Origin: Symbiodinium sp. CCMP2592
Taxonomy: Eukaryota > Sar > Dinophyceae > Suessiales > Symbiodiniaceae
Assembly: GCA_905221615.1 (NCBI GenBank)
Contig: CAJNDT010003557.1
Location: 607,001-671,000 of the forward strand
Direction of reading: 5' to 3'
DNA: 64,000 nucleotides
The notes beneath the pieces were generated by a model. It did not search any database and had not been told where the DNA came from. It was given only the letters and a program-made list of their open reading frames with translations. Below are positions 1 through 64,000 of this stretch, one piece after another. Both the position numbers and the translations under genes were made by a program. Positions within the stretch are counted from its first letter, which is position 1. Each line of letters begins with the position of its first letter.

Positions 1-197
1 TTAAAGCACATTCGAATTATATGCTGCATAAGAAAACCCACACGGCCTTTTACATACGTGTGACCACATAGGGACCCCCAACGTCATTGCCGCAGCCGTC
101 GAAAGCTTGGGCTGGGTTCGACAGCTCGGCGACATGAAACAACGCCAACACATCCCTGGCTCCCTCAAGGTCCTCATCATCGAGCTCGGCTATTGTC

Positions 198-1641
198 TTA
201 ACTGCCTCCCCGTGATGCGGCACCGGGAGGAGTCATGACATACGCCTCGATGACATTCACAGAGGCGTTGCCGCGGTACACAGAAGCCGAAGGAGGCGAG
301 GTAATCGACACGATTGAGGGGGCCACTGAAGACGCCGACGATGGCGTCGGCTGCTGCTCGACCTGGTTCATCTTGCCCTTCTGCCCTTTCCAGCTGCCTT
401 TACCTTTCCCGGTCGCCTGTGCGCATTCCCACTTCCCGTGCCCATGCTTCCCGCAGATCCGGCAAGCCTCGGGATCATTCCAAGCATTGGCGGTCCACTG
501 GCTCCCCTGACTGTAGCCCTTTCCGTCCTTGTTTTTGCCGCCCTTGCCCTTGCCGTCCTTGGCCTTGCCTTTGCCATCCTTGCCCTTGTTGTTGCCCTCC
601 TTGCCATACTTGCCCTTGCCGTCCATTTGTCTTGCCTCTGCCATCCCGGGCCTTTCCCTTGCCAGCCCAGATCCGGTCCACGTCCATGGGCTTCTGGCCG
701 CCATCATCGTACTTTCCTCCGCCTCCGGGCTTTTGGGCTCCACACTAAATTGCCACCGTGCCCCACGGAGTGTTCAAAGCCTCGTGTTGTAGGATCCATT
801 CCCGCAGCTCGGTGTAGGAAGTGGTCGGGCTCATGCGAAATTGCACTCGTGACTTAAGCGGCTCGCGTCCAGTCAGAACCGTTGCCAACACGAGGTCCTT
901 GCTAAATTCTTTGCCGGAGGCGGCTTCATAAGCCCGAAGGGCTTCCTCGTAGCGGATCAGCTGCTCGTGCCAGCCGCCTTAGAAGTGCCAGCGATCGTGC
1001 CTTCTCCCGCGGCTCCATATCATTCTTGACAACCCTCACCGCCTCATAGCCCGACTTGCTGTGCTCCAGGAGCAAGGGTGTCCCTTTGAGCAAAGAGCAA
1101 AGGAGGCTGTAAAGCTTCTGGCTCCTTTTCACCATCTCGTCGGGCAGCAGGGCGTGGTGAACCTCTGTTTCGAAGTCAATATTCTTGAGGTCATCCTCGT
1201 AGCCCGGGTCGTGGGCTATGAGGTAGTTCGAGAGGCCAAACCACCACTCTCTCCACGTCCTCAGCTCTTCTTCTCTTCCCTGCGGCTTCCAAGCGTCGAC
1301 CTTCAAGCATTGTCAGAACGCTGGCTGCCGGCCTGTTGCTCTGCAGCTCGGGCCGCGCGCTCACTTCATTCAACCAACTTGCCAAAAATACTTGTAAAAG
1401 CCTGCTCTAGCCTCTGTTTGACAATGCGATCCACGAACTGTTTGGCCTGCTACTGCTGCCCGCTCGGGCCCTGCGCCGCGGCGGGCGCCGCTCCTGCTGC
1501 TCTGTGCCATCCCTGGCCGTTTGCCTGGGACATCTCTCTGAAGAACTTCCGGCCGAAGCCCAATGAAAACCCAGCTTCAGCTTTCTCGTGCGTGGCATCT
1601 CTGCGCCTGCTTCCGCCCTTTCCCTCTGCAGCCTCGCTCAT
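198..1641 (-). pseudogene. Ty1/copia-type gag remnant with CCHC zinc knuckle
   Basis: Read on the minus strand, scattered frames give a recognisable copia gag in order. An N-terminal part lies at about 1641-1410. A segment at 1306-930 contains ELRTWREWWFGLSNYL and a helical region ending near EPREKARSLALLRRLARA. At about 960-770 come GWHEQLIRYEEALRAYE and LKSRVQFRMSPTTSYTELREW. At 743-198 a Gly/Lys-rich tail carries one zinc knuckle, CRICGKHGHGKWEC (C-x2-C-x4-H-x4-C). Gag binds and packages element RNA. The segments lie in at least three frames with internal stops, so this copy is dead. Below 198 another frame stays open for about 50 codons, but I see no protease there. It cannot be the gag of the copia pol at 9.8-12.4 kb, because on this strand it lies downstream of that pol. 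It is therefore a second copy, truncated by decay or by the window edge. Confidence 0.72.
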
Positions 1642-1644
1642 TTC

Positions 1645-4600
1645 ACCAAGCAGTGCCGCTCAGGGGCCAACTGCTTTCGAACTCCGGTGCTGCCCTCCCA
1701 AAGGTCTTACGCTCAAAACGAAAAATGCGCTGCCGGCCCAGTCAAGTGCAGCGGCAGGTGGGCTTTGGCAGATTGAACTGCAGCAGAGGAAGGCAGACAA
1801 TGTTATTATCCGGTGAAACCTGGTTGTCCCAAAGGCTTGGGGAAAAGTCGAGGCCTCTACCCTAGAGAACATTTATGGGCTCTGGGTCCTGGCACCGGAT
1901 GCCACGGCTGTCGTGGGAGACACAAAGAATCACCACGTGTAGCCGGGCTCCGCTACCATGCAAAACTGATTCCAGGGCTGCGGCAGGTGACATCATGATA
2001 CACACGCGAGGGTATTCTTGCAACAGCAGTTGTCGGGCCACTGCAGCTTTTCTGCCGGGTCAAGTAATCTGGATATTCAGGCGTTGGGATGCGGACGTTC
2101 AAGTACATTTGTCGGAGGGTTGACAAATGTACGCTTGTCAGCAGTAATGATACTGGTATTGATCTGACATTTGGTGCCACAACGCGCTGTTCTATCACAG
2201 ACAATGCACTCTCAAACCATCACCCAGAAGCTGAAGCCATCTCAAAACAAGCAAAGGAACCCGATGCAAGTTAGCAGGCCTCCTGAGAAGCATCCGTCGG
2301 GACACATTGGAGGTAAGTGTCAGTTTGGGCCACCTCACATCAAAGGGCGACCAGAGCACCAAGCCCGCACGATCCCGAACGCCGAAAGCCTCAAGCCCAA
2401 CAAACAAGTAAAGTCGAAGCAAAGCCAAAGAAACCAACTGGCAATGCAGAGGTCTTCGGGCTCGGGGCTTTTTGGGTTCGGGCGTTGGCCTTGGAGGGTT
2501 GCCACTCTGGGAAGGACTTGGGGCACTTTCTGAGCAGCATGACATACGTCATTGATAGTAATTCTGTGCTGCAGTGCGTTTGAAACATGGTGCAACAGAA
2601 GCCTGCAAACTTGTAAGGCCGTGCGTCGGCTTGGGAAAGGTTGAACACGCTCTGGCACATTGAAGGGGTTTTAAGGTGCCTCTGGCAGCTTGCCAATTCT
2701 TTGCAGCATCTTGTAAGCCGTGAAACCGTGTCCCGCCCGTTCCCGGGCTCTAAGTTAAAATCGCGAACTTCCTAAATCCTGTACAATTAATTTACTTGAT
2801 CGTCTATAAACCCACTGCTGCAAAGACCTCAAGTCCGTAAACGCTCTCAGTAAGCAGCCCTGACACACACAGACCCCAGACATGTAGCTTTGAAGACACA
2901 GCAGTCGCAGTCATCATCGCAAACATCGACACCGATTGATCTCTGAAGCCACATGCAACTTTGCATCACGAGCCACGAAATGAATAAGCCATCGAATCTT
3001 ACGCAGCAAGGAACATGTTGGAAAGTATACATGGAGGCCGCGATCACCTTCGAAATCCGAACAATCCGACGAAGACGAACAGCAAGTAGAGCAACAGGAA
3101 TGAAAGCAGGAATCCCCCGAAACCGTTAAACCGCAACTGATCCCGTGGCACCAACCCCGAACCCCCCACCATTTGAGGCGTGTGCCCGTTCGTAGCGGTC
3201 CTTGCATTTGCTCTTGTCCTGCTCTTAAGGATGTTAAACTCGGGGCAAAGAGGCTGGATGCTGCATGAGCTGCCGAGAACTGAAAACTCTTCGGGTTTCA
3301 TGGTTGGGGTGTCGAGCAGCACAACGTCCTGCACAGCCCCGGTTCCGTAAGCATCGTTCACATGCTCCTTCTTGTTCGCAGTCTTGGGTGTGGGCAGTGC
3401 ACACATTTCCAAAAACGGTGCATCAGCGGCTGTTTGAGCTGCGTAAGCCTGGACAGCGCTGTCAAAGCTGCGACCAGATCAGAATGTTGAAGCCCGGAGC
3501 CTCTTCAGCATGCTGTGCTCGCTCCGTCGGTGGTTCGTACCCTGAATTTACTGGTTGAAGCATGTATCTATGTTTGTGATTCCTGCAGCTGGATCATGAT
3601 GACATCTGCCTCTGGCGCTGGTGTTCGAGACTGAATTCGGGAGAAAATTTCTGCCTTTCTGTTGCCCAGCGGCTCTCGCCGTGGCATGGTGCGCATTCTC
3701 CATTACAATCACTTTGTCCCGCCGTTCATTGACAGGGTTTTCACCATTTTGGCCTTTTGTCTGTCAAATCCTGGCAGCAGAGGTCGCCATGGCAGCTGAT
3801 GCTGAAATTTGCCCTGGCGGTCAAGCACATCTCTTGAACCTGCCCACTCATGAGGCGATGGCGATGACATCTCTTGAACTCGTCCCGCTCACAATGCGAT
3901 GGCGGTTAGTCACTTTCTTACAGCCGCCCCTTCACTGAGCTAAGCAATGGGGGGTAATCATGTGTCTCCAACCCGTTGACGGCACAAGCTCCTTCATAGC
4001 AAGCTCTGCTAGGCAAGAAGAAGAATCGCAGGGCGTAGCAAGCACAATGACTCGATGACATAATGACCGGAATGGAAAGCGCCTTCGACAGCATGAGGCG
4101 TTTCATCGCAACCTTTGCATTGGGGCGCAGCGCCCCTACTTGCGAACACGATGCACAACAAGTCAACAACGCTGAAGGCAGCAAAGCAGAAAACAATAAC
4201 AAGAAGCAAAGCGGTAGCAGCCACAGAAACAGATAAGATAGCAAGAAAACTGAAAGCAACAAAGCAACCGAAAAGACGAAGCGAACTAGAAAGGCAGTAA
4301 ACAGCAGCAGGATGCAAAATCGGATAGCGGAGCAGCATTACCAAAACGCGACATAAGCAGTAGAACACAAAAAGTACCGGCAAACACATCCCAAGATGAA
4401 ACACAAGCGCCTGAAAAAAACATAGAGCTCCGTAGACAAGCCGACGGGGTCCTTGATCTTGTCGCAAGCCACGTCGTCTTTCGGCTTGTCCAATAAAGTT
4501 CCCTTGCACCTGGGATTAGCATTGGGGTCGGTGCTTCTGCTCAAGCCTCAATGCTTGGCTGGAGGAGGCCCACTGCGGGCATCTGCTGGCGTTCGGCATT

Positions 4601-7600
4601 TGGAGGAAGCTCAGGGCTGACACCAAGAGAGCACCAACTCCTAGGTTGAGCTGCCGCTCTGCATGAGTCTGGTAGAACTTCAGAACCACCCCAGTTCTTG
4701 AAGCGCAGTGCCGTGTCGGGCACGGCAAATCGATTGTGGTTCTCGGCCGTCTTCTGCTGTACACAGAACGGTCAGCCAGCAGAAGGGCTTCCCACTGACA
4801 TCAAACAACCCTGAACTGACCACACACTTCCACAGACACCACTCCAAGTCTCGGAAGGATGACATGCCCATCAGCAAAGTTCAAAATCCTACGGACTCCA
4901 CCCCTAGACTCTTCGGGATCCCAACTGCCGTGCAAGAAACTGCCCTCAAGGCCCCATGCCCATACAGCAACTTTGGAATTAGTGTTTGATCTGTGTTGAC
5001 CTTTGGTCGGCCCAGGCACTTCTGCATGGGGAGGCGCAGCGCCGACTTGGGAACTGCCTTCTTGGAATTGCCTGTGTCAGGTCCCTTGTACCGCATCTTC
5101 AAGACCTAACAAGGAGGACTTCCGGTGGTGCTTTGATGGACCTTAAGATGTTGTCCATGGCTTCAGGGTTTTTGGCGTTGGGTCAAGGCGTCAAGGAATT
5201 GGGCAATGGGATTTCGGCAGCCAGCCAACCTCTCCTCCACCGCGCTCGCACATATCCACCACCAACTTGTGGGCACCAGCCGTGTACTTTGTCTTGCTGC
5301 TCCCACGCTCACGCTCCCCATGGCAGCCGTCGTTGTCCACAACCTGCTTGTCGTTCAGCCACATTTTTGAGCCTCGCACATACTGCTTGACCAAACAACT
5401 GGGCCCTGGGACATGCTCATAATGTCATGATGCTGTGGCTGGTTGCCGGACAGGGCACCGTCGTCTGAACTGAGAAAGAAGTTGTACTGGCCCTCCTTTT
5501 TGATTATGAGCTGACCAGTGCACCTCTGCATGTAAAAACTCCAAACCCATTGAGTTGAGGGAAGAGCGTAGGCATTTGCAGGGTGCAGGTTTTGACAGTC
5601 CACCCATGGGCTTTCCAAAACCTAAGGACCTAAGGGTGCTGGGGCCAGAACTCCCTTGCCACGATGATGCACGGCACGTTTGCAATTGGGCATTCACAGT
5701 TTGTGGGACAAGTGCACTATTGCAGAGTTTCTGGGGTTGCGGTGAGGGGCCAAGTACACGTGGCGGTCAGCAACCCAAAATCAAAAGCGACTCCAGTAAT
5801 CCCTACTTCTCGGGGAACTTGGAACACTTGCGCCCTAAGTGAGCTTGTTAGCCGTTCAACTTTGATTTGTCTGGCGCTATCGCAGAACTGCAATCTCCGT
5901 TCATGGACTAGAACTGACTAAAACGAAACCTCATCTGAGGAGATTGGCCCTGTATGCAGTTTCGGACAAAGATCTTCAGCAAGAGCCTCTGAGATGTACC
6001 TGTCGTTTGGGATGGGACGTATGTTTAGCGGCTGCTCGACTGTCCGCATACTCGGTTGGGCATGGCTGCACGAGAGATTTCACGGGCAAGTTTGAAGATC
6101 TGCGGTTCAGAGTTTAGGGATGTGGGTAAGCGAAGATTCCTCGAAGCCTTCGGAAAACCTCATCCCGAGCAAGCTCCACCTCCAAAGCATGCCGCACCAT
6201 GTCGGTGCAACTACACAACAACGATACAATGATCCGCAGCAACGGTGCCACTAGCTGATCGCATAGCATAGCTGCTTGGGGCTAAAATCAGCTGTGGCCC
6301 TCTTCGGCCCCGGGGGCCGGGCCCGGCCTGATGCAAAAGTGATTGCCCTGCTTCACCTCAGGGAACTTGCCGTTTACCTGCCGGATGCCGCTGCCGTGCC
6401 GCCGGAGGTGCAACTCTCCTAGGTCCTACACAACGCTTTCAATTCTAAGTGCTGGCTTCCCCAGTAAGATACTGACACTGTCCCTAAAGCTTCCTAGAAA
6501 ATTACGAAATCTACGTCCCCGTCCATCCAGATCTTCGGCACGACGACACGATTTGCAGGAGTCCTTGGCACTGCACATTCAAATATCGAGCATTGTCCTA
6601 TGTTGGCTTAAATTGAGGACTTCATGCCTCAAACGCGAAGCTTCCTGAACCATCGCTGACCCGTACTTGCAGATTTGCCAACGGCGCCGCCGTGCTTGAG
6701 ATCCCAAAACCTAAAGCCACGAAGACCAGCAAACCCTTTCCACAGGCCCATAACCCGAACCCTGAAAGCCTGAAACCTGGAATCCTCCTGAAACCGCTAA
6801 ACCTTTTCAACCTCATGTTGCCGTCTCGACCCCAAGCAAAACCCTGGATGAAACGAAACAGAAAGACGTCGATGAGATCTCAGGTCTCTTGATATTCCCA
6901 CTCCCAGACTACACAAGATACCAGCCCGCACTTAAGCCTCCACTCCAGACACACGCTCAGAGATCAAACAGCTCCATGAAGGACATGCCCTAACATCTGA
7001 CAACTCAGGCAAGGTGTCAGTTTGCCGAGATCCTTGATGTGACAATCTGATTGGTCGTAGAAGTAGTGGCATTCCAAGCCTTCGGCAGCGCCCTCCTCGA
7101 TTCTGTCAGGCTATGGCTTGAAAGCTGAGGCAAAAGGCGGATGCCCTTGACAGTTTTGGATGGGGGCTCCTGGCCTTGTTGTGCAACCTGCAGCCTTGAG
7201 GACTCCGCCGGATCAACCAACCCCATTTCATTACACAGCCCCGTGCCATGGGCGCCCCCACCAAAAGCAAGGTGGCATTTCCGACTGCATCCATGTTGGA
7301 GGAGCCCGCCTTCGAAGTGTCGAGTCAAGCTTAAAGGTCCAAGATTCCGGGCTTAGGGGCTCGTTGCAATCGTGCCGACGCAGCTGTGACTCGGAATCGG
7401 TGAGAAGAGACTTTCGCTAACTGAATTCTGCAGGCAGGATGGAAGCAGGAAGCAAGCGTCCATCCACCTGTACTTCTGCGAAACAGTTGCTTAGTTCGGT
7501 GCTTATGGCTCGACGAGTACGTGTTCGACCCTAGGCGGTAGCCGTTGATAAAGTACAACCAACGCGGAATCGTCAACCCGAGCGCACCATTGGAAAGATC

Positions 7601-9780
7601 CCATTTTGAACTCCCAACCGCCGTAATCTCGATGACTGCACGCCACACCACCCCGACGAACGTGAAAGGAAAATCCAAACAACCCGATACTGAATGGCAA
7701 GTGTGGTCGAATCAATCTTTGCTCCAGGCATGCCTTCGAAGGCAAGAGCGTGCATGCACAGCAAGCTGCAAAACGCGCAAGGCAGCTGGCTCAACTTACT
7801 CAAATGTCACTCACCACACTGTCGTGTTCGGTAGTTTGTGTTTTTGGCGGATATGGAAGACCACATAAGCCCCAAACTCCCAAAAAAAACGCAAAAGCAA
7901 ACAATTGCAGAAACAACACTTGTTCGATAAACACATGAGCAAACCCGGTTTACTTCTGAAAACCCGGATTTTCTGAAATCACAGCCCATACCGCTTCTGC
8001 AGCTGGAAGCCTGCATGCCTCGCAAAGACGAGCCGTCCTTGCACACGGATCTCTGGCTCGGGGCTGTTGAGTAATCACTTGCAACGGACGTAGGAGTTAA
8101 GGTCAGGCTTTGGTTCGTCGGGAGAAGCAACCGTCGATTTGCACAACCGGCTATAGTTGGCATCGACTGCAAGTAATGCAACGTAAAGGGCAAAAGGTGG
8201 GCACTAAAGTTGCAAGAGTCAGGACTGGACTTTCAACCATATTTGATATGATTGCTTGCTCGTGTTGCTGACTACAGACTTGCGTCCAGGGTCGTTACTG
8301 TCGTTAATCTGGAAGGACACAGCAGCGAGGTTGTTCTTGCAACATGTTTGTCAAACCCCTCTTCTCGCAAAGCCTTCCCACCCCACTGCCCGAGAATAGA
8401 ATTCGACCTTGTGGCATTGTGACATAGTTGCATGGTCGTATTGCGAAGATCGACATAACTAATTACATTTGCTGACATCACGCAGCATCAGTTGGCAAGG
8501 CATGCAGAACAACACCAAAATTACTCGGTGTCCTTCACCACGAAGGCTGCCACAGAGCACACCAACGAACACGACAGGAGGCGCAACATGGCAGCACGCG
8601 CGACACTACGTTACACAGGTCCGGTCAGCCTCTGTGCCACCGCACAGGAAACGGCTGCAGCGCACACATTTCGCAACTGATATGTGCTTGAAACACGCCG
8701 AAACAAACCTCGCTGGTCACGTAAACGCGAACTTGCTTACTTCCCGCACATAAGTGAATGCTTCCACAAGAATTTGCGAGCCGCGACAGCGTTTTGACCT
8801 TCGGCAAAACCGGTTGCTTCTATGGTGGAAACATCTCGAACTTCATGACGTGAATCTCATGCGGGTTGCTTTCATGGCAGCAGCATGTCTGTCCAACTTT
8901 TACTGGTTTGTGGAGCCTCTGAGCCCTTTTTTTGGCGTGAACGGGCCTCGGTGACAGCGGCTGCTGCGCTCGGTCCCAATAAGAGACAAGAAAAACGAAT
9001 AAAGATATCTAACACCTGTACACAATGAATTTGAAAACAATCCTCCTTCATGCGAACTCTGAGCCTGCATACGTCGGTCGTAACATGGTTCTTCCATGCA
9101 CTCAAAGCTACATGTCCAAAAGCTACCAAACTGTTCAATCAAAATACGGGTACGAGTACGAAAACAAGAGTTGATCACCCCGCCCAAATGCGTGTTGCAC
9201 TTGAGCACTCGTATTTGCATCAACAACAGTACGAGTACGTTTTGCAGTAGCGGCCTAAGTAGCTAAGGGTTTTATGGCGTGTTGCCATGCTGCTAGCCTC
9301 ATCTGTACACTACGTGATCATTCCATCCACAAGCTAGGGTCAGCTTGGGACGAAATGTCTCTTGACAGACGCAAGAGGACGCCATTCATGCGGGCTCATG
9401 CGCATGCTGCGCCCCTCATGTGCTTCATCTCTTTAAGATAGCACTCCAAGGATTGTCACGGCCTAATTACCGTGAAGAAGCTCATCACGATGCTTCCAAC
9501 CAGGTTCAGGCCGCTCCACGGCCATCGAAATCGATGCGGAATAATCAAGATTGACACATCAAAATGATGTGTTTGCACGTGATGCACAAATGCATCGCTG
9601 CGGAGTTCAAGTACACTGGCCCACATCCGGTTCAAGCTCAAGTAGTCTATCTACAATCATCCGTCAACGAAGTGTTCCCGAAGGCTCACACCGCTGACTA
9701 TGTACAAAGATGACCACTGCATCTGCATCATGAGCATTTCCCAAGTGGGACTCAAGCGTCACAAGAAAATGCTGATTCGT
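1645..9780. other. 8.1 kb without recognisable genes
   Basis: Open frames here are short (mostly under 130 codons) and show no domain motif I can name. The stretch has mixed composition with a few local features. A purine-rich segment at about 4130-4310 generates a hydrophobic shadow frame on the other strand. Loosely telomere-like stretches (CCTAAA/CCTGAA type, degenerate) occur around 2360-2480, 3110-3180 and 6700-6810. No tRNA, rRNA or tandem array stands out. It is best read as ordinary dinoflagellate intergenic sequence, possibly old eroded elements. Confidence 0.5.
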
Positions 9781-12438
9781 TCACTTCTGCTTGCGAGTGC
9801 CTCCAAAGCACCGTCCACATGGCTGGTGGCCACGTTCCTTGGCCTCTGCTAAGCCAAGTCTCACAATCTCATCAGCGTTGTTCAAGCATGTGCATCCTCG
9901 CTTTGCATGGTAAGCTTTACCACGTCTTGCAGCGCAATAAACATGCATCTCCGGTGTATGTCCTGGCACTGAAGCGTTACGCACACGTCCAGCAGTGGAT
10001 GCAACTTGCAACGGTATCCCTGATGTCGATGATGAACTGCTTTTGCAGGCATTGATCACACTCTCCAAGCGATCTGTTTCATGCCTCTCTGCCACCAACA
10101 AGGATCTCACCTTGCGTAGCTGCATCATAAGCATCAGGCATATAAGCGAAGGCACACCGCACAGGGTTGCGGTGATCACACTCCATCGCCCATACACTGG
10201 CTCAGACATGTTCTGCTCGGAAGCGGTGGTCCTTGACGCACTTGCATCGTCCCTGCGGCGATCGGCCCGCAGCCGCTCAAGGCTCAGCATGGCACCAAGC
10301 AGGGACACGCAGACGACCAAGACGGTCAACCAAACGCTAATCCGCCTTGCCTCTGGTTCTGTCTGAACACTCACATCACGTCTTGTGCCACTTGCATCTG
10401 CACCTGCAATCAAGCTCACCATCATCAAGACGAGATTGCTGTTGCTCAACCCATTGGTTTTCAGCGACTTGTTGATCAGTCGCCGGACACGGGCTGTGTC
10501 CTTGCAATGCTGCAATGACTCGATCAGTTGATCATGATCGGCACGGCCTACCTCCTGAATGCAGTCACCGGCACAGTCGACGAAGTCATGCATGCAAAGC
10601 AGCGCTTTCGAGCGACTCCCAGTTGCCGGGACTTTGGTTCCCAGATCTGATTGGTTCCGTCGCCCATCGGCTGAGCCAACTCTCAGCGTTCCATCTGCCG
10701 TCTTCTCCTGCACCCAGAGAAACCGTCCATCAAGATGCCTGATCTTCGACACGCCTTGTTTCAAAGAGATCTGACGACAGCTCTGGTTGTCCGTGCGCAT
10801 GCACAGGTCTACATGCTGTTCAAGCAGATATTCCAGCACTCTTTTCAAGTAGATCCCATCGCACGACGCTGAAACCAGAGCATAGAACTCGCTCTCAGTG
10901 CTGCTGAGGCTCACGCAACGCTGGCTTTTGCAAGATGTGTATATGCAGCAACTGTTCAGGAAGAATGAGCTGCTGCTCATTGAACGACGATTCTGCTTGT
11001 TGCCGCTCCAGTCTGCATCACAAAACACCTCCAACACAACTTCACCACGCACTCCACCAGGATCGGAAGGCTCGAGAATGCTAAGCCTGTCACCTCGGGC
11101 ATGCACCTTGTTGGCGTAACCTGTGGCGCACGCCAAGTACGATGCCAACCTCTGACCCGAACTCCAAGTTTGCACTGTCGGTTCTCGGAGTTTCTGGGAC
11201 AAGACCCTGAATGTGAAGGCGACGTCGGGTCGATCCTGTGACACATACATTGCAATCCCGATCGCGCTGCGGAAGCGCACAGCTTGCGAGCTATCCAGCA
11301 GTTTGCTGGTGTCGGGCAACAAGATGTCCTTTGTGCACGGCGTCGGCACCTTTCTGTGCAGTGGCACTTCAAGAAGATTGCACATGTTCACTGCATGATC
11401 AGACAACGGCTTGATCAAGATCCCATCTTCAAGAAGAATGTGTTCCCTTTTAAGAAACTTAAAGCAATCCCCGGGCTTGCATGCAACTTCATACGACAGC
11501 TCAAAAGTGCTTTCAAGACTGGGAACCAGTTGCTGCAAGATCCACTTCACATACCCAACAAGGCAGAGATCATCGACGTGGATCACACCCGGATTGGAGC
11601 GATCTTTCGCATCCTTCAGCTTGTATAAGGAAGGGCACTCGGCACACACAGACAGTTGATGTCTCGCACGAATGTAATCCATGATGAACGAATGCCACCT
11701 GGCCGTTCCGTCCCGCTGCCCTGGCAGCATCTTGAGGAACCGCATCCTTTTGGGAAAACCCGGAATCTTGGCCAGCATGGGACGCTCCTGTGGAACACAA
11801 AGAAAAGCATCTTTAATGTCCAAGGCTACGACGCCTATGGGATCATCGTCTGTGCACGCACCTTCCTGACGCCTGTTCATCTCGCAAAACAACCATGGGA
11901 GAAGCTTCGTGGTGAGCGACGATGTCGCCGGGGCATACAAACCCTCCCGGTCACGCTCCATCCACTTGTATTCTCTTGCCACCAAGCGAGATCTACGGAA
12001 GAACATCAAGCGCCCATGCCTCTTCTTCTGTCTCCACGTTCGCACGAATTTTGTGGAGAGTTCCTTGTAACCGCTGAGGTCAAAGCTGTCACCGACTTCC
12101 TCCAAGACTTGTTTTCCAAGGAGTCTTTTCACCTCGAAAGTGTCTGCCACGTAGTCCAAGGCTGACAACTCTTCGTCACTGAGGCTTGGAATCTCCTCGA
12201 ACCATAGAAGATCTTCGTCTTCCAGAAGCTTTGCCTCTTCAGCGGTGAGGCTTGGATCAAGCTCTGCATCGGCATCTTCTCCAAGCTTGACATACTGTGC
12301 TGCATCCTCCCATTCAGCAGCAGACTCCAAAACCTCATCATTGATTGGGGAGTCTTCACAGCCTACACGGCCGATCCGCTGAAACTTTGCTGCATGGGAA
12401 TCATCTGGCTCTGCCTCAGCCTGGCGACCTACTCTCTG
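9781..12438 (-). pseudogene. Ty1/copia pol, RT-RNase H part, with C-terminal membrane/zinc extension
   Basis: The frame is open from an upstream stop at 12441-12439 down to 9781. An acidic N-terminal linker precedes a copia-type reverse transcriptase (RVT_2 family). That domain has RSRLVAREYKW, the first aspartate in VVALDIKDAFLCVPQ, and the catalytic VHVDD box (a YVDD variant) in GVIHVDDLCLVG. Next comes the copia RNase H: VFCDADWSGN (D), SSTESEFYAL (E), RTDNQSCRQI (D). After RNase H about 210 residues continue. They include two hydrophobic segments (WLTVLVVCVSLLGAMLSL and VITATLCGVPSLICLMLMM) and a Cys/His-rich end, HVYCAARRGKAYHAKRGC ending HQPCGRCF, which resembles an Ada-type zinc site. 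Protease and integrase are absent upstream, so the copy is 5'-truncated and scored as a pseudogene although this frame itself is intact. No LTR pair was found. Confidence 0.85.
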
Positions 12439-12975
12439 CTATTTCATCAAGCATGGTGTGGTCGTTGAATGCAGGTCGACTGGGCATGGCCTGGAGACGA
12501 AGACGAGGATGACTCTGAGGATGTTGGTGGGTCGGTCCCCATGACTTCCATCGGTGACTCAGTCACCACAGCATGCGAGAGAGGAGCTCTCATGCTCGCT
12601 GGCACACTGGCTGGAACACTTACGTTCCCTCTGTCATGGCGATCAAGAAGCAACGTGGCTCTGGAGGATGGTGCAGGGTTCGGTGGCTGGCTGCTAGCTG
12701 CTAAGATGATCTCCCCGCCACACTCGGCATACCTGACGTCTCTGCCTGTGCCTCATCACTTCGGGCACCTGGAGCCTGATCTGGGGCACCTGACGCATCA
12801 CCGCGCGCACTCTGCTGCTGTTCGAACAACTCATCATTTTTTTATTCATTCACACGCTTTAGTCGAGTCGACTATTCAGCGGGCGCTACGTATCCGTATC
12901 AGTGAATGGATACAGGAACGGCCTTTTCAGGCACGTCAAACTACTACGATGCCGCTTTCCAGGGCGGCAGGCCGA
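12439..12975. other. Eroded upstream part of copia pol, no clear frame
   Basis: Minus-strand fragments here are rich in Ser, Pro and Arg. The one from 12653 to 12447 ends in a Ser run and HAQSTCIQRPHH. They look like the linker that normally separates integrase from reverse transcriptase in copia pol, but no integrase motif survives. Nothing else is recognised. Confidence 0.35.
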
Positions 12976-13353
12976 CTATTGCGGCCATGAAAAGAGAGCT
13001 AAGTACCACGTCCTACTGATCTCATTTAGGTCAATAGAGTTAGCTACGACAGTCGGAGTGTCATCATTCTGTACATAGAGGGCCGAATGGGCGGCATCCT
13101 CGGCAAGACTCCTTTGGAGCTCACTGTAGAAGGCAGCAGTCGGCTCCCCCGTTGGGGCCGAAACACCCATTGAGCGATAATGGCCTGAGTCCGGAGTGCA
13201 TCCGATGTGATACACTACCGAATTGAGCACATAGATGCAGGGATCTGTGTGAACACCATCGGTGAATGTGGGCACTTGCAGCCGTGGAGAGAGGTTAACT
13301 CTGTGTTGCAGTTTTCCTACTTCGCCGAGGATGGGCCCCACCCCCTTTGACAA
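12976..13353 (-). pseudogene. USP-like deubiquitinase fragment (C-terminal half, His box)
   Basis: The minus-strand frame encodes the second half of a ubiquitin-specific-protease-like fold. It reads IYVLNSVVYHIGCTPDSGHYRS, where GHY is the His box, then LYVQNDDTPTVVA and EISRTWYLALFSWP. The same order (a GHY box, then a Y-x-x-D-D segment, then an EVYLIFL-type last strand) occurs in the deubiquitinase at the end of the LINE at 44.4-45.3 kb, so this is probably the truncated 3' end of a related LINE. The Cys box is missing, because upstream on this strand the sequence runs straight into a GC-rich palindromic repeat. It is non-functional as it stands. Confidence 0.6.
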
Positions 13354-13447
13354 AGGGGGGCTTAAGCCCCCCTTGAAGCCCCCCTTTAAGCCCCTTTAAA
13401 GCCCCCTTTAAAGGGGTCTCCCCTAAGGGGGTGAGCCGATACACCCC
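13334..13447. repeat. GC-rich palindromic short repeats
   Basis: Overlapping runs of CCCCTTTAAAGG type (AAGCCCCCCTT, CCCTTTAAAGCC, CCTAAGGGGG) in both orientations make a block that could fold into several alternative hairpins. It abuts the truncated USP fragment and may mark an insertion or breakage point. Confidence 0.6.
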
Positions 13448-13790
13448 TTTAGGATTACTCCTGTGGGAGTGTATGACCAGTTTGAGTCCCGTGGGATCTA
13501 AGGCAACGCCCAGCACACGGACAGCGATTGTTTTGTTCTGCTACGCAGAGAGAGCTTGTTGTCAAGTCGGTAAAACCACTTGAGCCCGAGCAGCGGACAT
13601 GTATACATGTGAGCATGCAGCCAAGCCATTGCTGTAAGTACCACCCCTTTAGAGGTTTAGGCAAACAAACAGACACTAATTTTCTTTTACTGGAAGCATG
13701 GCCGCGTGTTCACACATATACACTTGAAAGTGCTCACTAAACTCAAGACTAGCGGAGTATGGACTGATTGTAAAGGATGATATCTTAGAT

Positions 13791-13937
13791 GTGCACTAGC
13801 TCCTATATCCCTCCACCATCCCCAGAACACCTCCGGGACAATAGTGGTAGTAAGTAGTTAGCTTGTGAGCTAGCCGAGCGACGACCGAATAGGAGCAACG
13901 CACTCAGCTAGCACGGACGGACTTTTTAACTGGAGTG
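13791..13937. repeat. 147-bp direct repeat, copy 1
   Basis: It begins GTGCACTAGCTCC and ends CTTTTTAACTGGAGTG. It matches 14239-14385 almost perfectly, with two visible substitutions. Homology continues past the end with a 14-bp insertion in this copy before TTGCCTGGAGATCCGA. Spacing between copies is 448 bp. It could be a small terminal repeat of a non-autonomous element or a local duplication. Confidence 0.85.
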
Positions 13938-14238
13938 GCAACTATCCCAGGTTGCCTGGAGATCCGATAGCCTTCGGCTATCCATCCCCAGGGTGGGCAG
14001 GGTGGGTACTTCAAAATTACCCCCCCTGATGGGGGACTTTATCCAGAATGGCCACGGTCACACACACCTTCGTAGCCATTCCAAGTCACAGCTATCCTGT
14101 CTTCGCATGTCAGAGACAACTCTCCTGCGAGCGACGATAGCGAACGAAACTTCGTTTCTAGTGAAGCTACCTTCGATAGCTTCGAGTAATAGGTTAGCTA
14201 GCACACATAGTCGTAACTCGTTCCTCGTCACGAGGTAC

Positions 14239-14385
14239 GTGCACTAGCTCCTATATCCCTCCACCATCCCCAGAACACCTCCGGGACAATAGTGGTAGTG
14301 AGTAGTTAGCTTGCGAGCTAGCCGAGCGACGACCGAATAGGAGCAACGCACTCAGCTAGCACGGACGGACTTTTTAACTGGAGTG
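14239..14385. repeat. 147-bp direct repeat, copy 2
   Basis: This is the second copy of the repeat at 13791-13937, in the same orientation. It is followed by TTGCCTGGAGATCCGA, as in copy 1, but lacks 14 bp that precede that string there. Confidence 0.85.
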
Positions 14386-14749
14386 TTGCCTGGAGATCCG
14401 AAGCTTTCGGGTATCCATCCCCACGCATCGCCACTCAGGCTACCAGGGATCTAGCTTCCGGGCCTTACGGCTAACTTTGACACTCTATCCGGAGTCTCTC
14501 GCTTTGGTGTGCCTAGCTCCCTGTAGAAGCTATCTGCATGCGCGAGTAGCCGGCCAAGAACTCGCCACTGGAAGTTCTTACCCTTCAGATCTATTCTCTG
14601 ATCGGAGTCAAACTCCTTAAACTCTTCGGCCAAGGAGATGCAGCAGGAGCTAGGAAGGCTAGGCTTTGCGGCGATAGCACTGGACTGGCAGAGGCCCTTT
14701 CTCGGCCCTCTCCACGCCTGGTGCGCGGCTATCCAGGCGCAGGAAATCT

Positions 14750-15755
14750 CTATTCGGATCGTCTGCGGCCTCGGCGATTGCGACGCTGCGGTCTGGACAC
14801 GACCACAGTGTTTGCGTTTGGCGCGAACGGCACTGCCGTTGCGGCCTGGCTGCTAGCCAAAGAAACCTCGGAGTCTCCCGAGTTCTGATCACTGTCAGTG
14901 TCAATGACCTCAATGACAGGCTCCGCCGCTGGCGGTGCGACGCCGGCAGCTTCGGCGGAGGGTGGGCTGCCTGTTGTGGCAGAAACAGGCTTAGCAGGGG
15001 CGGCCGCTGGCGGCGGCAAGGGAGGGTCCGAGGCTGATGCCGACGCTGTCGGCAGAGCAGTGCTGGACGAGGCGGTATAGGGTCAGTACTGCCGCTGGCA
15101 GTCTTGTGAGTCTTTTTCTTTTTCTTCTCCGAAGGGAGAATCTTGACCCAGCCACCCTTGCCTTTGCCCTTACCCTCTGGGTGCCACTGGAAGCCGCTGG
15201 CTTCAACCTTAGCAGCCACGTGGCCCTCTAGGGCATCCACCCAATTAAGTCTCCACTGGAGCTTGGTTGTCTTCCTCCCCACTGGTCGAAAAGGGCGGTA
15301 TACGGCCAGCCAGGTGTGGCCGCTGGCCGCATAGGCACGTCGCGCTGCGACATAGTGTACCGGTGCATGGGATAGGTACTGCCTGAAGTGTCCGGTTGTT
15401 CCCCCTGCATCTGCGCAAAAGGGTAGAAGGGGGGCCAAACTTTGGATTCCCCTTCCCCTGCTCGATTGAGGGCTTCGTGGTCGTCGCTGACGACCGCGGG
15501 ATCTACCCGCATGGCGCAACTGAGGGCCCAGAGGAGATAACTGATCTCCTGTTGGGCCATTTCTTCACGCATAGCCTGCTCTAGCACGAATATCGGATTG
15601 CACTGCAAAAACCGAAGACAAGAGCGACACTGTCGCACGCGTTGCAGGCATTGTGGCGCTGCCAACTTGTTTTCCTGACCGTCCCTCCTAGGGTACGGCG
15701 CCTCTGGCGACTCAGCCGCATAAATGCGTGCTGCTTGGTCAACCATAACTGGCAC
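14750..15755 (-). pseudogene. Decayed minus-strand gag-like ORF
   Basis: Three consecutive minus-strand frames join into one plausible protein. Residues from 15755 include EEMAQQEISYLLWALSCAM and a Tyr/Pro-rich part. A second frame supplies TKLQWRLNWVDALEGHVA and a GKGKGKGGW basic patch. A third (about 15019-14750) gives an Ala/Pro tail ending in an acidic stretch and RRNRRGRRR. The composition suits a dinoflagellate retroelement gag or nucleic-acid-binding ORF. At least two frameshifts make it non-functional. On this strand it begins 75 bp after the left inverted repeat (15830-15994), so it may belong to a separate, oppositely oriented copy of the DIRS-like family. I see no zinc knuckle. Confidence 0.4.
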
Positions 15756-15829
15756 TGACAGTTATATCAAAGGGAGTGGAAGGTCGTCGCTGACGACCCC
15801 CACTGCTGCGGAGCACTACAAGATACTCT

Positions 15830-15994
15830 ATAAAAACTTTTGGATCACAGATCCAACTCCAAGCCGAAAGCTGCACGGCAAAGTTTGTCTAGTGTAACTC
15901 ACACACAAGTGAAAACACTGTTTTCCTTTTTCGACAAACTTTGTCTACACTTTCGGCGGAAAATAAAACCCATTCACGCACGCATGATGGATGC
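15830..15994. repeat. Left copy of a 165-bp inverted repeat (DIRS-like terminal repeat)
   Basis: The reverse complement matches 49654-49820 with very few differences (CTCCAAGCC here against the complement of GGCTTGAAG there, plus a 2-bp indel). It holds AAAAACTTTTGGATCACAG, AAACTTTGTCTACACTTTCG and GCACGCATGATGGATGC. Inverted terminal repeats flank DIRS elements, so this is the probable left end of the host element. It could instead belong to an oppositely oriented neighbouring copy, since a minus-strand ORF starts just beyond it. Confidence 0.75.
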
Positions 15995-17089
15995 ATAGCG
16001 TCTGCCCGGGCCAGGCACGGCACTAGTGGAGGGAGGGAAAGGCTTGTGGTCGGGATGTCCTCGATGCGAGGTAGGAGCCACCGCAGGCTATCTTGGGCTG
16101 CTTTGGTAAGTCTGATCTCCGGGCAGGTGGGGTCTGAGGCGGGTCCTGATGATTTAGGCTGAGGCGGTAGGTCGGCTTTGCAGTGCACAGGTCGGCTACC
16201 GACCTCGATAATGCGGGCTTTGAGGGGCAAGTTGACCCCTGGTATTAGCCTCAACAGAGTGCGCGGAAAACGCACGAGTCACTTATTTTCACACTTCTTT
16301 GAGCCTTGCAGTCGGTCACAAGTTGTTAGCGGGGCTGGCAGTTTCAGCCCGGCGAGGACCCCCAGAACAATGACTGGCGTAACCTCGGGTCAGCGACAGA
16401 CAGCAGGTACCTGGGCCTGCGTGCGCTAGTAGCGCACGCCAAGCGGGTCTCGCCGCACCTTCACGTCACAGACGTGCACGAATGGCCCTACTGGGCAACC
16501 CCAGACTCAGAGAGATGGGAGAAATACCCAGAGAGGCGTGGCAACCTCATGCGTTGCATGCCTTGCGCGCAGCAGGGCTGCATTTCTCAGGGCATGGCGA
16601 TTTGTGGACGGCACTGCTCAGTGGGCAGGAGCCCCCACAATCATCATGAATGCGAAAACTGCTATCGCGGGGGCCGGGGTCAGCGACCCAGAAACCGCGG
16701 CGTCAGGGGCAGCCGCCGTTAGGTGCTCAGAGCAGCGCGTCGCTGCTGGCCTCTCAGAGAGTCGCCCCCTGTTGGTGCAGCGCACCTCTTTTTGGTATAC
16801 GTACCGCCGACAGTTCGGTAGCCTCCACAGGGCTGGGCGTCTCCGAGGTAGTTGGAACGTCCCCCACAGAGGCGGGCCGACAGCATGCTTTCAATGGCGG
16901 CAAAAGATCGCCGCTAGTGTGCTTCAGTCGTGTGTCACGCGAGCCTGGTAGGTCTCTCCAGCTGTGTCAGCTCTTTCCACCGTGTCGGTTCTCAAGCAGT
17001 GCTTTCTTTCCGCAGCCTTTTCAGCTAGTAAGTCCTCCCGTGCCCAAAACTCCCCCACTTTTAGCGGAAGCCTCATTCTGCCATCAGAG
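15995..17089. other. Leader-like region of the DIRS-like element, no gene recognised
   Basis: Only short, mutually conflicting frames are found on both strands. Some share residues because the inverted repeat itself is open in one frame. It may hold leader or decayed ORF sequence before the ATG at 17090. Confidence 0.4.
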
Positions 17090-18194
17090 ATGGCAAATCC
17101 TTCCAATGAGCAGCTGCTGCAGGCGCTCAGCGCAGTGCCGGAGGCCCAGAGGGCCGCCGCCCTCTACGAAGCAGCCGTCTCCCTATCAGAGATAGGGGAC
17201 GTGGTGGTGAACGCGGCAGAGGCAGCGGAACTCGCCCGTTTAACCGGACGAAGCCCGCCAGCGGCGGCACAGAAGCCAACGCAGTTGCGCTACAGCGAGT
17301 TTTGCTCGGCTACGAGCCCCCAGTGTTGCCGGCCAACACCGAGCCGCCAGTGGCGGCTCGTGGTGTTTCTTCCGACGGCCACCGCAGCGCGGCAGCCAGT
17401 TTGTCTGTGGCGACGACTGCAGCGCAGGCCTCGCACCACCGCTCACCGACCAGTCCCGCTGAGGAAGCGGGGACTGGCGTCAAGGAAGAACCGCTTCCAG
17501 CGGAAGCTCCTCTGGCAGCGCCGGACGATGTGGACGTGGAGGAGCCCAGCGGGCGGCGGGATGAAGATGAAGATGACCGCGGCTCCCGCTCGGAAGAGTC
17601 GGAGTCAGAGAGCGACTCCCCGCCGCCGCCAGCGCAGCGGCCTCTCCTCTCGAGGGCAAAGTTGCCCGCAAGCCTCGAGCCCGGCAGTACCGGCTGCCGC
17701 GAAGACCCAAGCGCCAGCGGCGCCTGCCGCTACAGCTGCTCCACGCCATCTCAAGCGGTTCCCCCACCCCAGTGGCACGTCGTGGGAGAGCTCTCGTCCG
17801 TGTCCCAGCAAGCCCCGAGCAACAACCTTGCGCCGTCGCAGGCACCTGGGCCAGCGGCCCGGAAACAGATGAGCACTCTGATCAAGATGATCACGAGGAA
17901 CAGCCGCCAGAGGCGGAGCTGAAGCGTGTCTTCACATGTTCAGTCTACGACAACATGCAGATGAACATCTGGAATAATTCTTCGTTAGAGTTCGTGTGCA
18001 GTGCATGCGGCGAGCTTTACGCTTTCAAGGCAGTAGTGCATGCCTACGAACAGCCCAGCACCAGTGGCACGGTGGGGCAATTTACTTACGACCGCCGCAG
18101 TAAGGCCTGGCAGTGTCCAGAATGCGGCCTGATGCAAGCACTACTCCTGCCCAGACACTGTCCCGCGGACACCCTTTTGTACATGAGTCAGTGA
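17090..18194 (+). pseudogene. DIRS-like ORF with acidic linker and C-terminal CxxC zinc site
   Basis: It starts at ATG 17090 with a helical Ala-rich domain (NEQLLQALSAVPEAQRAAAL). It shifts frame near 17275 into EANAVALQRVLLGYEPP and then a Ser/Glu/Asp-rich linker (EDEDDRGSRSEESESESD). It shifts again near 17830 into HSDQDDHEEQPPEAELKRVF. A compact C-terminal domain follows, with FVCSACGELYAFKAVV and AWQCPECGLMQ, that is two CxxC pairs able to hold a zinc ion. The stop is at 18194. I do not know this protein's function. Its position before a tyrosine-recombinase remnant suggests an accessory or gag-like ORF of a tyrosine-recombinase retroelement. Two frameshifts make this copy inactive. Confidence 0.5.
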
Positions 18195-18720
18195 GTGTGA
18201 ATGAGTGATGCGACGAACGGCCCAAGCTCGAGTACAAGGACGAGCGCCGCCCTATTAGGGGGCACCCGAGTCCCTTCGGTTGACCTTGGAGCACGAGGCA
18301 GCCGAAACCAGCGGTCCCCCGCGACAATGAACGCTGGCGTCTCTACAGGCCACGGTAGTTCCGCACTTAAGGTGTGATCGCCGCGATAGCGCTGTTTTTC
18401 AAGTCACGGCGTTGGTCAAAGCCTGGCCAGACGCCTTCGAGATCGTCTCACAGTGTGCCGACGACGGTCGCGTCGACCTGGACAAGCTCGACTTCAGCAA
18501 GGCAGCGCTTAGCTCAAGGCTACCAACACAGTCGTGCGCCGCCTTAACTCTCTCAGCAATTCGTCCAGTGGACAAACATGCAATCCCCATTGGTGGAGCC
18601 CTTCCCAGTGTCTGGAGCGCGCCACTTGGCGCTGCATCCAGTGGATGATACGCAATGGGACTCTAGCTTGATTCAGGGCCCCTGCCCTTAAGGCCTCAGA
18701 GGTGGCCACTCTGTGGCGGG
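18195..18720. other. No clear gene between DIRS-like ORFs
   Basis: Short frames are open on both strands and none is recognisable. It may contain the eroded N-terminal part of the tyrosine recombinase that becomes visible after 18720. Confidence 0.35.
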
Positions 18721-19025
18721 TTGTTTCTTTCTCCGTCGAGCTCCCAGAGGACCCCTGTGCCACAGTGTGGATGCAGGCGAGTGTGCAGCTCCAGCGGAGA
18801 AATCCCGCTCGGGTCAGTGATCCCTGCCTTTACATCAGATGGTGATCTAGCCGATCGCCCGATGAACTCTCAAGAAATAACGTCCTGGCTACGCAGCGCG
18901 TTGTCCAACGCCCGATGCGAAGGCGTAGAGCGCCTCAGCAGTCAAGGACGTGCCTCACCTGGGCCTCGCAAGCCCGCGTAAACCTGGACCTGCACAGACT
19001 CCTCGCCCACCACGTGCACGATAGT
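18721..19025 (+). pseudogene. Tyrosine recombinase remnant (DIRS-type)
   Basis: One frame gives VIPAFTSDGDLADRPMNSQEITSWLRSAL. After a shift near 18935, the next gives LTWASQARVNLDLHRLLAHHVHD. That resembles the segment of dinoflagellate DIRS-type recombinases in which LSWAAK-x-G-like residues precede the (G/A)-H-H of the catalytic R-H-R-Y set. Such enzymes integrate the circular DNA of DIRS elements without a target duplication. The catalytic tyrosine and first arginine were not located, and the frame is broken, so this is a remnant. Confidence 0.5.
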
Positions 19026-19504
19026 GCTCGGCAGCGACCGCAGAGAAGCCTCTTGGCGTTCCCACCGCGGCTCGCGTACAGCTTGCCACTGGCAAGATGA
19101 CACCACGAAGAGGCCCATTCTGGGAGAGTGCACTGCACCTCCCGTTGAAGGCGAGGGTTCTCCTCGACCTCGGGCTCGGCGACGAACTCGTCTTCTCGGT
19201 CAGTGTCACTGGCGTCTTCCGTGTCGCTGAGCTCCTGTTGTTGCGAGACCTTTAGGGCTTCCACCCCCACTGGGGGTGCTGAGCCCGAGAAGGTTTTCCT
19301 GTGAGAAGCCTTGCTAAGGTTCTCTCGCCTGAGGTTAAACTGACTGCTAGGCAGCGCGAACTGTTTTCCGAGGGGCTGGTCGGGAAGAAAGTCGCCATCT
19401 CTGATGGCGACAAGAACCTCTGCCTCGTGCCAGGCCGACCGCACTGCAAGACTTGCTGGAGCAGCAAGTCTTTCGATGCAGAGTGAAAAAGAGTGCGAGA
19501 GCAT
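18935..19504 (-). pseudogene. Minus-strand frame with acidic linker, uncertain
   Basis: A 189-codon frame contains AWHEAEVLVAIRDGDFLPDQP (reminiscent of the region after the recombinase domain in these elements). Next come an acidic Ser/Asp/Glu linker (SDTEDASDTDREDEFVAEPE) and SGKLYASRGGNAKRLLCGRC. It overlaps the recombinase-like plus-strand segment at 18960-19020, so the two cannot both be ancestral coding strands over that overlap. Either a small inversion joined two element pieces here or one resemblance is accidental. Confidence 0.3.
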
Positions 19505-19545
19505 CAGCCTGTCCTAGTAGGGTCTTGCAGTCTGCACAGTGTTCG

Positions 19546-19662
<117 letters not shown>

Positions 19663-19690
19663 TTTTCACCTTTATCTGCCCTGCAGGACG

Positions 19691-20004
19691 ATGGCGAACC
19701 TCGTCGACAGTGTCGCGGAATTTTCGAGCAAAGCTCAACAACTCCTAGGAGACGCCGAGTCGGCGAAGCTCCGGCAGACATCCGCACCTTCGGAACGTTA
19801 GCGTACAGCGTCGCTGACCAACCAGACCGCATCAGCGATGCGAAGTTTGAAGAACTTCTTAGGAAGGTCTTCTCGGCGGCAGAGCCGTCTCTGGGCACAA
19901 AGGCCGCAGCGCGGCGCCTGGCCTTCGAAAGCCTGACCTTCAGCATCCAGGATCTGAAGATGAGAGTTGAGGGTGACAGCGTCACCCCCAAGAGCTTGCC
20001 CATG
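19691..20004 (+). pseudogene. Host retroelement gag, N-terminal part, cut by the TIR transposon
   Basis: ATG 19691 opens MANLVDSVAEFSSKAQQLL. A single-base shift near 19770 moves to the frame of RTFGTLAYSVADQPD, ISDAKFEELLRKVF and LAFESLTFSIQDLKM, up to LPM at 20004. The same reading frame resumes at 33547 (HEREERRAAQ), on the far side of the 13,540-bp transposon plus a 2-bp duplication, and the total inserted length (13,542) is divisible by three. The pattern of an N-terminal helical domain, a long middle domain and a C-terminal zinc-finger cluster is that of a dinoflagellate gag-like protein which precedes a methyltransferase-RT polyprotein. Confidence 0.75.
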
Positions 20005-20055
20005 CCTCTAAGATCAGGTTAGGCTATTTTGGGACATATATCCTATTTGGCAAAA
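20005..20055 (+). repeat. Left terminal inverted repeat (51 bp)
   Basis: It is identical to the reverse complement of 33494-33544. It begins CCTCTAAGATCAGGTTAGGC and ends in TTTGGCAAAA, after which the two ends diverge. It is preceded by the TG duplication at 20003-20004. Confidence 0.95.
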
Positions 20056-20165
20056 ATAACCTATATAGGTTATTTATATAAATAAACTATAGGTTATTCT
20101 TCCGGTTATTCTATAGGTTATTTTATAGGTTATATCTGAAATAGCCTATTTCCTACTGTAGAATA
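20056..20165. repeat. Left AT-rich subterminal repeats
   Basis: TAGGTTATTT, ATAACCTATA and AAATAGCCTA type motifs repeat in both orientations directly inside the left TIR. A similar set (AATAGTCTATTT, TATAACCTG) lies inside the right TIR. Clustered subterminal motifs usually serve as transposase binding sites, which I infer here. Confidence 0.6.
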
Positions 20166-20169
20166 TAGC

Positions 20170-20765
20170 TTAGAAATTGCTTACTGTGTTTGTCAAACTA
20201 GCATCCAGTTTGATAGATTTTTGCATAGAACATTGAAATTGACATATTTTTCTAAGTGGCAGACCTTTGCTTGTGGTTGAAGGAATGTTTTTAGGGAACT
20301 CAGAAACAACTGCAAGAGAGGCCTCGACCGCTTGTTTGCGAAAGAATACATGGAAGCTTTGGAGCAAATTCCAGCCGTCTTTGAACAATCCAAGATCCCA
20401 CAGCAGGCAGGAAACGACAACAGCATCGATCTTTTTAAGCTCTTCCTGGGAAGATTTCTCCAGTGTCCTGTGTTGTGCAACCGGAACGATGGTTGGCAGC
20501 AAGAAGTGTTTGCGATGCGAATTATATAGACCGTACGGGTTCGGTGCTTCAGGATCCATCTCTTTCGCAGTGATTTTCTCAGAAAAGCACAGCGACATCG
20601 ACTGTTCACCAGCTTCGACCGGGTTTGCTGTACACAGTCGTCGGGATCCCACCAATCATCGCACGAGTCATAGTCAGAGGCATCACTGGTTGTTTTGGGC
20701 TCTGGACTCTTCCAATCCTCCCAACAATCTTCGCTCTCGTAGATCCACCCATAGTACCACGGCAT
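20170..20765 (-). CDS. Small minus-strand cargo ORF, frameshifted or spliced
   Basis: The minus frame from 20765 starts MPWYYGWIYESEDCWEDW, followed by an acidic, Trp-rich segment ending near DDWWDPDD. A second minus frame overlaps it and continues as PEAPNPYGLYNSHRKHFLLP, then ELKKIDAVVVSCLLWDLGLF and a stop at 20170. The best single reading switches frame between about 20640 and 20600, by a short intron or a one-base lesion. I recognise no family. It is the only cargo ORF pointing towards the left TIR. Confidence 0.35.
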
Positions 20766-20797
20766 GGTGCAGGGACTCCGGATCGGCCCAGTTTTGC

Positions 20798-20852
20798 AAC
20801 CCTAAACCCTACAAACCCTAAACCCCTAAACCCTAAACCTTATAAACCCTAA
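20798..20852. repeat. Telomere-type CCCTAAA repeats (interstitial)
   Basis: Eight to nine near-consecutive CCCTAAA units (with ACAAACCCTA and CTTATAAACC variants) lie between the minus-strand ORF and the first plus-strand cargo gene. CCCTAAA is the complement of the TTTAGGG telomere type. It is a short interstitial copy inside the transposon. Confidence 0.85.
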
Positions 20853-20991
20853 GTTTAGAGGGGTAGCATAGAGCAGGCTTGAGGTTTTGCTTTGCACTTC
20901 CACAGTCGAGATGTTGGAAAGAAAAACGCATGCAAAGGTTTCTAGGTAGCAGAAAAAGAAAAAAAGCAGCATTTTGCTGCTGAACTCTGCC

Positions 20992-22104
20992 ATGGCTGCC
21001 ATGGATACCCGTCTGAAGTGCGACCCCCTGATAGCTGTGGGGGACCTGCAGAGGTGCTTCAGGGAGCAAGTCCGACGGGCTGACCTTTGGCACACGGTGC
21101 AATGTCCCCGTGGGGCTCAATGGTCATGGAAGACAGCCATCAATGTCGAATGGCTTTACCAGAGCCGCTACTTGCTACAGGACCTGCTTGGGGTCGCTCC
21201 GAATGCCGTTCTCCCGAGTGTCAAACTCCGAGCTGCAGTTCGCCGATGCCTCGAGACCCCGGAGCTGAGGATGTCCAAACACGGCATGGACGTGGAAACT
21301 TACACGGATGGCATCGACCAGAGGGTCCGTGTCCTGATGTCGCAACTTCGGGACTTGAAGAAGGACGATAAGTATTTCCCGGCAATGAGGAAAGCCAGCT
21401 TGGAGGAAAGGGAAGGTCTGGACAAGTTGCTGACCTTCTTGCAGGACCCTGCAAGTGCGAAAACGGCTCAGAAAGCCGAGGCAAGCCAACCTTCGACTTC
21501 CTCAGCTTCTGCCTCCACGGCTTTGGTACTGTGGCAGCCGCCAAAGGACCAGGCAGCAGGCAGCTCGGTCTTCAGTAGAATCCTCGCGAAAAAGGGCAGC
21601 GAGGAATCTGAGTTTCGAGCAGACCCGCCTAAAGCTTCGCCGAGCAAAAGGCTTCGAGCTTCGCAGCCTTTTCGTGTGCGAGCTCTTTGTTCTCCTCGGA
21701 AGAACCAGGCTTCGCCTCGGAAGCAGGCTTCGCCTCGGGAGGCGGCCTTGTCCGACGTGCTGGACAGTGAGGCGGCGAAGGCCGTAGATGAAGCTTTGGT
21801 GTCTTCGCCTACGAAGAAGAGGGCCTTCAAGAAACCAGCTGCTGCTTTCAAGAAACCAGCTGCTGCTACAAAGAAAAAGACCAAAAAAGCGCCGAAAACG
21901 GAGGAGGCTGCCACCGAGGAGGGAGAGAAAAAGAAGTTTAAAACTACCTTCAAGCACAGAAAAACGAGCCAGGCCTACCACCGGGAAAAGTGCCTTCAAG
22001 AGCGACTGGGCTTGTCTCCGCAGTCAGCGAAAAAGAAAGCCAGAGAGAAGATGCGGGAAGTGGCCGCCCTCATCGATTCTGGCAAGCTCGTCGAGACTGA
22101 CTGA
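20992..22104 (+). CDS. Basic Lys/Ala/Pro-rich nucleic-acid-binding-like protein (371 aa)
   Basis: The start chosen is ATG 20992 (MAAMDTRLKC), 41 bp after a CTAGGTAGCA motif at 20942. Residues 1-140 form a compact mixed region with many Arg and Trp (DLWHTVQCPRGAQWSWKTAI, VRVLMSQLRDLKKDDKYFP). The middle is disordered, Ser/Ala/Pro-rich with SPRKQASPRE-type repeats. Next come FKKPAAAFKKPAAATKKK repeats like histone H1 tails. A C-terminal helix follows (AYHREKCLQERLGLSPQSAKKKAREKM), a pattern I recall from several uncharacterised dinoflagellate proteins. I infer DNA or RNA binding, perhaps in the nucleus. The role for the transposon is unknown and no catalytic motif is seen. It is an intact single-exon frame. 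Confidence 0.7.
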   Translation: MAAMDTRLKCDPLIAVGDLQRCFREQVRRADLWHTVQCPRGAQWSWKTAINVEWLYQSRYLLQDLLGVAPNAVLPSVKLRAAVRRCLETPELRMSKHGMDVETYTDGIDQRVRVLMSQLRDLKKDDKYFPAMRKASLEEREGLDKLLTFLQDPASAKTAQKAEASQPSTSSASASTALVLWQPPKDQAAGSSVFSRILAKKGSEESEFRADPPKASPSKRLRASQPFRVRALCSPRKNQASPRKQASPREAALSDVLDSEAAKAVDEALVSSPTKKRAFKKPAAAFKKPAAATKKKTKKAPKTEEAATEEGEKKKFKTTFKHRKTSQAYHREKCLQERLGLSPQSAKKKAREKMREVAALIDSGKLVETD

Positions 22105-22449
22105 AACCTCTGGGTGGCGAGGAAAAAAATAGAAGTCTTTTTGGCGGGCAGGATTAATTGTTCGGGTTTTCCCAAAAGCTCAGGGTTCTTAGTTTTTCTT
22201 CACACTTGTGGTTTGGCAATAGATGTTCTGATATAGCATGAAACACCAAAAAAGTAGCACAGCGACGTGTAATGGAGATAGTTTTTACTTGAAATCTAGC
22301 GAAGGCACACAAGAAGCACCTCTATAAGTCACATATAATACACCTGATTGGCAGGCTCGGTTGCTACATATAGTCCCTAGGATTTAGGAGGCAGCTTTAA
22401 AAAAGGCGCCGAATCCGATTATGCAGCAGGCCCCAGCGGTTCCAAAATG

Positions 22450-22955
22450 TAGGATCTCTATGTAGCACAAAATCTAAGTACCAGCTTTTTGTCGACGTCC
22501 CAATCCATGTCGGTAGCAAAAACTTAAGTAACAGCTCTATCTAGGTCAGAATCCATTTATGTAGCCATATAAATCTAAGTAGCAGCTTTATCTAGCCCAC
22601 CAACCATCTAGGAAGCCAAAATCCAAGTAACAGCTTTATCTAGGTCGTAATCCATTTAGGTAGCAAAATTCTAAGTAGCAGCTTTTTCTAGGTCGCAATG
22701 CTTTTGCTAGGTCGCAATCCATCTAGGTAGCAAAAATCTAAGTAGCAGTTTTTTCTAGGTCGCAATGCTTGTGCTAGGTCGCAATCCATCTAGGTAGCAT
22801 AAATCTAAGTAGCAGCTTTTTCTAGGTCGCAATGCTTTTGCTAGGTCGCAATCCATCTAGGTAGCAAAAATCTAAGTAACAGCTTTTATTCTAGGTCGCA
22901 ATCCATCTCGAAATTTAACTTACATCTTTTAGGTCGCAATCCATTTAGGCAGCAC
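22450..22955. repeat. CTARGTMRCA motif array 1
   Basis: About 25 copies of a decamer with variants CTAGGTAGCA, CTAAGTAGCA, CTAGGTCGCA and CTAAGTAACA lie 15-19 bp apart. They are joined by AT-rich spacers (AAAAAT, GCTTTTT, ATCCAT). Groups of four decamers form a higher-order unit of about 65-70 bp repeated at least three times. All lie in the same orientation, on the strand of the cargo genes. Confidence 0.85.
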
Positions 22956-23353
22956 AAAGGCGCTAGGAAGCAAGCCAGGTTTTCCCCTAACCTGAAGCCC
23001 TTCTGCAGCCCAGAGCCCGAAGAACTTTTCGGCCGTCGCTCGCTCCGATGGCTCGCAGGAGGAGAACCCAGAGAGGAGAGAGGCACAGCAGCCACGACAG
23101 AGACCTCACAAAACTGAAGCAGGGCAAACACAGCACTCGGTAGAAAGAGCACACTGCAGACACTAGCACACAGGGACCCCTGATTTAGGGTTTAAGGTTG
23201 AAGGTTCTAGGTTTCTTCTCACAGAAGCACCACACACACAGTAGTCTCCACTCAGCGGTTCTCCTTCCCCCGACAGGCCAAACACGTGGCCGCTGTGTAG
23301 GACCAGCACACAGGCACACTTGCAGCCACTTTCCAACAGACGGACAAGCAGAG

Positions 23354-23500
23354 GCACACACACACACAGACACACTGAGACACACACGGAAACACCGACA
23401 GAAACACAGACACAGACACACGGACAACTGCAGACACAAACACACACACACACACACACACACACTTACTTGCTTAGTTACACACACACACACACTAACT
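23354..23500. repeat. (CA)n-rich microsatellite
   Basis: CACACACAGACACA-type sequence runs for about 150 bp with a purer CA core at about 23438-23465, followed by ACACACACAC again at 23480-23495. Confidence 0.9.
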
Positions 23501-23561
23501 AACTAGGCCAAAGTTCTAAGTAGCATGCTTCTCTAGGTAGCATCTCACGAGAGCCATAGCC

Positions 23562-24596
23562 ATGGCCAACCTGCCGCCAGACCGCACGGTCTGGCTCGGC
23601 GGCCTTCCCTCCTGGCTGTCGTCGGAGGAGCTGTACCACTGGTGCTGCAGCACTACGTGGCCGGTGTATGCGGAGGTGGCTCCGAGTGGCCACTCGCTGA
23701 CATTTGGCTATGTCATCTACAGCTCGCAGGAGGAAGCCGAAGAAGCCGTGACAGCTTTGCCTGCAGGTGTGGCTGGCTACCGGGTCAGCAAACGACTCTG
23801 GCAGGGCAAAGGCCAGGGCAAAGCGGCAGCAGCACCGAAAGCTGCAGCTCCGAAAGCTGCAGCAGCACCAGCAGCAGCAGAGGAGGAGGCTGCTGCTGTT
23901 CCCAAAGCAGCAGCAAAGGCGAAAGCTGCAGCAGCACCAGCAGCAGCTGCAGAGGAGGCTGCTGCTCCGAAAGCAGCTGCAGAGGCCAAAGCTGCAGCAG
24001 CACCAGCAGCAGCACCTGCAGAGGAGGCGGCTGCTCCGAAAGCTGCAGCACCAGCAGCACCAGCAGCAGAGGAGGCTGCTGTTCCGAAAGCTGCAGCACC
24101 AGCAGCACCAGCAGAGGAGGCTGCTGTTCCAGCTGCACCAGCAGCAGCACCTCGGACTCCAACAAGTCCTGCTGAGGAGCCAGCAGCAGCAAGGCCAAGG
24201 GCAAGCCCGGCAGCAAGCCCAGCGGCAAGCCCAAGCCCAGCAGCAAGCCCAAAGGCAGCAGCAAAGGCAGCAGCAAGCCCAAAGGCAGCAGCAAGCCCAA
24301 AGGCAGCAGCAAGCCCAAAGGCAGCAGCAAGCCCAAAGGCAGCAGCAAGCCCAGCGGCCAGTCCAGCAGCAAGCCCAGCGGCCAGTGCAGCAGCAGAGCC
24401 AGCAGCAAGCTCAGCACCAGCAGCAGCAGCAGCAGGGGAGCATCCGTGGCAGGAGGTCTACGAGCAGAGGCCATGCCGGGATCCTCACCTACGGAGCCCA
24501 CGACCTCCACCTCGCCCTCGAGGCTCCGTGCAGCAGCAGCTGGCGAATGCCACTGCTGCTAGCAAGTCGCTGGCGGCCACTTGGCAAGAAATATAG
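23562..24596 (+). CDS. RRM protein with Ala/Pro/Lys-rich tail (344 aa)
   Basis: ATG 23562 follows two CTARGTMRCA motifs. Residues 6-75 fit one RNA recognition motif. RNP2-like TVWLGGLP is followed by helix SSEELYHWC, then RNP1-like LTFGYVIYSS, then helix SQEEAEEAVTALP. The aromatic positions of RNP1 are Phe and Tyr, so RNA binding is plausible. The rest (about residues 85-310) is low-complexity Ala/Pro/Glu/Lys built of AAAPAAAEE and ASPKAA repeats. The stop is at 24594-24596. It could bind transposon or host RNA; no partner is visible. The repetitive tail is also open in other frames, which are shadows. Confidence 0.75.
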   Translation: MANLPPDRTVWLGGLPSWLSSEELYHWCCSTTWPVYAEVAPSGHSLTFGYVIYSSQEEAEEAVTALPAGVAGYRVSKRLWQGKGQGKAAAAPKAAAPKAAAAPAAAEEEAAAVPKAAAKAKAAAAPAAAAEEAAAPKAAAEAKAAAAPAAAPAEEAAAPKAAAPAAPAAEEAAVPKAAAPAAPAEEAAVPAAPAAAPRTPTSPAEEPAAARPRASPAASPAASPSPAASPKAAAKAAASPKAAASPKAAASPKAAASPKAAASPAASPAASPAASAAAEPAASSAPAAAAAGEHPWQEVYEQRPCRDPHLRSPRPPPRPRGSVQQQLANATAASKSLAATWQEI

Positions 24597-24629
24597 TTCT
24601 AAGAGAGCCTCTCGGTAACAAGGCTCTAT

Positions 24630-24895
24630 AGGTAGCAAAAAGACTGGATAGGTAACATGCTTCTCTACGTAGCGGAATCCACTAGGTAGCACATTCTAAG
24701 TCACAGGACTCTAGGTAGCAAAAACCCTAGGTAGCAAATTCTAAGTAACAGGACTCTAGGTAGCAAAAACCCTAGGTAGCAAATTCTAAGTAACAGGACT
24801 CTAGGTAGCAAAAACCCTAGGTAGCAAATTCTAAGTAACAGGACTCTAGGCAGCAAAGTCTCTAGGTAGCAAATTCTACCTAGCAAACCTCCCTC
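24630..24895. repeat. 45-bp tandem repeat made of CTARGTMRCA motifs (array 2)
   Basis: Three essentially perfect 45-bp units (about 24711-24850), plus partial units, each hold three decamers: CTAGGTAGCA, CTAGGTAGCA and CTAAGTAACA. This fills the whole spacer between the RRM gene and the next cargo gene. One copy near 24880 is CTACCTAGCA, a diverged form. Confidence 0.9.
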
Positions 24896-24913
24896 TCAAC
24901 TGAGGTGAAAGGG

Positions 24914-25606
24914 ATGCTGCCCTGGCAGAGGAGGCAGCAGGCCAGGGCTGGCTCTTCGAAGGGGGCTGGCTCTTCGAAGGACCCTCCAAGGGCACCCTCG
25001 ACTACCTCGTCTGACGAGCAGGAGGAGTCGGAAAGCGAAGAGGATGACGAGGTCATCGAGCCGGAGGGGGCCAGAGCAGCCACTCTTCTGGCTGCTCGGA
25101 GGAGAGGTGAAGCTCTCCTCCGAGCAGAAGCGGAGCAAAAAAGAAGGCTCAAGGAGAAGGAAAGAGCCAAGGAGCAGAAAAGACTCCGCAGAGCAGAGGA
25201 GGAGGAGAGGCGAAAGCGCCGAAGAAAAGAGGAAAAGGAAAAGGAAAAGGAAAAAAAGGAAAAGAAGGAGAAACGCCACAAGAAGGGCAAAAGCAAGGAG
25301 AGGAAGGAGAAGAAAGAAAAGTCTGGAAAGAGAGGAGGAGATGATCCAGCTGGCCACGAGGAGAAAACTTCCGGGCCTGGGGATTCTAAGTCGCATATAC
25401 TTGTAGCTTTATCCTGCAGGAGCGAAAAGGAAGAAAGAAGGAAAGAAAGGATGGAGATTAGAGAAGAAAGCAGGCGGGGGACACAGAGCCACGAGACTGA
25501 GTGCACCGCCAAACTTCCCGCGCAGGCTGTCTTCCGAAAGTCTTCCAAGAAGAAAAAAGAAGGAAAAAAAGAAAAAGAAAAAGAAGGAGGCAGAGGCCAG
25601 CTCTAA
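24914..25606 (+). CDS. Highly charged Lys/Glu-rich coiled-coil protein (230 aa)
   Basis: ATG 24914 begins MLPWQRRQQ. GSSKGAGSSKDPP repeats follow, then an acidic patch (EQEESESEEDDEVIEPEGA). A long Arg/Lys/Glu helix (about residues 65-150, KEKERAKEQKRLRRAEEEE and KEKEKEKKEKKEK) should form a single alpha helix or coiled coil. Around 25385-25425 the frame runs through CTAAGTCGCA and ends in CTGCAGG, so a short intron may be read through here. The terminal KKKKEGKKEKEKEGG is basic. No family was recognised. Composition suggests nuclear or RNP association only. Confidence 0.5.
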   Translation: MLPWQRRQQARAGSSKGAGSSKDPPRAPSTTSSDEQEESESEEDDEVIEPEGARAATLLAARRRGEALLRAEAEQKRRLKEKERAKEQKRLRRAEEEERRKRRRKEEKEKEKEKKEKKEKRHKKGKSKERKEKKEKSGKRGGDDPAGHEEKTSGPGDSKSHILVALSCRSEKEERRKERMEIREESRRGTQSHETECTAKLPAQAVFRKSSKKKKEGKKEKEKEGGRGQL

Positions 25607-25624
25607 GTTGCAGTGTACAGCATT

Positions 25625-25925
25625 TAAATAAGTAGCAGGTGTAATGCAATCTAAGTCACGTGTCTTCTAAGTAACAAATTCCTAGGTAGCATCAAAACTA
25701 GGTAGCAAAAACTCTACCTAGCACAAAAAAACTAGGTAACAAAAAAATCTAAGTAGCAGAAAAATTTAAGTAGCAAAAACTCTAGGTAGCAGAACAAAAC
25801 TAGGTATCAAAAAAAAAGCTCTAGGTAGCAGAAAAATAGTCTAGTCGCACGTACATTTAGGTAGCATCTCTAGGCAAAGCTAGGTAGCAACCCGAACCAA
25901 GAACAAAGCTCCCAGGTCGCATTCT
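25625..25925. repeat. CTARGTMRCA motif array 3
   Basis: About fourteen decamers (CTAGGTAGCA, CTAAGTCACG, CTAGGTAACA, TTAAGTAGCA, CTAGGTATCA) are separated by A-rich spacers, starting 20 bp after the stop of the Lys/Glu-rich gene. Confidence 0.8.
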
Positions 25926-26045
25926 GAGGGGCTCTCGGATCTTCTTACCTCTGCCTCCGCTGTGGTGCCAAAACGGGCGGCCGAGCAGAAGGGTTTTCCA
26001 GGGTTGCGGGTTTTGGGGGGCTTGGGCGGTTGCTCCGGTCAGGGC

Positions 26046-26250
26046 TTCTGTCGAAGTTTCTGGATTTAGGGTTTGGGGTAACGTGTCTAGGGGTTTAGGG
26101 GCTTAGGGTTTGGGGTTCAGGGGTTTAGGGGTTCCAGGGTTTAGGGTTTGGGGTTCGGGTTCGGTGGTTAAGTTAGGGTTTCGGGCCTTAGGGTTTGGGG
26201 TTTAAAGTTCAAGGTGTCTAGAGGTTCAGGGGCTTAGGGTTTGGGGTTGA
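26046..26250. repeat. Degenerate TTTAGGG telomere-like block (G strand)
   Basis: TTTAGGGTTTGGGGTT, GGGGTTTAGGGG and similar degenerate units run for about 200 bp, all with the G-rich strand on top. They face the C-rich block at 27240 in opposite orientation. Confidence 0.8.
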
Positions 26251-26800
26251 GGGGTAGACATGCAGGCACCCACACGGACACAGCGTTTTTTTGTATTGGA
26301 TACGTATATATTGTTTTGAGGTTCATAATTATTCCTTTCCGTCTTCAATATGTTCTTTTCACAATACACATGAACTGTGAAGTATAGTTTTGCTACACTC
26401 TTTTCAAACCAACACATTATTCTATGTGAAGATTTTTCAGATACTTGTGATTTTTTGTGTTTTGTTTTATATTGTAGTTTTACTAAGGTCCAGTTGCAAC
26501 CATTATGTTAATGTTATTTTTCAATGCATTAACATGTTTCAGTTTATTCATATACATTTTTAAGAAGACCGGTATAGGTTTTTACAAAAAGGTATGTAAT
26601 TCTTTAAAGTTTGGATATGCATTTTTGAAAGATTTTGTTAGATTTGTTTTTAAAATGTTGCTGGATTCTTTTCAAATTTTGGTAGATTTTTTAAAAAATT
26701 TGGTATATTTTTAAAAAAATTTGGTAGATTTTTTTAAAAATTTTTACATTTTTTTAAAATTTTTTATATTTTTTTTAAATTTTTATAGATTTTCAGCAAA

Positions 26801-26868
26801 ATGGCGATCCAGTTTGAGTCCAGTTTGAGTCCAGTTTGAGTCCAGTTTCATACAAACTGGATCGCCAT
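26801..26868. repeat. Inverted repeat with tandem loop units
   Basis: Fifteen-base perfect arms (ATGGCGATCCAGTTT and its complement at 26854-26868) enclose a loop containing three tandem GAGTCCAGTTT units. It is able to form a long hairpin in DNA or RNA. Confidence 0.85.
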
Positions 26869-27239
26869 GGTTGAGTTTCATATGAAACTAAGAACAATAT
26901 GGAAACTTTAGATGTATTTAAAGCTATAAATCAACTTATCAAGCCCATTTTGCTTAAAAGCCCTGGTCCCCTAAAAAAGGCGCTTTTACAAAACATAAAC
27001 AATACATCGAATATACATAGGTTATGGAAACTTTATGTATGTATACATGTCTATATATATAAATACATAAATGCAGATATGTCTATGTATCTATACATAG
27101 CTAGAACACATTGTAACATACACACTATGTATATACAGACATATATATATATGTCTGTATGTGTATGTATATATACACAAGTGTCTGTGTGGGTGCTGGT
27201 ATGTTTACATGTAACCCAAACCCCCAGAAAGACCAGAAG

Positions 27240-27690
27240 CTGAACCCTAAACCCTAAACCGTGCCCCTAAACCCCTGAACTTAGCCCTAAACCCTTAAAC
27301 CCCCCTAACCCTATAAGCCCCTAAACCCTAACCCCCAAACCTAAACCCAAAACCCAAAGCCCTGGAGCCCCAAAGCCCAAAACCCCTATAAACCCCCTTC
27401 TCCCCCGCAGGCCAACACCCACAGAACCCCAACACCTATATAAAATGCTAAAGAGCTTTGACCCACATAAATCCCAAAGCCACAATAAACACTCTGCCCC
27501 GGAACCCGAAGCCCCCTGAAACCACCGACCTTCAACCCCAAAATCCCCCCAAGCTTACACCATCAAGTATGTCTCCCAAAGAGCTACCAATACAACCCCA
27601 AACCCCCAGAAAGCACGAACCCCTAAACCCCTGGACCTGCAAGCTTAAGCCCACAAAGCCAGACTCCTTAACCCACCCTCGCAAACCCGC
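27240..27690. repeat. Degenerate CCCTAAA telomere-like block (C strand)
   Basis: Units such as AACCCTAAACCC, CCCCTAAACCC and CCCCAAACC continue for about 450 bp and become increasingly degenerate and C/A-rich to the right. The orientation is opposite to the 26046-26250 block. Confidence 0.75.
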
Positions 27691-27739
27691 ACCTAGCTGA
27701 CCCGGGTACCTTTTAGAAGTTTGCTACGTGAAACTATTT

Positions 27740-28440
27740 AGTCTTATGTTACAAACATGCAAGAAATCTAAGTAGCAGATGTTGCTAAGTCACAAATCTA
27801 CGTACAACGAATTTTAGGTACAAAGGATCCAGAAGTAACCCACCCCAAGTATCAACCAAAACTATGTAGCAAGCTAAACGGAAGTTTCAGTACATCTAAG
27901 TCACATCTAGCAACTTGAAACCGAATCTAAGTCTCATAACAAGGCTAAGTAACGAGCAGAAAATAAAGTTCTATCTAGCAAATTGCAGTAGAACTAAGTC
28001 ACAACAAGACGACACTTATCTCACAGCGAAAATCTAGTATCTAAGTCACATCTTGGAACTTCGAACCGAATCTATGTCACATATCAAAACTAGGTAGCAG
28101 AAAGAATAAGCAGCTTCCTCTAGCATATAGCAGCACATAACTATGTCACAACTAGGACACGAGGCAATCTAAGTCACAGAGAAAATCTAGGTAGCAAGGA
28201 AATTTTCTAAGTTACCAAACAAAGCTTCGTAACAAACTTCTATGTTTCGAGATTTCCTTTTCCAGGTTGCACTGTGTAGTGTGCTTCCTAATAAAAATAA
28301 GGCAATCTAAGTCACAGAGAAAATCTAGGTAGCAAGGAAATTTGCTAAGTTACCAAACAAAGCTTCGTAACAAAATTCTATGCTTCGAGCTTTCCTTTTC
28401 CAGGTTGCACTTTGTAGTGTGCTTGCTATAAAATAAAGTA
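27740..28440. repeat. CTARGTMRCA motif array 4 with 138-bp tandem duplication
   Basis: Twenty or more decamers occur here, in this array mostly CTAAGTCACA, CTAAGTAGCA, CTATGTCACA and CTAGGTAGCA. The last part is a tandem duplication: 28162-28287 is repeated at 28300-28424 with a few substitutions. Each unit carries CTAAGTCACA, CTAGGTAGCA, CTAAGTTACC and a closing TTCCTTTTCCAGGTTGCAC. The array ends 120 bp before the next start codon. Confidence 0.8.
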
Positions 28441-28543
28441 ACAGACAGAAGAGACCTTTAAGCTCTGACACATGGCAGGGACCCTGCCCATCCGAACATG
28501 CGATGCAGCTTTTGGGTGCTCAACACAGCAGCGAGCTGTAGCA

Positions 28544-28563
28544 CCGTAGCCGTGGCCTCAATG
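28544..28563 (+). promoter_or_regulatory. Possible spliced-leader relic before a start codon
   Basis: CCGTAGCC followed by GTGGCCTCAATG resembles the dinoflagellate spliced leader (CCGTAGCC, an AT-rich core, GGCTCAAG) with the core shortened, and sits immediately against the ATG. If real, this gene entered the element through a trans-spliced mRNA. The match is short and could be chance. Confidence 0.3.
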
Positions 28564-29919
28564 GGGGTCATGAAGAAGCCTGCTGCAAAGAAGGCAGCCA
28601 CTCTGCCGGAAGAGGTGAAGGACGCTTTGGCAGTGCTGCCAGGTCTGGAGCAAGAAGACGACCCGGCCGAGAAGCACGAGGAGGAGAAGGCGGACCAAGC
28701 AAAGGAGCACGAGGGGGAGGAGGCGGCAAAAGCAGTCCCAGAAGAGGCTGCAGAGGAGAAGGAGAACCTCGAGCCGGACGAGGAGGAGCCAAAGGCACCG
28801 TCCAAGCCCAAGGCCAAAGGAAAGGCCAAGGCAAAAGCAAAGGCCAAGGGAAAGGCCAAAGCCAAAGCCAAAACCAAGGCTAAGGCCAAAGCGAAGGCTG
28901 CCTCCACGGACGAGCAGGACAACAAGTCCGGGGGTGGCTCCGGGGGTGGCTCTGGGGGTGGAAAAACCTCCAAAAGCCTTGCCGAGAAGGCAAAGGGGTG
29001 GGCGGCCCAGTCCGCCACCGAGGACGAAGGCCGCGACCAAGTGAAGGCGAGAAAATATCGCAAGTTGTGTGACTCGGGTGCAATCCCGTCACACATACAA
29101 GAGGCGATAGAAAAATCGTCCAGCCGCTCCGGCAAGTCCAAGCTGATCAATGCCCTCTTCGTCAAGGATGGCAACGGCCAGCTCGTGATGAATGCCAAGG
29201 ACCCGGTCTTCAGCAGCACCAAGACGGCGAGCCACGAGAACTACGGCAAGGACGAGCGACTCGGAAAGCCTCGCCACGTGTTTCTGTGGGAGACGTACCA
29301 CGGAAACGAGGCCGCACTCCAGCAGGGCATCGACACGGGTGCCGTGGACTGCTGGACAGTCGGCGGGGTGGAGATGTGCTCCTACCGCACACTCAAGAGT
29401 GGCACCCAGAAGAAGGTCGCGGACAACCACAAGCTCAAGGGCGGCGAGCAAAAGCTGGACAAGGGCACCTTCGGCGACGTGAGTGCCGCCCTGAACGACC
29501 TTTCCTTCGACTTCGACGAGGCTGGCTCCCAGGCCATCTGCGATGTGGCCAGCTCTTCCGCCTCCGGCAGCAAGGCGGCCCAGAAGATGTTGGAGTTTGG
29601 AAAGCTCTCTGACAAGCAGCGGGCCGTGCTGGTGGAAGCGAAGGAAGCCGTGGACAAGCTTCACGGCACGGGCATGAAAATGGCCCAGAAGTGCAAGAGT
29701 GACGAGGATCGCTTGAACTTCAAGGCGGTTTTGCTCGAGCTTAAGGACTGGAGCCACAAGCAGGAGCATGCCCTCGCCTGGGATGAGCTGCCGTCCGGAG
29801 AAGCCATCTCTGAGCAGTCCTTCGCCGCCTTTGTCAAGGAGCAGGCCGCTGCGGTCACGACTTTGAACGAGAAGGTGGAGCAGTTCCGGGCTTTGTTGAA
29901 AACCCGCAAGGAGCTCTGA
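28561..29919 (+). CDS. Uncharacterised dinoflagellate-type cargo protein (453 aa)
   Basis: ATG 28561 (MGVMKKPAAKKAA) is chosen because the preceding bases 28544-28560 resemble a spliced-leader relic; the frame is open to 28498 upstream. Residues 1-60 contain an acidic linker. Residues 80-125 are KAKGKAKAKAK basic repeats, followed by a GGGSGGGSGGG spacer. From about 155 a folded region appears: ARKYRKLCDSGAIPSHIQEA, LINALFVKDGNGQLVMNAKDP, RHVFLWETYHGNEAALQQGI, MCSYRTLKSGTQKK. The C-terminal third is helical (SDKQRAVLVEAKEAVDKLHG, EKVEQFRALLKTRKEL). I recall similar folded segments in many unnamed dinoflagellate proteins. No catalytic motif or known domain can be assigned. It is an intact single frame. 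Confidence 0.75.
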   Translation: MGVMKKPAAKKAATLPEEVKDALAVLPGLEQEDDPAEKHEEEKADQAKEHEGEEAAKAVPEEAAEEKENLEPDEEEPKAPSKPKAKGKAKAKAKAKGKAKAKAKTKAKAKAKAASTDEQDNKSGGGSGGGSGGGKTSKSLAEKAKGWAAQSATEDEGRDQVKARKYRKLCDSGAIPSHIQEAIEKSSSRSGKSKLINALFVKDGNGQLVMNAKDPVFSSTKTASHENYGKDERLGKPRHVFLWETYHGNEAALQQGIDTGAVDCWTVGGVEMCSYRTLKSGTQKKVADNHKLKGGEQKLDKGTFGDVSAALNDLSFDFDEAGSQAICDVASSSASGSKAAQKMLEFGKLSDKQRAVLVEAKEAVDKLHGTGMKMAQKCKSDEDRLNFKAVLLELKDWSHKQEHALAWDELPSGEAISEQSFAAFVKEQAAAVTTLNEKVEQFRALLKTRKEL

Positions 29920-30864
29920 AAGAGCTCCTTTTCTTGGCCGTGTCGCAGACAGGGTGTTGCCTCTGTCTGTGTTTGTAGGTCCCTATAAAATTGAAAAGTT
30001 TTCTTCATCCCCCCCATGTAATTGAAAGGTTTTCTTCTCATGTGTAAGGATGCTATACATAGACGATGTAGGCTCTCACAGGGCTTCACAGACAGAGGCT
30101 TCTATCCTGCCTGCGGGCTTGTTCTAAGTAGCAAAGCCCCACCAGAGGGCCCGGTTCTAAGTAGCAAATCACCTGCGGCCGCCGGGAAGCAGAGCCCATA
30201 GACATCGGGTTTTCTGCATGGCCTTGTGCAGGTGTGCAGCTGCTGAGCGCTAGGGCCCCTCTCTGCCTCAGGCACCGAGAACAGTACCACGAAGGCGGCT
30301 TCCTCGCAAAAGCTCTCACGACTCGTGTCAGGACCAGCAGCATGCAGCCGGTGATGTGCAGAATCTTGCAAGTCTTCAGCCTAAACCCCTCTGGAGCCAC
30401 CTCCCAGTGAACTTTTCCTTTGCACAGCTTCTTTCTGGCCCTGCGGTAGAAAAAACCTAGGCAGGCTCACAACAGAAACATCCATTTGTGTATTCCTTTT
30501 TCTAATGCCCAATGGCCCTCAAATCTTGGGTGAAGATCCACATTTCGGTCTCTCTAATGGCCCCACAGATTCCCGGTGCACGGCTGCTACACAAGGTCTA
30601 TAGGAAAACCGAAGCACAACACCCGTGAAGATCTATTCCTCTTTCTAAGGGCCCCGTCCCCGCAATCACAGTTTTCTGAGTAACACAATGGTCTCTTTAA
30701 TGGCCCCACAGACGGCCGCTAGACAAGGTTTATAGGAAAACCGAAGCACCACACCCATGAAGATTTATTCCTCTTTCTAAGGGCCCCGTCCCTTCAATCA
30801 GAGTTCTCTATAAGTAGCAAAAAAGGGCCTTCTCTCTACGTAGCAATGACACCTCCCTGCAGCC
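29920..30864. other. Spacer with tandem duplication and sparse motifs
   Basis: There is no gene. CTAAGTAGCA copies lie at about 30124 and 30159, and ATAAGTAGCA and CTACGTAGCA just before the transposase ATG (30810-30846). A diverged tandem duplication of about 143-bp period (30547-30676 and 30690-30800) shares TCTAATGGCCCCACAG, TATAGGAAAACCGAAGCAC and TTCCTCTTTCTAAGGGCCCC. Confidence 0.6.
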
Positions 30865-33096
30865 ATGGACGGCGAAGCAGAAGCTGCTCCCAAAAGACGA
30901 CGAGTAGTGGTGGGTCAGAGACAGCGACTTGCCGCCGCCGAAGCTCAGCAGGACCAGCCGTCTGTTTCTGAAAGTTTTTTGGCCAAGGACCTGAAGGAAA
31001 GATGGTCTTGGGGCGATTTGTCTGTCCAGGCCATGCAGGCACTGGCTGCGAAGGCTGTCAAAGACTTCGAGAATTGTGGAGCAAAGGCCCCAACGGAGTT
31101 GCAAGCTCTGGCGAAGCTGGGTTCAGGCGGCATCCACCCTAACAACATGAGACGTGAGATCATGAAAATTACAGAAGTTGGTTGCAGATTGCCGCCTTTG
31201 CAGCGGACTGCTCTACAGTTCAAGCAGCCCTGGGGAAATCAGCCCCAGCTCATGATGCTGCCTCATGAGATGTTCTCCGCCTTGTACGAGAATTACCACG
31301 AAGCTTTCAAGCGGTACGTGGTGGCCGATGCGAATGTCTTGCAGGAGTTCTGGCGGCTACAGAAGAAGCACCCGCAGTTCAAAGACCACCCTGTGGTAAG
31401 CCAGGCTTCCTTTGAGCCTCGAAAGTTCGTGCCGCTTTCTTTACACGGCGATGGAACACCTGCAATAGGTGTCGGGAAGATATGGAGCCGAATGTTAACC
31501 ACCTGGAGCTGGTGTAGCCTGGTTGGTGGTCCTGCCTGGACCAAGGATTCGCAACTGCCCATTTATTTCCTCTTCGATGAAACAGATGACGGCACAGCAG
31601 CGACTACCTTCCTCAGCATGCTGGCCTGGAGCTTCAAGGTGCTGCAAGAAGGTCTTTGGCCCTTTGCAGACCACAAGGGCAACCTGCACCCGGGATTGCA
31701 TCATTATCTTTCTGGTTGGGGTCAAATCGGATAAAACTCATTCTCTTTCTAACAGAAGTAGAAACACGTCGCATAAGAGCTGAATGCCTTTTCTTTTCTT
31801 TATAAGTAAAAAGCCCAAGTCGAATGTGTAAAGGACGAAAGTTTCTATGTAGCAGCGAAACACTAGCGATAACCTCTTGTTTTTCTGTCTTATAAGCAAC
31901 AAAATGGAATCCTAATCTCTTTCATGAGTCACAGGCAAGATGTGCTATCCAAAGTCTACTCACACATAAGCAAAGCTTCGCTCTAAGTAGCAACAAACTT
32001 TAAGTAGCAACTTTTGGTGGCAGACAATGGACTGTTCTAAGTAACACTTTTCTGTCAGCTTTCACACTGTCAGAGGTACCCGCCCACGAGCGACCTGGGC
32101 CGTAAGGCAGGATCGCCCTTGGCGGGGGGGTGGAAAGGCGTCATCTGGGCATTGGTCGGCGATCTTGAGTATATGGTCTCAAGATTGAACATGCCGCATT
32201 TTGGCCAAAAGCACAACCCGTGCGGCCTTTGCAAATGCTCGGGCGACGAGACTTCCACCTCTTGGAGGAATTGCAGACCGACAGCGCCATGGCTCAGCAT
32301 GCAATGGTCTTTGGCAGAGTGGCGGTCTTTTCCGGACCGCCCGAAAAACCCGTTGTTCGACAGCGGTGTATGCTCTGCACTCAGTTGCCACATGGACTAC
32401 ATGCACACGAAGTATTTGGGGCTGGATCCTTTGGGATTCGGGAGTGTGCTGAGCTTGCTCGTCAACTTCGTGTTGACCGACACACCTCTCGCGAATTTGC
32501 GACGTGTGTGGGACCACCTGCTCAGCTCCTACAAAGCCCTGAAAATCGTGGAAAGGTTCAGGGGCATGAGAAAGCTCAGTCTTTTTCAGAGGAAGAAGCT
32601 CCCGCCGAAACTCAAGGGGAGAGCCATGCAGATCCAGGCCCTGGGGGAACCACTACTCCTCTGCTGGCAGCACTTCATGAACAAAGACCTCGAAATTCAC
32701 CTCAAGATCGAGAGCTACTTGAAGGTGAATCTGGCCCTCGAGAAGATCCTGCATGCTACGAGGACCGAGATAGCCATGCCTCCAGACCATGCGGAGAAGT
32801 TCAAGAAACTGGCTTTCGGGCTCTGCCAGCTGCACCGACAGCTGCGGGAACACTTTGAAGGAAACTACTTCGCAGACCTCCCGAAGATGCACTTCTTCTT
32901 GCATGCCTGCCTTTTGGCAGATGTGCTGCATCCCCGGCTCACATGGTGCTTCAAAGGAGAGGATCTTCAGAAGATCTCTCGAACCTTGGCTGGCTCCTGC
33001 TGCCGGGCTGTGACCGGCCCTCGGGCTGCGGCAAAAATGTCGCAGCAGCTCCGCATAGCTTGGCACTTGCGGCTGGACAGGCTTTGTGCAGAGTGA
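30865..33096 (+). CDS. Probable transposase of the TIR element, two exons
   Basis: Exon 1 starts at ATG 30865 (MDGEAEAAPKRRR, basic). It contains LPHEMFSALYENYHEAF, then VPLSLHGDGTPAIGVGKIWSR, where the HGDG aspartate is a catalytic candidate, and ends near FADHKGNL. Exon 2 resumes with TSDLGRKAGSPLAGGWKGVI, GDLEYMVSRLNMPHF, a Cys cluster CGLCKCSGDE, and HMDYMHTKYLGLDPLGFGSV, followed by a helical C-terminal half ending at 33096. A GC-AG intron from 31686 to 32075 would join the frames, giving about 620 residues. The pattern matches a large family I recall from dinoflagellate genomes. Assignment as transposase is inferred from size, position beside the right TIR and the conserved Asp/His motifs; the superfamily is unknown. 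CTARGTMRCA copies lie inside the intron. Confidence 0.65.
31686..32075 (+). other. Putative GC-AG intron in the transposase gene
   Basis: Exon 1 frame continues only 16 codons beyond CT|GCACCC before a stop. Exon 2 frame is open immediately after CTGTCAGAG|G. GC donors are accepted in dinoflagellates. The 390-bp intron holds CTAAGTAGCA, TTAAGTAGCA and CTAAGTAACA motifs like the intergenic spacers. Confidence 0.5.
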
Positions 33097-33493
33097 GGAA
33101 AAAATGTCGTCGCGAGTCAATGCTGTGGGTTTAGGGCTCCTAGATTTTCAGGTCCAAGGTATAGGGTCTAGGGCAAAATTTTCACGAGTGTTTAATGGAC
33201 CGTGCTGATTTCCTCGGTATCAAACGAGTTAACATTTCAAGAAAATCTTTCAACACGGATCGGTTTTCAACACATTTCCCTATTCGCACACGTGTTTTTT
33301 CTAAGCAAGACTGACTTTGTTCTGTATGGATTTCCGATGATTTTTTGGTTTCCAACATATGCGAAAATATCCTATATTCTACCATATAACCTGTTTTTGC
33401 ATAGTCTATTTACCAAATAACCGAAAAAATAGACTATGAAACAAGAGCGAAATAGTCTATTTAAAATAGTATATTTCCAGGTAAAATAAACTA
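33097..33493. repeat. Right subterminal AT-rich region
   Basis: There is no gene. A short GGGTTTAGGGC fragment follows the transposase stop, then AT-rich DNA with repeated CTATTT, AATAGTCTATTT and ATATCCTATA elements. These mirror the left subterminal repeats. Confidence 0.6.
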
Positions 33494-33544
33494 TTTTGCC
33501 AAATAGGATATATGTCCCAAAATAGCCTAACCTGATCTTAGAGG
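33494..33544 (-). repeat. Right terminal inverted repeat (51 bp)
   Basis: It is the exact reverse complement of 20005-20055. It is followed by TG at 33545-33546, the duplicate of 20003-20004, and then by the resumed gag codons. Confidence 0.95.
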
Positions 33545-33546
33545 TG

Positions 33547-34485
33547 CACGAGCGCGAGGAGCGCCGGGCCGCGCAAGTCGCGCGCCTCAGGGGCGTCGTC
33601 ATCGAAGGCGACTACGACCCCGCGCACAGCCTTGTCGACAAAGCCGCGCTCATGCTGCAGGACGGCATCGTTCGTTACATCCCACCGTCGCAGTGCGTCA
33701 GTCGGGATGCCGAGATCGCCTCAGTGAGGCGTGACAAGGACTTCCTCTCCCTAGAGTCTGGGGAGATCACAGTCAAGAAAAAGGAGCACAGCGTGCACGT
33801 GGAGATCGGCAATGAGCTAAAGCTCACGCAGGCCCTGATGCGCAGGGGCCTCGCGCTCGACAGAGTCGGCGTGTTGGACTTTACGATCCACGAGAGACTC
33901 GTGCGACAGTTCTTCTCCGTCCTGAACCGGCCAGCGCCGCCGGGGATGGAACGCGGCAACAGTTGGCACGTAGTACGCGCCGACAAAGAACTGTGGACGC
34001 TGCTCGCGCGAGAGTGTCGCAAGGGTTGCAAACCGGACAAGGATGGTAAGAGACCACTAGATTCTCTAGTAGAGAACATGTGGTCCGATCCTATCGTGAC
34101 GCTGCACCTCCTCCCCTCGCCAGTGGCGGACCGGGGTCGCAAGGGCAAGGGCCGCGGCTTTACGCGCGGCGAGGAAGACCGCAGTCGTAGCACGACCGGC
34201 AAAGGCAAGAAAGGCGGCAAGAAAGGCCGCGGAAAGGGCAAGGGCAAGCGGCACGAGAGCGCAGAGCGCTCCAGGCCGCCGAGCATGCCAAAAGAGCTTC
34301 GCCACTTGAACAGCGTTTCTAAGTCGGGCAAGCGCCTGTGTTACGGTTTCAACCTGCAGTGCGGGTGCGACCTTGAGACCTCCGGCTCCCCCAAGCAGTG
34401 CGACAGGGGGTTGCACCAATGCATGAGCTGTGGCAGCTCCGAGCACGGAGCCGCTGAATGCCCCAAGGACGCGGGGGCCGCCTGA
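33547..34485 (+). CDS. Host retroelement gag, C-terminal part with Cys/His cluster
   Basis: The frame continues that of 19770-20004 after removal of the transposon. HEREERRAAQVARL leads into a folded region with HSLVDKAALMLQDGIVRYI, ELKLTQALMRRGLAL and WHVVRADKELWTLLAREC. A Lys/Arg/Gly-rich linker (GKGKKGGKKGRGKGKGK) follows. The C-terminal cluster begins CYGFNLQCGCDLETSG and ends with the knuckle CMSCGSSEHGAAEC. The cluster has CCCH-like spacing and should bind RNA. The stop is at 34483-34485, 9 nt after a GGGGG run, and overlaps the start of the methyltransferase frame by 28 nt in the -1 frame, the usual gag-pol arrangement. This part is intact, but the gene as a whole is split. Confidence 0.8.
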   Translation, partial: HEREERRAAQVARLRGVVIEGDYDPAHSLVDKAALMLQDGIVRYIPPSQCVSRDAEIASVRRDKDFLSLESGEITVKKKEHSVHVEIGNELKLTQALMRRGLALDRVGVLDFTIHERLVRQFFSVLNRPAPPGMERGNSWHVVRADKELWTLLARECRKGCKPDKDGKRPLDSLVENMWSDPIVTLHLLPSPVADRGRKGKGRGFTRGEEDRSRSTTGKGKKGGKKGRGKGKGKRHESAERSRPPSMPKELRHLNSVSKSGKRLCYGFNLQCGCDLETSGSPKQCDRGLHQCMSCGSSEHGAAECPKDAGAA

Positions 34486-35024
34486 CTAGGTCTGCCCCAG
34501 GCGCGGCAGAGCCGCAGCAGCCCTCGGCCACCGCAGCTCCTCCCCCAGCAGCGCAGCGCCCGCCTGCTACAGCGAGATGCGCAGGGCAGAGCCCTGACCC
34601 TCCCACTGCGGCACCGTCGTTGCACCTGCCTGCAAAAAGTAAGCCAGGAAGTGCCACCGCAGCGCCGCCGCCTCGAGCAGAGCTCGCGGCAGACGCCAGC
34701 CCCCCCACGCTCTTGTTGTCTGAACAGCACAGCGTGCCGGCAGACAATGCCTTGGGCACTGTTTCCCCTGAGACTGCTCAGCGAGCAGCTCCCCGTCCAC
34801 CACTTTTCGTGGAAGTTTTCTGCGGCCTCGGTCGCCTTAGTAAGGCGGCCGTCGAGAAAGGTTTCTCGAACGTTGCAGTGGATCACAAGACCAAGGCCAG
34901 AGGCATCAAGGTCTTGCAGCTCGACCTTTGTACGCAGCTAGGTCGAAACTTGCTGAGAGCAGTGCTCTCACACCAAGACTTGCGATGGGTCCACTGGGCC
35001 CCGCCGTGCGGCACCTTTAGCAGA
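34458..35024 (+). pseudogene. Retroelement C5 DNA methyltransferase, N-terminal half, cut by the LINE
   Basis: The frame starts at ATG 34458 inside the end of gag. A disordered Pro/Ala region (residues 1-110) precedes the methyltransferase fold. The S-adenosylmethionine loop is FVEVFCGLGRLSKAAVEKGF; next come VAVDHKTKARGI and LQLDLC. The catalytic loop is WVHWAPPCGTFSR, whose Cys (codon 35007-35009) would attack cytosine C6. The LINE begins right after FSR. The domain resumes at 46759 in register. Retrotransposon-borne cytosine methyltransferases have been reported in dinoflagellates; I place this copy with them by motif order. The interruption makes it inactive. Confidence 0.8.
35012..35024. 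repeat. LINE target-site duplication, left copy
   Basis: CACCTTTAGCAGA occurs here and again at 46746-46758. The 13-bp direct repeat brackets the LINE exactly, and the copies are host methyltransferase codons. Confidence 0.95.
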
Positions 35025-35346
35025 ATTTGGAAACTGGTCAGTGGCCTGCTTTTTGAGCAAGCCCACAGCACTTGCAATATTTCACTGCCCACTGTATTTC
35101 TTTCGCCTGCACTGCATATTCGCGCAGTAGCACTTGATTTGCTGGTCGAAGAGCTGTCTACATCTGCGATTTCGGCACATATTCGGCAGCTGGCATACAA
35201 CATTTGGCTTGACATTCCGGCCACTACTGTATTACTGTGGGCTATAGAAGTGCTCCCTGCCTGCACACGCGGCCCTACAGCTCGAAGGCTGGACTGCAGT
35301 GCATTACCCACAGATTTATCTTGCTGTCCGTGAACTTCTCTGAGCC

Positions 35347-37167
35347 ATGACACGTGCCTTTACAAGGATTCTGCCCACTTTTGGGCTACTTGTTATCTGT
35401 GCTCTGATTGGCACAGTACACGCAAGCCCGAAGAGGCATCGCTCAGAGCGCTCTGAGCATCGGCCAGCAGCAGATCCGACTCAGGAGATGGGGCCATTCC
35501 AACAGCTGGAAGTCATTGGTGTCGGACAACTGGAGGGCCACGACAGTGAGAGTCTTCTGTATGGACTTACTACTGCTCCTGCACAGCCATCTGCTGCAAA
35601 TGCCTCCGAGAGGTCTCGCAATCCAGTGGAACATTTATTCCACGGCCTGGACTCTGCGGTTCACGCCCCGCTACAGCAGTTGCTTGACCAACTGGATTTA
35701 TTCATGTGGTATTCGTCGCAAGAGGATGACCCAACGACTGCCCAAGAATGGCCGACGATTCTATCGCAGCTGAACGACAACCTCAATCAGGCTATTTGTT
35801 TCGTCGCTCTGGAGGATGTTATTGCGGCGGTTCGGTATCGGGCAGAAACTCATATGAGTACCAACCGGCTGGATACGGCACTCTCGCGTTTTGCAGAATA
35901 TTTCCTGTTGCGTGGTCATGCAGGCCAGCCCATGGCTCTACCGCACATGCTTCAGTCAAGTATGTATTCAGTGTGCGATTTTGGCAAGGCAGTACAGAAA
36001 CCGCAGCCAGCTCCTCCGCAGACCTTCATGCTATGGACTAGGCCCTCTAGTGCCTCTTCTATCTGCAAGCATAGCATTGCCGATGACCCTCAGGTGTGTG
36101 TGAAGCGGAGGCCGCTCCATCCATCCACGACATGCAGGACGACTCATGCATGGCCCCATGCTGCACGCTCATGCTACCACTATGGTCCGTTTCGTGCCTC
36201 AGGGAGTCTACTTGTGGGACCTACACTGGTCTCGGTCTCAACACACAACCGTTACCAGCATCATGATACCTTCTGTCGTGCTGTACTCAGGTCTTCGCTT
36301 TTTGAATCACTTGAGCCGGCGCGGGGGACAACCAACAGACCACGACCGGTGCCTTCTGGCCAAATCCCTACAGTGCAGCATGATGTATGTACTACTCATC
36401 GATGCTTCGCCGGATGCCTGCAGTTGTCAGATTCACTTGCGCGCAGCTTGCCGTGTTATCGTTGGAACAAGCCATCATGGCCCACAGTAGGCATGTCTGT
36501 CCTGTGTGACCTGTGCTTCTGTGACTCCTGGAGACAACCAGACCACATGACGGCACATTCTCCATGGATACAGTTGGCATCTTCGGTGCATGATAAACGT
36601 GTACTTTGGCTGGCCTTCTTGTCGCCCCGTGCAGCATTTGCAAACTCCGTGGACGAGGCGGGATCTCGATCTGCTTACGCTATGCAGCTTCATTCCTATG
36701 CCAGCTCCGTCCTCTCACAGAGGACATGCTCATATGTTTGTGATGTTTTCGCGACGGCAAGGGACTCAGCTACGTTCTTGAACAAGCCCAGTGCAACAAC
36801 TGACCTCACCGGAAGGTCGTACCTGTGCTTATTCAGTATTTCCTCGCGGCAATTATCCGAGAGGCAGTCCTGGCTTTGGGCATTCATATTGGACAGTATA
36901 CATCGAGCATCGCTCAGAATGCCCGCGACCATGATCAGGATTGCTTCGGCCACCCACTGTTGCACGGACTGTATCAGGCTATGCGGGCCACCAGCCTGTA
37001 GGCACGCAGTGGACCTGTTGTCCCCTCGTATGTTCCAGGATGCTTACCATGATATGCCAGGTTGGACCACAGCTCATCCTGCCTCTGATGTACACTTTTG
37101 CAGCCTGCACACTGCGGAAGGCTCGACCTGTCCTCACGTGTACCCTCCGAAAGCTTCTGCGGTCTAG
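35347..37167 (+). CDS. LINE 5' open frame (ORF1 candidate, 606 aa)
   Basis: ATG 35347 opens MTRAFTRILPTFGLLVICAL, a signal-anchor-like hydrophobic start. It is followed by a polar part with EHLFHGLDSAVHAPLQQLLD, EWPTILSQLNDNLNQAICFV and RLDTALSRFAEYFLLRGHAG, which looks genuinely folded. After about residue 230 the composition becomes Cys/His/Ser/Arg-rich without clear structure, and other frames are equally open, so the real protein may be shorter or frameshifted. No coiled coil, RRM or CCHC typical of LINE ORF1 is seen. It overlaps the next frame by 70 nt. Confidence 0.4.
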   Translation: MTRAFTRILPTFGLLVICALIGTVHASPKRHRSERSEHRPAADPTQEMGPFQQLEVIGVGQLEGHDSESLLYGLTTAPAQPSAANASERSRNPVEHLFHGLDSAVHAPLQQLLDQLDLFMWYSSQEDDPTTAQEWPTILSQLNDNLNQAICFVALEDVIAAVRYRAETHMSTNRLDTALSRFAEYFLLRGHAGQPMALPHMLQSSMYSVCDFGKAVQKPQPAPPQTFMLWTRPSSASSICKHSIADDPQVCVKRRPLHPSTTCRTTHAWPHAARSCYHYGPFRASGSLLVGPTLVSVSTHNRYQHHDTFCRAVLRSSLFESLEPARGTTNRPRPVPSGQIPTVQHDVCTTHRCFAGCLQLSDSLARSLPCYRWNKPSWPTVGMSVLCDLCFCDSWRQPDHMTAHSPWIQLASSVHDKRVLWLAFLSPRAAFANSVDEAGSRSAYAMQLHSYASSVLSQRTCSYVCDVFATARDSATFLNKPSATTDLTGRSYLCLFSISSRQLSERQSWLWAFILDSIHRASLRMPATMIRIASATHCCTDCIRLCGPPACRHAVDLLSPRMFQDAYHDMPGWTTAHPASDVHFCSLHTAEGSTCPHVYPPKASAV

Positions 37168-37583
37168 CAACAGATTCATGTCAAGGTCTGTGGCTGCCTG
37201 TGATCACGGACCCTGGCCCACACCCTGTGCTTGCTCGCCCTACTGTACTGCTGTCCATTGCTCACTGCCCAGGTTTGTGGCAAGCCGATTCTATCAGCCG
37301 ACACCAGCAGGCTCGACTGCTTCAGCATTCACAATGGTCAGATGCGACTCGCGGTGTGCAAGCCCTTGCACCTATACGTTCCGACTTGCATGTTGCTGTT
37401 TGCATTTGGGATTACAGCTGCTGCTCCGGCCAGTATGTACACAATCAGGCCCTACAACGATATTGTCGATTCCAGCATTCTGTGATATGTGTCATTTCGG
37501 AACACAGATGGTGGTGCTGGCCATACTTATTCCGAGTAGCCTTAACGTGCAGAGTTGAACCATTTTGCGTGGTGCTTGCAAGC

Positions 37584-40500
37584 ATGGGGAGAGATTCTCG
37601 CAGCGCCCCGAAGCCTCATGACTCTGCCGACACGGTGGAACCTTTGGCGAAGCGGGCTAAGGTCAGAGATGCACTGCCAAGACGTCGACCCATGCAGGAC
37701 TCCGACCAGCATAATCAGACTCCCTCTTCGCCGATGACTCGCACCACTGCTGGTGCCTCTGCCAGTGCATCAGCTGGTGAGCTCAGGCCACGTGAACCTT
37801 TGCCACGTCATCGGCAGCTACAAGCCAAGTCAAAGACCAGCAAACCTGCCGATAGCCCAAGGAATGCAGCCGTGGCACGTACACCAAACAATGACCCGAC
37901 AGCTCGTGGACCAGTTGCATCCAGTATAGTGGTCAGTGAATTCTCGGACGGGGTCCTTATTAAACAAACCGGACTTCGGGCTCGAAGCCCATCCTCTACT
38001 CCAGGGACAGGAAGCTCAAGAAGACCTCCTACGCCACCACGGTGTCTACGTGAAACTGCTCATGGTATATCGGTCAGTACTCAGACAAGGCGACCCAAAA
38101 TGGTGAACAAGGCGGTGCAGGTGGGCAAATGCGGTCTCAAAGCCCAGTCCAAAGCTCGTCCCCGAAGGCTAGATACAAATGCCACGGAAAACCCGGAGGA
38201 GGCTCCTGCTCCTGGTCCAAAGGACACTCGTGCCGAACATGATGATCTTCGCCGTCAAGCCGCTGATGCAGTGCTGACTACTGCCCCCTGGAAAAGACGC
38301 CAAAAAGCCAGAGCAGGTGCCCGCGAGCCTGCCACGGATGGTGTTTCCGAGGGATCTGCTCGACCGACCACAACCTCAGCAAACCCTGTGGCCAGTATGA
38401 CTCCTCTTCCGACTACGACAACCTCGCGCCAGGGTGAAGCCACTGGGAAGAATGCTGCAGCATCGAGTACTCAGAGCAAGCCCCTGAGCAAGGTCCCATA
38501 CACAGCTGCTGGTGCCGACCCACAGGAGGAAATCATGGAGCTCCGCTTCGATCAACTTCAGGAGATGCAAAGATCCGCAGCCAGCAGGAGAAACAGTGTT
38601 ATACAGCGTGCACGCATACAGCAGCAGCAGAATGCATCTTCGAGTACAGATGTTGCGGATGCTTCGCTATCACATGCACCTACGACGGTCTCAAATGCCT
38701 CCTCTGCATATATGAAAAAGCGTCCACCGTATGCAGCCCTCAGCTGTCTCGCATGCTTTATTCTGTGCGGCTACATTGCACCTGTGACAGGTCTGTACAT
38801 GGTCCTCCTTATGTATTGGTGGACCTTTGCTGGCATCGTGCCAGCCCGGTCAGCTCCCCTGGCAATCGTTGCTCGATGTCTGCGTGGTGCCTACAAAATG
38901 CAGTGTCCTCTGATCCACATCTTTCTGTCAGGCCCGGTGATCTTATGGATGGTTATATACCTGCTGCAAGAGTTCTGGTCTCAGATTCACTCCTGCCTTG
39001 CAGAGATTTGTTCGTACCTGCTACAACAGCCACTACGATCACAATGGCGGAACGTATGCGATCAGGCCCCTGCTGTTGCCACAGTGCTTTTGTGTGGTAC
39101 ATTTGTTGCCTGGCATGCTATCCGACACACCTGTCAGTGGAGTACATACTTTGTGCAAACTGCCTTCTCTTGGATGCGATACCTGCACCCTTGGTGCTGC
39201 TATGCATGTGGATGCCTCTATTCATACACGAGAGTCTACATCAGGTTACTCGGTACCACTACACTCCGACACACCCCCCCACCAGTTCGCTATTGCCGCC
39301 CCGGTCCCAAGTCCGGGGGCCCCTGGGGACTATGGATGCTCATCCTACTGTCTCAACTTCTTAGAGTCTCAGGGGTAGAAGCGAGGGTTGGAGCACCTTC
39401 GGTGGGTGCTCCGGGAGCCGCGCAAACGGTGCTCCCCGGTCGCCATCAGGCGAAGCTACACCGACAACGCAAAGAACAAGGAGTCTTTATCGTCAAACGT
39501 AGTTTTCTCAGAGCACAACGTCGATTGCAACAGCATGGGACCACATGGTATCGCAATCGCTTATACACACACCACGATGAGCTAAAACCTATACCGCTCC
39601 GTTCCGGTCCACAGCCGCATGATCCCAATCAGGCTCGGTATGCCCGGCCTCGCACTGCTGTGCCAAACCTGCCATCCTGGCCACTTCAGCAGCCCGCACA
39701 ATCTGTTACTCCCATACAGTCCAGTGATGTTGGCGTGGTTACTCTTAATGTTGGCGGCTTGAGCAAGGAAGGATATGACGAATTGGCACAATGGTTGAAT
39801 CAACCATCTACACTTCGCAATGTTCAGATTGTATTCTTGCAGGAGACCTGGAGATGTGCATCTGAATTCTCCACGCAGCATTGGCACTGGATCCTGTCAG
39901 GTGCCGGTCAAACTGCCAAGGCCAATAATGGCAGTGGTGTAGCTGTACTGATCAACAACAAGCTTGCCTCATCGTCACACATTCGCTACCAAGAATGGCT
40001 CCCAGGCCGTCTTCTCGAGGTTCGCATTACGGAGGACAAGCGACGTCCTCTTCTGCACCGACCCATCACCCTTGTGTGCGCGTATCAACACTCCAGAATC
40101 TCTCACAGTCCTGAGGTGTACGCTAAACGGCTAAGGTTCTGGGAGAAGCTCCAAAAATGCCTGGATGCAGTGCCGACCCGGCACACCCTGATCTTTGGTG
40201 GTGATATCAATACTGGTATCTCCCCGATGACGAGGCTCGTCGGCAAAGGTGCTCAAGTCAGTACCAACCCTGCTCAGGACCAATCCGAATGGCAGGACAT
40301 TGTACAACAGCACCGTCTTTGTCTTCTGAACACCTGGGGATCGCCGGCCAAAACTGCTACATATGTGGGTGCGGAATATTCTACACTGATTGACTTCCTG
40401 GGTGTTAGAGAGAGAGATTCCGGGCATCGCGCCAAACTATCCAGACCACAATCACAGATTCACTTGTTTTCTTGGCGGTCTGGGGCCCGACACCTGCCTG

Positions 40501-40727
40501 TGTATTCGGTTATCACTCTCAAGAATCCGTATCATCAAGCAGTGACATCCTCGACACAGTCCCACACAGCCCGTATGGACCATCTCGGCATGGCTCACAC
40601 ACTGATGCACGATGCTCAGCAAGTAGAGCAATTGCGCAGTGTTGTCAGAAACCGGCTGACTTGTGCTTTACAGGACCAGCCCGTGGATGCAATTATGCAC
40701 CCTATGCACATTGACGCCATCCTGTGA
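37584..40727 (+). CDS. LINE polyprotein part 1: membrane region and EEP endonuclease
   Basis: The likely start is ATG 37584 (MGRDSRSAPKPHDSAD); the frame is open back to 37098. Residues 1-375 are disordered, Ser/Thr/Pro/Arg-rich. About 38730-39370 encodes five or six hydrophobic segments (ALSCLACFILCGYIAPVTGL, FLSGPVILWMVIYLL, VATVLLCGTFVAWHA, LWMLILLSQLL). A basic stretch (KRSFLRAQRRLQQHG) precedes the endonuclease, which starts near 39734 with VGVVTLNVGGLS. It has FLQETWR (catalytic Glu), IFGGDINTG (GDxN motif), LCLLNTW, and the late His in GARHLPVYSVI. It nicks target DNA to prime reverse transcription. The frame stops at TGA 40725-40727, but the same frame continues open into the RT. Confidence 0.75.
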   Translation: MGRDSRSAPKPHDSADTVEPLAKRAKVRDALPRRRPMQDSDQHNQTPSSPMTRTTAGASASASAGELRPREPLPRHRQLQAKSKTSKPADSPRNAAVARTPNNDPTARGPVASSIVVSEFSDGVLIKQTGLRARSPSSTPGTGSSRRPPTPPRCLRETAHGISVSTQTRRPKMVNKAVQVGKCGLKAQSKARPRRLDTNATENPEEAPAPGPKDTRAEHDDLRRQAADAVLTTAPWKRRQKARAGAREPATDGVSEGSARPTTTSANPVASMTPLPTTTTSRQGEATGKNAAASSTQSKPLSKVPYTAAGADPQEEIMELRFDQLQEMQRSAASRRNSVIQRARIQQQQNASSSTDVADASLSHAPTTVSNASSAYMKKRPPYAALSCLACFILCGYIAPVTGLYMVLLMYWWTFAGIVPARSAPLAIVARCLRGAYKMQCPLIHIFLSGPVILWMVIYLLQEFWSQIHSCLAEICSYLLQQPLRSQWRNVCDQAPAVATVLLCGTFVAWHAIRHTCQWSTYFVQTAFSWMRYLHPWCCYACGCLYSYTRVYIRLLGTTTLRHTPPPVRYCRPGPKSGGPWGLWMLILLSQLLRVSGVEARVGAPSVGAPGAAQTVLPGRHQAKLHRQRKEQGVFIVKRSFLRAQRRLQQHGTTWYRNRLYTHHDELKPIPLRSGPQPHDPNQARYARPRTAVPNLPSWPLQQPAQSVTPIQSSDVGVVTLNVGGLSKEGYDELAQWLNQPSTLRNVQIVFLQETWRCASEFSTQHWHWILSGAGQTAKANNGSGVAVLINNKLASSSHIRYQEWLPGRLLEVRITEDKRRPLLHRPITLVCAYQHSRISHSPEVYAKRLRFWEKLQKCLDAVPTRHTLIFGGDINTGISPMTRLVGKGAQVSTNPAQDQSEWQDIVQQHRLCLLNTWGSPAKTATYVGAEYSTLIDFLGVRERDSGHRAKLSRPQSQIHLFSWRSGARHLPVYSVITLKNPYHQAVTSSTQSHTARMDHLGMAHTLMHDAQQVEQLRSVVRNRLTCALQDQPVDAIMHPMHIDAIL

Positions 40728-43700
40728 CACGGATCCCAGGAACTCTTCCCGGGCACACGCCTCGGCTCTCGTCCGACGGAAGTATGGGATAACGAACAGA
40801 CTAAGCTCTCGCTGAAACATGTTTGGCAGGCACGTGCGCAGCTTCGCCGACATACCCTTGGGCCTCCACTTCGTGTTGCCTTTCATCTATGGCGTGCTCA
40901 TTGGCGACTTGTCAAAGCCCGCAAAGCGCTGCATTCGCAGTCCAACAAAGCGCGACGTGATAAATGGGACCAACAGCTTACCGAGGCGGAGGAGGCCTAT
41001 CACAAACATGACTCTCATTCTTTCTTTGCTATTGTGCGTAGACTTGCACCACGTCGTCCACGACAGCGCATTATGATGCGTAACAAGGATGGCACACTAT
41101 GCACACCACAGGAAGAAATTGGGCTGATTCATGACTACTGGCGCGGTGTATTTGATGTTCCGACACTCCCTAAATGCTCCGGCTATCTGTGGCATGGACT
41201 CAACATTACCACAAAGGAGGTGGAAATGGCCATCAGCAAATTATCAATGCGCAAAGCCTCGGCCCCAACCTCGGCTCCGCTCTGCAGCTGGCGTGCTTGT
41301 GCTCCTGACATTGCTCCTCTTATACAGGAATATTTGGCACAGCATTGGGGTGAAGGAGAACGTGCAGGTGACGAGGACATTGCTAGGTCCTGGCTAGTCT
41401 TTCTGGACAAGCCCAATAAACCCAGCAGCAAGCCCGAAAACCTTCGACCTATTGCTCTACAACCGGCTCCTGCCAAAATCATGGCCCTCCTTTTACGCTG
41501 GCGACTGCAACCGTATGTGGAGCAGCTGCTCCACCAATGTCCACAGTATGCATACACCAGAGGAAGAACCACTACGGATGCAATATCCCGTATTGCCCAA
41601 CACTGTGATTCTGTTCGAGCCAAAGTCAAACAGCAGACACTTTCACTCCATGAACGACGACAGGGCGCTGTACGAACCGTATGCACTGGTGGTGCTCAGC
41701 TGACTGTTGATTGCTCCAAAGCTTTTGACAGTTTACCTCGTTGCACTATGATGACCATGTTAACGTGGGCTGGTGTACCACCCGACTTGGCCACTGCTAT
41801 CATACAGGTCCATCAAGCTGGCACTTATCGTCATGGAAACGTGGACGACCCTGAATCCTGGATGGATATTGACAGTGCTCAAGGCGTGAGGCAAGGCTGT
41901 ATGCTTGCCCCATGTTTGTGGCTATTGTTCGTAACATACCTCTTCCATCACCTGGACACGACAATGGGAGGAGCTGATTCATGGACATGCCAGCACTCCA
42001 CTGCCTTCGCCGATGATCTTCACTTCAAGTGGGATCTTGACGATCCCAAAGCCCTGGATCGGATGAAGATGGAGGTCGCCACGGTACTCTCAGTGCTCAA
42101 GTCCTTTGGTCTTCAGATCAGCGCAGAAAAATCCACCATGTTGATCGAGATCCGCGGAACTGCTGCTGATGTTTGGTTGTCCAAGAACGTCTACAAAGAT
42201 GCTGAGAGCAACAAACACTTTCGTTATGACACGTTGGCCAAGCTCTCTATCCCGCTTGGTACCCAATTCAAGTATCTTGGGGTCATATTATCCTATCGCA
42301 ACTACGAGCTGGCCAGTGTCAAACATCGTGTACAACAGGCTGCCATACACCATTCCCGTCTTCGTCGCATTCTGCAAGGACGCGGGGGCATCAGCCGGCA
42401 TCAACGACTTCGACTCTGGCGCATCTGCATTCAGACAAGCCAGCTCTACGGACTCGAGGCCACAGGTGTCACGGAGGCAGGGATCAAATTACTACATGTT
42501 CAAATGCTTCGTCACCTAAGGGCCATTACAGGTCGACCCAGGCATCTTGATCGCAGCACTGATCAGGAATTGTTGGACAGTCTCAAAATGGCATCGGTCA
42601 GGCAGATGCTATCTCAACGACTTCAGTCGGCAAATACCCGTCTTTGCTCCAACACTGATCTGCCATGCTACGACAAAGACAATATACTGCGACGCATTCA
42701 GGCCTTACAAGCAGGTATTGACCAACCGATCTGCACACAGCGGGTCTCTACCGCCTTGACTACACCAGTACAGCAGACTCCGCATGATGATGTTACGCCG
42801 CAGGAGCAGAAAGTGCGACTCCAGGAACTACCCGCTGACACCAAGCAATTTCGATGTCAGGTATTCGGTCAGTCTTTTCCGTCTTTACATTTGGTGAAGA
42901 CCCATGAAGGAAAAGCCCACAAGATCTTGGCACCGAAACGGGAGCTGCCCCAGGATCGCTCCGTCTACTCCATCAACGGACTTCCGCAATGCCGTTTTTG
43001 TGGCTACAAATTCACGAAATGGAGTGGCCTCCAAAGACACATACAGCGGAACGGCTGCCCGATTCTTCGCCATGAAGATCCCGCCACCTTTGCCGCAACC
43101 GCGCCCGCGACTACAAACAAGGCTGAAGATCCTCTTCGTACTACACAACATGCATGGGTGGCCGACTCGACCATTGCCACCACCATGCCTTCAACTGGAG
43201 ATCAACCTTTGGTCCAAGATGCGCAACTACAGCAGGATGCCAGCAAGTACACGTGGACCAAGGTGCTTCACATGTGGCGTACAAAACATGACTTCACGAA
43301 TGTGTGTGTGTTCTGTGGTCAATGGGCAGTGGATGCCAGTGCTCTCAAACAGCATTATGCCAAGCAGCATCAGGCATTAACCAATCCGTGGATCGCAGCA
43401 TATCGGGCCGAGTGTAAGCAGCTAGCTAAAGTTGCCGTATCTAAGTGCCGCTTTTGTGGTACCACCACCACGGATGCTCGTCAGCATGCCCACAAATGCA
43501 TACATGTTTTTCAGGCCTACATGCTTACCAGCCACGTCTCAGGTCGAAATGGAGGACATGCCGGACTTCGATGCCGACAGCCAGATCCAGAGCCTCCTCG
43601 GGGGCCTCTCCTCAGTAGTGGACCTCAAACCACTTCTGAATCCAACGCCAACACCGGCGCGCAATCAGTCCCATCTGACCAACAAGCGTCCGAGGGCGGA

Positions 43701-45272
43701 ACAGTGGACTCGAGGCACCGGGAGCAAGGGCGGCGGCAAGGGCAAAGGAGTGGCCTCCAACGGTACTTTATCACAGGAGGATCTTCAACAGCTCCTCAGG
43801 CAGATCGTCGTCCTTCTCCTACGCCAAGGCGACCAACTCAATCGGCTACAGACGGATACCGGATACTATTTGGTCTTTCAAGTCCCGGGCGACGCCACCA
43901 TGGTACCAGTTCTGATTGCGGGAGCGCTCGAATGGCGCAATCAGAAGAAGGCCGACCCGACCAAGCTCACCATGTCTCTCCGCATAGCCCTCATCGGACT
44001 CTTCCTCAAGGAGCTTCAGATGCGTCTGGAAAAGATCCGGGCCAACGACCAACTTCAGGAGAAGCTCAAGGAGCAAGGCCTGATGACGGACGAAGGTGCT
44101 TGGACATATCGCCAATGGTGTCCAAAGAACAAAGCACTTCAGCTACAGCTCAGCAGGGATCCGATCAAGTGGGACGTACTGATGACACACATCACGAATG
44201 CTCTCCAGGGACTGAACAATCAGGACCACATCACACGTTTTCAGGCGACCAAAGCCTTGGAAGAAGGACAGATGGGTCCCACCCTTCCATTCCTTCTGGA
44301 CATCTCGCTCAAGCCGAGTGCGTGCCGTCTACACCAGAGTATGAGGGCATTGGTGGACTGCTCGGCCATGGAAGCAGTCGGCGCACGTATTCGACCCCAA
44401 CGAGCCAAGCGATCTCAACTCCAGGATCAGCTCCAGGAGTGGCTGCGAGGCAGGTTCTATCATGTCGGTTGCACAATCCACACAATATCTGTTATGCCAA
44501 CTCTTTCTTCATTGCCCTTGCATGGCTATTTGGTGAGGTCTCGATCTCTGAACATGCCCAGGCTCTATTTCAGATCTTGTGTTTTATCTGCCAGCATGGT
44601 CTCAAATTACTGTGTCTGCCTGATCACACGGCTTTTCAGGCATTGATTCAGGAATGGCCACATTTTGACCGACAGCAGGATGTGGCAGAGTTTGCGCAAC
44701 ATGTCCTCGATCGTACATGGCCGGTTCAGAATGTGCTTCCAATGAGTACTTGGCAGTCTCGTGACGAATCAGGATTCTCAACCGACGAAGGTCAGCACCT
44801 CATTATGCTTCCGATGCCCTCTCGCGGTTCAAACTCTGAGATTCAGCTGTCAGGGCTGATACAAACCTGGGCTCAGCAGTCTCCTGCACCAGGGCTGTGG
44901 CCACTGCCTCGGTTTGTGTGCCTGCAGCTTCTTCGCTTTTATACGGTTGGTGCCAGAGTTCGCAAAGACCAAAGAGCAGTAACGATTCCGCTTCAGGTAC
45001 GCTTACCAGTATTTCAAACAGAGATTGGACCGCGACCAGCTTGGCGTATGTATAGACTCCGAGCCCTTATTGGGCATCACGGCTCCACTCCGCGCTCAGG
45101 TCACTACAGAACGCTGCTGATTCACTGGGAGTCCACCCAGGAAGATCCCCAGTTGTATTACACAGATGATTCCTGTATGGCGCGTCGCCCCACAAATGCA
45201 CAACTCCGTGTGTTGATGACTGAAGTCTACTTGATCTTCCTGGAGTGCGTGGGGTATGTCAGCTCACTGTAG
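40728..45272 (+). CDS. LINE polyprotein part 2: reverse transcriptase, C2H2 fingers, USP-like deubiquitinase
   Basis: The frame is identical to part 1 and is open from the base after its TGA; the first GTG is at 41034. The RT has NLRPIALQPAPAKIMALLL, motif A LTVDCSKAFDSLP, motif B GVRQGCMLAP, motif C TAFADDLHF (FADD) and FKYLGVILSY. C2H2-type fingers follow: a degenerate one at about 42850, then CRFCGYKFTKWSGLQRHIQ, VCVFCGQWAVDASALKQH and CRFCGTTTTDARQHAHKC. About 300 codons of polar low complexity lie across 43540-44440, where another frame is the structured one. From 44460 comes a USP-like domain: Cys box NPHNICYANSFFIALAWL (Cys codon 44490-44492), QQDVAEFAQHVL, LPRFVCLQLLRF, and His box STPRSGHYRTLL (45096-45107), then DDS and EVYLIFL. 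The domain order is unusual for a LINE. Confidence 0.8.
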   Translation, partial: HGSQELFPGTRLGSRPTEVWDNEQTKLSLKHVWQARAQLRRHTLGPPLRVAFHLWRAHWRLVKARKALHSQSNKARRDKWDQQLTEAEEAYHKHDSHSFFAIVRRLAPRRPRQRIMMRNKDGTLCTPQEEIGLIHDYWRGVFDVPTLPKCSGYLWHGLNITTKEVEMAISKLSMRKASAPTSAPLCSWRACAPDIAPLIQEYLAQHWGEGERAGDEDIARSWLVFLDKPNKPSSKPENLRPIALQPAPAKIMALLLRWRLQPYVEQLLHQCPQYAYTRGRTTTDAISRIAQHCDSVRAKVKQQTLSLHERRQGAVRTVCTGGAQLTVDCSKAFDSLPRCTMMTMLTWAGVPPDLATAIIQVHQAGTYRHGNVDDPESWMDIDSAQGVRQGCMLAPCLWLLFVTYLFHHLDTTMGGADSWTCQHSTAFADDLHFKWDLDDPKALDRMKMEVATVLSVLKSFGLQISAEKSTMLIEIRGTAADVWLSKNVYKDAESNKHFRYDTLAKLSIPLGTQFKYLGVILSYRNYELASVKHRVQQAAIHHSRLRRILQGRGGISRHQRLRLWRICIQTSQLYGLEATGVTEAGIKLLHVQMLRHLRAITGRPRHLDRSTDQELLDSLKMASVRQMLSQRLQSANTRLCSNTDLPCYDKDNILRRIQALQAGIDQPICTQRVSTALTTPVQQTPHDDVTPQEQKVRLQELPADTKQFRCQVFGQSFPSLHLVKTHEGKAHKILAPKRELPQDRSVYSINGLPQCRFCGYKFTKWSGLQRHIQRNGCPILRHEDPATFAATAPATTNKAEDPLRTTQHAWVADSTIATTMPSTGDQPLVQDAQLQQDASKYTWTKVLHMWRTKHDFTNVCVFCGQWAVDASALKQHYAKQHQALTNPWIAAYRAECKQLAKVAVSKCRFCGTTTTDARQHAHKCIHVFQAYMLTSHVSGRNGGHAGLRCRQPDPEPPRGPLLSSGPQTTSESNANTGAQSVPSDQQASEGGTVDSRHREQGRRQGQRSGLQRYFITGGSSTAPQADRRPSPTPRRPTQSATDGYRILFGLSSPGRRHHGTSSDCGSARMAQSEEGRPDQAHHVSPHSPHRTLPQGASDASGKDPGQRPTSGEAQGARPDDGRRCLDISPMVSKEQSTSATAQQGSDQVGRTDDTHHECSPGTEQSGPHHTFSGDQSLGRRTDGSHPSIPSGHLAQAECVPSTPEYEGIGGLLGHGSSRRTYSTPTSQAISTPGSAPGVAARQVLSCRLHNPHNICYANSFFIALAWLFGEVSISEHAQALFQILCFICQHGLKLLCLPDHTAFQALIQEWPHFDRQQDVAEFAQHVLDRTWPVQNVLPMSTWQSRDESGFSTDEGQHLIMLPMPSRGSNSEIQLSGLIQTWAQQSPAPGLWPLPRFVCLQLLRFYTVGARVRKDQRAVTIPLQVRLPVFQTEIGPRPAWRMYRLRALIGHHGSTPRSGHYRTLLIHWESTQEDPQLYYTDDSCMARRPTNAQLRVLMTEVYLIFLECVGYVSSL
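43432..44646 (+). CDS. Overlapping +1-frame helical domain inside the LINE RT frame
   Basis: In the +1 frame relative to the RT, a 404-codon frame is open. From about 43540 it reads MEDMPDFDADSQIQSLLGGL, then a GSKGGGKGKG basic patch. A clearly structured helical region follows: QLLRQIVVLLLRQGDQLNRL, TMSLRIALIGLFLKELQMRL, WTYRQWCPKNKALQLQL, LMTHITNALQGLNNQDHI, QLQDQLQEWL. I recall this order (acidic start, GK patch, RHEDxL-like helix, WRYFQW-like motif) from uncharacterised dinoflagellate proteins. The RT frame remains open across the same bases but is low-complexity there. Expression would need a +1 shift into it, or independent initiation, and a compensating shift to reach the USP domain. 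Confidence 0.55.
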   Translation: MPYLSAAFVVPPPRMLVSMPTNAYMFFRPTCLPATSQVEMEDMPDFDADSQIQSLLGGLSSVVDLKPLLNPTPTPARNQSHLTNKRPRAEQWTRGTGSKGGGKGKGVASNGTLSQEDLQQLLRQIVVLLLRQGDQLNRLQTDTGYYLVFQVPGDATMVPVLIAGALEWRNQKKADPTKLTMSLRIALIGLFLKELQMRLEKIRANDQLQEKLKEQGLMTDEGAWTYRQWCPKNKALQLQLSRDPIKWDVLMTHITNALQGLNNQDHITRFQATKALEEGQMGPTLPFLLDISLKPSACRLHQSMRALVDCSAMEAVGARIRPQRAKRSQLQDQLQEWLRGRFYHVGCTIHTISVMPTLSSLPLHGYLVRSRSLNMPRLYFRSCVLSASMVSNYCVCLITRLFRH

Positions 45273-45370
45273 ATGCGGTAAAACAACCACTCGGGTGCTG
45301 CACTGTACATGCTTGCATGCTTTGCATTATATCAGTGCCCTCTTGATTCGCCGCCCTTTTCCGGCTTTTC

Positions 45371-46165
45371 ATGCATATGCCAGCTTTGAGCGTGTGTGCA
45401 GGTCATTATGCTTATCTTTTCTACATGGCGACTCACACTTTGGTGGGAACACCGACGGATTCAGCTGCAGTTCCAAGCCTAGATGCTGCCTGTATGCCCT
45501 ACAATTTACTACATGACGTGCCTTTCGGTATTTATCAGTCCAGACAGCGTGCCCAGTGGATGGATGCCAGAGGCACCTACAATTCACTTGATGATGTACC
45601 ACACTGTCTTCAGAACCGATGCACGACATCCGATTTTCAGGCACGTATGGCATCCAGCAGTGGTTCACATGGCACACCTGCGCAGCTATTGGTCCTGGTT
45701 CCGGCAACATCTGATTCTCTGGACGATGTACCACATTGTCTTCGAGACCGAGGAAGTGAACCTATCTCATGTATCACGATGGATATGCTACATACCTGGG
45801 CCGATCAGCCTGCCTCTCAACTTCTTACTCCCCACCACCTTGCTCAATTTTTGCATCGATGGGGTTTTTCAGCCGTGGATATTGTTGAATGGGGCATTTA
45901 TTACTACTTTGAGCAGGCTCCATGTACAGATGCAGAGTGGAAACAGGTGCTTCTTCAGCAGCTACACCGCAATGTTTATCAACTTTCCATGTCTGGTGCC
46001 ATATGCTATTTCAAACAGCTGCTAGTGGGTGCCCATCGGGAGGACTTTTTTGAGGAGCTTTACACGGTGGCATGCCGTCGCATTCAGCTGGATGATCCTA
46101 CTACTACTATGACCACTGTTCTTCACTGGCTATATATACTGGCCACGTATGGTACCTTGGTCTGA
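45371..46165 (+). CDS. LINE 3' open frame of unknown function (264 aa)
   Basis: The frame from 45371 to 46165 contains two copies of a (N/D)SLDDVPHCL motif about 45 residues apart. A more structured C-terminal part follows (HHLAQFLHRWGFSAVDIVEWGIYYYF, EWKQVLLQQLHRNVYQLSM, DFFEELYTVACRRIQLDD). The overlapping +1 frame is also open over 180 codons. It starts about 100 bp after the deubiquitinase stop. It may be a translated ORF, a former C-terminal extension, or open by chance. No family was recognised. Confidence 0.35.
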   Translation: MHMPALSVCAGHYAYLFYMATHTLVGTPTDSAAVPSLDAACMPYNLLHDVPFGIYQSRQRAQWMDARGTYNSLDDVPHCLQNRCTTSDFQARMASSSGSHGTPAQLLVLVPATSDSLDDVPHCLRDRGSEPISCITMDMLHTWADQPASQLLTPHHLAQFLHRWGFSAVDIVEWGIYYYFEQAPCTDAEWKQVLLQQLHRNVYQLSMSGAICYFKQLLVGAHREDFFEELYTVACRRIQLDDPTTTMTTVLHWLYILATYGTLV

Positions 46166-46338
46166 TGCCTCTACAGCTGTTTCTTTGACTGCATGGCCTT
46201 CACAGTCTGGTGGGCCATGCTATCTATCAGCTTCCGATCCACTGCTCTTCAATCTTCTATATGGTGCCTCTGATTTCGAAGGTGTTGCTTCATCAACGGT
46301 CTATTTACAGCATGGGACTTCTTTGTACATGTACATAC

Positions 46339-46553
46339 GGTCGAGTAGTCCAGTCCGTCTGGTTAGACCAATGCCATGTGTACAAAGGTCTAGTAGTCCA
46401 GTTCGTCTGGTTAGACCACGGTGTATATACGATCGAGTAGTCCAGTTCGTCTGGTTAGATCGATGCCATGTGTACAAAGGTCTAGTAGTCCAGTACGCCT
46501 GGTCAGACCGATGTGTATATACGATCGAGTAGTCCAGCATGTCTGGTTAGATC
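46339..46553 (+). ncRNA. Five tandem hairpins in the LINE 3' UTR
   Basis: 31-nt units lie at 46339, 46387, 46431, 46479 and 46523. Each has a stem GGTC...GACC or GATC...GATC plus an inner CCAG/CTGG stem closed by a 5-nt loop. Spacers alternate 17 and 13 nt, making a 92-bp dimer repeat. Outer-stem changes are compensatory (G-C to A-T at the second pair in units 3 and 5). Position before the A-rich tail suggests an RNA structure recognised by the LINE reverse transcriptase; that role is inferred. Confidence 0.65.
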
Positions 46554-46725
46554 GATGACTTGTGCTCTGTCTCACCTTTGTTAATGCTGACGTTGGTTTT
46601 TAAAACCACTCCTGCAGTGTTTGCCCACATGTGGCTAGCCCGGTGGGATTCACTGCTTTCTCACTCTGAGCCGATGCCACTGTGCATTGTAGCGTAGCGC
46701 GAGACTGCTGGACGGTTTGCGTCAT

Positions 46726-46745
46726 ACAAAGTACAAAAAAAAGTA
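46726..46745 (+). other. LINE A-rich 3' tail
   Basis: ACAAAGTAC is followed by a run of eight A and GTA, directly before the right target-site duplication. It is typical of target-primed reverse transcription products. Confidence 0.8.
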
Positions 46746-46758
46746 CACCTTTAGCAGA
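46746..46758. repeat. LINE target-site duplication, right copy
   Basis: CACCTTTAGCAGA is identical to 35012-35024. The methyltransferase codons resume immediately after it. Confidence 0.95.
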
Positions 46759-47336
46759 GCTAGAGAGATCCCCAGGCCGGGAGCGCCGGGCCCTTTGCGC
46801 AGCGAATCGCGCCCAGCGGGCCTTAAAGGCCTCAGCGGAGCAGACGCCGCACGAGTTCGCAGCGCGAACAGCCTAGTTGCCTTCATGGCACAGTGTTGCC
46901 ACTCCCTGTCTCAGCGAGGCGTTTGCTGGTCCATAGAAAACCCAGCTCGTAGTCTCCTGTGGAGGATGCCCTGCCTCAGAGAGGCCTTGCAGTCAGCCCA
47001 CAGAGTGGAGTTTGACGCTTGCATGTTTGGCAGCATGCGCCGCAAGCGTACTGCAATCCTCTCGAACCTGGATTGGTTCTCCGGTTTAAGCAGGGACTGC
47101 GACGGAGGCCACAAGCATCTGCCCTGGGGCAGAGCCTCAGTGGATGGTTCCACAGTGTGGTCTACCTCTTTGGAAAGTGCTTACACCACTCAGTTGAGTT
47201 CAGTATGGGTCTCCCTCGCAGCAGACCAATGCGCAGCAGAACTTCAAGCAGCGCCACTCAGCCGCAAGCGTCTGCGACGCCTGCGCTACGAGCCAGACTT
47301 CAGTGACAAAGTCACTCTTCAAGGCCCCGCAGCGCG
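46759..47336 (+). pseudogene. Retroelement C5 DNA methyltransferase, C-terminal half
   Basis: It continues the domain interrupted at 35024. AREIPRPGAPGPLRSESRPA is followed by ARVRSANSLVAFMAQCCHSL, then motif-IV-like VCWSIENPARSLLW (ENP in place of the more usual ENV). RKRTAILSNLDWFSGLSRDC and a Trp/Gly segment follow. The frame shifts by one base between about 47300 and 47400 to reach the reverse transcriptase frame, which may be decay or a programmed step. In an uninterrupted element this would be one polyprotein gag / methyltransferase-RT-RNase H. The methyltransferase could methylate the element's own DNA copies; activity is not possible here. Confidence 0.8.
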
Positions 47337-49403
47337 GTGCTTTCGAGGAAGACCCCGCAGAAGCTACCACAGTCGTGGTCTTGCTTCCCAAAAGGCTCTA
47401 GGCTCATCCAGTGGATCGAAGCCTCTCAGAAAGCAATCATCGCCATCCCGCTGCAGCCACTGCACTGGGTGCGCAGAGCGCATCTCATAGATCACCCAGC
47501 CAGGGACATTGAGGCAGTGCCTTTGTCTCTCAAGCGCGCCATTTCTGCCGAAGTGCATCAAGACACTGTCCTGCTGGCCAAGCGCCGCACACTGGCATCG
47601 ATGCAGATCTCGAAGACTTGCACAGAGTGTCAAGCCCTCGAGGCCGAGGTACGCTCCTCGATTGACGCTCAGGTGAACAGCGTCACCAAGCCTAAGCAAA
47701 CAGTGGCTTTAGAAAAGCTTCTGAGTGAAATCGACTTCCCAGACAAGTCAGTGGCCAAGCAGGTGCGGGAAGGCTTTCCCCTGCTTGGCTGGATACCGCC
47801 CAGTGGGCTGTGGCCAGTGCAGATTCTGCCTCCTTCTCTAGATGAGAAATCGATACTGGAAAACGCCCATAGTATAGGTATGCGCGGCATTCGCAGCGCG
47901 CTTCGTCCCTCGCAGGATGGGGTCTCGGACAAGGTCTGGGAAAGCACAATAGAGGAAAGCCAGCAGGGCTGGCTTTCTTTGGAAGACTTTTCGCCAGCCA
48001 AACTGCACGAGACGATAGTATCGTCTCGCTTCGGCGTCGTCCAAAAGGGCAAAGTGCGCCCTATTGATAACTTTAAGAGCAGCTTTATCAACAGCTGCTG
48101 CGGGACTACAGAGAAGGTTCAAGTCGACAGCATCGACGAGCTCCTGGCCGTGTGCCTCGAGTGGCTGCGCCAGGGTGTGCCCGCAGAGCAGGCCCACCGC
48201 ATCGTAGGTAGGACCTGGGACCTCAAGAGTGCCTACAAGCAGCTTGCAGTGCAGGCTGCACACAAGAAATTTGCGTGCATCGTAATGGTGGACCCACAGA
48301 GTGGGAAGGTTAAAATCGCCCACCTGCATAGCATGCCTTTCGGCGCAGTGGCCGCCGTGCATGCTTTCCTCCGCTGCAGCGAAGCGCTGAAAGCCATCGG
48401 CCGCGAGAAGCTTGCTCTGGTGATGACGAGCTTCTTTGATGATTTTACAGTTCTCACGCGCAGCGCGCGTGCGAAGCTCGTCACCTTGGCAGTGTCCAAC
48501 CTCTTTAACAAGCTGGGCTGGCAAGTGGCCACAGAGCCCAAGAAGAACGCCGACTTCAGCGAAGTCTTCGACGTGCTGGGCGTGCGAGTCGACTTGTCCA
48601 AACAGCACCTTGGAGAGATCTCCGTCAGCAACAAGCCGACCCGGGCAGCAGAGCTGGGTATGGTCCTCAGCGAGGCCCTCACGCGTGGGAGCATGTCACC
48701 GTTGGAAGTGCAGAGTGTGCGCGGCCGGCTCATCTTCGCGGAGCAGCAGGCCTGGGGCCGCAACACCCGCATGGCAGTGATCTGCGTCGGCGACGTCCTC
48801 GGGGACGGACCAGAGCAAGTCCCCCTCACAGAGCAGCAGTGCCTAGCCATGGCCTTCCTACTGCAACGAGTTGTGCACGGACCGCCCAGGACAGTGCATC
48901 TGTATATCGACGGGGCTTGCGAGTGGGAGACCCCGAGACTGGTGCCCAAGTGTGGCCTCGGAGCAGTGCTCATTGGAGAAGGCATCGCCTTCACCTGGGG
49001 CTTGCAGATTAGCAGCCATGTGGCAGCACAGTGGGTTGCCAGGGCACAGAAACAGCAATTGGTATATGAGTGCGAGCTCTTGCCCTATCTGCTCAGCCTT
49101 CAGCTGTGGGCGAAGCACATAGCAGGCAGCGACCTGTTCGTCTGGATAGACAATGACGCAGCGCGTACCTCTCTGCACAAAGCCTTCACACGGAAAGTCG
49201 AAGGCGCAGCGATAGTTTCGCAAGCAGTGGACTTCGAAGAGTCCCTGCAATGCAGGGCTGCTTTCTTTAGAGTCCCGACAGACAGCAACATCGCTGATGG
49301 CCCCAGCAGAGACTGGTGGGAAGAGACCCAGAGGCTTGGCGCAGCGCGCCAATACCTTCCGCCCAACGCAGTGCCGTTGGCTTTGTCACTCGGCGCGGGC
49401 TGA
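47337..49403 (+). CDS. DIRS-like reverse transcriptase and RNase H
   Basis: This 688-codon frame's early part has IEASQKAIIAIPLQPLHWVRR. The palm begins near DNFKSSFINSCCG, then GRTWDLKSAYKQLAV (first Asp), MPFGAVAAVHAFLR and MTSFFDDFTVLTR, where FDD is the catalytic box. LGVRVDLSKQHLG and the thumb follow. RNase H carries all four acids: VHLYIDGACEW (D), QLVYECELLPYL (E), LFVWIDNDAARTSL (D) and DSNIADGPSRDWW (D). It copies element RNA and removes the template strand. The stop is followed within 35 bp by a direct repeat. This domain set is intact; inactivation comes from upstream interruptions. Confidence 0.85.
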   Translation: MLSRKTPQKLPQSWSCFPKGSRLIQWIEASQKAIIAIPLQPLHWVRRAHLIDHPARDIEAVPLSLKRAISAEVHQDTVLLAKRRTLASMQISKTCTECQALEAEVRSSIDAQVNSVTKPKQTVALEKLLSEIDFPDKSVAKQVREGFPLLGWIPPSGLWPVQILPPSLDEKSILENAHSIGMRGIRSALRPSQDGVSDKVWESTIEESQQGWLSLEDFSPAKLHETIVSSRFGVVQKGKVRPIDNFKSSFINSCCGTTEKVQVDSIDELLAVCLEWLRQGVPAEQAHRIVGRTWDLKSAYKQLAVQAAHKKFACIVMVDPQSGKVKIAHLHSMPFGAVAAVHAFLRCSEALKAIGREKLALVMTSFFDDFTVLTRSARAKLVTLAVSNLFNKLGWQVATEPKKNADFSEVFDVLGVRVDLSKQHLGEISVSNKPTRAAELGMVLSEALTRGSMSPLEVQSVRGRLIFAEQQAWGRNTRMAVICVGDVLGDGPEQVPLTEQQCLAMAFLLQRVVHGPPRTVHLYIDGACEWETPRLVPKCGLGAVLIGEGIAFTWGLQISSHVAAQWVARAQKQQLVYECELLPYLLSLQLWAKHIAGSDLFVWIDNDAARTSLHKAFTRKVEGAAIVSQAVDFEESLQCRAAFFRVPTDSNIADGPSRDWWEETQRLGAARQYLPPNAVPLALSLGAG

Positions 49404-49436
49404 ATGGGGGGTGAGTAAGGCTTCGAGTGCCTTCAA

Positions 49437-49654
49437 GGGGGGTGAACCAGTCGTTCGCCTTACCATCGACCAGCGGTCGAATTTTTCCGTCAAAGATGCC
49501 AGTGGCATCGTTTCTTCAGTGCCCGAAGATCGGGCCCGAACTGACCCCCCATGTCCGCTAGGAGAAAAAGAGAGAGTGCTTTGCACAGGGTTCCTCTGCA
49601 GCGCAGTTAGGGTTTCCCAAACGCGCGCTAACGGAAGTTTCGTTGGAAAATAAG
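49437..49654. repeat. Direct repeat B, copy 1
   Basis: Matches 50054-50270 with only a few differences (TCCGCTAGG against TCCACTAGG, CGCTAACGG against CGCAAACGG, one A deleted). Begins GGGGGGTGAACCAGTCGTTC and ends GGAAAATAAG. Followed directly by the right inverted repeat, as in split-repeat termini of tyrosine-recombinase elements. Confidence 0.9.
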
Positions 49655-49820
49655 CATCCATCATGCGTGCGTGAATGGGTTTTATTTTCCGCCGAAAGTG
49701 TAGACAAAGTTTGTCGAAAAAGGAAAACAGTGTTTTCACTTGTGTGTGTGAGTTACACTAGACAAACTTTGCCGTGCAGCTTTCGGCTTGAAGTTGGATC
49801 TGTGATCCAAAAGTTTTTAT
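49654..49820. repeat. Right copy of the 165-bp inverted repeat
   Basis: Inverse of 15830-15994. Starts GCATCCATCATGCGTGCGTG and ends CAAAAGTTTTTAT. It lies between two copies of direct repeat B, so the arrangement after the RT is B - inverted repeat - 233 bp - B. Confidence 0.8.
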
Positions 49821-50053
49821 CCCACCCACCACACCCTGTATAGTATGCGGGGTCTGGGACACCGCACAAGCAGCAGAGCTGCCAGGGGCGCCCCTATGCA
49901 ATCTCGAGTAGAGAGGCGTCAGCACAGAGTGCGCTTTTGTACATATGCCGTAGGCCGTCATGACTACAGCGTAGCAACTGGTAGCTGCAGTGACCCAGTA
50001 GGTCAGAAAACGTTTCACCTTATTGTCCCGTTGTACGGGTTACTCCCTTGTAG
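49821..50053. other. Spacer between inverted repeat and second direct repeat
   Basis: Contains no gene. It could be the part of the DIRS-like terminus that serves as internal complementary region, but I could not pair it with the left end. Confidence 0.3.
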
Positions 50054-50270
50054 GGGGGGTGAACCAGTCGTTCGCCTTACCATCGACCAGCGGTCGAATT
50101 TTTCCGTCAAGATGCCAGTGGCATCGTTTCTTCAGTGCCCGAAGATCGGGCCCGAACTGACCCCCCATGTCCACTAGGAGAAAAAGAGAGAGTGCTTTGC
50201 ACAGGGTTCCTCTGCAGCGCAGTTAGGGTTTCCCAAACGCGCGCAAACGGAAGTTTCGTTGGAAAATAAG
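50054..50270. repeat. Direct repeat B, copy 2
   Basis: Second copy of 49437-49654. Here it is followed not by the inverted repeat but by a reading frame for an RNase H-like remnant. Confidence 0.9.
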
Positions 50271-50808
50271 GCCGAAGGAGACAAGGTCGGCATCGGAGGC
50301 TGGATCACCACCAAGCAAAGCATGGCATGGTTCGCCGAAGCCTGGAGCATGGAAGAGATCCGACGATTCTGGCCCTTTCTTACCAAAGACGCACAGAAGT
50401 ATATTGCCTGCTTCGAGACCCTAGCCCAACTAACTAGCCTTGGCAATGACGGCTCGAGAACGCCACACCTTCTCGCAGTTCTCCGTCTGCTTGCCCTCAC
50501 AGAGCGACAACACGCCTTCAGAAGCGGGAGTTAACAAACTCTTCACCGCCAGCTGGCCGCTCTCTCAGTTCCTTCAGCTTATAGCATCGTGGTCATCTTG
50601 CCATGGAGTTGACCTTCAGGTGTCCCATGTGGCAGGAGCGCACAACCAGTGGGCAGACGACCTCAGCAGAGGGCGCCTCCAAGCCTTTAGCCACAGACCG
50701 CAAGAGCGGGTGCGCATCTCACTGGACCGCCTTGCCTCAGCAGCCTCTCAAGCCACATGGGCCGCAAGCCCGGAGGCCCCTAGCCCCCTCATGCCTCGAA
50801 CGACCTGA
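50271..50808 (+). pseudogene. RNase H-like C-terminal remnant of another retroelement
   Basis: First frame: DKVGIGGWITTKQSMAWFAE, EIRRFWPFLTKDAQKYIACF. After a one-base shift near 50440 the next frame gives SDNTPSEAGVNKLFTASWPL, FLQLIASWSSCHGVDLQVSH and AGAHNQWADDLSRGRL, where DNTPSEA and WADDLSR fit the third and fourth RNase H positions of dinoflagellate reverse transcriptases. The family differs from the RNase H at 49 kb, so this is a piece of a separate element joined directly to repeat B. Confidence 0.6.
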
Positions 50809-51007
50809 GCGACTACGCCCGGAGACGGTACGTGCCGACCCAGCGGGGGAAAAACAGTCCGTCGCCTTGCCTCAGCCTCTGCACGCCAGCCTGACTATGC
50901 GAGAGAATGACCTTCATTTCTTGTCTCGCCCAGGTCCAGCTCCACCGCCCGCGGTGGGGGATTTCTTTCAGCCTGCCTTGTTTACCGGTTGGATCTGTCC
51001 CTAAAGT
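50809..51007. other. Short stretch without gene
   Basis: Only a continuation of decayed retroelement sequence (Pro/Arg-rich short frames) up to the next direct repeat. Confidence 0.3.
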
Positions 51008-51138
51008 GGGGGATTTTCCTATTTGGCCGATCAAGCCTTTCTTGTATCGGCCAGCCCTTGGTTAGCTGCGAGATCACAGATCCAACACGTGTAAAAAAGA
51101 GACCGGATGTGCTGGAGCAGTGCAAGCCTACCTAAAAC
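51008..51138. repeat. 131-bp direct repeat C, copy 1
   Basis: Nearly identical to 51819-51949 (one visible substitution, TTCCTATTTGG against TTCTTATTTGG), 811 bp apart. Contains GATCACAGATCCAAC, a 15-mer also present in the inverted repeat at 15.83 kb, which suggests related element termini. Confidence 0.9.
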
Positions 51139-51818
51139 GTTGCCGGTTTTTGTTCCGGAATGTTTTAGTAGCTTGTGAATCTTTGCACTTGCTTGACTAC
51201 ATGCCTTCGTGTAGTTTGGCTCCAGCACTTGCGGTTCTCGAAAAACCCCGCCCGCCCACACCTATAGCCTGCAGCTTTGCCAGGTATGAAGCCTTCTGCG
51301 CGTCGGCTGCGCGCCAAGAACCCTGGCCACCGAATGCAAAGTCATTCGTCGGTCTCTCGCCTCAGGTTGCCTTTGTCAACCCGTGGATCGAGCCTTCGAT
51401 CCCTCAGCCTTAGCCTTCGCCTCTGCCTTGGAAGCCTCTTATGATTTCTTGCTGCCCTGTCCCCTTTTGCAGGTCGTCTTCCTCGTCTTCCTCCACGGCC
51501 CGCTGCATAGCCCTAACCCCTTCGGTTGCCCTCCCGAACCCCCTGTGCCCAGGTCACGCACTCCGACGCCTACGTTGCCAGCTGAGCGCCCTCTGACTTT
51601 TCACGGGACTACTGGCCCGTTTCACTCAGCCAGCCGCCTCGGCTAGCTCTTGTACCGGACGCCCGCGCCCGGCACACTCTGCCTTACGCCTGAAAGCTCG
51701 GCTTTGCCGTTTGCCTTAGACACGTTTCAGTGTGTCTGTCAGCAGTTTGCAGCCTTGCAACGCCTTAATTTTGAAGAATGCACGCCGAGTACGATATCTT
51801 CTCAGAAAGCCTAACCGG
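51139..51818. other. Interval between direct repeats C
   Basis: About 680 bp, Pro/Ser-coding in short frames with no domain. Flanked by near-identical repeats, it could be the body of a small non-autonomous element, though no target duplication is evident. Confidence 0.35.
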
Positions 51819-51949
51819 GGGGGATTTTCTTATTTGGCCGATCAAGCCTTTCTTGTATCGGCCAGCCCTTGGTTAGCTGCGAGATCACAGATCCAACACG
51901 TGTAAAAAAGAGACCGGATGTGCTGGAGCAGTGCAAGCCTACCTAAAAC
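51819..51949. repeat. 131-bp direct repeat C, copy 2
   Basis: Second copy of 51008-51138, ending GCCTACCTAAAAC. Confidence 0.9.
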
Positions 51950-52269
51950 AGGCGTGTCTTTGACCGAAGCTGTTCAGTTTGCAGCAGAACACTGTCTAAA
52001 ATTGCCAAGAACTTCGATCTGTTGTCCTCTTGGGGAACGTTGTTGTTTGGGCTGACTCGAGGGCTCTACCTCTGCTCAGTTGCATTGCCTCTTTGGAGTT
52101 GTGTTTTTGCCACCAAGAATACACCAAAACGCCCCTGGACATACTGTCCTTTGGGCCTCCAGGAACGCCTGCAAGACTCGACGCTGGACGACTTTACTGT
52201 CTCTGTAAGAGTTGGTGCCCGATTAAGGTTGCCCATTTTTACCTGCCAAACTACGCCTCCCGAGGATCC

Positions 52270-52428
52270 GTTCTGCTTCTAGTGCAGCCCAGGTTGTTTC
52301 TTAACGTTTCAGAGTGCAAATTGAAAATTTGCATGTGCCGCCATGAGCGTTCCGCTTCTGGTGCAGCCCGGGTTGTTTGTTCACGTTTCAGAATGCAGAT
52401 GAAAAGTCTGCATGCACCGCAAGCACCT
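52270..52428. repeat. 79-bp tandem duplication with a hairpin in each unit
   Basis: Units start at 52270 and 52349 (CTGCTTCTAGTGCAGCCC against CCGCTTCTGGTGCAGCCC). Each contains a small stem-loop: GCAAATT-GAA-AATTTGC in unit 1 and GCAGATG-AAA-AGTCTGC in unit 2. One stem pair changes from A-T to G-C on both sides, and the lower pairs are kept. Confidence 0.7.
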
Positions 52429-52499
52429 CGAGTCACCGAGTGGAAAGACGGAAGGGATCGCGTGCGGAAGCCTCCGAGTTCCTGTGTTGTGAAGTGTTG

Positions 52500-55400
52500 A
52501 CCCCTCCACTTTTACCCAACACGCCTTAAGAAGTTTTTCTAGTGGCAGCCGTTTCTGTTCAACACGTTGAGCAGTATTTGTCATGAACCCCTTTATAAGT
52601 TGTTCGTTTCCATATTCGTATAATCTTGAGTATGATTTTGTGTGAGGGTCGGATGTCTAAATGAACAAAATCTATGAGCAAACAATTCATTATAATATTG
52701 TGGGAGGTTCGGATGTCAAAACTGAACAAAACTTATGGAAATCTTGAAAATGTAGGGTATACCCAAGGAAAATCTGTGCGAGGCGTTTTACGCAGGAAAA
52801 GAACATGGGGCATGGCCATCCCTAACTGCCCTAACTTCCGAAGCAAAATAAGTGACGCATTTTTGTGTTTTATTTGCCGAGATAGGTGCGGTCGCAGTGC
52901 GAAGGAAAGTCCACATGATTTGACCGCCGGACTGCAAGCACAGAGTGCAGGCATATTTGGTGTAGCCTTGCGCAACGAGCACTTTCTGAATAGTTCAATC
53001 AAGTTACAACCGCAGCTGAAGCAACCGTGGAAACGTCAAGACTAAGTTCGATAGAATTGACAAACTTGGTCCCAAATATGTTTGTGTAAGCCATGGCGTG
53101 ACAGTTCGTTACGGCGCGGCCTGGCCACGGTACCTGATCTGTTCGAATTGCGTTGGAGCACGCATGTTTTTTTCCACAGTGGTGTGGTTTCAACTCATGC
53201 TTGGTCACTTCATTCTAGACATGCTAATGGCATGTTAGCATTTCATGAATGTCATGTTTTGTGGGGGAAAATTCTGGAAGTTCCATGCTCTGCAGGTCGC
53301 GATCGGCACACTGCAGCATGCCATCTTCGAGTCCGCCCAAGGCCCTGTGACTGTCCTCAAGGATGGGGGAATGCGTGGTGAACAAGTGTGGCGAAAGCAC
53401 TGGTGTGTTCAATGAGCAGTCGTTTGTTTGCTGAACCAAAGCCTGTTGAACTTTGTGCGACGATGTTCAGCTTTCCAGCCAGGCGGCCGGAGGGGCAGCT
53501 GGCCGGAGCCCTGAGATCCTGAGTGTGGGATGTTTGATCGACGTCGTGGCCATTTTGTTTTAGGATGCCGGGCGTGGACTGTAGATGCGCCTCTCCGATA
53601 GTTTATGGGAGGCCTGCTGGATTCCACGATGCCGTCGAACCCAGGCAGATGTTTTCACAGTTCGCTTTGGCAAAGCCGTCAAGGAGCAAAAGGGTGCAGA
53701 GCAGCCGCCGCTACGAAGCTTGCAGGTGCCACAATGGGTTCCACCAAAGTGATCAGGCTCGCGGACAGCTCCGCAATGCTTTGAGATTGACCTTTTAGTT
53801 CGTCTTCCGGTTCCGATTTGGAGGATCCCAGCGGGAAGCTGCTCAGTTCGTAGGATTGTCTTTTGCGTGGAAACTTGTCATATTTGAGAAAACAAATTGC
53901 TGTGCTGATCCCGAGAAACGAGAAGATTCGCAAGGCTACCTCAGCTGCAGCCCAGTGCAGAGTCTCTCCGCTGCACTTGGTCTACTATGTATTCACGTAC
54001 CACAATGCCTAACAGTGGTTTAGGGTCTCGTTTCGGCATCGGATTTTCCTTTGCCAGCTCGATGGCGGTTCTGGAACGAGTCCCTCTATGGTTATGGGGT
54101 TGTAGCCCGACATGAGCGGAGATCAGCGGCAATCACGGCTCTCTCGATACAGCTTCCATAGGAGTCTCGAAAGCAAGGTAAATGCTAGAAGAAGCTCGCT
54201 AGGCGCCGCTAGGCTTGACATGCAACCGCAGTGCAAGGGCGGGGTCACGAAGGCCGGAATGCCATCGTCACTTAGATACTGCACAAAGGAATCTCAGTTT
54301 TCGTTTGCACGTTGGATGTCCACAGCATCGCACAGCGGTCTTGTGCCCAGGTACAGCACATTGCGTTTAGCAAAGCTACAGCCCTCGGCGAAGCTCAAAA
54401 CTTGGGATTCGCGCCACTCGGGCTTGGATGTCTCAATTAGGATGTCGCGGCAGCAAGCATCATAATGTTCCAGCTTTCCGGCAAGGGTAGCTCCGTCCAA
54501 AGGGTACAGACCAACGATCTATCTTGGGCGCCCTCGTTATTCAGCTTGAAGTGCGTGATTTTGCAGGAGAGGCTCTGCAGACGGAAACTGCATGCCGACC
54601 AAAGAGTTTAGCAACTGAACTTGATGAGCTTGCACGATGCCTCTGTGCGGTCCTACCCTCGCTGAGGCAGGGCAACAGGGCCTGCAACCTCAGATGGTCT
54701 TTTGCACACAGCTGGTGCCGTCATGAAGTCTGTCAAGCTGAGCTTGACTTTGGTTGAAGTGCCCGGAAGTAGTTTCCAAGCCTAAAGCGTTCCAAGTCGT
54801 GACCGGTTGAGGGTTGTCAAGCTCTGGGTTGAACCAAGCAGGGACTCAGAGCCAGGATGCTGCAGCGTAGTTCGAACGTCGAGGTCAGCGCTTTCCGCGG
54901 TGCCAATGCTGCCGCTCCCCCTGTGTGATCAAGATTTTCGGGAACAGAGTCGGAAATTCCACAGATAATTCCGAAAGGTGCTCCCAAAGCCAGCACAAGT
55001 TCTGCACGTGCAGGTCAGCTAGAACATTCAAGGAGAAATTCCAAGGAGCTTTGAAGCGGCGAAGCCTCTCCCGGGCCTCGGCCTCTTGGCCTTGGCTCTG
55101 AGGCCCGCGCCCGTGGCAGCGCCGATGTCGGCGCGCGTCGAGAGGCCCTGGCCCGCCAGCCTTCGCGGAGCTCCGCCTTCGCTTCGCTTGGTGTATGCCT
55201 CTGCGCTCTCGCGGCGCTCTCTCTCCTCGGTCGGGCGGAGGTCGCAGGTGCCCACGATCTCGCAGCTGTCGACGCAGTATCTCCAGTCGAGCCGGAGCCC
55301 GTCTGCCGCTGAGAGGGCGCAGCGCCTGATGCAGGCGGCTCTTTTTTTTGTCTTGGCCCGGCCTTGTGTCGTCGTCGCTTGCAGCTGAGGCAGACCAGCC

Positions 55401-56574
55401 GATCGCTTAGCAGGCCGTGGGCTCATAGCACGAACTCAGCTGGAGAGTATCAGCCGAGTCGGCGGCAGGAAAGCGGGGCTTTCCCAAACTGGTCATGCAG
55501 TGAGACTAGCATCCAGCATTCGGAGCATGTCTTGCTGCGGGGGTGGGCAGTGATGTCTACGTGTGTACTTTGTCAGGATGTGTTGGTCTTGGACATGAGA
55601 ACTGCCCAGCAGGTCAGTTCGTCTTTTCGATTCCGAGATCTTCAACTTGGACCATGAGGACTCTGGCAGAAGGGCTGAGGGACGGTTGGGTTTGAGGGGG
55701 GGGACGGATGTGCAGCTGCACTTGCGATTTTCCGGGCCTAGTTTTTGCAGCATCCGCATGCTCTGCTGTGACAAGGAGCTCTCCAGCTATTGCCTTCGGG
55801 GTCGCGAGGCTGGACCTGGGGCCATTCCGATGTGAGGGATGACTCCAGAGTGCCAAATCCCAATTAAAGTTACCAAGCTTGGCATGCAAACAAACAGGGG
55901 GAAAGTTGCGAGCACAGCGACTGGAGTGCACCCATGTTCCACTCATTTAGTCGTTTGACGGTGTGAAGAAACGGTAGACCGGTAGACTTGAGAAGATTAC
56001 TCCAAGATCTCGAGCTTGATGAGACGCGATGTGTCCCGGTTAAGCCAGTGCTTGCTTGTGCCGAAAGCAAAGGCGAGCCAACCGGGTGCACAGTTACCTT
56101 CATCGGGCCCACAGCGGGGCTCACAGCGTTATCTGCATAGTTGCGGCATCGCTGTTCTTAAGGTTCCGCTTGCAGCTGTGATGGACCTGTCATCCGTGAT
56201 CGCAGCTTTTTCGGCCAAACATCCTCTTGAGCTTCCTTAACTTTTGCATAGCTGTGCAAAACATGTTTGCTGGAGCGACTGACGCAATTGTGCTGTGCGA
56301 GCGTTTAATCAAGTTGACACCGGAGCCTGAGCTTTTGATGTCTTGGGCCCCTCAGGTCTTCATGATGAACTCTGGTGATGATGATTCCCCGAGTTACCGC
56401 GACTTCCCGGCAAAGGCGATCAAGGACAGCTTGACGGCGGCGACCCAGCTGAAGAGCACCCTGCTCATTTGTTTGACTTCGAGGTACTTCACGAAAACAC
56501 AATAACTCTGACAAGTCGAAAAAGGCTTCCCTCCACGACAAGCTGGAACAGCAGGATGGGGCCGGGGAAAAATG
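52500..56574. other. 4 kb without recognisable genes
   Basis: Several 60-130-codon frames exist on both strands (for example minus 53933-53679, starting with a hydrophobic MRIFSFLGISTAICFL; minus 54500-54294; both strands of a GC-rich patch at 55030-55430), none with a motif I know. They could be exons of an intron-rich host gene or decayed elements. I do not assign them. Confidence 0.4.
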
Positions 56575-57203
56575 TGAGAGGCACATCGCCGCAGCGACCG
56601 GCCTGGCGGTCGATGTGAGCGACCTTCGGGCCTATGCCAACTGGGCCGTCGAGATCTGGAGGGTGCAGATCGCCGTGTGCATGTGTAAAAGAGAGGCCAC
56701 CTTGCTCCTTTAGGCGAGTTCGACTGGAGAGGCGGAGGCGGAACGTCAGCACAGCCCGTTGCATCGCATCAACAACGGCGGCGGGATAGATTACATCCTA
56801 AGCAGCCTCAAGGCGCCGATGGAGCAGAAGGCCTTTTACCAGAAGAGGAAGTTCCTTGCGGACTTTGAGCAGCTCAACAGACATTCGGGCAAGGAGCTTC
56901 GGATCTTCGCAACCGCTACGGGCGGGAACGCTGCGGGCGGGTTGAGAAATCCCTGGAGCCGTAGGCAACGACATACATACCGACTCCGAGGCACGGTTGC
57001 TGGAGCGAGCCAAGCTCGCACTATGGGACCAAAGACTCATCCTCGTGGATTCGCGGCACAGCCTGGCCTTTGGACAGTTTGGTGACTTTGTGCAGGGCAA
57101 CGTGAGGCTGTCGAGCGGTGCCAACGTGAAAGTGTCAGACCTAGCCGACACGGCCACCGGCTACCAACATTCTTCTGGAAAACCCAGGGAGGGATGCCTA
57201 TGA
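56575..57203 (+). pseudogene. Copia-type gag remnant
   Basis: Frame fragments in order: CERHIAAATGLAVDVSDLRAY, GGGIDYILSSLKAPMEQKAF and YQKRKFLADFEQLNRHSGKE, then after a shift near 56920 a segment matching RVEKSLE and EARLLERAKLALWDQRLILV, and DSRHSLAFGQFGDFV. The YQKRKFLAEFE and LLERAKL pattern is that of dinoflagellate copia gag, which coats element RNA. At least three frame changes, so inactive. Opposite in strand to the two copia pieces at the left of the window. Confidence 0.55.
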
Positions 57204-57424
57204 TCTTCTGCGCACCGTTGGGCTGCGACCTGATGGACGACCAGTTCGTCTGCTCCGAAACCCAGACCCGTCTCTCTCCGCCGTCAACGTGCAGGTGGAG
57301 CATTGTCCGGCCGAGGATCATTTGCTGGTGTCAGTTGTGCCATCTCTTTTCAACTTGCACAGGTTTCTAGATTTCGTTCCCATCTTCGCTGTTTTTCTAG
57401 CATGGTAACCTGACTTTCAGTTTC

Positions 57425-58279
57425 GTGCAACAGAGCCATGTCGGAAGCCATGGGCACTGCGCAGTCCCCACAGCGGGACCGGAGAAGAAAGAAGAAGTTC
57501 CTGCTACGGAGCAGCCGGTCAAGCTGGAGCACTCGTGCGCAGATGCTGCCCAGTATGCAGAATTTCTTCGATGGAAAGAACAGCAGGAGAAAGGAAAGAA
57601 CGAGAGCCAGGGCGGCCGCAATCCCGGAAACCCGAAGGAGGCGAAGATGGATGATGATCAACTTAACATGTTCAGACATATTCAAGCTGCAGCCCAACGA
57701 GCTCCACTGGGAAGAGTTGGAACCGTCATTGAGAGATACGCTGCGACTGAATAAGAAAGCAAGGGAGGACTTTATTTCAGTCCACCGACGTGGACATTTG
57801 CAAGCTTACGACCCAGAAGCAGGCCGCTTCACCGAAAAAACGGCAGATGATCACAAAAGAGACTTTGCTGCTCCACCGAGGCCAACATTGAGGGACTGGA
57901 CCCTCGACTGAACGAGGCTATGATGAAATACCACTCTGCAAGCGTGCTCCCGAACATGACCAAGCTCTTCGAACAATGTGGGATTTCTTACGCCAAGGTG
58001 CTGGCCGAGACAGCCCAACGAATGAGCGAGCTTTTCAGGATTACGGGCTCAGTTCGGGTGATTTCGGAAAGGGTGCTGCCAAAATCCCCCGCTGGCAAAG
58101 GCAACAATAGCAAGGACTCCGGTAAGAAGGGTAGCAAGCAGAAGCCCTCAGTGGCACAACAAGTCCAGATTTGTTTAGCGTGCACCTGTACTTTAGGATA
58201 CATTACAACCTCTCTTGCCCAGATTGCTCCCAGAGCAGCATCCCTCCAGGTTTTACTCAGAAGGGACGCATGCCAGTGA
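57425..58279 (+). pseudogene. Decayed ORF preceding a recombinase-like domain
   Basis: Alternating frames give KLEHSCADAAQYAEFLRWKE, then LHWEELEPSLRDTLRLNKKA, ISVHRRGHLQAYDPEAGRF and, from 57920, MMKYHSASVLPNMTKLFEQC with LAETAQRMSELFRITGSVR and a GKGNNSKDSGKKGSK basic patch. I do not recognise the family. It leads directly into the recombinase-like frame at 58215, so the two may be one protein broken by frameshifts. Confidence 0.35.
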
Positions 58280-58790
58280 AGGCTTACATTTGCCCGGCTT
58301 CCTGGCCATGCTTCATCCTGGAGAGTTGGTGCTACTGACAAGGCGAGACTTGGTTTTTCCCGAGGACACTCTGGGCCACACGACAAGTTTGTTCGTACAC
58401 TTGAGGCACCCGAAGACCAGCCGGTTTGCACGCCGTCAACACGGTCGCATAGACGATGCGGATGCGGCCGCCATCGCCTATGTGTACTCGGTCGTTCACC
58501 GTTTGCACATGGACGATCGTAATCACCCTGCTTTACTTCATAGTTTCCGTCGTCAATGGGACGATGTTTTCAGCAGGCTGGGGTTGCCGGTTCGTGCTGC
58601 TGCCAAGGGGGCCACGCCCGGAGTCCTTCGGGGCTCCGGTGCGACGCACTTTTACATGTGCACTGAGAACATTCCTTTGTTGGCCTGGAGAGGACGTTGG
58701 GCTCGCGTTAAAACCGTTAAAACCTTGGAGTACTACTTGCAGGAGGTCGCTGCCCAGGTTCTCCGCGCGCGAGAAGATCAAGCTCCTTGA
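58215..58790 (+). CDS. Tyrosine-recombinase-like C-terminal domain
   Basis: The frame holds LHLPGFLAMLHPGELVLLTRRDLVFPED (the position where recombinases carry their first Arg is here in LHPGE), RHPKTSRFARRQHGRI (conserved Lys), then LRGSGATHFYMCTENIPLLA, RGRWARVKT and a final EYYLQEVAAQVL. That series matches the K, R/H-x-x-R-like, GRW and Tyr positions of a recurrent dinoflagellate recombinase-like family. The first catalytic Arg appears replaced by His, so activity is doubtful. It is probably part of a tyrosine-recombinase retroelement. ORF upstream is broken, making the start uncertain. Confidence 0.5.
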   Translation: MPRLLPEQHPSRFYSEGTHASEGLHLPGFLAMLHPGELVLLTRRDLVFPEDTLGHTTSLFVHLRHPKTSRFARRQHGRIDDADAAAIAYVYSVVHRLHMDDRNHPALLHSFRRQWDDVFSRLGLPVRAAAKGATPGVLRGSGATHFYMCTENIPLLAWRGRWARVKTVKTLEYYLQEVAAQVLRAREDQAP

Positions 58791-58848
58791 CAAAGCAGCC
58801 GACAGTCTGCTTTGTTACTATATGGGTGCTACGCAGGAGTAAAGAGGC

Positions 58849-59248
58849 GGAACACTTCTTGAAGACAGTGTTTTTTGAAGTTCCTTTTCAGCCGAGCTAT
58901 GGCCACTGCCGGTCGAGAAACTCCGGCAGGCCAGTGCTCGCGAGCTGCCACGGCAGCTGCGGATTGGGCTACTCAGAGACAAGCAAGCGAAACAAGGGAA
59001 GATGTCTTGTATCTCCAGCAGTGAAGCTTTCGCTGTCGACCTCTCAAGATCTCCCGCCCGTCCCGCCCTGAAAGGGCTGAGTCGGAACACTTCTTGAAGA
59101 CAGTCTTTTTTGAAGTTCCTTTTCAGCCGAGCTATGGCCACTGCCTGTCGGGAAACTCCGACAGGCCAGTGCTCGCGAGCTGCCACGGCAGCTGCGGATT
59201 GGGCTACTCAGAGACAAGCAGGCGAAAAAGGGGAGATTAATAGTTCTT
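58849..59248. repeat. Tandem duplication, 235-bp period
   Basis: A unit of about 165 bp beginning GGAACACTTCTTGAAGACAG occurs at 58849 and again at 59084 with few changes. Each includes a short hairpin near CGGTCGAGAAACTCCGGC or CTGTCGGGAAACTCCGAC, in which arm changes look partly compensatory. Not coding in an obvious frame. Confidence 0.75.
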
Positions 59249-59587
59249 CTTGGTACCCTCCGGGCACGCCAACCTTTTTTGCGAGCAGTGGGTTTCCACC
59301 CTCTCCTCGCTGTGGCGCTTTTGGGCTTTCGCCCAACCTTTGCCACGGCCGGCCCCTTTCTGAAACCAAAGGGCTATTTTTACAGGGTTGCTAATCCAAG
59401 ACTTTCTGAGCTTCCTTCTGTTGGGAACCCTTTTGCACCTCGTCCTGCCGAGACCCAACCGCCCCGGCCCACCAGCGGCCACGGTACCATGGAGCACTCG
59501 AGGAAAAAGAGGAGCAGAGCACAGCATTGCATCAATGGCAACATTAGCTGCCCAATGAAATTTTCGCCAAAGGTGGTAAGTTTCTCC

Positions 59588-60330
59588 TTTCTGGTACTCC
59601 GGACGATCCGGCAGCGGGCGTAGGATTCTACATCACGTCCAAAGCCCTCCCGTTCGTTCAGGATTTTATCCCGTTTTCGACACGCGCAGCAGCGCTGATT
59701 TTGCGCACACAACCATATCCCACTATCCTGCTAACGGTCTACGCGCCGTCTATGCTCCAGGACGCTACACAGGATCTCAAGGGCAAACAGGTGTTCTGGG
59801 AGCCGCTCCCCGAATATCTTAAGCAACTCCCCCGCCCAGCTACTATTTTGCTGGCGGGCGATTTCAATGCACGCATAGTCAAGGAAGACCTAACTGACGA
59901 TTCGGAATATATCGGCGCAGCAGTCTTTCTCACGGATTCGCCTTTTGATGAAACCACCAATTATGTATTCTTGGTGGAATTCATGATAGCAAAAGACTTT
60001 CTTCTGGTTTCCTCCAAATATCGTCCACAATCTAAGTTTAATTACATACAGGGAAATCAATTCCAGTCCAACCGCCTCGCCTTATTCTCCCTCTACTGAG
60101 GACTTTGCGGTAATTGATCACGTCCTCATGCATGAATGCTCCTTTCACCAGATGAAATCGGTATTTTTGCAGATCACATGGCAATTGCCATGGTTCCACA
60201 GCCATTATCCGGTAGCCTTTACGGTTACATACGATAAATTCACCAGAGTCAAACATACTCCTACTCCTCGCACAGTCCTCCCTACCACTCCCGAGGATCG
60301 ACTAAAACATTTTGGGTCCTTCCCGGGCTA
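59588..60330 (+). pseudogene. LINE EEP endonuclease remnant
   Basis: Segments in order: GVGFYITSKALPFVQDF, STRAAALILRTQPYPTILLTVYAPS, PRPATILLAGDFNARI (GDxN motif) and, after a shift near 60098, DFAVIDHVLMHECSFHQMKS with HSHYPVAFTV (SDH-like end). This is an apurinic-type endonuclease fold of a non-LTR retrotransposon, different from the LINE at 39.7 kb. The GA-rich tract at 60395 follows directly; no RT is present, so the copy is truncated. Confidence 0.65.
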
Positions 60331-60394
60331 TTCTCCGGGAACTTCTTTTTGGCACTTTTTTCTTTGCCCCCGCGTCCTGTTATTTACACAGGAG

Positions 60395-60572
60395 AGAAGG
60401 AAGTAAGGAAGGAAGAAACCAAGGAGACAAGGAAGGAAGGAAGAAAGGAAGGAAAGGAAGCAAGGAAGAAGGATCGAAGGACGAAAGGAAAGAAACAAAC
60501 CAAGGAGGGAGGAAGGGAAGGAAGGAAGGAAGCAAGGAAGGAAAGAAAGAAGGAAGAAAGGAAGGACGGTAG
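60395..60572. repeat. Purine-rich (GGAA/GGAAGAAA)n tract
   Basis: About 180 bp composed almost only of G and A on the plus strand (AAGGAAGGAAGAAAGG type units). Directly followed by a TA-rich tract. Open in several frames as Lys/Glu/Arg runs, which are not genes. Confidence 0.9.
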
Positions 60573-60579
60573 TATGTCA

Positions 60580-60968
60580 GTATATAAAGTAAATATGGTG
60601 TGTATATATATAGATATGTAATATACATAGTATATGTAGGGTATATAGCATGTATATTGTATATATACATACAGTATATATTATATATACATATATATAT
60701 AATATTTATAGTATATACACATAGAGTCTATATATATATATATATATATATATATTATGTAGTATATATATATAGTATATATACATATATAGTATATATA
60801 CTATATACAGTATACATAGTATATAGAGTATATATAGTATATATAGTATATACAGTATATATAGTATATATAGTATATATAGTATATATAGTATATATAG
60901 TATATATAGTATATATAGTATATATAGTATATATAGTATATATAGTATATATAGTATATATAGTATAT
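60580..60968. repeat. (TATATAGTA)n microsatellite
   Basis: Nine-base units of TATATAGTA type repeat for most of 60780-60968; TATATACATA-type variants precede it from 60600. Confidence 0.9.
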
Positions 60969-60969
60969 G

Positions 60970-61795
60970 TGAAAAGCGGAGGATTCCACTCAACTCTCGG
61001 TCACAAAGCCCAAGGCAACCAATCGTAGATCAAGGCAAAGCAAGCGGTGCAAAGCAGGACAATCAGAGATTAAAACCGTGAAGGTTGACGCTCAGGTAAG
61101 AGGCAAGTCCTACAACCCCCAGGTCGTAAGCGGCCTTTTCCTGGGACTCGCAACAGCGGTCCTTGAGCAGTCAAGCTGCGTAGTGAGACAAAGTTGGTCT
61201 GATTCCTAACCAGAAGGCAGAAGCACATGTACGCATGTCAGTGACAAATCACACCCCCCTCGACGCGAGCTCACGCGTGAGAAGAGCGGAGTTTAGGAGA
61301 GTCACATCCACTGATTGTGCACCGAGCCACACCTCTTCCGGTCAGCAAAGCTTGAAGCAATTAAGAACCATTAGATGTGGGTCGGTCTCTGCATCTGGAT
61401 CATACCTATGTTTCACTTCTGTACAAACGCAGCCTTTTGTGATCGTCAGGCGCATAGCGAGTTGCCAAGTGATCGGTGGCAATCGGATGTTCCATCGGAT
61501 CTATGCGGGTTTTACATATTAGACTCAATGCGCTCAGAGTGAGAACTCGGCAGCATCGAGTGTCCGTGAAAAGAGAGGGACACCCGAGGAAAATACCATG
61601 GCTAACCATTGTACCCCTGTGGGTCTTCTCAGCGCGGCGCAGGCAAGGAAGGCTGAGGAAGTAGCGGAAATTGTATCATAGCCGGGTTTCACCATCAGAA
61701 TCCGCCTGACCCGAATGACGTGTGGAGCATGGGTCAGAAAGACTCAACCGGATTCACCTTGCAGTGACACAATGCATCGCCACGCAGGTCGACGG
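60970..61795. other. Region 3' of the unknown minus-strand gene
   Basis: No gene recognised. It lies downstream of the minus-strand ORF that ends at 61799 and may be its 3' region. Confidence 0.35.
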
Positions 61796-61798
61796 TCG

Positions 61799-64000
61799 TT
61801 ACCTACGAGTCGTGGGGCTACGGGTACGGTCCTCGTTTCCTCGTCCGGAACCGCCCCTTCCTTTGTTTCCCTTATCACCCTTCCCTCGGCCTTTCTCCTG
61901 CTTTCCTTTTCCTTTCTCGGTTTTCCCTCTTCCTTTGCCCTTCGTCGGTTGCCTCGTGTCATCAGCTTCATCGATGAGGCCTGTCACGTTTGAGCCAGTT
62001 CGGGATTTGCCCTTTGCCGTTGTTTCCTTGGCCGGGCCCATCGTGCGAGATCGTGGCTCAGTCGAAGCGGAATCGGATGGAGCTGGAGGCGCGGGATCCG
62101 CAGTCTCAGCAACACGCTGTTGTGTACGCCCTCGCGCCTCTGCACTAGTAATCACCCGACCAGGAGTTGGCCGGACAATCGAAGGAGCCCATTTCTCGTC
62201 GCGGGCTGATTTCGAAGGTGGGTTCGAAGCGGTGCGAGTATTTGGTGCAGGGAACTTGGGGTTAATCCGTTCCTGCGTAGTAGCGGAAGTGCCTCCAGGC
62301 GAGGCAGCTCTTCCCGCTCCTGTTTCCTCGGCAGAGGGAGGAACTACGCCAGCCGCCTTCATATTGATAGGGTCATCGGGATTTGCATTCATCGAAATGA
62401 TGACATTGGCGACTTTCTTCCTGACAACAGGCAGCGTGTTCGGTGCGTGATACATGCGAATAATATCTTCAATCGTCGGGTTGTCCAAATCAGGCTCCGG
62501 AACCCGGGTCTTCATTCGCAGTACCAAGGGTAGACCCTTTTGATCGGAGTAGGGTGCCCTTCCTGAGACCATCAGTGTCTCCCCTTCAGCGTGGGGAACA
62601 TTGTAGCCCGATTGCCTCGACGTCTTCCGACTCGGTGGGTTAGACGGAGGCGGCATCTCGCGAGGCGGAGGCGGGTTCGTCTCAGGAGCGACACCTCCGA
62701 GGTGCTCTCGCCCAGTGCGTTGTGACTTCGGGCCGGGTCGGATCGCCCGTTCGAGCTCAGTATCATCCTCGTCCTCGTCATCCGGAGGAACGGGGACGGC
62801 ATGAGCTTCGGGGATCGACGCGTGCCGTTGCTCAGTGGCCTGCACTCTGCGCTGAGGCGCATCAGCACGTCGTCGTGCCCGCTGAGCTGCGACGTCGAAC
62901 AGATCTTGAGGCTCTTCTAGTTCATCGGGTAGAGCCTCGAAGACATCTTCGTTCTTTTTCATAAGAACAGGGTCAGTTCTCTTAGTATCGGGGAGCTGAT
63001 CCTTTACGCCTTCAACAAGATTGAAGAACGTCTTCTCGGTCGCGCGATCATCATCGAAACATTCCTTAATCTTGACAGAGTGATCGCGAATGAACTCCTT
63101 GAATTCCTTACGCTTCTCATCAGGCGTTTCGGGGGCATCAAGGAGTGCCGTATTCCCATCAGCAAAAATCGTGAATCGGGAATCGGTATGGTGCGGGATG
63201 AACTTCCGCCCCAAAGGGTCCAAATCACGCCAATTGATGGCTTGGACATCGGGTTCTTCTTCTTCCCCTTTTCCTTTCCCTTTGGGCTTTTCAGTTGCCG
63301 CCGCAGTTCCTTCGATCTCCTCAGCTTCATCGTCAGAGATGTAGCCAGGTTCACCTTTCATCGGAATGCCGTAGCACGTCGTAAGGGTAACCTTGGCAAG
63401 GAGCGCGGAAAGGCTTTCACTATCGACACGCATGTATCGCTGATACTTTTGCGTGTCCGTGATAGTGGCACGGAACTCATCCAACGTTCCAAACTCGGTG
63501 GAAAGTCGAATTTGCCTTCTCATCGCCAGATTGGCGTTCTGCAATGGCAGATGCGCAAGCCGAATTTTCTCGACCATGTCTGAGTCGACGGTATAATCGA
63601 TTGTCCCTCCTGTGTAAAAGGGGGAGAGATAGCCGCGCGACAGGCAGACTCGGTATGCGCGCTGACAGTGGATCGACCATCGTGCATAGTAGCACAGCGG
63701 CTTCTCGCGGCATGTGGCGAAGACCGCGCCGAAGTGCTTGACTATCGTGGTTGCACAGGCGATCGACTGCGAGTTGAGGAAGTCTTCCACACCGCTCCGA
63801 GCTTCCTTGCCAGTGATACCGGCAACAAGCCTCTCAATGGAGATGTCCAATCGAATGGCGCCTTGAATCGTTCCGCGCACGCTCTTCTTGAACAATTCCA
63901 CTTCTTTCGGCGATGTATCAGCTGCAGTGCATTTGATCGGTGGCACCCCGAAGAACGCGGTTTGCCTGTGGTCCTCAGCGATTGACCTAGATACCGGGAA
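61799..64000 (-). CDS. Large intact ORF of unknown function, partial at the window edge
   Basis: The minus frame is open from the window end to a stop at 61799, over 730 codons. N-terminal 230 residues look folded: KKSVRGTIQGAIRLDISIER, CREKPLCYYARWSIHCQRAY, YTVDSDMVEKIRLAHLPLQN, KYQRYMRVDSESLSALLAKV. A second block follows a KPKGKGKGEEEE linker: INWRDLDPLGRKFIPHHTDS, KRKEFKEFIRDHSVKIKECF. The rest is disordered with Pro/Arg-rich parts, one folded patch (TIEDIIRMYHAPNTLPVVRK) and a GKGKQEKGRGKGDKGNKGRG tail. The Gly/Lys tail and context suggest a retroelement gag-like or RNA-binding protein, but I do not recognise the family. Long intact frame argues for recent activity or selection. Confidence 0.65.
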   Translation of the reverse strand, partial: FPVSRSIAEDHRQTAFFGVPPIKCTAADTSPKEVELFKKSVRGTIQGAIRLDISIERLVAGITGKEARSGVEDFLNSQSIACATTIVKHFGAVFATCREKPLCYYARWSIHCQRAYRVCLSRGYLSPFYTGGTIDYTVDSDMVEKIRLAHLPLQNANLAMRRQIRLSTEFGTLDEFRATITDTQKYQRYMRVDSESLSALLAKVTLTTCYGIPMKGEPGYISDDEAEEIEGTAAATEKPKGKGKGEEEEPDVQAINWRDLDPLGRKFIPHHTDSRFTIFADGNTALLDAPETPDEKRKEFKEFIRDHSVKIKECFDDDRATEKTFFNLVEGVKDQLPDTKRTDPVLMKKNEDVFEALPDELEEPQDLFDVAAQRARRRADAPQRRVQATEQRHASIPEAHAVPVPPDDEDEDDTELERAIRPGPKSQRTGREHLGGVAPETNPPPPREMPPPSNPPSRKTSRQSGYNVPHAEGETLMVSGRAPYSDQKGLPLVLRMKTRVPEPDLDNPTIEDIIRMYHAPNTLPVVRKKVANVIISMNANPDDPINMKAAGVVPPSAEETGAGRAASPGGTSATTQERINPKFPAPNTRTASNPPSKSARDEKWAPSIVRPTPGRVITSAEARGRTQQRVAETADPAPPAPSDSASTEPRSRTMGPAKETTAKGKSRTGSNVTGLIDEADDTRQPTKGKGRGKTEKGKGKQEKGRGKGDKGNKGRGGSGRGNEDRTRSPTTRR

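What the first reader, a model, noticed from the sequence alone, without database searches (positions are those of the whole stretch)
20003..33546. A 13.5-kb multigene TIR transposon caught inside a retroelement gag
Perfect 51-bp terminal inverted repeats, a TG duplication, and exact restoration of the gag frame on removal (13,542 bp, a multiple of three) define both ends to the base. The element is large, carries six gene candidates, and its transposase candidate is not one I can place in a named superfamily. A multigene cut-and-paste element of this size with cargo unrelated to capsids is unusual.
Basis: partly seen in the sequence, partly recalled or inferred. Interest (0 to 1): 0.88.

Follow-up and report, generated by a model that had tools for sequence, protein, structure and literature searches.

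The report
Young RAG1-fold jumping gene in algae
In the genome of a Symbiodinium alga, a DNA element of about 13.5 kb with matching inverted ends lies at 13 mapped places (and shorter relatives with the same ends at 7 more), nearly always flanked by a 2-base duplication; it likely jumps by cut and paste, using an enzyme predicted to have the fold of RAG1, the recombinase that builds vertebrate antibody genes.

The parts
20003..20004 (.). left copy of the 2-bp target duplication (TG)
   Evidence: 2-bp duplications at 19 of 20 insertions
20005..20055 (+). left terminal inverted repeat, 51 bp, begins 5'-CCTCTAAGATC
   Evidence: 31 left-end places in the genome
20056..20180 (+). left subterminal repeats (GGTTATT / CTATTT); about the first 175 bp of the element are kept in the 414-bp copies
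20992..22104 (+). gene 1 (ORF1), 370 aa, helical N-terminal part and C-terminal helices predicted, no known domain
   Evidence: 369 of 370 residues identical to P0023 on a contig as long as C5062, which holds another copy; intact in 3 of 3 copies read
23562..24575 (+). gene 2, exon a: weak RRM-like start, Ala-rich repeat region
   Evidence: RRM_1 E 0.023, 15 bits, below the 20.7 cut-off; 83 of 84 residues identical to P0018; donor 24576 (GC) by the P0018 model
24905..25381 (+). gene 2, exon b: charged KEK-rich stretch; its end is approximate
   Evidence: with these borders the joined frame breaks in exon c, so the b-c structure is not settled
28479..29919 (+). gene 2, exon c: conserved domain ending LNEKVEQFRALLKTRKEL
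   Evidence: 299 of 313 residues identical to P0018
30865..31685 (+). transposase exon 1; first catalytic Asp codon at 31450
31686..32075 (+). transposase intron, GC-AG
   Evidence: splice supported by P0001; GC and AG ends in 12 of 12 copies read in full here
32076..33096 (+). transposase exon 2: Asp 32161, C(2)C 32221/32230, D(2)H 32395/32404, H(3)H 32890/32902, Glu 32959
22474..22900 (+). array of sense-strand decamer CTARGTNNCA in the spacer between genes 1 and 2 (further arrays 24682-24871, 25603-25889, 27768-28334)
33425..33493 (-). right subterminal repeats (CTATTT); the last 120 bp of the element are kept in the 414-bp copies
33494..33544 (-). right terminal inverted repeat, 51 bp
33545..33546 (.). 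right copy of the target duplication (TG)
19405..20004 (+). 5' part of the interrupted gag-like frame of the host retroelement
33547..34485 (+). 3' part of the interrupted gag-like frame

Best explanation
The stretch 20005-33544 is one copy of a multi-copy, recently moved DNA transposon family whose copies share 51-bp inverted ends and nearly always a 2-bp flanking duplication, and its own intact gene 30865-33096 is predicted to encode a RAG1-fold DDE transposase that would cut the element out at its ends and paste it into staggered target cuts 2 bp apart. Shown: ends, duplications at independent sites, near-identical long copies, short copies with the same ends and another or no interior, intact transposase frames with the full set of catalytic and zinc-binding residues. 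Inferred: that the protein folds as modelled, binds the inverted repeats plus subterminal repeats, and that genes 1 and 2 are accessory factors (a positively charged helical protein, and an RRM-like protein that could bind RNA). Because 414-bp copies that keep only about 175 bp of the left and 120 bp of the right end also sit between 2-bp duplications, the sites needed in cis probably lie in those stretches, and the short copies were probably moved by the transposase of long ones. The sense-strand decamers of the spacers and introns are missing from the 414-bp copies, so they are not needed in cis for movement; a role in making or processing the element's RNA is my guess.
Confidence: 0.86

Rival explanations
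1. It is a true member of the Transib/RAG-like superfamily: a RAG1-type transposase that uses CAC-heptamer-like ends and makes 5-bp duplications.
For: RAG1, BbRAGL and Transib are among the best fold matches; residue spacing is close to RAG1: 107/20/223/19 here against 108/19/210/20 between D-D, D-C, C-H and H-E in pig RAG1 (numbers from PMC13056857, passages).
Against: Ends are 5'-CCTC..GAGG-3' and duplications are 2 bp at 19 of 20 sites, against 5 bp and heptamer-like ends (PMC7204232, passages). No Kelch (RAG2) match among the element's frames scanned with Pfam. No sequence-level hit. The PDB matches listed name no CACTA, Chapaev or Mirage transposase, so the fold search cannot separate Transib from CMC.
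Confidence: 0.08
2. It is a divergent CACTA/EnSpm, Plavaka or ESTA lineage of the CMCT group rather than a lineage of its own.
For: C(2)C and H(3)H between second D and E, and a duplication within 2-5 bp, as that group is described (PMC12730594, passages). PlavakaA, PlavakaB and ESTA can make 2-bp duplications (same passages). Large size, accessory genes and subterminal repeats recall CACTA elements (recalled knowledge).
Against: EnSpm ends CAC..GTG with 3 bp; PlavakaA ends TGT..ACA; PlavakaB ends CATCA..TGATG; ESTA duplicates TA (same passages). Here CCTC..GAGG with eight dinucleotides. No PF02992-like Pfam hit in 14 of 14 homologs. Termini of Mirage, Chapaev and Lanisha were not seen in my passages.
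Confidence: 0.3
3. The long copies are passengers: their transposase is dead or unrelated to movement, and another element acts on their ends.
For: Short copies with these ends show that mobilisation in trans occurs. Enzyme activity is only predicted.
Against: Frame intact with all motif residues in 12 of 12 long copies read in full there; more synonymous than non-synonymous change per site; residues kept across distant homologs.
Confidence: 0.06
4. The copies are segmental duplications of one locus, and the flanking repeats are chance.
For: C5370 and C3317 share one left flank, and C3160 and C2576 share one flank, so some places are duplicated sequence.
Against: The 20 insertions with both ends have different flanks on both sides and 19 have a 2-bp match against about 1 expected.
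Confidence: 0.01

Closest known systems
RAG1 core, BbRAGL (ProtoRAG) and Transib transposase
   Different: About 11% identity; 2-bp instead of 5-bp duplication; CCTC ends instead of CAC heptamer; no RAG2-like Kelch protein matched; different partner genes.
CACTA/EnSpm
   Same: Motif set of the CMCT group; long multigene elements with subterminal repeats and deleted derivatives (recalled for CACTA; seen here).
   Different: EnSpm: CAC..GTG ends and 3-bp duplications (PMC12730594, passages); no Pfam hit to a CACTA transposase family.
Plavaka and ESTA (fungal CMCT lineages)
   Same: C(2)C and H(3-4)H, 2-bp duplications possible, extra genes carried (PMC12730594, passages).
   Different: Ends TGT..ACA or CATCA..TGATG, or TA target; their passenger there is TET/JBP; found there in fungi.
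P element transposase
   Different: P elements make 8-bp duplications and use GTP (recalled).

Membership tests
cut-and-paste TIR DNA transposon | terminal inverted repeats at multiple independent insertions | tested here: met
   both ends located at 20 places with different flanks
cut-and-paste TIR DNA transposon | target duplication of fixed length | tested here: met
   2 bp at 19 of 20; one with 3 bp
cut-and-paste TIR DNA transposon | empty sites or excision | not tested
   the empty-site search was sent six times and not answered
CMCT clade (CACTA, Mirage, Chapaev, Transib, Plavaka, ESTA, Lanisha) | C(2)C and H(3-4)H between second D and last E | tested here: met
   definition from PMC12730594 passages
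CMCT clade (CACTA, Mirage, Chapaev, Transib, Plavaka, ESTA, Lanisha) | 2-5 bp target duplication | tested here: met
CMCT clade (CACTA, Mirage, Chapaev, Transib, Plavaka, ESTA, Lanisha) | 5'-CA..TG-3' termini (in most, not all, lineages) | tested here: not met
   5'-CC..GG-3'; the source says 'in most cases', and PlavakaA also departs
CMCT clade (CACTA, Mirage, Chapaev, Transib, Plavaka, ESTA, Lanisha) | phylogenetic placement among CMCT transposases | not testable with these tools
   no reference CMCT sequences at hand; PDB and Pfam sequence searches gave none
Transib / RAG-like | RAG1-type RNase H fold with ZnC2/ZnH2 arrangement | tested here: met
   predicted only:
Transib / RAG-like | 5-bp duplication | tested here: not met
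   definition PMC7204232 passages
Transib / RAG-like | heptamer-like (CAC) ends | tested here: not met
   CCTCTAAGATC
Transib / RAG-like | RAG2-like Kelch partner (RAGL only) | tested here: inconclusive
   no Kelch match in the frames scanned
CACTA/EnSpm | CAC..GTG ends and 3-bp duplication | tested here: not met
   definition PMC12730594 passages
KDZ (Zisupton, Dileera, Kyakuja) | 7-8 bp duplications | tested here: not met
   definition PMC12730594 passages

The most novel reading that the evidence does not exclude
A separate superfamily of RAG1-fold transposons, native to dinoflagellates, whose autonomous form always carries a three-gene module and controls itself at the RNA level: its RRM-like gene-2 protein reads some 58 sense-strand CTARGTNNCA decamers sown through its own introns and spacers, a signal that the deleted derivatives, moved in trans, have lost.
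Probability: 0.2. Interest if true: 0.82.

Novelty: new variant of a known kind. Interest (0 to 1): 0.68.

Why it matters
It gives a complete, recently moved, base-exact transposon family in a dinoflagellate, a lineage where the DNA transposons of giant genomes are poorly described, and a natural set of ends, short movers and intact transposases for a direct assay. A RAG1-fold transposase with 2-bp duplications and CCTC ends in an alveolate would widen the group from which Transib and RAG1 came and help test how the stagger of the cut and the terminal bases evolved. The 414-bp copies narrow the required ends to about 300 bp, so a small vector for transforming coral symbionts is conceivable.

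Tried and rejected
Family placement by sequence: Pfam on the window frames (E <= 1: none for the transposase exons) and on 14 homologs (E <= 10: only TerS_C in 2 and Trp_leader2 in 1, taken as chance), PDB by sequence (none) and by profile (only ADAMTS chains, best 0.1, taken as chance). So the placement rests on motif and fold.

Relatives in other collections: the 30-mer end in viral contigs (none), P0001, A2, A3 and P0003 in viral contigs (none confirmed), A2 in genome contigs (27 pattern matches, none confirmed). BFVD fold search: no match at E <= 0.001.

A fourth gene at the left end (minus-strand frames in 20170-20801): codon scores are low (best 0.215, in one frame of 20500-20801); not supported. 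The scores of the element's own genes in that call are circular, as they trained the table.

Decamer as transposase site: the inverted repeat scores nothing with its weight matrix and the 414-bp copies have none in 4 of 4; rejected as a cis need for movement. The 3.5-kb copies have 1 on + and 2 on - each. Nearness to exon starts (5 of 6 within 70 nt, P 0.019, threshold chosen afterwards) is too weak to use. Similarity of the end to the dinoflagellate spliced leader was a passing thought, not tested.

Rfam and tRNA scans of the window: nothing.

Full report
What was checked. The 51-bp inverted repeats are perfect and end at 20005 and 33544; TG flanks both ends; with one TG kept the gag-like frame is open across the joined flanks. 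Downstream lie an endonuclease and a reverse transcriptase domain, so the host is a non-LTR retroelement; the gag piece has no Pfam match.

Where it is. The window is G000:C3557:607001-671000 in an assembly of 1,098,105,373 bases and 5,383 contigs. Proteins named Symbiodinium sp. CCMP2592 come from contigs of 464,282, 1,186,251 and 485,821 bp, the lengths of C5102, C846 and C5062, each of which holds a copy; I conclude that this is that isolate's genome (S. tridacnidorum CCMP2592 in PMC8045281, passages). Equal length is my only link between those gene models and those copies.

Copies. A 96-base left-end query gave 69 matches (40 of 70 candidates were scored, so a lower bound): 31 left-end places, 9 places matching the 51-bp repeat alone, 29 short opposite-strand matches to the subterminal repeats (grouping mine). 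I fetched ends and flanks. Both ends were located at 20 of the 31 places: the window copy and 12 further long copies (11 of 13,785-13,881 bp and one, C5370, of 15,364 bp), four of 413-414 bp, three of 3,516-3,595 bp. The other 11 are not counted: C3317, C4393 and C671, whose right ends I did not seek because they lie near a contig start; C376 and C4938, no good right end found in the longer stretch read; C1147, C1782, C4979, C5101, C2469 and C814, where only the place expected for a 13-kb copy was read (C1782 and C5101 also have a poor left end: 11 and 14 mismatches in 51). C5370 and C3317 share a flank, as do C3160 and C2576, so some places are duplicated sequence.

Target duplications. Of 20, 19 have the same two bases on both sides: TG 4, AA 4, TT 4, TA 3, TC, AG, GT and CA 1 each; C5062 has a 3-bp match (AAT) and no 2-bp match. 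Chance would give about 1 of 20.

Non-autonomous relatives. The 414-bp copies keep 171-175 bp of the left end (92.6-94.3% identical) and 120 bp of the right (97.5-98.3%); the 3.5-kb ones keep 267-283 and 327 bp, with an interior otherwise unlike the element apart from weak matches to repeats. This maps the probable cis needs. CTATTT and GGTTATT cluster there: 12 of 15 and 6 of 6 copies within 300 bp of an end.

Age. The window copy, C2480 and C1665 are 99.0-99.6% identical over their length. In the last 2,701 bp, 11 other long copies differ among themselves by 0-4 bases and from the window copy by 25-28. The window copy is thus the odd one. Its differences from C2480 lie in clusters (many at 28.6-30.7 kb and 32.2-32.8 kb), and coding parts differ more than noncoding ones; exchange between subfamilies is a possible cause, not tested.

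Genes. The transposase has two exons, 30865-31685 and 32076-33096, with a GC-AG intron supported by P0001; GC- and GA-AG introns are common in Symbiodiniaceae (PMC11453091, passages). It reads 613 aa without a stop in 12 of 12 long copies read in full there; of the thirteenth, C5370, only the last 1,671 bp were in hand. Gene 1 is 370 aa, intact in 3 of 3 copies, with homologs down to about 30% identity. The frames at 23541, 24884 and 28462 appear in one predicted gene on each of two other contigs (P0018, P0019), so they are probably exons of one gene; these are annotators' models, not transcripts, and with my exon borders the joined frame breaks in the last exon. An RRM match is weak (E 0.023, below Pfam's cut-off). 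A minus-strand gene at the left end is not supported.

The decamer. CTARGTNNCA occurs 58 times on the + strand and 0 on the - strand of the element, 0 in exons, against 0.43 expected on + in noncoding parts (300 simulations, maximum 3), and once elsewhere in the window. Two further full copies have 57 and 0. Fetched flanks have 5 in 96,435 bp, both strands; the 414-bp copies 0 in 4 of 4; the 3.5-kb copies 1 and 2 each. Part of the excess is tandem spread, as about 45 lie in a few arrays. One orientation, restriction to spacers and introns and absence from the smallest movers suggest a role in RNA rather than in movement; that is inference.

Novelty. Listings showed no description of such an element in dinoflagellates; I read passages of PMC12730594, PMC9087856, PMC11453091, PMC8045281, PMC7204232, PMC13056857 and PMC3229502, no whole paper. 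The library lacks most subscription papers and Repbase, so an unnamed consensus may exist there.

Noticed in passing
window 40728-45269: The reverse-transcriptase frame of the host retroelement ends in a ubiquitin C-terminal hydrolase domain (PF00443, 2.5e-10), an unusual tail for a retroelement.
   Followed up: no
window 20798-20852, 26065-26253, 27243-27363: Telomere-like repeats (AACCCTA / TTTAGGG) inside the element, in opposite orientations on either side of an AT-rich stretch.
   Followed up: no
window 28600-30720 and 32190-32900: Differences between the window copy and C2480 are clustered, with coding parts less alike than noncoding ones; possible exchange between subfamilies.
   Followed up: partly
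G000:C5370:146730-162093: A long copy of 15,364 bp with perfect ends and a GT duplication, about 1.5 kb longer than the others; what was added was not read.
   Followed up: no
L078, L081, L082: Three 3.5-kb copies with the element's ends but a largely unrelated interior; the longest frame found was 141 aa.
   Followed up: partly
window 47307-49400: A 698-aa frame with a weak reverse-transcriptase match (6.4e-5, below the Pfam cut-off), possibly another retroelement.
   Followed up: no
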